Positions 1-33,859 of a stretch of DNA of 33,859 nucleotides are shown here, in pieces. The stretch lies in contig NZ_KZ983960.1 in the NCBI RefSeq assembly GCF_003569765.1, positions 46,284 to 80,142 of the forward strand. Direction: 5' to 3'. The stretch is from Caldimonas tepidiphila (GTDB lineage Bacteria > Pseudomonadota > Gammaproteobacteria > Burkholderiales > Burkholderiaceae_C). The notes under the pieces were generated by a model. That model worked only from the letters and a program-made list of their open reading frames with translations. It searched no databases and was not told the DNA's origin. The position numbers and the translations under genes were made by a program. Every line of letters starts with the position of its first letter. Positions within the stretch are counted from its first letter, which is position 1.

Positions 1-740
1 GAGCAGAACCGAGTTGAAGCCGACAAGGCTCCGTCCTCTGTGCTGAGGGTCCTCCAAGGGGGACGAGTCGTACGCCAGCAAGCCCATCGTCATGAACATC
101 ACAGCGGGCGTCATCGACTCACCTGCTTGCTGACCACCCCAAGTGCTGCGCTCGTTCATCATCAAGAACCTTGCAAGAAGATGCCGACGCTCGCTTCGCT
201 TGCCTAGTAGGCAGGACATTCGGAGCAGACGGCTGTCCGACGAAGCAAGCGCCACGGTGCCGAGCACCGCTACAGGCGAAGCAAGCAGGAGTCGATTCCC
301 AACGACAGTCCCCTGCTTGAAAGAAGGCCGCTCCGATCAGCCCTGGCCACAAAGTACGGGAGGAGAGAACGGAGGTGGCGGGCCAGAACCTTGTTCCGAC
401 CGGAGCGGCAACAAAAGCACCGTGCGAGCCCTTTCGACACGGCACTCTTCTCCGGCAACGATCGTTCCAGCCGGGCGTTCTAGTGACGATCTGGCACAAC
501 TGCAGGTAAGGAAGCGCGGGACTAGTCAGAAAGTTCTGACAAGCCCGGGGAAGCACCCGGGCCTCGTCAAGCCGCTGTAAGAGCTAGGGGCGATGAAGAG
601 CACCTCCTTCGATGTACGAATGCCACTTTCGGATGTACGCGCTGCTGGAACCTCAGCAGGCGACACCGGGCTTTCCCCGGGTGAAGTGACGGGCCGCTCC
701 CGGGCAGATGAGCCACAGCGAACGACTCAGCGAGCGAGCT
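1..740. other. No confident gene; degenerate sequence with inverted motifs
   Basis: Long open frames exist on both strands but none has recognisable motifs. A plus-strand frame is open from base 1 to a TAG at 204-206, ending within the first copy of a 34-bp repeat. CGAAGC-AAGC motifs near 241-250 and 278-288 are inverted relative to the CGCTTCGCTTGC inside that repeat, so the stretch from about 183 to 290 could fold. I read it as remnants of mobile DNA rather than functional genes. Confidence 0.35.
173..206 (+). repeat. 34-bp direct repeat, copy 1 (attC-like)
   Basis: This 34-base stretch matches 1790-1823 with only two mismatches (positions 10 and 19 of the repeat). Its centre, GCCGACGCTCGCTTCGC, is one or two changes from the GCCGACGCCGCTTCGC core of the attC site at 5279-5338, so it may be a decayed integron recombination site. 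No good RYYYAAC or GTTRRRY ends are visible. Confidence 0.6.
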
Positions 741-1037
741 TCAACCTGTGTTCCACATGGCCCTTTGCGCCGTGGCAAGAGCCTCCGGCCCGGCCTTATC
801 GATCGCTTCCTCGCAAAGCCGAAGCGTGTCCACCGGCGAGCCCTGCTCTGAAAGCAAATTGATCAGATCTGCCGCCTGGCCGTAGGTGAATCCGTTCGGT
901 ATGGCAGCAATCAGAACTGCCATGAAGCCCCTCCGACAACGGTCGATGCGGCGACGATCAAGAGAGAGGGGCGGATCGTAGGCGAGCCGTCCTAGTGTCA
1001 TCAACACCTCTGCAGGTGTCAGGGCTGGCTGCTCCAC
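741..1037 (-). CDS. Hypothetical protein, about 98 aa
   Basis: I do not recognise this protein. The frame looks protein-like: an amphipathic helical stretch (LSLDRRRIDRCRRGF), a hydrophobic segment and an acidic helical C-terminus ending in AMWNTG. The chosen start is a GTG at 1037 preceded by AAGGAG eight bases upstream; a later ATG at the MTLGRL segment also has an AGAGGTG-like site before it. The frame extends to an ATG at 1109, but that N-terminus is poor in protein-like character. It follows another plausible minus-strand frame (1128-1391) and lies between two copies of the 34-bp repeat, so both could be inverted or decayed cassette genes. Function unknown. Confidence 0.35.
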   Translation of the reverse strand: MEQPALTPAEVLMTLGRLAYDPPLSLDRRRIDRCRRGFMAVLIAAIPNGFTYGQAADLINLLSEQGSPVDTLRLCEEAIDKAGPEALATAQRAMWNTG

Positions 1038-1127
1038 CGCATCACTCCTTGCCGTTCGGCACTCCTTCCGACAAGGAGCACATTGCCTTCCTGACCCCGT
1101 TTGGATCAAAACTTGGACGAAAGGAGC

Positions 1128-1391
1128 TCACGTCCTTCTTGCCACAAGCTGCTCCGGCATCGACGTCTTACCAAAAGCAATCGATCGACAGCCACCGGCA
1201 GGCAGCAGTTCTGGTGCATCTAGGCAGTACATGCCATCAAGGTAGGCCGCTGTTGTCAGATGGATGGGCACACTGGGATCGCGCTCGATGAGCGCCGTGA
1301 AGAGTTGCATGGACGGCCCGTTCGGATCAAAAACGGGGCCAGCCATGCTGCGGTAGGGTTGACGAGCCATAGCCATGCATCGACCTGTCAC
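1128..1391 (-). CDS. Hypothetical protein fragment, 87 aa
   Basis: No family is recognised. The middle of the frame has natural-looking composition (QLFTALIERDPSVPIHLT, AAYLDGMYCLDAPELLP), while the last 20 or so residues look like out-of-frame reading, so the gene may be frameshifted near its end. It ends 18 bases before the upstream limit (1109) of the next minus-strand frame, and the two could once have been one operon or one gene. No convincing ribosome binding site precedes the ATG at 1391. I rate it as a possible gene remnant only. Confidence 0.25.
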   Translation of the reverse strand: MTGRCMAMARQPYRSMAGPVFDPNGPSMQLFTALIERDPSVPIHLTTAAYLDGMYCLDAPELLPAGGCRSIAFGKTSMPEQLVARRT

Positions 1392-1789
1392 AGACGCACT
1401 TGAGCACTCTTACCTTTCCCCGGCAAAGCTCAGAACTTGTACGCATCCTCCGTTGGCGGGATGACGGCATGGCTGGAGCCGCTGCAGGATGATCTGGCAG
1501 CCGCAGTGGTCGCGGTTGCTGTTCCTTCGTGGATTGCCCGGCTGACGCGCTGTTTCCGCTGCTGCCTGATCTCCCACACCTGCACTGAAGCTGCAGCGGA
1601 AGTCAGCCCGGGTTTTTTTAGACAGCCCTGCACGATGAGGGCAACCCCTACACGCGGACGACCACTCCGAGCTTCTGCCTCCCGAGCAGGGAGGAGCCTC
1701 AATTGGAGACGTTCAGCGCCGGAGTGGCCGCCAAAAAGGATAGCGACGCAAGAGACGCTGGCAACAAAGACCATATGCTTAGAGCAACA
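1392..1789. other. No supported gene
   Basis: Overlapping open frames on both strands (plus 1437-1835, minus 1430-1774) have low-complexity, Arg/Ala/Ser-rich translations typical of shadow frames. No RNA gene, terminator or recognised repeat is seen apart from the 34-bp repeat that starts at 1790. Confidence 0.4.
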
Positions 1790-1823
1790 GCAAGAAGAGG
1801 CCGACGCCCGCTTCGCTTGCCTA
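1790..1823 (+). repeat. 34-bp direct repeat, copy 2 (attC-like)
   Basis: Second copy of the repeat at 173-206, 32 of 34 bases identical. Its right end overlaps the stop codon of the IS5-family transposase frame (CTA on plus is TAG on minus). It contains GCCGACGCCCGCTTCGC, one inserted base away from the attC core at 5279-5338, and continues as CTAAGGTGTC, compared with CTTAGGTGTC in that attC. A decayed attC interrupted by the insertion sequence is one reading; an insertion-sequence end duplication is another. Confidence 0.6.
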
Positions 1824-2767
1824 AGGTGTCTTTGACAGGGCCAGTCGTCGGAGATGCAGTCGAAGCATTGCGAGCTTGATGGTTCCGAGGAAGTGCACGG
1901 CGCGCGCCTCCTTGAGCCATCCCACGCAGCGTTCGATCACGTTGCGGCGACGGTATTGCTCTCGGTCGAAGGCCAAGGGGCGGCCCCGGTGTCGTGCGAT
2001 CTGGTCGCTGCGCTGAGGAATCACGGCTCGCACGTTTCGCTGCCGCAACCATCTGCGGATGCGAGGATGGCTGTAGGCCTTGTCGCCCGCTACCCGCTCG
2101 GGCCGTTGCCGCACGACTCCTGACGGTCGGCAGATGCGCACGGCGTCGAGAACCGGCTCGGCGTACAGCGCCTCACCTGCCTGGCCGGCGCTGAGCCGAA
2201 CCGCCAGCGGCAGTCCGACGCCATCGGTCACCAGGTGCAGCTTGGTACCCCAGCCACCGCGGCTACGCCCAAGCGCGTGATCCTGTGGCTCGTTGGGAGG
2301 CAGTTTTTTTTCTCGCCCCGGTGGCTGCCTTGTGGGCTCGCACGTTGGAGCCGTCGATGCACCACAGTGACCAGTCGATGCCACCGGCAGCGTCGAGGTC
2401 GCGTTGCAGCGTGCGCAGCATCCAGTCAAGCAGGCCCGAGCGCGACCAGCGCCGGTAACGCGAGTACACCGTCTGCCACGGCCCGTAGCCCTCAGGAAGG
2501 TCACGCCAGGGAAGGCCGGTGCTCAGGCGGAAGAGCATGCCGTTGAGGATGGGGCGGTGGTCGCAGTAGTGGCGCCCAGGCGTCTCACGTGCCGGCAAAT
2601 CGAGAAGGCAGATCTCGCCACCGTGCTCCAAAGCAAAGCCGATGGAGCATCGCTTCCAGCATCTTGCGACGGTCCCCACAGGGACGGCCTGCAGTTTGGA
2701 GTGGTGGGAGCAACGGGGCCAGCAGCGCCCATTCCTCGTCGGACAGGCTGTGCCTGTTCTTCGTCAT
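1821..2767 (-). pseudogene. IS5-family transposase, broken and apparently chimeric
   Basis: DDE transposase of the IS5 family. Three frames are needed. The N-terminus (2767 to 2585) has the SDEEWALLAPLLPP start and a WRDLP motif. The middle (about 2584 to 2263) restarts with a second version of the same region (HRPILNGMLFRLSTGLPWRDLP) followed by GPWQTVYSRYRRW. The C-terminus (about 2310 to 1821) has GRSRGGWGTKLHLVTDGVG, AGDKAYSHPRIR and RRNVIERCVGWLKE. The duplicated WRDLP block suggests fusion of two related copies. The switch from middle to C-terminal frame falls on a run of eight A (minus strand, about 2303-2310), as in IS427-group elements that use slippage; loss of one A, or a +1 shift, joins the frames. 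Probably not functional because of the N-terminal break. Confidence 0.8.
2303..2310 (-). other. A8 slippage site inside the IS5-family transposase
   Basis: Eight consecutive T on plus (A on minus) lie exactly where the transposase must change frame. Reading ...ARKK in one frame and ...KKLPPNEP in the other meet here. Two-frame organisation with a poly-A slippage site is known for IS427-group members of IS5; a simple mutation would look the same. Confidence 0.5.
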
Positions 2768-2994
2768 GACCGTGTCCTTAATGATCCGAAGCAGCCAGTG
2801 CGGCCAACCGCGTGCTTACATGAAGCGACGATCGCCCCAAGATGAAGGCCGCTGTCGGCCAAGACCGGCCGTCCGTCATGGACCGCTTCCGGGCAGCACG
2901 TCCCTGCATCCAATCGCCTTCCTTGCTGTCACAAAGTTCAGGAACGTACACTACCCAAGGCACCGCCATAGCGGTGCGTCAGTTCAACATGGTT
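2768..2994. other. Intergenic stretch after IS5 remnant, no gene seen
   Basis: Contains GGCC-rich inverted motifs around 2850-2870 (GGCCGCTGTCGGCC and GACCGGCC) but no frame with recognisable protein features. It may be the tail of an integron cassette, since a possible attC R'' box (ATCTAAC) follows at 2995. Confidence 0.3.
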
Positions 2995-3065
2995 ATCTAA
3001 CGCCGCCCCCTGCCGTGCCTCCGACTCACATCAACGCAGCGTCAGATAAACTCTACTCGTTGGGC
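2995..3065 (+). repeat. Possible attC site (weak fold)
   Basis: The ends fit the integron consensus: ATCTAAC at 2995-3001 (RYYYAAC) and GTTGGGC at 3059-3065 (GTTRRRY), 71 bp end to end and just upstream of a cassette-like gene. I cannot see the inner complementary arms that an attC needs, so this may be a decayed site or chance. Confidence 0.35.
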
Positions 3066-3138
3066 GCAATCATCCGCCGCAAACGCTGCAAAGCACCATG
3101 AATCACTCGAAATTTTCTCTCCACGATGGAGGCATTGC

Positions 3139-4443
3139 TTGCACAAAGATCTAGAACACGCATGTACAGCACTTGAAACTCTCGCAACTGCAATAATTAG
3201 CGGCTGGTCGAACGATTCGACAATGACAGACCATTTAGGGTGGTTTGCTCCAACAGTGACGCGGCACGAGTTAGCCTCCTTAGCGATCAATTTGGCAGAA
3301 GATATTCGCGCAATCGGCGCAGATACAATAGAACCATCTATTGAAACCCTGGTTCGCGATATACCTCGCCGAGCCCAGACGCTTCAAAATCAAACCGTCC
3401 CATACTTCTATAACGGAAACGCAGGGCAATCAATTCCGGCTTATATTTCAACGATTTCTCTTTTAAGAGCCGCAATCCTTCCGCCACTTGGATGGCAGGT
3501 AATACCCGATCAAAAGTCTTTGCCTTCTTCCCTCGCGCGACGAGCAAGAGCAGCACTCGCTGAACTTGACCAACTCACACCGAACATCTCCACGCTGAAG
3601 CAGCAAATTAGCGACATTGAGTCCGCTCATGCTATTGCTGACTCGCTGCCAGTTGACTTACAAGCACTTGCTGAAGGACGGGAAAAGCTTGCTAAAGCTG
3701 TAGCAGACGCTACAGAGGCAGCGTTCAAAGTTAAAGAAGCCCGTGACGCGGCAGCCCTCGAATTATCCGCAATGGCAACGGCAAATTTAGAGGCTGGAAA
3801 GCTCATAAAGCAGTGCGAGGCCGCATACCACATCACAACTACAAAAGGATTAGCGGGAGCTTTCGATCAGCGAGCTGTAAGCTTGTCCAATTCCATGTGG
3901 ATCTGGGTTCTTGGCCTAATGGGAGCACTCATCGTCGGCTCATTCATCGGTACGCAAAGACTGCAAGACCTCTCGACGACACTAAGCGCACCCAACCCAA
4001 ACCTAATAAGTATATCGATACATGTGCTCCTCTCTCTTCTTAGCGTTGGCGCTCCTCTTTGGTTTGCGTGGCTTGCCACAAAACAAATTGGACAGCGCTT
4101 TCGCCTTTCAGAAGACTATGCATTCAAGGCATCTGTAGCAAAAGCTTACGAGGGATACAGAAAAGAGGCCGCCCGCATAGACCCTGAATTCGAATCCAGA
4201 CTGTTTGGATCGGCTCTTACAAGACTAGATGAAGCCCCATTGCGCCTCGTTGAAGCCACAAATCATTCAAGTCCGTGGCATGAAATGGCAAACTCTGATG
4301 CTGTTCATCGGGCTTTCCGTGCGGCTCCAGAGTTTCAAAATCAAGTTATGGAGATGCTACGTGAAGGTGTGAAAACGGCTGGACAAACAATTAGCCGCAC
4401 CAGTAAGGCTGCAGGCAACGCAATTCAAACCGAAAAAACGTAA
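3139..4443 (+). CDS. Cassette-borne membrane protein with coiled coil, unknown function
   Basis: Family not recognised. The 434-residue product has a soluble N-terminal part, a long Ala/Glu/Lys-rich helical stretch (about residues 135-225, likely coiled coil), two transmembrane segments (about 251-271 and 291-313) and a cytosolic C-terminal part with EDYAFKASVAKAYEGYRKEA followed by a segment rich in acidic and aromatic residues. The start is uncertain: the first candidate is TTG at 3139; the frame is open upstream without an in-frame ATG, and an out-of-frame ATG lies at 3126. The gene is clearly more A+T-rich than its surroundings, as is common for integron cassette genes. It follows a possible attC and precedes another cassette. 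Membrane anchoring plus coiled coil would suit a sensor or phage-defence role, but that is inference. Confidence 0.75.
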   Translation: MHKDLEHACTALETLATAIISGWSNDSTMTDHLGWFAPTVTRHELASLAINLAEDIRAIGADTIEPSIETLVRDIPRRAQTLQNQTVPYFYNGNAGQSIPAYISTISLLRAAILPPLGWQVIPDQKSLPSSLARRARAALAELDQLTPNISTLKQQISDIESAHAIADSLPVDLQALAEGREKLAKAVADATEAAFKVKEARDAAALELSAMATANLEAGKLIKQCEAAYHITTTKGLAGAFDQRAVSLSNSMWIWVLGLMGALIVGSFIGTQRLQDLSTTLSAPNPNLISISIHVLLSLLSVGAPLWFAWLATKQIGQRFRLSEDYAFKASVAKAYEGYRKEAARIDPEFESRLFGSALTRLDEAPLRLVEATNHSSPWHEMANSDAVHRAFRAAPEFQNQVMEMLREGVKTAGQTISRTSKAAGNAIQTEKT

Positions 4444-4834
4444 AGCGCCCGCTTTTGGGCAGTAGGGCAGCCGTCTCAAATGTCCACAGTGGGTCGGGAG
4501 TTGAAGGACAGCCGGTGCCGGCCATGACCGGCCGCACGCCAGCGTCCGCTTCTCGACATCTCTGACAGGCCTGGCGCCGCCCACCCCGGGGAGCTTGGAG
4601 CGCAGACTCCTTGCCCCGTTGACGCCGCAGAACCACAGTCAGAGCACCGGCCTCATGCACAGTCTCACTCGGCAGTGCGCCATTTGTCGAAAAATTAGTA
4701 CCATGCCGAACAGCAGCCGAAGGAAGATTTCTCAATGAGGCAGGGGGTTGGATGCGCAGAGGCGATTGTTGTTACGCAGACACCTGCGGGTGTTATGCGG
4801 AAAAACTGTCGCCATATAACTTATTTACCTACCT
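4444..4834. other. Non-coding cassette tail with core-site-like motifs
   Basis: No supported gene. Immediately after the preceding stop is a small hairpin (AAAGC-GCCC-GCTTT, about 4442-4455). Further on lie GTTGGAT at 4747-4753 (fits GTTRRRY) and GTTATGC at 4792-4798, and a hairpin ACACC-TGCG-GGTGT at 4780-4793. I find no RYYYAAC partner at attC distance, so the preceding cassette may have lost its attC, or two cassettes have fused here. Confidence 0.35.
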
Positions 4835-5275
4835 ATGGAAGATCAATTGCATCCCATTCTTCAAATTGCGCTAGGTATCCTCGCAACTGTTTCGGCGATC
4901 GCTTCTGCGATTGCAGCCTTTAAGGCGCTGACCACTGCTCGGGAGGCACTTGCCTTCCAGAAGCGGCTATCGAGACATCAAGAAGCCCTCTTCTTACTAA
5001 GAGTCACGATCGCCGCCCTATGGCGACTCAAGCGCGTCCTCGGCAATCCCCTTCAGGCGTCGGACGAAGAATTTGTTGACATGGATCGTGTGCACGCCGA
5101 GATCAAATCCAATATTGACGCACTTATCCAGTGGGGAGTGCTAACACCGCGGGATTCGGCCCTCTTCAGCGCAACCTCACGTGGCGAGATTATTGATCAA
5201 ATGACTATATCCAACGAAGAAATAGACATCGAGATAAAGAGACTCCAAGCGAAGATCGATGAAATATTATTGTAA
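4835..5275 (+). CDS. Cassette-borne small membrane-anchored protein, unknown function
   Basis: The 146-residue product has one N-terminal hydrophobic segment (about residues 7-29, Ala/Ile-rich), then a basic helical stretch (AREALAFQKRLSRHQEAL) and a mostly helical, acidic C-terminus ending IEIKRLQAKIDEILL. It is probably a single-pass membrane protein with a cytosolic coiled-coil tail. The family is not recognised. The ATG at 4835 has no clear ribosome binding site (ACTTATTTACCTACCT precedes it), which is common for cassette genes. The stop lies three bases before the R'' box of a well-formed attC (5279-5338), the normal layout of an integron cassette. It is A+T-rich compared with host genes. 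Confidence 0.75.
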   Translation: MEDQLHPILQIALGILATVSAIASAIAAFKALTTAREALAFQKRLSRHQEALFLLRVTIAALWRLKRVLGNPLQASDEEFVDMDRVHAEIKSNIDALIQWGVLTPRDSALFSATSRGEIIDQMTISNEEIDIEIKRLQAKIDEILL

Positions 5276-5278
5276 GGC

Positions 5279-5338
5279 GTCTAACACTTCTTCCAAGCCG
5301 ACGCCGCTTCGCGGCGCGTCTTAACTTAGGTGTCAGCT
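5279..5338 (+). repeat. attC recombination site (60 bp, aadA-like class)
   Basis: GTCTAAC at 5279-5285 is a perfect R'' box. The inner arms AAGCCGACGCCGC and GCGGCGCGTCTT pair around TTCG with one mismatch and the usual extrahelical base. The right core GTCAGCT (5332-5338) departs from GTTRRRY at two places but matches, with two changes, the complement of the next cassette's R'' box (GGCTAAC), as expected after cassette insertion. The whole site closely resembles the short attC sites of aadA-type cassettes. Confidence 0.8.
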
Positions 5339-5348
5339 TGCATAAAAT

Positions 5349-5933
5349 ATGCCGCACCCAGACTTCAATCCTCCAGGCAAGCCCCCGAAACTCACCGGGC
5401 GAAAGTCCACGCTCACAGGTCTATTCATCACGACCCTGACGCCGTACATCGAGCCGACCGACGCTGAAGTTGACGAGGCTCTTGCGATACTGGGGATGGC
5501 ACGTGGAAACTGCACTTGCGCGTACTGTGGGAATGCTAAGACAGAGTGGGACCACTTCAGGCCCGTTGTACGAAACCGTGCTCCGACTGGCTACATCACC
5601 GAAATCGCGAACTTGGTGCCGTCTTGCGCGAAGTGCAATCAATCCAAGAGTGGAAGAGACTGGAAGAAGTGGATGCTGGGGGATGCCGTCCATTCTCCTA
5701 ATCGGCGTGGCATCTCCGACCTGATGGAGCGCGTTGCGCGCTTGGAGGCTTTCGAGCGCTGGCGAACGCCTACGAGGATCGACTACCCGGTGATTGCGAC
5801 GGCTGAACGGTGGGCGAAGCATCAGAACTACCTTAGCTTGGTTCTTGCCATTCTTGCCGAAGCAGAAGTCCACGCGAAGGAACTGCGCGAGCATGTGGAG
5901 CAGTCACTGAGGCGGCAGCGCGATGCAGGCTAA
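5349..5933 (+). CDS. HNH endonuclease-fold protein on an integron cassette
   Basis: The 194-residue product carries an HNH (beta-beta-alpha metal) nuclease motif: CAYC at residues 57-60, WDH at 67-69 with the probable catalytic His69, NLVPSC at 88-93 and CAKCN at 93-97, followed by KSGRDW. The two CxxC pairs should bind a structural zinc. The N-terminus is Pro/Lys-rich; the C-terminal half is helical and charged. HNH proteins of this size act as restriction enzymes, toxins or homing nucleases; which applies here cannot be told. The ATG at 5349 lies only ten bases after the attC core and has no evident ribosome binding site. The TAA stop overlaps the R'' box of the next attC. A cassette in a mobile element is a typical place for a phage-defence nuclease, but this is inference. 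Confidence 0.85.
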   Translation: MPHPDFNPPGKPPKLTGRKSTLTGLFITTLTPYIEPTDAEVDEALAILGMARGNCTCAYCGNAKTEWDHFRPVVRNRAPTGYITEIANLVPSCAKCNQSKSGRDWKKWMLGDAVHSPNRRGISDLMERVARLEAFERWRTPTRIDYPVIATAERWAKHQNYLSLVLAILAEAEVHAKELREHVEQSLRRQRDAG

Positions 5934-6041
5934 CAGGTCGTTCGACGCGGACACGCACCGGCAAGGCGGCGCAAGCCGTGCGCGGGAGCATACGTCTTCC
6001 AGCGCCTTGCCAGTGCGTGCCGCCCAAATCCGACGTTAAAC
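5928..6041 (+). repeat. attC recombination site (114 bp)
   Basis: GGCTAAC at 5928-5934 and GTTAAAC at 6035-6041 form the outer boxes; the latter fits GTTRRRY exactly. The arms ACACGCACCGGCAAGGC and GCCTTGCCAGTGCGTG are complementary but for one base, giving a long stem with a variable loop (CGTGCGCGGGAGC region). This is a textbook long attC following the HNH cassette. Confidence 0.85.
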
Positions 6042-6213
6042 GTCTGCTTTCTGAAAATGAAAGCAGCGGCGTCAAGGACCGCTGTGGGTCTATTCCGCTG
6101 AAAAACTCTGTCGAGACGCACCGGTGCGAACCGACCAAGGGCTGATGTCAGGCCTTCGGGCATCTCAACCTGGCTTTTTGCCAGGGTTGCGGGTTGATCG
6201 GTGGGGTTTCGCC
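6042..6213. other. Intergenic stretch with a hairpin; array end
   Basis: Right after the last attC is a perfect 8-bp hairpin, CTGCTTTC (6044-6051) and GAAAGCAG (6059-6066), loop TGAAAAT. No gene is seen. A motif GGGTCTATTCCGCTGAAAAA near 6087-6106 is reminiscent of insertion-sequence ends and may be the edge of the IS1182-family remnant. Confidence 0.35.
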
Positions 6214-6793
6214 TCAAGCGGGCGCACCTCTACCTTGAACGGGTGGTCCTTGCGGGCCCAACTTGGTCAGACGGCGTAGGTTCTGAACTGTTGCTGCCAA
6301 GGTGAACTCATCGCTGGCACCGTAAGCCCCCGCAGGCGCAAGCGCCGCAGTTTGAGGATATGCTTCAAGTGTGCAAACAGCATCTCGACCTTCTTGCGCT
6401 CGTGGCGCGAGTGCTGGTAATGCTCGGTGGTGGCGATCTGGCGCGCCACGTCGCGTGCTGCCTCATGCACGTTGCGCCGAATCAGGCGCGTCGGGGTGTC
6501 GGGCAGCAGCGCTGCTTCATCGGACACACCTCGCAGTCCTGCTGTCGAGCGCGGCAAATGATCCTGTCGTCGTCGGTCACGCGCGAGCGCTGCTCCTTGA
6601 ACGCACGCTACTGGCTGCGCAGCGGATGGCCTTGAGGGCAGCGGTACTCGTCAGCCGCCTCGTCCCACTCGAACTCGGTGCTCGACAGCGTCTCGTCCTT
6701 GCGCTGCGTCTTGTCCCACACGGGGATGCCGCTTGTGGCCCCGACCGTTCTCCCGAGCTGCCAAGAACGCACTGCCCTGAACTTTCCAAACAC
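6214..6793 (-). pseudogene. IS1182-family transposase, C-terminal remnant
   Basis: Only the C-terminal part of an IS1182-family transposase remains. Recognisable blocks, reading down the minus strand, are GIPVWDKTQRKDET (from about 6730), EYRCPQGHPLRSQ, CEVCPMKQRCC, RKKVEMLFAHLKHILKLRRL and DEFTLAATVQNLRRLTKL, ending at TGA 6216-6214. There is one nonsense codon after PLRSQ (TAG at 6610-6608, where the family has Tyr) and two single-base frameshifts (after RCCP and after RLRLRG). The first 20 residues of the open frame (to 6793) do not look like the family, so the true junction lies between about 6730 and 6797, directly against the stop of the small recombination-module gene. Non-functional. 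Confidence 0.85.
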
Positions 6794-6796
6794 AGC

Positions 6797-7234
6797 CTAG
6801 CGACGTCCAAGCTTCATAGGTGGTGGCAGCAACTCATCAAGCCTACGCTTCAGCGACTGCACCTCGTCCGTCAGCTCAAGGATGCGCAGATTGGCGCTCA
6901 GGAGTTGGGACTGCGCCCTGTCGCGTTGGGCGATGGCGTCGGCCAAGCGCTCCTCCGTCGACCTCCTAGAGGCCTTATGACGAGCTGCCTTTTTGGCGGC
7001 GGGTTGGTCCTCAAGCTTATGCAGCTCAAGGTACGCCTGGATTTCACGAATCAGCCCTGGGAACCGCGCCTTCTTTAGGGCTGAGGGGTCACATCCGGCT
7101 TCCCGCGCCACATTGTTCTGCGTCACGGCGGTGCCTTTGGGCAGCACTTTTGACTGCCCATCCTTTAGGCGCTCAAACGCCTGCCGGAAGCGTGTCTCGG
7201 CGTTGGCCGGCTCAGCGGTCTGCTGCGATGACAT
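6797..7234 (-). CDS. Small coiled-coil recombination accessory protein (Srap/TnpC-like)
   Basis: Fourth gene of the recombinase module; 145 residues. The N-terminal half has a helix-turn-helix-like stretch (GTAVTQNNVAREAGCDPSAL, about residues 54-73), and the C-terminal half (about 95-140) is a heptad-rich coiled coil ending LKRRLDELLPPPM. Small coiled-coil proteins in this position accompany two-recombinase systems (TnpC of Tn554-type elements, or the auxiliary protein of strand-biased circularizing elements), where they assist or orient recombination. Its start overlaps the end of the preceding recombinase gene by 23 bases, so the two are translated together. No catalytic residues are expected or seen. 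Confidence 0.65.
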   Translation of the reverse strand: MSSQQTAEPANAETRFRQAFERLKDGQSKVLPKGTAVTQNNVAREAGCDPSALKKARFPGLIREIQAYLELHKLEDQPAAKKAARHKASRRSTEERLADAIAQRDRAQSQLLSANLRILELTDEVQSLKRRLDELLPPPMKLGRR

Positions 7235-9284
7235 TCAAGTAGTTCTCCATGGCTTGGCGCTCTGCCACGAGAGCGGCATGGCGAGGATGACTCGCGACCA
7301 ATTGCCTGAGCTCGATGAGCACCTGATCCAGCTGTGCACGCACCTGGGCCTCTTTATCTCGGTCGAACACGACATCGGTGCATGGCTTCCCGCCGTCTCC
7401 GCCCCCGCAACGAGCGACAGACTCAATGCCACCGTATTCGCACGGACCAGGCTTCATGCAGCCTCCAAGACGGTGCTCACGGAAGCTAACCTTTCCTGCC
7501 TTCGCCCAGATGGCGAGCGTCTTCACGTCCTTTGCCGCCAACAGGTTGACCGCTACAGCCTCTTTGCGCTCTGCCGAATGCGGAGACATGAACCGGTCAC
7601 TGACGACGTCCTGGAGCCTGTAGGCCATGGCTTCGTACATCGCCATCACGACAGCGCGTTCGACTTCCTCATTGAGGTGCAGTCTGGTATGTCCACGACC
7701 GTAGTACAGAGGCATAAGTCTCGTGGCGTGCTTCATCTGCTGCTGCATCGAGCTGTCAGAGATGACGCCTGAAGCGAACATGTTGACCGCGCCGGTTCGC
7801 CGGTACTGGTGCCACGCAAGCGGCCAGACGTTGCCCTCCGCGAACTCGTCGGCGGACAGGTTGGGTGTGAGCCGCCGCGCAATTCGTAGGTCTTCGTTGG
7901 TGATGCGCAGCTGCTGTTCGTCAAACAGCAGTGGGAAGCGTTGTAGGACGTCCCTAAGGCCGTCAAGAGGCGTGCGGATGTCATAGGGCTTAGCCCACCC
8001 GATTGCGAACCCCCAGGGCTCCGTTGCCGTGCTGAACAGATATGGATTCGCTCGGTCCGCAGGCGTCGGCCGAACTTCCGGGTTCGCCGCGTCGCAATCC
8101 ATCCGGAGGCGCGCGATTACCGTCAAGGCATCGACGGCGAGCTGAACGCTCGGACTAGCAACCCAGCGAGCGTCAACGTCGGGGTCCGTCTTGGTGGTTT
8201 CGCCGCAAATGAGGGGAACTCGCCCCAGTTTTTCGTCGTGCTCCCACAACAAGCAGTCGGCTCGAAGGGAAGCGACCTCCTCTTTCCGCTGCAGCGTGAA
8301 GTTGGCGATATAGGCAAGGCCTGCCAGGGAGACCAGCGAGAGATAGGACGAGAACATGGAGACTCGGGTCTCGTCCCAGCCAACCACCCATCTCCTCAGC
8401 AGGTCGGCGATGCCTCGCTCGCGAGCGAACTCGCTGAAGGGGCCAAGGTATGTGCAACCTGGCCGATGTGCGGAGCCGCCTGTAAACGGACCCTTGGACG
8501 CGTCCTTGCCTTTAGCGAGCGCTGCTTCGAGCGAGCCGTAGTTCGAGACATACGCGTGAACACAGAACTTGAAGCAAGCCTCTACCTGCTGCCTGTGCTT
8601 CATGAAGTCTTCGAGACATTCGCGCAGGCGTTCCACCTGATACAGCCAGATGCGCGGCGGAATGTAGGCGGTCTGCACGTGCTCATGGTCGTGGGCGACT
8701 TCAGCGAGCCGCTTCAGACCGTTCGCATCCACGAGGACGAAGCCAAGGTCCTGGCGGGCGTCATAGAGCCTGTGGAGCACCGTAATCGTCGCCTCCCATT
8801 TGCTTGGAGAAATCTGCTCGGCAAGCTGGTCTAGGACCCTTGGGAAGCGCTGCAGCATCGCGGCATTGATGTTGTTTCGATTGCAGAGAGCAATCACGGC
8901 CCAGACCGAACCAAACCGGTTCTTGATAGTGCCCGCTGCCCGATACCCGCGCGGCCCCCAAATCAACCAACCCATGGCGAGCCGAAGCAGGTCGGCGTTC
9001 TCGGCGATGACAGTCCCTGCGGTCTCTGCACCGCCGTCGCCGAAGTTCAGCTGGTAGGGCTTGCCTGACCAAGGCGTCAGGTCCCAGATGGGGTCTCCCC
9101 AGCGGGAGACGACCAAGCCTTCCTTGTCAAGGACGACTGGCCAATCGCGCGCCGGCGGCCAAGTCAGGGGCCGGTAGTTCACTGCCGCCTCGGTCACCGC
9201 AGGAGCATCGACCTTTAAGCAGAGCTCATGCAACGCCATCTTCACTGTGCAGTCCCCTCTACAGCCAGAATGAGGTGCTTCCAT
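7212..9284 (-). CDS. Tyrosine recombinase, second active copy (IntB-like)
   Basis: Site-specific recombinase of 690 residues, much longer than phage integrases. Numbered from the 9284 start, the catalytic set is complete: Arg333 (FTLQRKEEVASL), Lys365 (TTKTD), His492 and Arg495 (WHQYRRT), His519 (MKHATRLM) and Tyr527 or 528 (PLYYGRG). A Cys-rich segment after about residue 625 (GGCMKPGPCEYGG, ARCGGGDGGKPC) may bind metal. The frame begins at ATG 9284, overlapping the upstream gene by 43 bases with a possible AGGAAGGGAG site; a second ATG at 9239, just after the upstream stop, is an equally good start (675 aa). It is the third gene of a same-strand module and overlaps the small accessory gene downstream. 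Confidence 0.85.
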   Translation of the reverse strand: MEAPHSGCRGDCTVKMALHELCLKVDAPAVTEAAVNYRPLTWPPARDWPVVLDKEGLVVSRWGDPIWDLTPWSGKPYQLNFGDGGAETAGTVIAENADLLRLAMGWLIWGPRGYRAAGTIKNRFGSVWAVIALCNRNNINAAMLQRFPRVLDQLAEQISPSKWEATITVLHRLYDARQDLGFVLVDANGLKRLAEVAHDHEHVQTAYIPPRIWLYQVERLRECLEDFMKHRQQVEACFKFCVHAYVSNYGSLEAALAKGKDASKGPFTGGSAHRPGCTYLGPFSEFARERGIADLLRRWVVGWDETRVSMFSSYLSLVSLAGLAYIANFTLQRKEEVASLRADCLLWEHDEKLGRVPLICGETTKTDPDVDARWVASPSVQLAVDALTVIARLRMDCDAANPEVRPTPADRANPYLFSTATEPWGFAIGWAKPYDIRTPLDGLRDVLQRFPLLFDEQQLRITNEDLRIARRLTPNLSADEFAEGNVWPLAWHQYRRTGAVNMFASGVISDSSMQQQMKHATRLMPLYYGRGHTRLHLNEEVERAVVMAMYEAMAYRLQDVVSDRFMSPHSAERKEAVAVNLLAAKDVKTLAIWAKAGKVSFREHRLGGCMKPGPCEYGGIESVARCGGGDGGKPCTDVVFDRDKEAQVRAQLDQVLIELRQLVASHPRHAALVAERQAMENYLNVIAADR

Positions 9285-10963
9285 TCGCTGTGGTAGCTCC
9301 CTTCCTCAATGCGAGCCAGCGCCTCGTCCACCCAGCCTCGACGGAGGGCATTGGAACCCTTGAACCAGGTGAGCTTCTCGCTCAACTTGTCGATAGCGTG
9401 CTGGGCCGGGTGCTCCCGATTGGCCGCCGTAGCGGGGAAGCAGTGCCTACCCAATTCGAGTACCTTGAGGTGTCGGAAGCAGGCCAGCGACCACACGTAA
9501 TCCTGGGTGTCGATGTCGCGGTGGTGCTCACACCATAGGCAGCCCGATGGGCGGGCACAGTCGGGGGACGGCGCCGCTGCGGGCTTGGTGGACGTCGCTA
9601 CGGGCACGCCGTCACACGACCCTGGCGCGACCGACCGGGAGGGCTCTACTCGGGCGAGGGTCGGGTCGCTGGCCTGCCAGAAGCGCGTGACCTCACCAAT
9701 GGTCCGTTGCAGAGAGGGTTGCTCGTAGACCTCGATGAGCACCTTCTTGTGGTGTTGTGCCATGTCGGCTGTCAGGTCGGGGTCTCCGCTGCGCCTCAGA
9801 AGCCAGTTCACCCGTGTGCCACGAAGCATGCTGGGAGGTATCCAAGGGACATCGGCTTGCTTGCAGAGGCCAATCATGAGGTCGAAGCGCGTTGGGCGAC
9901 TCTCGTGCGAGCCTTCTCGGATGACGGGGAAGAGGTCCACCGAGTCGGGGAAGAGCGCCCGGCGCCACTCCAGGTAGCGTTCGAAGTGGCTGCGGTATTC
10001 GCTGAAGATTTCGAAGAGGACTTCGCCATCGCGTCGGTGCTTGTAATCGCGGACCTTGTAGCCGTCGATGTCGCTTGAGTAGCTGAAGTGCCGCAGCTTG
10101 AGCTTGTAGGCCTGGGTCAAGTTCATGCCCGTCTGGCCAATGAACATCAGCAGTTCAGCCAAGATGCGCGTGTTGACGACAGCCTTGCGGCCGCGATGCT
10201 CAAGAGAGCGATTCGCAGCGTAGTCCTGTCTCCTAGCCAAAGCTTGGCGGACTTCCCATGCGGCCCATTCGACTTGGCGCGTAGGCACACTGCCGCCGGT
10301 CCATAAGGTCAGGCTGCCGCCCGTTTGCCGGTTGATGCGGACGTCGAGGACTTCCCAAACGACCTTGAGTGGCAGGCCATCACAGACGTCCTGGAGCAGT
10401 CGACCAAAGGCAAAGGTATCCGCGAGGTTCTGCTTTTCGGCCTCTACCCCTAAAGGGGCCTTTCGAAGACGTGGTCTGGTCAGGCGCGTGAGATGCAGGA
10501 GCGGTTTCTGCCGCCCAAGCACGATGTCCAAGACTTCGCCTACTCGCAGAGCGCTTGTGTACGCGGTGCGCTCAGAGATTTCTCTGGCGACATTCGAGCG
10601 ATGGAAAAGATGGTCAGCCCACTTCACGTAGCTTGCTGCGACATCGGACATCGTCAGCGGCGCCGCCGCTCTATCTGCCCAAGCGAAGAAGGTGACCGTC
10701 TCGTCAATCTGATTCCGAGCCGTGATGGGGCTTCCGCCGCCCGCGAGCTTCCCATCAATCGCCTCGTGCAGAGCCAGCACTAGCGCCTGGCGGTCTATTT
10801 GAAGGGTGCCCAGGAGACCTTCCTGAATCGCGTGCTGCACCTTGTCAGCACGCATCTGGGCACCGCCCTTGTAGAGCAGCCTCGTCAGGTCCGGCGGGGT
10901 CTCGCGAGGGCCCACAGGAAGACTTGGGAACGTCAGCGGCGCTGACCGCAAGTCGTCATGCAT
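9242..10963 (-). CDS. Recombinase-fold protein lacking catalytic residues (Tfp-like)
   Basis: The 573-residue product aligns by eye with tyrosine recombinases but is probably not catalytic. The box I Arg is replaced by Asn281 (GQTGMNLTQAYKLKL) and the His of the H-x-x-R motif by Ser378 (SMLRGTR, Arg381 kept). His404/405 and a Tyr at 413 (IEVYEQ) remain. A Cys/His cluster near residues 470-500 (CARPSGCLWCEHH, then ACFRH) suggests zinc binding. The start ATG overlaps the stop of the preceding recombinase gene by eight bases, and its own end meets the next recombinase gene. A dead recombinase between two live ones is what the tyrosine-recombinase-fold protein (tfp) of strand-biased circularizing elements looks like; a structural or strand-choice role is inferred. 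Confidence 0.8.
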   Translation of the reverse strand: MHDDLRSAPLTFPSLPVGPRETPPDLTRLLYKGGAQMRADKVQHAIQEGLLGTLQIDRQALVLALHEAIDGKLAGGGSPITARNQIDETVTFFAWADRAAAPLTMSDVAASYVKWADHLFHRSNVAREISERTAYTSALRVGEVLDIVLGRQKPLLHLTRLTRPRLRKAPLGVEAEKQNLADTFAFGRLLQDVCDGLPLKVVWEVLDVRINRQTGGSLTLWTGGSVPTRQVEWAAWEVRQALARRQDYAANRSLEHRGRKAVVNTRILAELLMFIGQTGMNLTQAYKLKLRHFSYSSDIDGYKVRDYKHRRDGEVLFEIFSEYRSHFERYLEWRRALFPDSVDLFPVIREGSHESRPTRFDLMIGLCKQADVPWIPPSMLRGTRVNWLLRRSGDPDLTADMAQHHKKVLIEVYEQPSLQRTIGEVTRFWQASDPTLARVEPSRSVAPGSCDGVPVATSTKPAAAPSPDCARPSGCLWCEHHRDIDTQDYVWSLACFRHLKVLELGRHCFPATAANREHPAQHAIDKLSEKLTWFKGSNALRRGWVDEALARIEEGSYHSEWKHLILAVEGTAQ

Positions 10964-12224
10964 CGAACTTGTTCCAGTCTCGCTTCACGACGCCTGAGAA
11001 CACGGACGCGAACTCCTTGCTGATGAGCGCCTTCACCGGCGCGTTCTGCACGAACTTTACATAGCGCAGCGTTGTGGCCTCGTCCTTGTGAAGCATCGCG
11101 TCACGCACGAACGCCACAGCACTGGCCACGTTAGCGACATCGATCGCCAGCTCCATCAGCATGGTCCCGTATGTGGCCCGGGTCTGATGGAACTTGAAGG
11201 CCTCCATGAACCGCATGCCGGCGGCTTGAGCTCTTCGACGGAGGTCAGTCATGAGCCGATTGAACGTCTGATGCGCGTATGGGCTTCCCCGCGTAGTGAG
11301 GAACAGCCGCTGGCGTTCGGCTTCATTGGCCAGTGCTTGTCGACGCAGTCGCTGCATAGAGTAGGCGTAACCCTTGAGCTCGTCTACGAGGAACGTGGGG
11401 ACGAGCAGGTCGCCGGAAACATCGAACTTGGTGGCCACGCCAGTTCCGGGGCCAACGGCCACCCGGCTGAAGCCTGGCATTGACCGGTCAGGCATCGCTC
11501 CCTCTATGTGCCGGACTTCGAGCGTCGTTATGGTCTCCAGTCTTGCTCCTGACAGCACCCCCAACGACAGCATGAAGTGCAACTCATGGAGTCCCTCCTG
11601 CTTGGTGAACTCAAGCAGTTGGCGAGCATGCTCCGGGCTCATCGGCGTCAGGCCATCTTCCAGCGTATCTCCGGGGCGGCCACGGTTGGGGATGGCGAGT
11701 TCCGACGACGTCGTCAGCATGGCTCTTGCAAAGCCGGTGCTGTCATGGAACCGGCGCAGCACCTGTTTGTCTTTCCACATCGGCGAGCCGCGCTCGACGA
11801 ACCCATAGATTTGGGCGTAACGATAGAACTGGATAACGGCTGCCATTCGGGCGGTGGCGGTCGACGGCTTCAACACACCCAGCATGTCGCGCTGCCGGAT
11901 GAGCTCCGCACGAAACTGAACAATCGCTCGGTCGCCTATGCGCATGGGGAAGTGCCGCCAGTCCAGCTCGTTGGCCTCAAGCCAAGAGGCGTAAGCTGCA
12001 AGGTGCTTCATCAAGCCAGTCACCGTCTTGATGTTTCCACCCACCGAACCCTGGGCTCTGGTGACTGCCCAATGATTCACCTCTGACCACGGCTCCCCGT
12101 CTTCCCAGAAGACCTGCGGCAACTTGGAAATCGGCGCGGCCAGCTTGTCGCGCACCCAGTGAACTTCTCCCCCTTCAATGACCTCCCGCATGGGGAAGAA
12201 GCTCACCGTTTCGAGATTGGCCAT
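10956..12224 (-). CDS. Tyrosine recombinase, first active copy (IntA-like)
   Basis: Site-specific recombinase of 422 residues. An N-terminal core-binding region (about 60-160) precedes a catalytic domain with all expected residues: Arg228 (LSGARLETI), probable Lys266 (GVATKFDV), His346 and Arg349 (FHQTRATYG), His379 (MLHKDEATTL) and Tyr388 (RYVKF). It should cut and rejoin DNA at the element ends. It is the first of four overlapping same-strand genes, and begins 54 bases after the stop of the carried pncB, so both may be on one transcript. The ribosome binding site before ATG 12224 is weak. Confidence 0.88.
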   Translation of the reverse strand: MANLETVSFFPMREVIEGGEVHWVRDKLAAPISKLPQVFWEDGEPWSEVNHWAVTRAQGSVGGNIKTVTGLMKHLAAYASWLEANELDWRHFPMRIGDRAIVQFRAELIRQRDMLGVLKPSTATARMAAVIQFYRYAQIYGFVERGSPMWKDKQVLRRFHDSTGFARAMLTTSSELAIPNRGRPGDTLEDGLTPMSPEHARQLLEFTKQEGLHELHFMLSLGVLSGARLETITTLEVRHIEGAMPDRSMPGFSRVAVGPGTGVATKFDVSGDLLVPTFLVDELKGYAYSMQRLRRQALANEAERQRLFLTTRGSPYAHQTFNRLMTDLRRRAQAAGMRFMEAFKFHQTRATYGTMLMELAIDVANVASAVAFVRDAMLHKDEATTLRYVKFVQNAPVKALISKEFASVFSGVVKRDWNKFDA

Positions 12225-12278
12225 CGTGCTTACGAACTACTTCGATTCAATCCACCGTTTGCTGTCTTCAACTAGCCA

Positions 12279-13499
12279 TTACGCGGGCTTGTTGAAGACG
12301 CTCCGCAGGTACGCGAGGAACGTCTCGTCGTCGCAGATGGTCTTCCCGGGAGAGTCGGACAGCTTTGCCACCGGACGGTCGTTGCAACGCACCAGCTTCA
12401 TCACAATCTCCAACGCCGGGTAGCTCGGCCCAAAGTCATTGGTCAGGTGCGTCCCAATGCCGAAACCAGTTTGCGCACGGCCGGCAAAATGGCGCCACAA
12501 CGAAATGGACTTCTGAACCGTGAGGCCATCAGAGAAGACGAGGCGCTTAGTCCGGGCGTCGATACGCAGCTTGGCGTAGTGCGCCAAGGCCTTTTCGCCC
12601 CATTCGACTGGGTCCCCCGAATCGTGTCTTAGGCCGTCGAAAAGTTTGGCATCGCGAAGGTCAAAGTCCCGTAGGAATGCGTCCATGCCCACCACGTCGG
12701 TCAGAGCGATGCCGAGGTCACCGCGATACGTGTCGTTCCAAGCGTCCAGCGCCGCCTTCTGGAAGTACCGCAGCGGCACGTCTCGCACGGCCTGGAAGGT
12801 CTGCAGGTACTCGTGCGCCATCGTGCCCATCGGGGTCAGGCCGTGCTTCTTCGCCAGATAGACGTTGCTTGTCCCCTTAAAGAACTGAGGCACCTCTGCC
12901 ATCAGCGTCTCAACGACCTCTTCATGCCAAGCGCGAGAGAAGCGGCGACGCGTGCCGAAGTCGAAGAACACGAAGGGCGCCAAGTCCTGCGCTGCGGCAG
13001 CCTCGGGTGCGAAGTCCTTCAGCTGCGCAATCTTCTCAGCCAGACGACGACGGCCTTCCGCCAGCGCCTCCTCTTGCGGCCAGCGGCGAGCATGGAGTTC
13101 ACCAACGATAGCCAGCACGAAAATCTCAAAGAACATGATATGGACCTGCGGCCCGCGCGCCACGATTTCGAGAGCGTCGCCATTCCCTTCGATTCTGATG
13201 AACCGGCGCTGCAGTCGAAAGATGGACAGGAAGTCCACGAAGCTGCTCTTCATGTAGCGCAGCGAGCGGAGGTAGTCCAGCTCATCCTCCTGGAAGGTGA
13301 GCGAGCAGAGATGTTCGACCTCACGGACTACCTCGTCTTTCAGCGCTGCCAGCGGCATGGAAGGCGGGCGACGGCAAACGAAGCGGTACTCAGTCTCGTT
13401 GTCGTTGTACGCGCTGTTGAACAGCGCCTGCCACATGGTGAACTTGTAGAGGTCGGTCTCCAGCAAGCTGCGGATGACGGGATTGTTGTTGCTCGTCAT
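12279..13499 (-). CDS. pncB: Nicotinate phosphoribosyltransferase, complete element-borne copy
   Basis: Makes nicotinate mononucleotide from nicotinate and PRPP in NAD salvage. The 406-residue protein is full length and has the family marks: the start SLLETDLYKFTM, the phosphorylated His229 in GTMAHEYLQTF, the KLFDGLRHDSGDP substrate loop (residues 285-297), VFSDGLT and GIGTHLTND. It begins at ATG 13499 with GAGG eight bases upstream, placed right after the stop codon of the interrupted host pncB frame. It shares most residues with the host copy by eye but is clearly diverged and less G+C-rich, so it arrived with the element rather than by local duplication. The inferred role is to replace the function destroyed by insertion. 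It lies directly upstream of the recombinase module. Confidence 0.95.
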   Translation of the reverse strand: MTSNNNPVIRSLLETDLYKFTMWQALFNSAYNDNETEYRFVCRRPPSMPLAALKDEVVREVEHLCSLTFQEDELDYLRSLRYMKSSFVDFLSIFRLQRRFIRIEGNGDALEIVARGPQVHIMFFEIFVLAIVGELHARRWPQEEALAEGRRRLAEKIAQLKDFAPEAAAAQDLAPFVFFDFGTRRRFSRAWHEEVVETLMAEVPQFFKGTSNVYLAKKHGLTPMGTMAHEYLQTFQAVRDVPLRYFQKAALDAWNDTYRGDLGIALTDVVGMDAFLRDFDLRDAKLFDGLRHDSGDPVEWGEKALAHYAKLRIDARTKRLVFSDGLTVQKSISLWRHFAGRAQTGFGIGTHLTNDFGPSYPALEIVMKLVRCNDRPVAKLSDSPGKTICDDETFLAYLRSVFNKPA

Positions 13500-13935
13500 T
13501 TCAGGCCTCTTAGCAAACGGATGCCACCGAGGCGGCAGGACTCAAACTCAGGCCTCGTCCCGAGAGCCGATGCAAGTGTCGAGAGAAGCTCCTCCGAACC
13601 TTCCTCATGCGGCTATGAAGTTCGCGCCCGCCCGTGGACAACCAGCCCGCCCGCGCTACGCGCGCCCCAAGGGGCACAGGCACTCGTTCCTCGGCCTGTG
13701 GACGGCCGCCGCGAGCGGCGGTTTCAGCTGGTTGACGCACCGGCTCCCCGGCACTGACGCGTTCCTGTGGACAGGCAAGCTGCCCACAGGAACTTGCCCC
13801 ACCAGCTTGAAATTGAATCCCTGGGAAAACCAAACAGCCGTCCTTTTCTGCCTTGCAGGCGCCACCTTGAACCGATGTCCATGTCCATAGGTTAACTGAT
13901 TCGCAGTTGGTTGTCCATACATGCAACTCGCAGTT
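13500..13935 (-). other. Element terminal region: leader of carried pncB
   Basis: This 436-bp stretch joins the host pncB fragment to the carried pncB. On the minus strand the host frame stays open across it to TAA at 13512-13510. It contains a strong hairpin (13761-13793), several TGTGGAC motifs (near 13631, 13696 and 13767), and at its host-side end a cluster of short repeats. No independent gene is supported. It probably holds the recombination site and possibly a replication or regulatory signal of the element. Confidence 0.6.
13761..13793. repeat. Hairpin in element terminal region
   Basis: GTTCCTGTG (13761-13769) and CACAGGAAC (13785-13793) are perfect inverted repeats, with an inner GGCA/TGCC pair (13774-13777, 13781-13784) around AGC. 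There is no T-run after it, so it is not a standard terminator. Its position near the element end suggests a protein-binding or single-strand-folding site. Confidence 0.55.
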
Positions 13936-13936
13936 G
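13870..13936. other. Putative attachment site (right end of element)
   Basis: The sequence next to the host junction is full of short repeats: TCGCAGTTG as a direct repeat at 13901-13909 and 13928-13936, the second copy ending at the junction; CAACT-CGC-AGTTG palindrome at 13924-13936; AACTG-ATTCG-CAGTT at 13894-13908; and TGTCCAT motifs at about 13876, 13882 and 13912. Such arrays are typical binding sites for tyrosine recombinases. The exact crossover cannot be fixed without the other end or an empty host site. Confidence 0.55.
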
Positions 13937-14793
13937 TCGAACAGCTTGGCGAAGTAGAGGTCGAAGTCGCGCAGGAAGGCGTCCATGCCGATCACGTCGG
14001 TGAGCGCGATGCCGAGGTCTCCCCGGTAGGTCTGCACCCAGGCTTCGAGCGCGGCCTTCTGCGAATTCCTCAGCGGCACGTCGCGCACCGCCTGGAAGGT
14101 CTGCAGGTACTCGTGCGCCATCGTGCCGATCGGCGTGAGCCCGAGCTGCATCGCGAGCCGCACGTTGCTCGTGCCCTTGAAGAACTGCGGCACCTCGCGC
14201 TTCAGGGTCGTGACGACCTCCTCCTGCCACGCGGCGCTGAAGCGGCGGCGCAGGCCGAAGTCGAAGAACTCGAAGGGGTGCGCGCCGCGCGCCGAGCGGT
14301 GCTCCGACTCGAACTCCCTCAGCCGCTCGATCTTCGCGGCGAGACGTCGGCGGCCCTCGGCGAGCGCCGCCTCCTGCGGATGGCGCCGCGCGTTCAACTC
14401 CCCGACGATGGCGAGCACGAAGATCTCGAAGAGCATCACGTGCACTTGCGGCCCGCGCGCGACGATCTCCAGCTCCTCCCCGCGCGCCTCCACGCGGATG
14501 AAGCGCCGCTGCAGCCGGAAGATCGAGAGGAAGTCGACGAAGCCCGACTTCATGTAGCGCAGGCTCCGCAGGTAATCGAGCTCCTCGGGCCGGAAACCGA
14601 GCGTGCACAGGTGGTCGAGCTCGCGCTCGACGTCGGCCTTCAGGTCCGCCAGCGGAAAGGCCGGGCGGCTGCGGCACACGAAGCGGTACTCGGCCTCGTT
14701 GTCGATGTAGGCGCTGCCGAAGATGGCCGCCAGCATCGAGTACTTGTAGATGTCGGTCTCGAGCAGGCTCTGGATGATCGGTGCGCTGCTCAC
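13936..14793 (-). pseudogene. pncB: Host nicotinate phosphoribosyltransferase, truncated by element
   Basis: The host copy starts at GTG 14793 (AAGGAAG six bases upstream), giving VSSAPIIQSLLETDIYKYSM, and matches the family through GTMAHEYLQTF up to the Asp of AKLFD (codon 13938-13936). There it runs into unrelated sequence instead of the GxRHDSGDP substrate loop, losing about 115 C-terminal residues including the SDGL and GTHLTND regions. The frame continues through element DNA to 13510, so a fusion with about 142 foreign residues could be made, but it should be inactive. It lies 124 bases after the end of pncA on the same strand, and the two likely formed a host salvage operon. The conserved motif at the break suggests the element targets this sequence. 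Confidence 0.92.
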
Positions 14794-14917
14794 GAGGCGC
14801 TTCCTTGGTTCGGCATGGCGGGAATCCCTCTCCCGATCAGGCTCGGCTTCCTGGTGCGGGGAGGACACGAGGCGGGCCGGCGGAGGAGGGCGGCCGTCTT
14901 CCTTGTCCGCGGCGGGC

Positions 14918-15790
14918 TCAGCCGCGCCCGGCGCGCTCGAGCAGCCGCGGCCGCAACTCGTCGCAGGTGGCGAGCTGCACGCCGCGCGCGCGCATCGCGG
15001 CGAGGAACTCCTCGTGCTGGCGCTGGAAGCCGGCGACCGGGCTCATGCAGTCGGTCAGCAGCAGCAGGCGCTCCGGGCGGCCGCCGGGCAGGTGCTCGAC
15101 GAGGTGCTCGGTGCTCGCGCGCACGCAGTGGCTGCTCGCCTCGCCGGCGACGACGAGCAGCTCCGCATCGTCGAGCCGGCTCAGCAGCGGGCGGTTGAGC
15201 TGCGTGCCGGGGTCCTCGTCGTCGGGCACCTCGGCCTGCAGCGCGCTGTAGTGCTCGGTCCAGGGGCTGGTGCCTTTCGCGACCTTGTGCACCGGGCGGC
15301 CGGTCTCGTCCTCCCAGACGTTGCAGGCCGCGCGCACCGCGGCGTGGACGTTGTGGCCCCAGGCGCCGATCTCGCAGTGCACCGGCCAGGCCATCAGGCG
15401 GTAGCGGCCGCGCGCCTCCAGCTCGTCGAGGTAGGCGAGCGTGCGCGGCAGCGCCGACGCCACCCGCGGCAGGTAGTCGCCGCCGCGCACCTGCTGCGCG
15501 GTGATCTCGGTGAAGGGCTGGACCGGGCCGCCGTCGCCGCGCTGCCAGAAGGTGACGTGCGCGATGTCCAGGCGCTGGTGCGAGTCGAGCGTGATCGAGA
15601 TGTCGTCGAAGCCGTCGCCGGCGTCGAGCAGCAGCGCGGCCAGCCGCAGCATGTCGGCGTGCGCGCCGGGCACCGGCAGCGCCGGCGCGAGCCGCGGGCC
15701 GCCGAGCGGGTCACCCGGGCACCAGTCCCCGGGCAGGTCGCAGAAGTCGTTCTGCGGGTCGATGATCAGCAGCTGCCATGCGTCGCTCAT
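14918..15790 (-). CDS. pncA: Nicotinamidase-like cysteine hydrolase
   Basis: Isochorismatase-fold hydrolase expected to turn nicotinamide into nicotinate, which PncB then uses. The catalytic triad is visible: Asp11 (LLIIDPQNDF), Lys172 (KVAKGTS) and Cys222 (EASSHCVRAS), with probable metal ligands Asp69, His71 and His78 (TLDSHQRLDIAH). At 290 residues it is longer than E. coli-type PncA, matching the long form found in other bacteria. ATG 15790 has GGAGG about ten bases upstream. The neighbouring pncB supports the nicotinamidase reading over other cysteine hydrolases of the family. It is intact, so loss of host pncB alone would leave its product unused unless the replacement pncB works. Confidence 0.85.
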   Translation of the reverse strand: MSDAWQLLIIDPQNDFCDLPGDWCPGDPLGGPRLAPALPVPGAHADMLRLAALLLDAGDGFDDISITLDSHQRLDIAHVTFWQRGDGGPVQPFTEITAQQVRGGDYLPRVASALPRTLAYLDELEARGRYRLMAWPVHCEIGAWGHNVHAAVRAACNVWEDETGRPVHKVAKGTSPWTEHYSALQAEVPDDEDPGTQLNRPLLSRLDDAELLVVAGEASSHCVRASTEHLVEHLPGGRPERLLLLTDCMSPVAGFQRQHEEFLAAMRARGVQLATCDELRPRLLERAGRG

Positions 15791-15921
15791 GGATTCGGCC
15801 TCCGGCGTTCGTGCCGATCACTCTAGCCCGGCCGCGCGGGGGCTTGCCGGGCGGCTCGCGCGGGGCCTGCGCTGCGGCAGGGGCAATGCCGCAGGCCGCA
15901 GGGCGGCGGACGCCAGAAAGG

Positions 15922-15958
15922 AAAAGGCCGCCTGCGCCGGTCGGTGGCGGAGGCGGCC
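15922..15958 (-). terminator. Terminator after vanAB
   Basis: On the minus strand GGCCGCCTCCGCC pairs with GGCGCAGGCGGCC (one mismatch) and is followed by TTTTCC. It lies 38 bases after the vanB stop, the expected place for a rho-independent terminator of the van operon. Confidence 0.75.
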
Positions 15959-15995
15959 CGGGGCCGGCGCGAAGGCCGGCGTCAATGCGGCGGCG

Positions 15996-16949
15996 TCAGA
16001 GATCGACCACGAGGCGCGGCGTCTTCGAGCGCGAGCAGCAGGGCGTGAAGCAGTCGTTCTTCGCGTGCTCCTCGTCGGTCATGTAGAGATCGCGGTGGTC
16101 CGGCGTGCCTTCGAGCACCGGCGTGAGGCAGGTGCCGCAGATGCCCTGCTCGCAGGAGATCGGCACGTCCACGCCCGCGGCCATCAGCGCCTGCGCGACG
16201 GTCTGGTCCGCGGCGATGTGGATCACGCGGCCCGAGCGCTTGAGCTCCACGTCGAAGCTGCCGTCGTCGGCGCTGGCAGTTTCAGGAGCGCTGAAGTACT
16301 CGCGGTGCAGCCGCTCCTCGGGCCAGCCGAGCTGGCGCGCGGTGTCGAGCACGAAGTCCATGAAACCGGTCGGCCCGCACACGTACAGGTGCGTGCCGGG
16401 CTCGTGCGCGCCGAGCAGCGCCTTGCAGTCCAGGCGCTGGCCCGCCGGGCCGTCGTCGACGTGCAAGCGCACGCGGTCGGCGAAGCGCCCGTGCGCCAGC
16501 CGGTCGCGGAAGGCCAGGCGCGAGGCGGTGCGGCCGCAGTAGTGCAGCTCGAAGTTCGCCCCTGCCGAGGCGAGGCGCTCGGCCATGCACAGGATCGGCG
16601 TGATGCCGATGCCGCCGGCCAGCAGCAGCGAGCGCTGCGCGTCCGGCGCGAGCGGGAACAGGTTGCGCGGCTCGCCGATCCACAGCAGGTCGCCCTCGCT
16701 GACCTCGTCGTACAGCGCCTTGGAGCCGCCGCGCGACTCGGGCTCGCGCTGCACGCCGATCACGTAGCGGTGGTGCTCGTCGGGCGGGTTGCACAGCGAG
16801 TACTGGCGCACCAGCCCCTCGCGCACCTTCACGTCGATGTGCGAGCCGGCGCTGAAGGCCGGCAGCGGGGCGCCGTCGGGACGCGCGAGCTCGAAGCTCG
16901 CGATGCCGTCCGCTTCCTGGGTCTTGCGGACCACCTTGACCTGGAACAT
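15996..16949 (-). CDS. vanB: Vanillate O-demethylase, reductase subunit
   Basis: Passes electrons from NAD(P)H through flavin and a [2Fe-2S] centre to VanA. The 317-residue protein has, in order, a flavin-binding domain with RQYSLCNP, a nucleotide-binding domain with GGIGITPILCMAERL and YVCGPTGFMD, and a C-terminal plant-type ferredoxin domain with Cys266, Cys271, Cys274 and Cys304 (CEQGICGTC followed 29 residues later by Cys). ATG 16949 gives the usual start MFQVKVV; the frame is open much further upstream only because of high G+C. It begins 26 bases after the vanA stop, in the same operon, and ends before a good terminator. Confidence 0.93.
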   Translation of the reverse strand: MFQVKVVRKTQEADGIASFELARPDGAPLPAFSAGSHIDVKVREGLVRQYSLCNPPDEHHRYVIGVQREPESRGGSKALYDEVSEGDLLWIGEPRNLFPLAPDAQRSLLLAGGIGITPILCMAERLASAGANFELHYCGRTASRLAFRDRLAHGRFADRVRLHVDDGPAGQRLDCKALLGAHEPGTHLYVCGPTGFMDFVLDTARQLGWPEERLHREYFSAPETASADDGSFDVELKRSGRVIHIAADQTVAQALMAAGVDVPISCEQGICGTCLTPVLEGTPDHRDLYMTDEEHAKNDCFTPCCSRSKTPRLVVDL

Positions 16950-16975
16950 CTCTTGGGTCTTTCGAATCTCGGGGT

Positions 16976-18034
16976 TCAGAGCGCCGTCGTCGACGCCGGC
17001 GCCGCGGCGCCGCGCTCCTCGGCGAGCAGCCGGTCGATGACGCGGCGCGACTGCACGCCGCCGGCGTCGATGTTGAGCTTGAGCAGGTTGCGCTCGGGGT
17101 AGAGCAGCAGGTTCTGCTGCTGGCGCTCGAGCATCTCCTGGTCCTCGCCGAAGATCTTGCCCTGGCCCTCGCGGATCGAGGCGGTCAGCGCCTTGTCGTG
17201 CGCCTTGAAGTTGCGCGCCATGCCCCAGAAGTACCAGTGCGAGGTCTCGGTCTCCGGCGTGATGAAGTCGACCACGATGCTGGAGGCCTTGTACTGCGGG
17301 TCGGCGTTGTAGCCGCCCTTGCCGGCCAGCGCCACGCCGACCTCGATCATCACATGGCTCGGCGGCGAGAAGCGGCAGATCTGCCAGCGGTCCACGTCCG
17401 CCTCGTCGTCGAGGCCGTTGGCGCGCATCGCCATGCGCCAGAACGGCGGCGCCTTGATGTTCTCCATGAAGCGGCTGGTCACGACGTGGTCGCCCTCGAC
17501 CTTGGTGGCCGGCGCCGCCTCGTCGATCTCCTTCTGGCCGATGCTGGTGGAGTGCACGTAGGTCTCGTGCGTCAGGTCCATCAGGTTGTCGATCATCAGG
17601 CGGTAGTCGCAGTTGATGTGGTACAGCCCGCCGCCGTAGGCCCAGTCCGGGTTCTCCGCCCACTCCAGGTGATGCAGCTTGGCGGGATCGGCCTGCGCCG
17701 GGTCGCCCGGCCAGATCCAGATGAAGCCGTAGCGCTCGATGACGGGGAAGCTGCGGATCGGCGGGAAGCCGCGCACGCGCTGGCCCGGCATCGCGATCGT
17801 CTTGCCGTCGCAGCCCATCTCCAGGCCGTGGTAGCCGCACACCAGCTTGCCGTCGACGACCTTGCCGAGCGACAGCGGTGCGCCACGGTGCGGGCAGAAA
17901 TCCTCGACCGCGGCGGCCTTGCCGTCCGCGCCACGGAAGAAGGCGATCGGCTCGCCGCAGATCTTGCGCCCGAGCGGCTTCTCGTCGATCTCGTCGGGCG
18001 TGCAGGCAACATACCAGGCATTCTTCGGGAACAT
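16976..18034 (-). CDS. vanA: Vanillate O-demethylase, Rieske oxygenase subunit
   Basis: Converts vanillate to protocatechuate and formaldehyde with VanB as electron donor. The 352-residue protein shows the Rieske centre Cys47-His49 (CPHRG) and Cys66-His69 (CGYHG), and the mononuclear iron ligands His156 and His161 in DLTHETYVHSTS. The chosen start ATG 18034 gives MFPKNAWYVACTPDEI, standard for VanA, and has AAGGAGA seven bases upstream; an upstream ATG at 18082 would start inside the operator. The promoter has a -10 CATAAT overlapping a VanR palindrome, so repression lifted by vanillate is likely. Confidence 0.95.
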   Translation of the reverse strand: MFPKNAWYVACTPDEIDEKPLGRKICGEPIAFFRGADGKAAAVEDFCPHRGAPLSLGKVVDGKLVCGYHGLEMGCDGKTIAMPGQRVRGFPPIRSFPVIERYGFIWIWPGDPAQADPAKLHHLEWAENPDWAYGGGLYHINCDYRLMIDNLMDLTHETYVHSTSIGQKEIDEAAPATKVEGDHVVTSRFMENIKAPPFWRMAMRANGLDDEADVDRWQICRFSPPSHVMIEVGVALAGKGGYNADPQYKASSIVVDFITPETETSHWYFWGMARNFKAHDKALTASIREGQGKIFGEDQEMLERQQQNLLLYPERNLLKLNIDAGGVQSRRVIDRLLAEERGAAAPASTTAL

Positions 18035-18071
18035 GGGGTGTCTCCTTCGGTGGAACTGATTCAGGTCAGCG

Positions 18072-18083
18072 ATTGGATCCAAT
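18072..18083. promoter_or_regulatory. VanR operator 1, overlapping the vanA promoter
   Basis: ATTGGATCCAAT is a perfect palindrome identical to the VanR operator known from Caulobacter. On the minus strand a likely vanA promoter, -35 TTGCGT (18110-18105) and -10 CATAAT (18087-18082) with 17-base spacing, runs into it, so VanR bound here would block vanA transcription. Confidence 0.88.
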
Positions 18084-18124
18084 TATGACCACGATAGCGA
18101 TCACACGCAACAAAATCCCCTAAC

Positions 18125-18136
18125 ATTGGATCCAAG
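18125..18136. promoter_or_regulatory. VanR operator 2, in front of vanR
   Basis: ATTGGATCCAAG differs from the palindrome by one base. It lies 22 bases before the vanR start and overlaps a weak -10-like TAACAT (18121-18126), which fits autoregulation of vanR. The layout mirrors operator 1 on the other strand. Confidence 0.8.
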
Positions 18137-18158
18137 TCAGGGCACGCACTTGAAAAAC

Positions 18159-18860
18159 ATGAACGAAGACAGCGGCAGCGTCGTCGCGACGCTGCGCAAG
18201 TGGATCATCGAGGGCCGCTACGCGGCGGGCGAGCGGATCGCGGAGATCCCGATCGCCGCGGCGCTCGGCGTGTCGCGCACGCCGGTGCGGCTGGCCTTCC
18301 GCACGCTGGAGCAGGAGGGGCTGCTGCAGAAGGCCGGCACGCGCGGCTTCCTGGTGCGCGAGTTCTCGGAGGAGGACGTGCTGTGCGCGCTGGAGGTGCG
18401 CGGCGTGCTCGAGGGGCTGGCGGCGCGCCGCCTCGCGGAACGCGGCATGCCGGAGGCGGTGCGCCAGACGCTGCGCGGCTGCGTCGACGACGGTGCGCGG
18501 CTGCTCGCCAAGGGCCACATCACCGAGGCCGACATCGGCGAGTGGAGCCGGCTCAACGACCGCTTCCACGACACCATCGTCAACGCCACCGACAGCGCGG
18601 TAATCGCCGACGCGATCGCGCGCAACAACCACCTGCCCTTCGCGTCGGCCGACTCGATCATCATCGACACCGGGGCGCTCGACCGCGAGTACGAGAAGCT
18701 GCGCTTCGCGCACCTGCAGCACCAGCTCGTGCTCGAGGCCCTGGAGCAGCGCGAATCGGCGCGCGTCGAGATGCTGATGCGCGAGCACGCCTACATCGGC
18801 CTGCGCTACGGCAGGCTGCTCGGCCTGAACGGGCCCGCGAAGGCGCGGCCCGGGCCCTGA
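18159..18860 (+). CDS. vanR: GntR-family repressor of vanillate genes
   Basis: FadR-type GntR regulator, 233 residues: an N-terminal winged helix with ERIAEIPIAAALGVSRTPVR (recognition helix around SRTPVRLAFRTLEQEG) and a helical C-terminal ligand-binding domain with LNDRFHDTIVNAT. The start is taken as ATG 18159 (MNEDSGS); an upstream TTG at 18126 lies inside operator 2 and is unlikely. Divergent to vanAB with two operator palindromes between, the usual arrangement for VanR, whose binding is relieved by vanillate. A third palindrome follows the gene. Confidence 0.92.
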   Translation: MNEDSGSVVATLRKWIIEGRYAAGERIAEIPIAAALGVSRTPVRLAFRTLEQEGLLQKAGTRGFLVREFSEEDVLCALEVRGVLEGLAARRLAERGMPEAVRQTLRGCVDDGARLLAKGHITEADIGEWSRLNDRFHDTIVNATDSAVIADAIARNNHLPFASADSIIIDTGALDREYEKLRFAHLQHQLVLEALEQRESARVEMLMREHAYIGLRYGRLLGLNGPAKARPGP

Positions 18861-18873
18861 ACCGTGCCGGGGC

Positions 18874-18889
18874 GATTGGATCCAATCGG
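18874..18889. promoter_or_regulatory. VanR operator-like palindrome downstream of vanR
   Basis: CGATTGGATCCAATCG is a perfect 16-bp palindrome containing the full VanR operator. It lies 13 bases after the vanR stop and 16 bases before the end of the convergent kinase gene, where no promoter is expected. Looping to the upstream operators, or a decoy site, are possible roles. Confidence 0.75.
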
Positions 18890-18905
18890 GACCGTCGCGC
18901 CCCGC

Positions 18906-21900
18906 TCATGAAGCGGGCAGCAGCACGCCCTGTCCCGCCAGCCGCATCAGCGCCTCCGGGTCGACCGGCTTCGTCAGATGCGCGTCGAAGCCGGCCTCGC
19001 GGGCGCGGCGCACGTCGTCCTGCTGCCCCCAGCCGGTCTGGGCCACCAGCAGCATGCCCCGGCCCCAGTCGCTCGCCCGGATGCGGCGGGCGGCGCCGTA
19101 GCCGTCGAGCACCGGCATGCCGATGTCCAGCAGCACCAGCGCCGGCCGCAGCCGCTCGGCCTCGCCCACCGCCTGCAGCCCGTCGTGAGCGAGATGCACC
19201 TCGTGGCCCATGGCGCGCAGCAGCTCCGCGATGCCCTCGGCGGAATCGACGTTGTCGTCGACCACCAGGATGCAGCGGCGCAGGGATGTCCCGCGCACCG
19301 GAGCTCCCGAGGCCGGCTGCGCGTGCGGCGCCTGCGCCACCGGCAGCCGCACCACGAACTCGCTGCCCTGTCCCTCGCCGGCGCTGCGCGCCTCGATGCT
19401 GCCGCCGTGCATCTGCACCAGCCGCTGCACCAGCGTCAGCCCGATGCCGAGCCCGCCCCCGCCCTCGCGGGCCGGCCGCTCGCCCTGGTAGAACATCTCG
19501 AAGACCCGCTCCAGCATCGCGGCACCGATGCCGATGCCGCTGTCGCGCACCCGCACCTCGACGAGCCTGTCGCGGCATTCGGCCGACACCGTGATGCGCC
19601 CGCCCGTCGGTGTGTACTTGGCCGCGTTGTCGAGCAGGTTCTGGAACACCTGCACCAGCCGGACCGGGTCGCCCTCGAGCACGATGTCCTGCGGCGGCAG
19701 CTCGACCCCCAGTTCGTGCTGCCGTCTCTCGACCAGGGGCAGCACGGTCTCGAGCGCGCCGTCGATGACCTCGCGCAGCGCGATGTGGCGGGGCTGCAGC
19801 CCGAGCTTGTTGAGCGTGAGGCGGCTGAGATCGAGCAGGTCGTCGATCAGCCGGCTCAGGTGGCGCACCTGCCGTTCGATCACCTCGCTGCTCCAGCGCA
19901 CCCGGGGGTCCTCGCAGGCGCACAGGCTCAGCACCTTCGCGGCGCTGCGGATCGGGCTGAGCGGGTTGCGCAACTCGTGCGCGAGCGTGGCGAGGAACTC
20001 GTCCTTGCGCCGCGCCGCCTCCGCGCGGTCGCGCTCCACCTGCTGCAGCGCCTCGTCCGCGCGCTTGCGCTCGGTGATGTCCTGCACCATGCCGTAGGCC
20101 TCGGTGGCGCGGCCCTGGCGGTCGAACTCCAGCTCGGCCTTCAGGCGCAGCCATTTCTCCTCGCCGTCCACCAAGACGCGATGCTCGAGGTCGAAGGGCT
20201 CCCCTGCCAGCGCAGCGCGCCAGCGCGCCTCGACGCCATGCCGGTCCTGCGGATGCACCCGCTCGAGGAAGGCCGCGTGGTCCATCGGGAAGCCGGGCAG
20301 CACGCCCAGGATGCGGCAGCTCTCCTCCGACCAGCGCCCCCAGCGGCGGCGGAAGTCGAAGTACCAGCTGCCGACGCGGGCCACCGACTGCGCGCGCTGC
20401 AGCTCCGCCGCGGTCTGCTGCAGGGCGTGCTGGATGCGCTTGCGCTCGATGACGTCGGCGCTCGTGCCCACGCACATCCGCCCCGCCTTCGCACCGTCGT
20501 CCCCGCCGAAGACCGCCGCCTCCATCGCGAGCCAGTGCTCGCTGCCGTCCGGGTGGGTGATGCGGTACTCGATGCCGTGGCTGCGTTCGTCGGGCTGCGC
20601 GGCGCTCATCGTCCTGAGCAGCGCATCGAGCCGGGGACGGTCCTCGGGGTGCACGCGCGCGAGCAGCTCGCCCAGGGCGACGCCCGGCTGCCGGAATCCG
20701 AAGTGCGCCTGCGCCCGCTCGTCCATCTCGACGAGCCCGGTGCGGAGATCGCGCCGCCAGGTGCCGAGCCGCCCCGCGGCGAGTGCGAGCCGGTGCTGCT
20801 GCTCGCGGCGGCGCAGCTCGCGCTCGAAGCGGATGCGCTCCCAGCCCAGCGCGATGAAGTGGCACAGCGCCTGCACGAAATCGGCCTCGTCCTGCGTGAA
20901 GGCCTCGCGGCGGGTGCTCGCCAGCGTGAAGACCCCGAGCAGTTGCCCGTGCGGGCTGACGAGGGGATGGCAGAGGCAGGCGCTCAGCCCCAGGGCCTCG
21001 GCAAGCACGCCCTGGGCCTCCTGCAGCGAAGGCAGGGAAGCGACGGGCCCGGTGCCGGACGCGACGGCAGGAACACAGCACAGGGGCAGGCCCGGCGCGA
21101 GGCCTTGCGCCTCGTCGAGCCGCTCGGCAGCGACGCCGCAGGCGGCGACGAGGACCTGCGGTCCGCCGGGCTGCAGGCAGCGGTAGGCCAGGCAGACCTC
21201 GGCGTCCAGCGCCGCACCGACCTGGGCGAAGACGGTGCGCACCAGCGCGCCCTCGTCCTGCCCGTTCTGCAGCAGCCGCCCGGTGACTTCGAGCAGCAGC
21301 GCCCGGCGCGCCGCCTGCGTCGCGAACCTCGCCTCGTTGATCTTGCGCTGGCGCCGGTCCAATCCGATGCCGACCCGCGTGCCGTTGCCCAGCTGCATCC
21401 CGGTCCATTCGACAGGCACGCGGGTGCCGTCCCGGGCGCAGAGGCTCCACTCGTGCCATGCCGGGTCCGGGGAATGCAGGAAGGCGAGCAGCTCGGCATG
21501 CTGGCGGGGGTCGGGACAGACGCGCGCCAGGAAATCGGGAGACCGGGCGTCCTCGGTACGCCAGCCGAGCACGGTCGCGAAATGGCGGTTGAGCTTCAGG
21601 CGCCCGGTGTCGGGGTGGAACAGGAACAGCAGCACCGGCACGTTGTCGACGATCTGCCGCAGCAGTTCGCGCTCGTGCGCGAGCGCCGCCTCGAGCTGCC
21701 GCAGGCCCGAGAGGTCCTCGAAGGCCGCGAGCAGGGCAGCGGGGCGCCCGTCGGCGTCGTGCTCGCTCTGCAGCGTCAGCCGCACCGGCACGACGGTGCC
21801 GTCGCCCCGGACGAGCCGCATCTCCGCCCGGGCCTCGTGCCCCTCGCCGTCAGGCAGGGCGGTCGGCAGCGCCGCGGCGGCGGCCCGGTCCTGCGACGGC

Positions 21901-22097
21901 CGCAGCTCATGGAGGCACCGCCCGATCAGCGCCTCGGCCGGGTGGCCGACGAGGCGGCAGAACCGCCCGTTCACCCCCAGCAGGCGGCCGTCCCGGTTCA
22001 TGCGCGCCAGCGGCACGGGCAGCTCCCCGAGGTTCGCGCCATGCGCCGCCCCGAAGACCTCCGGCCGCCCGATCGGCTTTGCGTCGAGCTGATCCAT
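18906..22097 (-). CDS. Hybrid sensor histidine kinase with PAS and GAF domains
   Basis: Large cytosolic two-component kinase, 1063 residues, no transmembrane segment seen. Order: PAS (about 24-137), PAS (about 145-255), GAF (about 265-425), PAS (about 430-560), PAS with PAC (about 570-690), HisKA with the phospho-acceptor His707 in FLATLAHELRNPLSPI, HATPase with NLLDNAAKYTP, RDSGIGIG and GLGIGLTLV, and a receiver domain from about 940 (VVDDN, phospho-acceptor Asp991 in LLDIGMP, Lys in LTKP). ATG 22097 has AGGGGAA nine bases upstream. No response regulator or phosphotransfer protein is adjacent, so output must go elsewhere. The signal is unknown; with soluble PAS/GAF domains it is probably intracellular. 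Confidence 0.9.
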   Translation of the reverse strand: MDQLDAKPIGRPEVFGAAHGANLGELPVPLARMNRDGRLLGVNGRFCRLVGHPAEALIGRCLHELRPSQDRAAAAALPTALPDGEGHEARAEMRLVRGDGTVVPVRLTLQSEHDADGRPAALLAAFEDLSGLRQLEAALAHERELLRQIVDNVPVLLFLFHPDTGRLKLNRHFATVLGWRTEDARSPDFLARVCPDPRQHAELLAFLHSPDPAWHEWSLCARDGTRVPVEWTGMQLGNGTRVGIGLDRRQRKINEARFATQAARRALLLEVTGRLLQNGQDEGALVRTVFAQVGAALDAEVCLAYRCLQPGGPQVLVAACGVAAERLDEAQGLAPGLPLCCVPAVASGTGPVASLPSLQEAQGVLAEALGLSACLCHPLVSPHGQLLGVFTLASTRREAFTQDEADFVQALCHFIALGWERIRFERELRRREQQHRLALAAGRLGTWRRDLRTGLVEMDERAQAHFGFRQPGVALGELLARVHPEDRPRLDALLRTMSAAQPDERSHGIEYRITHPDGSEHWLAMEAAVFGGDDGAKAGRMCVGTSADVIERKRIQHALQQTAAELQRAQSVARVGSWYFDFRRRWGRWSEESCRILGVLPGFPMDHAAFLERVHPQDRHGVEARWRAALAGEPFDLEHRVLVDGEEKWLRLKAELEFDRQGRATEAYGMVQDITERKRADEALQQVERDRAEAARRKDEFLATLAHELRNPLSPIRSAAKVLSLCACEDPRVRWSSEVIERQVRHLSRLIDDLLDLSRLTLNKLGLQPRHIALREVIDGALETVLPLVERRQHELGVELPPQDIVLEGDPVRLVQVFQNLLDNAAKYTPTGGRITVSAECRDRLVEVRVRDSGIGIGAAMLERVFEMFYQGERPAREGGGGLGIGLTLVQRLVQMHGGSIEARSAGEGQGSEFVVRLPVAQAPHAQPASGAPVRGTSLRRCILVVDDNVDSAEGIAELLRAMGHEVHLAHDGLQAVGEAERLRPALVLLDIGMPVLDGYGAARRIRASDWGRGMLLVAQTGWGQQDDVRRAREAGFDAHLTKPVDPEALMRLAGQGVLLPAS

Positions 22098-22261
22098 GAT
22101 TCATTCCCCTGACGATGAATCTTGTTCTGCGGGGAATGTAACCGGATGTGCGTGCCACGCTCCGCAATGGCCCACCCGGGACGGTGGCCCCCGTGCGGGA
22201 CCGGGGCAGGGCGCGGCAGGTCGGAATCAGTGAGCCGGATTGGGAGACCCGGGGGCGGGCA

Positions 22262-22298
22262 ACGAAAAACGGCCCGCCGGGTTTCCCCGGCGGGCCGT
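22262..22298 (-). terminator. Rho-independent terminator after acnB
   Basis: On the minus strand ACGGCCCGCCGGG pairs perfectly with CCCGGCGGGCCGT around GAAA and is followed by TTTTCG. It lies 26 bases after the acnB stop. Confidence 0.92.
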
Positions 22299-22324
22299 CG
22301 CGTTCAGCCTGTCAGCGCGTCAAC

Positions 22325-24903
22325 TCAGACCGCGACTTCCTTGGCGACCTCGGCGTACTCCTCGATCTGGTCGAAGTTCATGTACTTGTAGATCTGGTCG
22401 GCGTTCTTCGTGACGACGCCGATCTCGGCCAGGTACTCCTCGACGCTCGGGATGCGGCCGAGCTTCGAGCACACCGCCGCCAGCTCCGCCGAGCCCAGGA
22501 ACACGTTGGTGTTCTTGCCCAGGCGGTTCGGGAAGTTGCGGGTCGAGGTCGACATGCAGGTGCTGCCTTCCTTGATCTGCGCCTGGTTGCCCATGCACAG
22601 CGAGCAGCCCGGCATCTCCATGCGCGCGCCCGCGCCGCCCAGCGTCGCGTAGTAGCCTTCCTTGGTCAGCTCGGCGGCGTCCATCTTGGTCGGCGGCGCG
22701 ACCCACAGGCGCACCGGGATGTCCTTCTTGCCCTCGAGCAGCTTGCCCGCGGCACGGAAGTGGCCGATGTTGGTCATGCACGAGCCGATGAACACCTCGT
22801 CGATCTTGGTGCCGGCGACCTCGGACATGAACTTGGCGTCGTCCGGGTCGTTCGGGCAGCAGACGATCGGCTCCTTGATCTCGGCCAGGTCGATCTCGAT
22901 CACGGCGGCGTACTCGGCGTCGGCGTCGGCCTTGAGCAGCTCGGGCTTGGCCAGCCATGCCTCGACCGACTTGATGCGGCGCTCCAGCGTGCGCTTGTCC
23001 TGGTAGCCGTTGGCGATCATGTTCTTCATCAGAACGATGTTCGAGCGCAGGTACTCGGCGATCGGCTCGGGGTTGAGCTGCACCGTGCAGGCAGCGGCCG
23101 AGCGCTCGGCGGCGGCATCCGACAGCTCGAACGCCTGTTCCACCTTCAGGTCGGGCAGGCCCTCGATCTCGAGCACGCGGCCCGAGAACACGTTCTTCTT
23201 GCCCTTCTTCTCGACGGTCAGCAGGCCGGCCTTGATCGCGTACAGCGGGATCGCGTGCACGAGGTCGCGCAGCGTGATGCCGGGCTGCATCTGGCCCTTG
23301 AAGCGCACCAGCACCGACTCGGCATCACGCCGGTGGCGGCGCCGAAGGCGACGAGGCCGGAGCCCGCGGGGAAGGAGATGCCGATCGGGAAGCGGGTGTG
23401 CGAGTCACCGCCGGTGCCGACGGTGTCGGGCAGCAGCAGGCGGTTGAGCCAGGAGTGGATCACGCCGTCGCCCGGGCGCAGCGCGACGCCGCCACGGTTG
23501 CTGATGAAGGCGGGCAGCTCGCGGTGCATCTTCACGTCCACCGGCTTCGGATAGGCCGCGGTGTGGCAGAAGGACTGCATCACGAGGTCGGCCGAGAAGC
23601 CCAGGCAGGCCAGGTCCTTGAGCTCGTCGCGGGTCATCGGGCCGGTGGTGTCCTGGGAGCCGACGGTGGTCATCTTCGGCTCGCAGTAGGTGCCCGGGCG
23701 CACGCCCTGGCCTTCCGGCAGGCCGCAGGCACGGCCGACCATCTTCTGCGCCAGCGTGTAGCCCTTGCCGGTGTCGACCGGGGACTTGGGCAGGCGGAAC
23801 AGCGTCGAGGCGCCCAGGCCCAGGAACTCGCGCGCCTTGGCGGTCAGCGAGCGGCCGATGATCAGGTTGATGCGCCCGCCCGCGCGCACCTCGTCCAGCA
23901 GCACCTCGCTCTTGAGCGCGAACTCGGCGACGACCTCGCCGTTCTTGACGATCTTGCCCTCATACGGCAGCACGTCGATCACGTCGCCCATCTCGAGCTT
24001 CGACACGTCGACCTCGATCGGCAGCGAGCCCGAGTCTTCCTGCGTGTTGAAGAAGATCGGGGCGATCTTGCCGCCGAGCGTGACGCCGCCGAAGCGCTTG
24101 TTCGGAACGTACGGGATGTCCTGGCCGGTGGCCCAGATCACGCTGTTGGTGGCGGACTTGCGCGAGGAACCGGTGCCGACCACGTCACCGACGTAGGCCA
24201 CGAGGTTGCCCTTCTTCTTCAGGTCCTCGATGAACTGCACCGGGCCGCGCTTGCCGTCTTCCTCGGGCTTGAAGGCCGCGTCGGGGCGGGTGTTCTTCAG
24301 CATCGCGAGGTAGTGCAGCGGGATGTCCGGGCGCGTGGTGGCGTCCGGGGCGGGCGACAGGTCGTCGGTGTTGGTCTCGCCGGGCACCTTGAAGACGGTG
24401 ACCGTGATCTTCTGCGCGACTTCCGGGCGGCTCGTGAACCACTCGGCGTCGGCCCAGGACTGCACGACGGCCTTGGCCTGCGCGTTGCCGGCCTTGGCCT
24501 TCTCGGCCACGTCGTGGAAGTAGTCGAACATCAGCAGCGTCTTCTTCAGACCGGCTGCGGCGATCTCGGCCACCTCGGCGTCGTCGAGCAGGTCGATCAG
24601 CGGCTTGACGTTGTAGCCGCCCACCATCGTGCCGAGCAGCTCGGTGGCCTTGGCCTTGGAGATCAGCGCGACCTGCACGTCGCCGTGCGCGACGGCCGCG
24701 AGGAAGCTCGCCTTGACCTTGGCGGCATCGTCCACGCCCGGGGGCACGCGGTGCGTCAGCAGCTCGACCAGGAAGGCCTCTTCGCCTGCGGGCGGGTTCT
24801 TGATCAGCTCGATCAGCCCGGCGGTCTGAGCGGCAGACAGCGGCAGCGGCGGAATGCCGAGCGCGGCACGTTCGGCGACGTGATCACGGTAGGTTTGCAG
24901 CAT
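22325..24903 (-). pseudogene. acnB: Aconitate hydratase B with internal frame-changing deletion
   Basis: TCA-cycle aconitase B (citrate to isocitrate; 2-methylaconitate is another known substrate). The start ATG 24903 gives [22 protein letters not shown] with GGAG upstream. The first part is normal through [19 protein letters not shown] and AATGVMP (to about 23326). There the family continues [13 protein letters not shown], but the sequence jumps from ATGCCG to GAGTCGGTG, apparently losing 13 bases and changing frame. The second part resumes in another frame with [22 protein letters not shown] and runs to the stop at 22325, keeping the iron-sulphur Cys residues in GSCMTN and GCSLCMGNQ. As read, only a 561-residue N-terminal product plus foreign tail could be made. 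Assembly error is possible, although a 13-base loss between ATGCC repeats also looks like a real slippage deletion. Confidence 0.88.
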
Positions 24904-24954
24904 CGGGGGCTCCAGATTGGAATGGTCGCGCCAGCACATATCACGCGCGGGCAA

Positions 24955-24985
24955 CTTATAGATTTTATATCTTATATAAGACTTG
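24955..24985 (-). promoter_or_regulatory. acnB promoter region with palindromic operator
   Basis: A sharply A+T-rich patch lies about 55-80 bases before the acnB start. It contains the perfect palindrome TCTTATATAAGA (24970-24981) and an overlapping inverted pair AGAT/ATCT (24960-24972), and TATAAA-like -10 sequences on the minus strand. Palindromes of this shape suit a GntR-type regulator; which one is not known. Confidence 0.55.
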
Positions 24986-25431
24986 GCGGACGAAGCTGCA
25001 CGCCGCCGGACGACGACAGCTTCACGTCAAGTTGATGCGTGTCACGCGAGAGGGGTTGCGGCACGGGGGCCGCGTGCCGCGCAACTTTCCCAAATCGGCT
25101 CACCGCGGGGCGTCCTGCCCGTTGGCGGACGGTCGCAAACCGGTCCCTGCCGGGGTCACGGGAGGGATCGACGCGACACCGACTGCGCCGTCCCGGTCCC
25201 CGCGACAGGGACGGGGCCGGCAAGGGCGGGCCGGCGCGGCGAGTCGGCCCGCCTGCGCGGCCATGCCGGCGACGCTCTCCCAAAAAGCCTCACCCGAAGC
25301 CGACGCGAGCCAGCCGGCAAGCGGCGCCACAGGACAAGGCCCGGGCGAAGCGCGAGCGCTCCGCCCGGGCGACGGGACCCAGAATCCCATGATGCAGAAG
25401 TGGTTTTCGGCCCTTTCCGGCCGGAATCCGC
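24986..25431. other. Intergenic region, hairpin, no supported gene
   Basis: About 450 bases of G+C-rich sequence with open frames in several phases but no recognisable protein. A long hairpin at 25340-25369 (CCCGGGCG and CGCCCGGG, with inner GCGC pairs) and a smaller GGCC-CTTTCC-GGCC at about 25407-25420 lie downstream of the minus-strand hydratase gene and may end its transcription. Confidence 0.45.
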
Positions 25432-25878
25432 TCAGCGCATCCAGCGCGACAGCACCTCGGCCACGCAGGCCGGCTTGGCCGAACCCTCGAGCTCCACGGT
25501 CGCGAGCCAGCACAGCTGCACGCCGCCCTCGATGTCCTCGATCTGCTGCAGCGCGAAGCGTGCGCGCACGCGGCTGCCGGCCGGCACCGGCGTCGGGAAG
25601 CGCACGCGGTTGAGCCCATAGTTCAGCCCGAGCCGGATGCCTTCGGGCCGGATGCACTGCTGCGCGAAGGTCGCCAGCAGCGACAGCGTCAGGTAGCCGT
25701 GCGCGACCGTCGTGCCGAAGGGCGACTCGCGCCGCGCGCGCTCGACGTCGGTGTGGATCCACTGCATGTCGCCGGTGGCGGCAGCGAAGGCGTCGATGCG
25801 GGCCTGGTCGACGAGCAGCCAGTCGCTGGTCGCGATGTCCTGGCCGATGCGCTGGCGAAGCGAGGAGATGTCGTGCAT
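25432..25878 (-). CDS. MaoC-family (R)-specific hydratase-like protein
   Basis: Hot-dog-fold protein of 148 residues, the usual single-domain MaoC length. The hydratase motif is present as ATGDMQWIHTDVERARR followed by FGTTVAHGYLTLSLL, giving the Asp and His that hydrate enoyl-CoA thioesters. The start ATG 25878 (MHDISSLRQRIGQDI) fits the family; the open frame upstream to 25983 is Pro/Cys-rich and unlikely. It is divergent from the liv-type transporter, which suggests a link to catabolism of an imported acid through CoA esters, although the substrate cannot be named. Confidence 0.88.
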   Translation of the reverse strand: MHDISSLRQRIGQDIATSDWLLVDQARIDAFAAATGDMQWIHTDVERARRESPFGTTVAHGYLTLSLLATFAQQCIRPEGIRLGLNYGLNRVRFPTPVPAGSRVRARFALQQIEDIEGGVQLCWLATVELEGSAKPACVAEVLSRWMR

Positions 25879-25983
25879 GTCGGGTCGGGTCGCGCCGCGG
25901 CGCGCAAGGGGTGGGAAGCAGGTGCAGGGCAGGGGAGGCGGCATCGCACCGCCCCGCCATTGCTCTGCATGCCGGAACTGCAA

Positions 25984-26249
25984 GGGTAAACGGCCGCGTG
26001 CCTAGCCCCTCGATGAGGGGGGTGGATCACGTCCGCTTTTCCCAGTGTATTCGCACTTTCCCCGTTCAAGCCGGGGATGCGGCCCCTCGGGTTTTGCCTC
26101 ACAGGATGAACCCTAAGAGTTCTGCATAGCAGCACGTTATTCTGAAAACCATGTTGACGCTCGGAGGGCGAGCGACCAAGATTTCGACGCACGCAGCAGC
26201 GTCGTCCCCGCCGTCCGGGCGGGCCCTTCACTCTCTCGCGGGAGCGACC
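25984..26249 (+). promoter_or_regulatory. Intergenic region upstream of livH
   Basis: Divergent promoter region between the MaoC hydratase and the transporter operon. The stretch from 26035 to 26150 is visibly richer in A+T and probably holds the promoters, but no clear -35/-10 pair or palindrome stands out. An open frame extends livH upstream to 26151 but is not typical of the family. Confidence 0.4.
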
Positions 26250-27116
26250 TTGGAGCTCTTCCTACAGCAACTGCTCAACGGCCTGACGGTCGGCGGCGTC
26301 TACAGCCTCGTGGCGCTGGGACTGACGCTGGTCTACGGCATCCTGCACGTGCCGAACTTCGCGCACGGCGCCTTCTACATGGCCGGCGCCTTCGTCGCGT
26401 ACTGGCTGATGACGAAACTCGGCCTGAACTACTGGCTCGCGATGGCGGGTGCGGCGGTGGCGGTGGCCGTGATCTCGATGCTCGCGCAGCGCCTGGTGTT
26501 CCACCCGCTGCGCAATGCGCCCGAGCTGCACGACATGATCGCGGCGATCGGCATCCTGCTGTTCCTGGAGGCCGGCGCGCAGGCGATCTGGGGCGCGGAC
26601 TTCCACCGCATGCCCACGCCCTACGGTCAGGTCGTCGAGGTCTTCGGCATCACTGCGCCGCTGCAGCGGCTCCTGATCATCGCCGCGGCCTTCTCGCTGA
26701 TGGTGGTGCTGCACCTGTTCCTGACCCGCACCGTGGTCGGCTCGACCATCATCGCGATGGCGCAGAACCGCGACGGCGCGGCGCTCGTCGGCATCGACTC
26801 GACGCGCGTGACGCTGCTGGTGTTCGCGATCTCCGGCGCGCTCGCCGCGGTCGCCGCGGTGCTCTACGCCCCGATCAACCTGGTCTACCCGTCGATGGGC
26901 AGCCTCGTGATCACCAAGGCATTCGTGATCATCATCCTCGGCGGCATGGGCAGCTTCCCCGGCGCCATCGTCGGCGGGCTGATCATCGGCATGGCCGAGA
27001 GCTTCGGGGGCTTCTACTTCTCCACCGACTACAAGGACCTCATCGCCTTCGTGCTGCTGGTGGTGATCCTGTCGTTCCGCCCGCAGGGCCTGTTCGTCGC
27101 CAAGGGAGCCCACTGA
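26250..27116 (+). CDS. livH: Branched-chain amino acid-type ABC transporter permease
   Basis: Inner-membrane permease, about 288 residues with eight or so hydrophobic segments. LivH marks are LQQLLNGLTVGGVYSLVALGLTLVYGI at the start, NFAHGAFYMAGA, and the GGMGSFPGAIVGGLIIG loop that contacts the ATPase. The start is taken as TTG 26250 (with GGAG five bases before), which gives the usual ELFLQQLLNGL; ATG 26151 would add 33 atypical residues. First gene of livHMGFK, with one base between its stop and livM. Confidence 0.92.
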   Translation: MELFLQQLLNGLTVGGVYSLVALGLTLVYGILHVPNFAHGAFYMAGAFVAYWLMTKLGLNYWLAMAGAAVAVAVISMLAQRLVFHPLRNAPELHDMIAAIGILLFLEAGAQAIWGADFHRMPTPYGQVVEVFGITAPLQRLLIIAAAFSLMVVLHLFLTRTVVGSTIIAMAQNRDGAALVGIDSTRVTLLVFAISGALAAVAAVLYAPINLVYPSMGSLVITKAFVIIILGGMGSFPGAIVGGLIIGMAESFGGFYFSTDYKDLIAFVLLVVILSFRPQGLFVAKGAH

Positions 27117-27117
27117 G

Positions 27118-28164
27118 ATGCCGACCACCTTCAAGGCCCGCACCGGCTGGGCCGCGCTGTTCCTGCTCGCCGCGCTGTTCCCGCTGCTCGCAGGCAACAA
27201 CTACCACCTGTCGGTGATGACGCTGTCCTTCATCCTCGCGATCGCCGCGCTGGGGCTGAACCTGATCACCGGCTTCACCGGCCAGTTCAACCTCGCGCAC
27301 GGCGGCTTCATGGCGATCGGCGCCTACACCGTGGGCATCCTGACGGTGGACCACCAGGTGCCGTTCTGGATCGCCTTCGCAGCGGCCGGCGCCGTCACCG
27401 GCGTGCTCGGCTTCTTCGTCGGCATCCTGTCGCTGCGCCTGAAGGGCCACTACTTCTCGATCTTCACGCTGTGCATCGGCTACATCATCTATCTGCTGAT
27501 CGACAAGTGGGAGAGCCTGACGCACGGAACGGTGGGCATCATGGGCATCCCGACGCCCGCCGGCATCGGTCCGATCGCCTTCGACACGCCGCTGTCGATG
27601 TACTACCTCGCGCTCGGCTTCCTGGTGCTCGGCGCCTTCGTGATGCACCGCATCGTCAGCTCGCTGCTCGGGCGCAGCTTCGTCGCGGTGCGCAACAGCG
27701 ACGCGCTGGCCGAGGCGCTCGGCATCAACCTGATGCGCACCAAGACGATGTCCTTCGTGCTGTCGGTGATCTACGCCGGCTTCGCGGGCGGCCTCTATGC
27801 CGGCCACGTGCGCTTCCTCGGCCCCGACATGGCCTACGCCGCGCACACCTTCGACCTGGTGATGTTCATGCTGGTCGGCGGCATCGGCACGCTGCTCGGC
27901 CCCATCCTCGGCGCGGTGCTGGTGCCCTGGATTACGCAGTACCTCCAGTTCCTGCAGGACTTCCGCATGGTCGTGTTCGGGCCGCTGCTGATCCTGCTGC
28001 TGATCTTCGTGCCGGACGGCATCGTCGGCACCTGGAAGAAGCGCCAGGCGCGGCGCCTCGCGGCGCTGCGCATCGCGGAGGCTGCCCGCAGCGCGCCGGT
28101 CGCCGCCCCGATCATCGAACAACGCACCCCCAATGCTGGATCCGGAGTGGGCCACCATGCTTGA
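27118..28164 (+). CDS. livM: Branched-chain amino acid-type ABC transporter permease
   Basis: Second permease, 348 residues. Family marks are ALGLNLITGFTGQFNLAHGGFMAIGAYT, RLKGHYFSIFTLCIGYI and VGGIGTLLGPILGAVL. ATG 27118 follows the livH stop by one base. The last 30 or so residues are a hydrophilic tail. Its end overlaps the livG start (ATGCTTGA), so the two are translationally coupled. Confidence 0.93.
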   Translation: MPTTFKARTGWAALFLLAALFPLLAGNNYHLSVMTLSFILAIAALGLNLITGFTGQFNLAHGGFMAIGAYTVGILTVDHQVPFWIAFAAAGAVTGVLGFFVGILSLRLKGHYFSIFTLCIGYIIYLLIDKWESLTHGTVGIMGIPTPAGIGPIAFDTPLSMYYLALGFLVLGAFVMHRIVSSLLGRSFVAVRNSDALAEALGINLMRTKTMSFVLSVIYAGFAGGLYAGHVRFLGPDMAYAAHTFDLVMFMLVGGIGTLLGPILGAVLVPWITQYLQFLQDFRMVVFGPLLILLLIFVPDGIVGTWKKRQARRLAALRIAEAARSAPVAAPIIEQRTPNAGSGVGHHA

Positions 28165-28921
28165 GATCGACTCGCTCACCAAACGCTTCGGCGGACTGGC
28201 CGCCGTGAACAACGTCTCCACCCGTTTCGAGGCCGGCAAGATCAGCGCGATCATCGGCCCGAACGGCGCGGGCAAGACGACCTTCTTCAACCTGGTGGCC
28301 GGGACCTTCGCGCCGACCTCCGGCTCCGTGCGGCTCAAGGGCCGGGACGTGACGGGCCTGCGCGCCGACCAGGTGGCGCGGCTCGGCGTGGCCCGCACCT
28401 TCCAGACCACGCACCTGTTCGACCGCGCGACGGTCCTCGACAACCTGATCGTCGGCCACCGGCTGCGCACCCACGCGGGGCTGTGGGACGTGATCTTCAA
28501 CACCGCGCGGCTGCGCGCCGAGGAGAAGCTCTGCCGCGACAAGGCCGAGGCCGCGCTGGACTTCGTCGGCCTGTCGCACCTGTCGCACCGCATCGCCGCC
28601 GACATCACGCAGGAGGAGAGGAAGCGCGTCGCCTTCGCGCTCGCGCTGGCCACCGACCCGGAGCTGCTGCTGCTCGACGAGCCCGCCGGCGGCGTGAACC
28701 CCGAGGAGACCGTGGGGCTGGCGGAGCTGATCCGCAAGCTGGTGCGTCACGGCAAGACCGTCTGCCTGATCGAGCACAAGATGGACATGATCATGAGCCT
28801 CGCCGACCACATCGTCGTGCTGAACTACGGCGAGAAGATCGCCGAGGGCAGCCCCGCCGAGATCCGCCGCAACCCGGCCGTCATCGACGCCTACCTGGGA
28901 GCCGAGCATGCTGACGCTTGA
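28157..28921 (+). CDS. livG: Branched-chain amino acid-type ABC transporter ATPase
   Basis: ATP-binding subunit with Walker A GPNGAGKT, Q-loop in RTFQTTHLF, Walker B LLLLDEPAGGVNPEE and switch His in IEHKMDM. The signature motif is unusual: ITQEERKRVAFALAL instead of LSxGQxxR, a variant known in a subset of LivG proteins. The start ATG 28157 (MLEIDSLTKRFGG) fits the family; an upstream ATG at 28133 would overlap livM more. The end overlaps livF by 14 bases. Confidence 0.93.
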   Translation: MLEIDSLTKRFGGLAAVNNVSTRFEAGKISAIIGPNGAGKTTFFNLVAGTFAPTSGSVRLKGRDVTGLRADQVARLGVARTFQTTHLFDRATVLDNLIVGHRLRTHAGLWDVIFNTARLRAEEKLCRDKAEAALDFVGLSHLSHRIAADITQEERKRVAFALALATDPELLLLDEPAGGVNPEETVGLAELIRKLVRHGKTVCLIEHKMDMIMSLADHIVVLNYGEKIAEGSPAEIRRNPAVIDAYLGAEHADA

Positions 28922-29615
28922 CCGGGTCTCGCTCTCCTACGGGTCGTTTCGCGCGCTCGACTCGGTCAGCCTGCACGCCAAGCCGGGCGAGCTCGTCGTG
29001 CTGCTCGGCGCCAACGGCGCGGGCAAGAGCTCGCTGTTCCTGACCATCTCCGGCATCCACCGCGCAGCTTCCGGCAGCATCCGCTTCGGCGAGCGCGAGC
29101 TCGTGGGCATGCGCCCGGCACAGATCGTCGAGGCGGGCCTGGTGCAGTGCCCCGAGGGCAGGAAGCTCTTTCCGGGGATGTCGGTGCTGAAGAACCTCAC
29201 GCTCGGCGCCTACGTGCACCGCAAGGACAAGGCCGGCATCCAGCGCTCGCTCGACGAGGTGTTCGAGCTGTTCCCGATCCTCAAGCAGAAGCAGGACGAC
29301 CCGGCGGGCTCGCTCAGCGGCGGTCAGCAGCAGATGGTCGCGATCGGCCGCGCGATGCTCAGCCGCCCGAAGGTGCTGCTGCTCGACGAGCCCTCGCTCG
29401 GCCTCGCGCCACTGGTCGTCAAGCAGATGTTCGAGGTCATCCAGCGCATCAACCGCGAGGGCACCACGGTGCTGCTCGCGGAACAGAACGCCTACTCGGC
29501 GCTGCGCATCGCGCACCGGGCCTACGTGCTCGAGCGCGGCCGCATCGCGATGGAAGGCGACCCGCAGTCCCTGCTGAACGACGAAGGCGTGCGACGCGCC
29601 TACATCGGCGCCTGA
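28908..29615 (+). CDS. livF: Branched-chain amino acid-type ABC transporter ATPase
   Basis: Second ATP-binding subunit, 235 residues. Walker A GANGAGKS, standard signature LSGGQQQMVAIGRAL-type (LSGGQQQMVAIGRAML), Walker B VLLLDEPSLGLAPL and His/Gln switch LLAEQNA are all present. PEGRKLFPGMSVLKNL is typical of LivF. It pairs with LivG in one heterodimer. Confidence 0.94.
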   Translation: MLTLDRVSLSYGSFRALDSVSLHAKPGELVVLLGANGAGKSSLFLTISGIHRAASGSIRFGERELVGMRPAQIVEAGLVQCPEGRKLFPGMSVLKNLTLGAYVHRKDKAGIQRSLDEVFELFPILKQKQDDPAGSLSGGQQQMVAIGRAMLSRPKVLLLDEPSLGLAPLVVKQMFEVIQRINREGTTVLLAEQNAYSALRIAHRAYVLERGRIAMEGDPQSLLNDEGVRRAYIGA

Positions 29616-29654
29616 AGACGCCACCCTCCCACTTCCACCCTGAAGGAGACAACC

Positions 29655-30830
29655 GTGAACATGACCCGACGCACCGGCTTCAAGCTGCTCCCCGTCGCCC
29701 TGGGCCTCGCCGCCGCGCTCGCGGGCGGCAGCGCCTTCGCGCAGGAGGTCGTCAAGATCGGCTACTCCGGCCCCTTGAGCGGCGGCGCCGCGCTCTACGG
29801 CAAGAACGTGCTGACGGGCCTCGAGATGGCGGTCAGCGAGATCAATGCCGCCGGCCTCGACGTCAAGGGCAAGAAGTACAAGCTCGAGGTCGTCGCGCTC
29901 GACGACAAGTACTCGCCGGCCGAGAGCGCGATCAACGCGCGCCGCCTCGCGCAGCAGCACCGCACGCCCGCGGTGTTCGTGCCGCACTCGGGCGGCATCT
30001 TCGCGGTGCAGGCCTTCAACGAGCAGGAGAAGTTCCTGCTGATGGCCTACTCGAGCGTCCCGAAGGTCACCGAGGCCGGCAACAAGCTCAGCATCCGCAT
30101 CCCGCCGGTCTTCACCGGCTACGTCGATCCCTTCGTGCAGACGACGATGAAGCGCTACGGCAAGCGCGTGGGCCTGCTGCCGGCCGACCACGACTACGCC
30201 AAGGCCTGGACCGCGGCCTTCGTGCCGGCCTGGAAGGCCGCGGGCGGCACCGTCGTGTCCGAGAACCCGATGTCCTACAACAAGTCGGCCGACTTCTACA
30301 GCGGCGTGAGCCGCGTGCTGGCCGAGAAGCCGGACGTGCTGTTCATCGGCGGCGCCTCCGAGCCGACCGCGCTCGTGGCCAAGCAGGCGCGCGAGCTCGG
30401 CTTCAAGGGCGGCTTCGCGATCATGGACCAGGCCAAGCTCGACGAGATGGCACGCGTGACCGGTGGCTACGCCATGCTCGAGGGTTCGATCGGCGTGATG
30501 CCGCTCGTCGCCGACGAGCGCCCGAGCGCGAAGGCCTTCGTCGAGAACTTCCGCAAGAAGCACGGCGCCGACCGCGACCCGACCTCCGAGACCAGCTACA
30601 ACTACACGATGGTGCACGCTCTGGCCTCGGCGATGAAGCTCGCCGGCTCGGTCGACGACGCGGCGGCAATCCGCGCCAAGATGAGCGACGCGCTGAAGTC
30701 GCTGCCGCCGGCCAACAACCCGAGCCTGATCTCCGGCATCGACGACAAGGGCGGCAGCATCATCACGCCCGCGATCGCGGTGGTCGAGGGCGGGCAGCTC
30801 AAGCCGAGCGCGATCGACGGCGCCAAGTAA
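29655..30830 (+). CDS. livK: Periplasmic substrate-binding protein of the liv-type transporter
   Basis: Family 1 solute-binding protein, 391 residues with a signal peptide (MTRRTGFKLL, then Ala-rich, cleavage after SAFA). The mature protein starts QEVVKIGYSGPLSGGAALYG, followed by GLEMAVSEINAAG. It starts at GTG 29655, with AAGGAG nearby, or at ATG 29661 two codons later. As part of livHMGFK it sets the substrate. Relatives carry leucine-type amino acids or aromatic and dicarboxylic acids; the sequence does not decide, although the MaoC neighbour hints at an organic acid. Confidence 0.92.
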   Translation: MNMTRRTGFKLLPVALGLAAALAGGSAFAQEVVKIGYSGPLSGGAALYGKNVLTGLEMAVSEINAAGLDVKGKKYKLEVVALDDKYSPAESAINARRLAQQHRTPAVFVPHSGGIFAVQAFNEQEKFLLMAYSSVPKVTEAGNKLSIRIPPVFTGYVDPFVQTTMKRYGKRVGLLPADHDYAKAWTAAFVPAWKAAGGTVVSENPMSYNKSADFYSGVSRVLAEKPDVLFIGGASEPTALVAKQARELGFKGGFAIMDQAKLDEMARVTGGYAMLEGSIGVMPLVADERPSAKAFVENFRKKHGADRDPTSETSYNYTMVHALASAMKLAGSVDDAAAIRAKMSDALKSLPPANNPSLISGIDDKGGSIITPAIAVVEGGQLKPSAIDGAK

Positions 30831-30852
30831 GAAGTAAGGGCCGACCCTGCGC

Positions 30853-30882
30853 GCACTGCCCCCGGCGCCCGCCGGGCAGTGC
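30853..30882 (+). terminator. Strong hairpin after livK
   Basis: GCACTGCCC (30853-30861) and GGGCAGTGC (30874-30882) pair perfectly with inner GGCG/CGCC. It lies 23 bases after the livK stop. No T-run follows, so it may act as a transcript-end stabiliser or a factor-assisted terminator. Confidence 0.7.
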
Positions 30883-31304
30883 GGCCGGCGATGCTGCCGC
30901 GGCGCCTGGCGCCGCGGCACATCGAGACCGATGCCTTCCAGGACAGTACCCGGACGCGCCCTGCACCCGTCGATCCCGAAGCGAAGCTCAACGCCGGGAA
31001 GGCGAGGGGGGGACATCGCGGACGGCCTTGCCGGGAGGCTGCCCTGGGCCACCGAGCCCAGCTCCTCGTCGACGCGCAGGAGTCATTCCGATGCCGGGCA
31101 AGCCGGGAAAGTCTGACTCGCCTCCGGTTCAATGCGTTGAACTCGGCTGGCACATCCCCCCTTGCGCAGGCTGCATCGGCATTCGATGCGCTCGCCAGCA
31201 TTCCCCGTCTTTCAAGTGCTTCCAGCTTGAGCGCCTGCGCTTGTGCCGAGGCGCGTGTAGACTGCCTTTGAATTCTGCCGTTCCAGGAATCTTGTTTCTT
31301 TCCG
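30883..31304. other. Intergenic region, no supported gene
   Basis: About 420 bases between the transporter terminator and the next gene. Open frames on both strands read as low-complexity Arg/Ala/Ser/Pro. The last 60 bases become more A+T-rich, where the promoter of the following gene would be expected. Confidence 0.45.
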
Positions 31305-31673
31305 ATGCGTCTGCTCAGGTTCGTTGTCGCACTCCTGCTGATCGCGACCCTTCCGATTTCCGGATGGGCCTCGGTCGGGCAAGCCGACGCCTGTGCAATG
31401 GATCGCACCGCCATGCTGCTCATGGCGGACGCTGCGGATACCTGCTGCAGCGAGACGGCGGAAGGCGGCTCCGACTCCTTCCGGCAGGACGCTGCCCAGG
31501 GCGCCCCCTGCGCTTCTGGAGAGGCCTGTCCGACAAATGCCGCGGCCTGTCTTATGCCGATTGTCCTGGGACCGCGCCTCCCGGAAGCGACTCGTTCGGT
31601 GAGCGCTCCGAGGCCGGCTCCCTACGCCGGCCACCCACCTTCTCCGCTCTGGCGCCCTCCTCGCGCCGTCTAA
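31305..31673 (+). CDS. Exported Cys-rich small protein, unknown function
   Basis: 122 residues with a clear signal peptide (MRLLRFVVALLLIATLPISGWA) and several Cys in the mature part (DACAMDR, DTCCSET, APCASGEACPT, AACLMP), then a Pro-rich tail. Small exported Cys-rich proteins of this sort occur beside copper and other metal resistance genes in Burkholderiales, and a multicopper oxidase remnant follows. A metal-binding or sensing role is inferred only. Confidence 0.65.
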   Translation: MRLLRFVVALLLIATLPISGWASVGQADACAMDRTAMLLMADAADTCCSETAEGGSDSFRQDAAQGAPCASGEACPTNAAACLMPIVLGPRLPEATRSVSAPRPAPYAGHPPSPLWRPPRAV

Positions 31674-31766
31674 CTCCTCTCTGATGGCCGCTGGCCTCCG
31701 CTTTGCGGGGCAGGCGGGCGCATGTCTTCGCCCGGTTTCTACCATGCGACACACAGGAGTTGGAAC

Positions 31767-32174
31767 ATGTCCCAACGAGACGCTATTGCGTTTCCGATCA
31801 ACCGTCGCGTGCTCCTGGCCGGCGCGGCCGCCGCGATGGCAGCCCTGCGACCTCCCACCGTTCTTGCTGGGAAGGACCCCGCAGTCCGCCGTCTCGAACT
31901 GGTGGCCCGGCCGGTCGAGGCCGCCTTGCACGGCAGTGCCCGCCCTCCGGTGCAGGCCTGGGGCTATGGCAGCCGGGTGCCTGGCCCCGAGATCCGGCTG
32001 CGCCGGGGCGAGCGCCTGCGCGTGGAACTCGTCAACCCGCGCCTGCAGGTGACGACGGTGCACTGGCACGGCCTGCGCGTGCCGAACGCGATGGACGGGG
32101 TGCCGCCCCTTACGCAATCCCCCATCGCCCCCGGCAAGGACGCGGCGAAGCCGCGCGTCTACGCAGTTCACTGA
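31767..32174 (+). pseudogene. Multicopper oxidase, N-terminal remnant
   Basis: The frame begins like a Tat-exported copper oxidase: RRVLLAGAAAAMAAL signal, then PVQAWGYGSRVPGPEIRLRRGE and the first copper-binding motif VHWHGLRVPNAMDGVP. ATG 31767 has AGGAGT eight bases upstream. Full proteins have several hundred residues more with three further copper motifs; here the frame leaves the family after PLTQSPIAPG and stops 12 residues later (VYAVH). A large internal or 3' deletion is the simplest explanation. It is probably not functional. Confidence 0.8.
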
Positions 32175-32192
32175 TACACGGGAGCCACGACG

Positions 32193-32474
32193 ATGAAAAC
32201 CCAGACCTCGACCTTCGGCCGGTTGACGCAGTTGAACACTCGACGACTCCTATGGCTCGCCGCCGCTGCGCCCCTCCTGGTGGGACTCGCACTCGGTTGG
32301 GAGTGGCTGCAGGCCGCCGGCGTCCTGTCGCTCGCTCTGTCGCTGCTGCCCTGCCTGGCGATGTGTGCGGCGGGCGTGTGCATGCACCGGATGGCCGGCA
32401 AGGGCGGCTGCTCCAGCACAACCTCCAGTGCGGAGGCAGTTGCCGGCAAGCGGAACGATCAGCAGACGCAATGA
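32193..32474 (+). CDS. Small Cys-rich membrane protein, unknown function
   Basis: 93 residues with two hydrophobic segments (about 19-36, LLWLAAAAPLLVGLALGW, and 41-62, AGVLSLALSLLPCLAMCAAG) and Cys/His/Met at the membrane edge (PCLAMC, CMHRMAGKGGC). It resembles small membrane proteins found in copper-resistance clusters, but I cannot name the family. It follows the oxidase remnant by 18 bases, with GGAG before the ATG, so it was probably in the same operon. Confidence 0.65.
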   Translation: MKTQTSTFGRLTQLNTRRLLWLAAAAPLLVGLALGWEWLQAAGVLSLALSLLPCLAMCAAGVCMHRMAGKGGCSSTTSSAEAVAGKRNDQQTQ

Positions 32475-32602
32475 GCCCCTGAAGCGAATCCCGGTGGCCG
32501 CATGGCTACCGGGGGTGATTTCCAACCTCAGCTGTGCCGCCGTCCCTGCGTGGATGGGCCAAGTGGCGGTGGCGGCACAGCCTTGCGAACGAGACCAAAG
32601 CC

Positions 32603-33502
32603 ATGAAACCCCTTAGAACCAAGCACCTCTTCCGGTGCCTGTCCCTCCTCCTTGCCCTGGTGATGGGTCAGGCCTGGGGGAAGGTGACGCTCACGCACAT
32701 CCACGGTCTGGCCTACAGCGGCGACGGAACGAGCCTCTACATTCCCAGCCACCACGGGCTGGCGATCTACCGCAATGGCGTCTGGTCGAAGGCGGCCGGC
32801 CCGGAGCACGACTACATGGGATTCGTCGCGACGAAGGACCGCTTCTACAGCAGCGGCCACCCGGCGCCGGGATCGGCGCTGAAGAATCCGTTCGGCCTGA
32901 TCCGCAGCACCGACGGCGGCAAGACCTGGAGCCCGCTGGGCCTCCAGGGCGAAACGGACTTCCACCTCATGGCGGCCGGCCACGACACGAACGCGATCTA
33001 CGTCTTCAACCCCGCGCCGAACTCTCGCATGGACAGTGCAGGCATGTACCAGACCGTCAACGACGGGCTCGCATGGCGCAAGGCGCGGGCTCAGGGACTG
33101 AGCGGCGAGCCGATCGCCCTGGCCGTCCACCCGCAGGATCCGGCTCAAGTCGCCGTCGCGACCAGCAACGGCGTTCACTTCTCCAAAAACGCAGGCGACA
33201 GCTTCCAAGCGCTGGCGACGGGCGAAGCGCTTGCGGTGTTCTTCGACCTCGACGGCAAGCACCTCTGGTACAGCGGCTTCGGTCGGGAGGCCTCGCTCGC
33301 ACGCGTCGCGCTTGCCGACGGTTCGAAGGAGGTCGTGAACCTGCCGCCGATCGGCAAGGACGCCGTCGCCTACATCGCGCAGAACCCGAGAAACAGCAGT
33401 GAGTACGCCATTGCCACCTTCAAGCGCAACGTGTACGTGAGCCGCGACGGGGGCAGGAACTGGAAACAGATCGCAAAGGAAGGGCAGGGCCTCGGCTCCT
33501 GA
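32603..33502 (+). CDS. Exported BNR-repeat (glycosyl-hydrolase-like) protein
   Basis: 299 residues with a signal peptide (CLSLLLALVMGQAWG) and beta-propeller character: HIHGLAYSGDGTSLYIPSHHG, then Asp-box repeats RSTDGGKTWSPLG and VSRDGGRNWKQIA. Proteins annotated as F510_1955-family glycosylhydrolase look like this and often occur in metal-resistance regions; enzyme activity is unproven. The start ATG 32603 (MKPLRTKHLF) precedes the signal peptide directly; the longer frame from 32534 would bury it. The ribosome binding site is weak. Confidence 0.8.
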   Translation: MKPLRTKHLFRCLSLLLALVMGQAWGKVTLTHIHGLAYSGDGTSLYIPSHHGLAIYRNGVWSKAAGPEHDYMGFVATKDRFYSSGHPAPGSALKNPFGLIRSTDGGKTWSPLGLQGETDFHLMAAGHDTNAIYVFNPAPNSRMDSAGMYQTVNDGLAWRKARAQGLSGEPIALAVHPQDPAQVAVATSNGVHFSKNAGDSFQALATGEALAVFFDLDGKHLWYSGFGREASLARVALADGSKEVVNLPPIGKDAVAYIAQNPRNSSEYAIATFKRNVYVSRDGGRNWKQIAKEGQGLGS

Positions 33503-33603
33503 AGGCCAGCCCGCTTCGAGGAGCACCCGGGTGCGGCGTGCCATAGATGCGCCGAACTCCGGGGCATCTCCTACCAGAACGAGAACCTGCGCAGGGGTGA
33601 AGC

Positions 33604-33801
33604 ATGGTCCGCACCCTGGGAGCACGCCTGCTCGCCCTGACCTGGCGGCCCGAGTTCAACGTGGCGGTCTTCGCGCTCTTTCCCAGTGGCCCGAGGGAAT
33701 TCACCCAAATCCCTTTTTGTTCGACTGCATGCCCCAAGCGCCGCACTGCGGGGCGAACAAGACGCTTCCGCCACGGCTGCGGTGAGTGGTTCTGCCACCG
33801 C
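33604..33801 (+). pseudogene. Membrane protein remnant, frameshifted and cut off
   Basis: The frame from ATG 33604 begins LLALTWRPEFNVAVFALF and REFTQIPF, which I recall from a family of short membrane proteins (EFNVAVFAFLLNFPWEF-type start). After IPFC the match moves to another frame (DCMPQAPHCGA, near 33723-33757). It then ends at the insertion-sequence-like repeat at 33802. Recognition is from memory and the stretch is short, so this is tentative. Confidence 0.4.
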
Positions 33802-33820
33802 TGGCTTTGTTGCACAAATG
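33802..33820 (+). mobile_element. Possible terminal repeat of an IS5/IS903-type insertion sequence
   Basis: GGCTTTGTTGCACAAATGG closely resembles the ends of IS903-group elements (GGCTTTGTTGAATAAATC). The preceding gene remnant stops here, which fits an insertion whose body lies beyond the window. Only one end is visible. Confidence 0.45.
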
Positions 33821-33859
33821 GCAGCGAGGGCGCCGGGCGGGGCGTGGCTTGACAGCGCC

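Follow-up and report, generated by a model that had tools for sequence, protein, structure and literature searches.

In the genome analyzed here, the pncB gene of the host is split by a genomic island, and its two halves flank a complete, diverged pncB. Our best explanation, which we hold to be probable, is that an island of the GInt type (Genomic Island with three Integrases; Bardaji et al. 2017, PMC5385486) splits pncB and that its own pncB, a complete gene from a related lineage, replaces the lost function under the control of the host promoter. The two islands of this kind that we describe, from different genera, suggest a route, so far little described, by which a mobile element could spare its host.

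An Island within the Host pncB Gene

The stretch of DNA under study (the window; 33,859 nucleotides) corresponds to C23:46284-80142 of genome G000. Its features are listed below in window coordinates unless a contig is given.

C23:45732-46283: left end of the element, beyond the window
1..6796: island cargo (HNH endonuclease gene, orphan gene, IS transposase pieces)
1821-2679 and 6267-6557, minus strand: IS transposase pieces, cargo
3139-4443, plus strand: orphan 434-aa gene, cargo
5349-5933, plus strand: HNH endonuclease gene, cargo
6797..7234, minus strand: ginD, small protein, assigned by position and homology; no Pfam, NCBIfam or PHROGs match
7212..9284, minus strand: ginC, assigned by position and homology to other gin operons; no Pfam, NCBIfam or PHROGs match
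9242..10963, minus strand: ginB, assigned as for ginC; no Pfam, NCBIfam or PHROGs match
10956..12224, minus strand: ginA, tyrosine recombinase (PF00589, E=2.7e-8)
12279..13499, minus strand: carried pncB, nicotinate phosphoribosyltransferase, 406 aa, in the direction of the host gene
13500..13936, minus strand: spacer inside the element, 437 bp from the core to the start of the carried pncB
13876..13936, minus strand: element end, in which arm CAACTGCGAGTTG is accompanied by two ATGGACA motifs, a layout similar to that of the ends of related gin elements
13937..13942, minus strand: right crossover core GTTCGA; the left junction, which lies outside the window, has the core as well (C23:45726-45731)
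13937..14793, minus strand: host pncB 5' part, codons 1 to ~286, start GTG at 14793, broken by the island
14918..15790, minus strand: upstream host gene, cysteine-hydrolase-like in our reading; no Pfam or PHROGs match

The host gene is intact through ...DLYFAKLF and is then replaced by unrelated DNA. An earlier note on this DNA had placed the break just after KLFD, and pncB coding indeed stops at the junction core; the gene is split at its KLFDG motif. The 5' part has a GC3 of 0.96, like the neighboring host genes. The note also held that the missing 3' part should lie to the left of the window; we found it there, ~0.55 kb from the window start (C23:45380-45736), with the same core at 45726-45731. 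It corresponds to residues 285-403 in the numbering of the carried protein. Joining the two host halves by script produced a single unbroken pncB frame (...KLFDGLRHDSG...), and a search of the whole genome returned three pncB places in all. Because the host halves and the core shared by both junctions place the ends of the island, its size can be put at ~14.5 kb (C23:45732-60219), a figure that includes a scaffold gap of 10 N, a nominal length, near the left end (C23:46274-46283), between the host 3' half and the window.

The complete pncB matches NF003704 and TIGR01514 above cut-off. As the earlier note had seen, it lies on the same strand as the host gene and leads directly into the recombinase module. 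It starts 437 bp from the core, and 54 bp separate its stop from the start of ginA. The right junction, the carried pncB and ginA are contiguous within the window (0 N).

The gin Operon and Its Relation to GInts

The genes ginA-ginB-ginC-ginD are co-directional, and the same four-gene order was recovered by tblastn in 16 of the 17 gin loci from genome_contigs (Massilia, Pseudomonas, Paraburkholderia and others), the exception, L019, being cut by a contig end. GinA residues R228, H346, R349, H379 and Y388, which we take to be of the tyrosine-recombinase catalytic type, are unchanged in 18/18 aligned sequences; a PDB profile search with GinA returned no match. Searches of GinB and GinC against Pfam, NCBIfam and PHROGs gave no match, recombinase or other, and the only homologues of these proteins were the same genes of other gin loci.

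The operon forms the end module of the island, and the end motif is of a type shared with related gin loci; the spacer and pncB intervene before ginA. In the gin-side ends of seven related elements, aligned by eye, an arm like CAACCGCGAATT is followed by a TGGAC motif, and CGA directly precedes the arm in five of them. The sequence ATGGACA (either strand) occurs twice in the right 500 bp and four times in the left 542 bp of the window island, and twice in the right 442 bp and four times in the left 1000 bp of the second island described below (G472); its density in the host flank is 0.05 per 500 bp. AT content is 46.7% in the first 150 bp of the left end, about 40% in the in-window part of the island and about 31% in the host part. 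An Rfam search of positions 12000-14500 gave 0 matches.

Judged by its sequence, the island fits the GInts of Bardaji et al. (PMC5385486): it has a four-gene recombinase operon in matching order, cargo after ginD, a site-specific insertion and a core of ~6 nt. As described there, GInts lie at gene ends, at 5' ends or between genes, with an outward promoter; carry varied cargo; have imperfect direct repeats of 10-17 nt at their borders and an AT-rich far end; and excise as a circle, for which all four gin genes are required. The border repeats of our islands amount to the core of 6-7 nt only (GTTCGA in the window, GCACGA/GCATGA in G472), with inverted arms that match at 10/13 positions. What sets the window island apart is the complete copy of the target gene, with its spacer, between the element end and ginA; no replacement gene is known to us from the GInt paper, and its main text does not name pncB. 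One published group, the P. aeruginosa GInts that border a duplicated ribonucleotide reductase gene at its end (PMC5385486), may be similar. On the best reading, the window island would be a variant GInt in which cargo at the element end stands in for the target gene.

A Second Island in pncB of Another Genus

An island with the layout of the window (host 5' part, spacer, complete pncB, ginA and a distant host 3' part) is present on contig C8 of G472, a genome from another genus of the same family.

C8:41863-42543: host pncB 5' part, residues 2-232
C8:42978-44177: complete carried pncB, 82% identical to that of the window
C8:44202-45458: ginA, 61% identical to that of the window
C8:123445-123963: host pncB 3' part, residues 228-403

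The island extends over about 81 kb up to the host 3' part, and C8:24000-133828 contains 0 N. The congener G571 has an uninterrupted pncB, representing the empty site, to which the flanks of the G472 island align over 6538 bp (92.6% identity) and 4988 bp (93.1%) with an overlap of six bases. The two cores in G472 differ at one base (GCACGA versus GCATGA). A 185-bp part of the window spacer is 90% identical to the spacer of G472, and 74 bp of it match, at ~91% identity, the second gin locus in the window's own genome; the six genomes searched contained no further match to the spacer (in G000, 40 of 58 first-look candidates were scored).

These were the only pncB-carrying islands found. The expectation of the earlier note that such elements would enter pncB at the same codon was not borne out: the insertion is at codon ~230 in G472 versus ~288 in the window, and thus the two islands have the gene in common, not the site. 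Both sites fall in strongly conserved stretches (GTMAHEY and KLFDGLRHDSGDP).

Origin and Selection of the Carried pncB

A tree of 32 pncB proteins places the G472 host gene as sister to that of its congener and far from the carried copy of G472, and it leaves the window host gene outside a group composed of the two carried copies and the pncB of another genome, G411 (support 99/93 and 100/96). Neither carried pncB is therefore a recent local copy, and the tree rejects the recent local duplication that the earlier note had considered. The G411 gene lies among the carried copies, which are not monophyletic, and is nearer to the window's carried copy than the carried copy of G472 is. It looks native: it follows what we read as a cysteine-hydrolase-like gene, similar to the one that precedes the window host pncB, and the G411 genome has no ginA at E<=1e-5. 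Given the position of the G411 gene, the carried copies go back either to two captures, from related hosts, or to a single capture, the gene having then returned to a chromosome.

GC3 in the window is 0.784 for the carried pncB, 0.71-0.74 for the gin genes and 0.94-0.98 for five host genes; the corresponding values in G472 are 0.733 for the carried pncB, 0.60-0.64 for the gin genes and 0.903 for the host pncB, and that of the G411 pncB is 0.844. The carried gene of G472 is thus intermediate between gin and host, so that an element-like composition is clear only in the window. The dN/dS between the two carried genes is 0.078, and values for that pair and for each against G411 are 0.08-0.09, estimates that are rough because the underlying synonymous distances are high (1.2-1.7). 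These comparisons of sequence indicate that the carried pncB is under purifying selection and of foreign origin. Recoding of the carried gene at its own crossover site as a form of self-immunity was considered and set aside as unsupported: in the window copy 7.4% of 30-bp windows were as high or higher, the G411 gene was equally unusual (7.4%), and the G472 copy was ordinary at its own site (37%).

Other gin Loci and Genomes

We compared the DNA upstream of ginA with itself at 27 loci, and a broken copy paired with a complete one appeared at two, the pncB islands, and at 0/25 others. The latter comprise 16 of the 17 genome_contigs loci (L014 lacks upstream DNA), C29 of the window's own genome and 8 further genomes; G1157, G1075, G729 and contig C46 of G472 are the same contigs as L004, L005, L010 and L015 and were counted once. 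The DNA compared was the stretch fetched for each locus (in L008, 1.35 kb upstream); a spare located elsewhere in an island would escape the comparison. This result led us to reject a general rule that GInts carry their target. The candidate pairs were also rejected, being in our reading paralogous transporters of 31-32% (L005, L006 and G1075, the last identical with L005), short repeats (L016, L017 and G889) or two 27% thioesterase-like frames (L018).

Nor was pncB present in the fetched stretches of the gin loci outside pncB (17, 10 and 6 loci in overlapping sets, with flanks that mostly measured 1.5 to 10 kb and were shorter where a contig ended); the related elements in other targets still carrying pncB, which the earlier note had named as refuting its idea, were thus absent among the loci screened. 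In the Massilia genome G269 (GinA 59% identical), a PhoD 5' part (C1:77541-77657) lies beside ginA and a 3' part at C1:13501-14388, with no PhoD match in the ~63 kb between them; apparently these are the parts of one gene split without a spare. At the second gin locus of the window's own genome, C29 (60%), the preceding frame stops where the element ends, and no target copy lies beside ginA.

Searches for ginA identified 3/399 order genomes at E<=1e-40 and 8/399 family genomes at E<=1e-60 (own genome counted in both), one of the two genomes of G472's genus (G472 itself) and, at E<=1e-130, 5/392 genomes from the family to which Massilia belongs (the own genome being in neither of these last two samples). 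A pncB search of 399 relatives at E<=1e-185 identified 3, the own genome counted; the ginA and pncB samples overlap. The viral_contigs contained no ginA and 60 pncB loci (43-58% identity). On plasmids there were 94 ginA records, three of which were inspected, and 36 pncB records, with a best identity for pncB of 67% among the 20 listed.

Expression and Possible Benefit to the Host

The carried pncB is the first gene after the junction and is read in the host direction. No terminator-like site and no sigma-70-like site was found in 12100-14100, and the presence of a similar gene before pncB in G411 and the window means that transcription could run on into the carried gene. We propose no coupling between the host half and the carried pncB, since in-frame read-through of the host half, which here reaches a stop 10 bp short of the start of the carried gene, is absent in G472.

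Because nadC is present (in 8/8 genomes tested), pncB is probably not essential here, and it is unlikely that the host needs the carried gene to survive the insertion. At E<=1e-20, a pncB match was found in 186/299 family genomes and none in 113/299, and two of the three congeners had none. If pncB is dispensable, the benefit would be a lower cost of insertion, and perhaps a dependence of the host on the island, rather than survival.

We infer the following course of events. A GInt-type island recombined site-specifically at the 6-bp core within the conserved KLFDG codons and split pncB; the pncB located between its end motif and the ginABCD operon would most likely take over the function of the target; and, driven by the host pncB promoter, the carried gene would allow nicotinate salvage to continue. 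Insertion would then cost little, and the host would come to depend on the island's copy. Against this explanation we count that pncB is probably non-essential, that the insertion codons differ, that the carried copies are not monophyletic, that there are two cases only, that the GC3 of the G472 copy is intermediate, that 12100-14100 has no sigma-70-like site and that the left half is scaffold-joined. The observation of the earlier note is thus confirmed and extended, and its interpretation is partly supported, from two cases.

A more tentative proposal, which we regard as possible but rather doubtful, is one of knock-out and rescue: an island lineage specialized for pncB would destroy the host copy at conserved codons and supply the sole working copy under the host promoter. 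Insertion would be harmless and loss by deletion costly, and the preference for pncB as target would have persisted even as the codon of insertion changed.

If the explanation we favor is correct, a complete copy next to a broken copy would be a searchable signature of target-replacing elements. Such elements would also provide a route by which foreign versions replace metabolic genes, and would become hard to lose. With a separate whole gene seeming to preserve target function, an island can target the most conserved codons of a metabolic gene.

Alternative Explanations

Could the island have broken pncB first, each host later regaining the gene beside it by local transfer or recombination? 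The closeness of the G411 gene to the window's carried copy fits two separate acquisitions, and gene capture near the integration site has been proposed, in the account of helper-embedded PICIs (HE-PICIs), for those elements (PMC10111431). However, the copy lies inside the element in both genera, between the gin spacer and ginA; the spacers are 90% identical over 185 bp; and the composition of the carried gene in the window is element-like, not host-like. We judge such a regain to be improbable. Little probability likewise attaches to pncB as ordinary adaptive cargo that aids nicotinate salvage and is present in pncB-hitting islands by coincidence. The varied cargo described for GInts (PMC5385486) and the 113/299 family genomes without a pncB match, in which a copy could be useful, are in its favor, but both carriers sit in pncB, at different codons, and the other gin loci had neither a target copy beside ginA (0/25) nor, in the fetched stretches screened, a pncB.

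That an old tandem duplication of pncB in the host was entered in one copy by the island is suggested by the two copies in tandem on one strand. It is already contradicted, and is highly improbable: the complete copy is enclosed by the two host halves, the flanks of the G472 island come together within the single pncB of G571, and the copies are separated by the tree and by GC3. An artefact of assembly, in which unrelated contigs were joined, is equally hard to credit. The 10-N gap between the left host half and the window would allow for it, but the right junction, the carried pncB and ginA are contiguous, the core and the reading frame agree across the gap, and the island of G472 is gap-free.

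Comparison with Known Systems

Elements that enter protein genes usually carry replacement sequence in the attachment site, which keeps the gene working (as described in PMC10111431 and PMC5704250). Thus, integrative mobilizable elements (IMEs) restore one end of their target gene (PMC5704250), and the target end is restored by tDNA islands (PMC4383910). The pncB islands resemble these elements, as far as those accounts describe them, in that target function would be preserved after insertion, but differ in supplying a separate whole gene where those elements fuse a terminal fragment to the target at the junction. Tn554, SEs and RITs also have several tyrosine recombinases, with a small helper in Tn554 and SEs and a 6-bp core in SEs and Tn554, but their gene sets are different and their description in PMC10214605 mentions no replacement gene in the parts bearing on them.

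Our search of the open-access literature found whole-target-gene carriage only in a tRNA case and in a remark on backup copies in HE-PICIs; it found no published whole-gene replacement for a chromosomal metabolic gene, an absence that is weak, as only that literature was covered. In HE-PICIs, captured late genes are proposed to be backup intact copies; as here, the element is in a protein gene, has no replacement sequence in its attachment site and may carry a backup copy (PMC10111431). The target of an HE-PICI, however, is a late gene of the helper prophage, the disruption of which is read as regulation favoring the satellite (PMC10111431), whereas the target here is the chromosomal pncB, a metabolic gene, the recombinase system is another one, and in each of the two islands the copy sits at the end of the element.

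An established instance of an integrating element that replaces the entire gene at its site concerns tRNA genes and is known from actinobacteriophages as tRNA-dependent lysogeny (Guerrero-Bustamante and Hatfull 2024, PMC10865867). In that system, as in the present one, the element breaks a host gene without rebuilding it and supplies a complete replacement. There, according to that report, the element is a phage, the target an essential tRNA gene and the proof experimental, whereas here a gin island has entered a protein-coding gene and compensation is probable; a further difference is that the pncB replacement adjoins the junction, a position in which it could be transcribed from the host promoter. 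By analogy, the pncB island may be said to work like tRNA-dependent lysogeny without being a member of that system, its target being pncB and its element a gin island. The earlier note had proposed a distinct way of sparing the host: the supply of a whole pncB stands and the avoidance of harm would follow from it, but the idea has precedents in tRNA-dependent lysogeny (PMC10865867) and, as a proposal, in HE-PICIs (PMC10111431).

Cargo and spacer of the window island

The gin island that splits the host pncB in the window carries, apart from its complete spare pncB, a small set of cargo genes:

3139-5933: cargo genes, encoding an orphan protein of 434 amino acids (phrog_34659), a protein of 146 amino acids and an HNH endonuclease

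The HNH endonuclease exhibits modest matches to defence families (best 1.5e-7, PDC-M01B), and the cargo is possibly a defence module.

Within the spacer between the right element end and the carried pncB, a GC-rich stretch (window 13620-13810) is 90% identical across 185 bp to positions 18669-18852 of L056, the second pncB island, even though the GinA recombinases of the two islands are just 61% identical. A search of Rfam returned no match for this stretch.

Other gin loci

The genome of C. tepidiphila contains a second gin locus (L059, C29:2251-3516), whose GinA is 60% identical to that of the window island and which has 74 bp of spacer in common with it. L059 adjoins a frame that we read as flavodoxin-like and that terminates at the element end. 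For nadC, two matches were obtained in this genome (on contigs C14 and C2), as against one in each of seven other genomes tested.

Three Massilia islands (L004, L005 and L006) start at identical codons (GDYIYD) within one gene, which is PhoD according to Pfam in the single case tested (L006, genome G269). The site is fixed and the gene apparently interrupted, with no spare copy adjoining ginA.

Finally, we note that gin operons are also found on plasmids. In Pseudomonas aeruginosa (L133, NZ_OR283034.1) the operon comes after a short gene (249 bp) annotated as an efflux permease and has resistance genes alongside, and in Burkholderia dolosa (L132, NZ_CP132925.1) it follows a reading frame, interpreted as DnaE-like, that extends to the element end.
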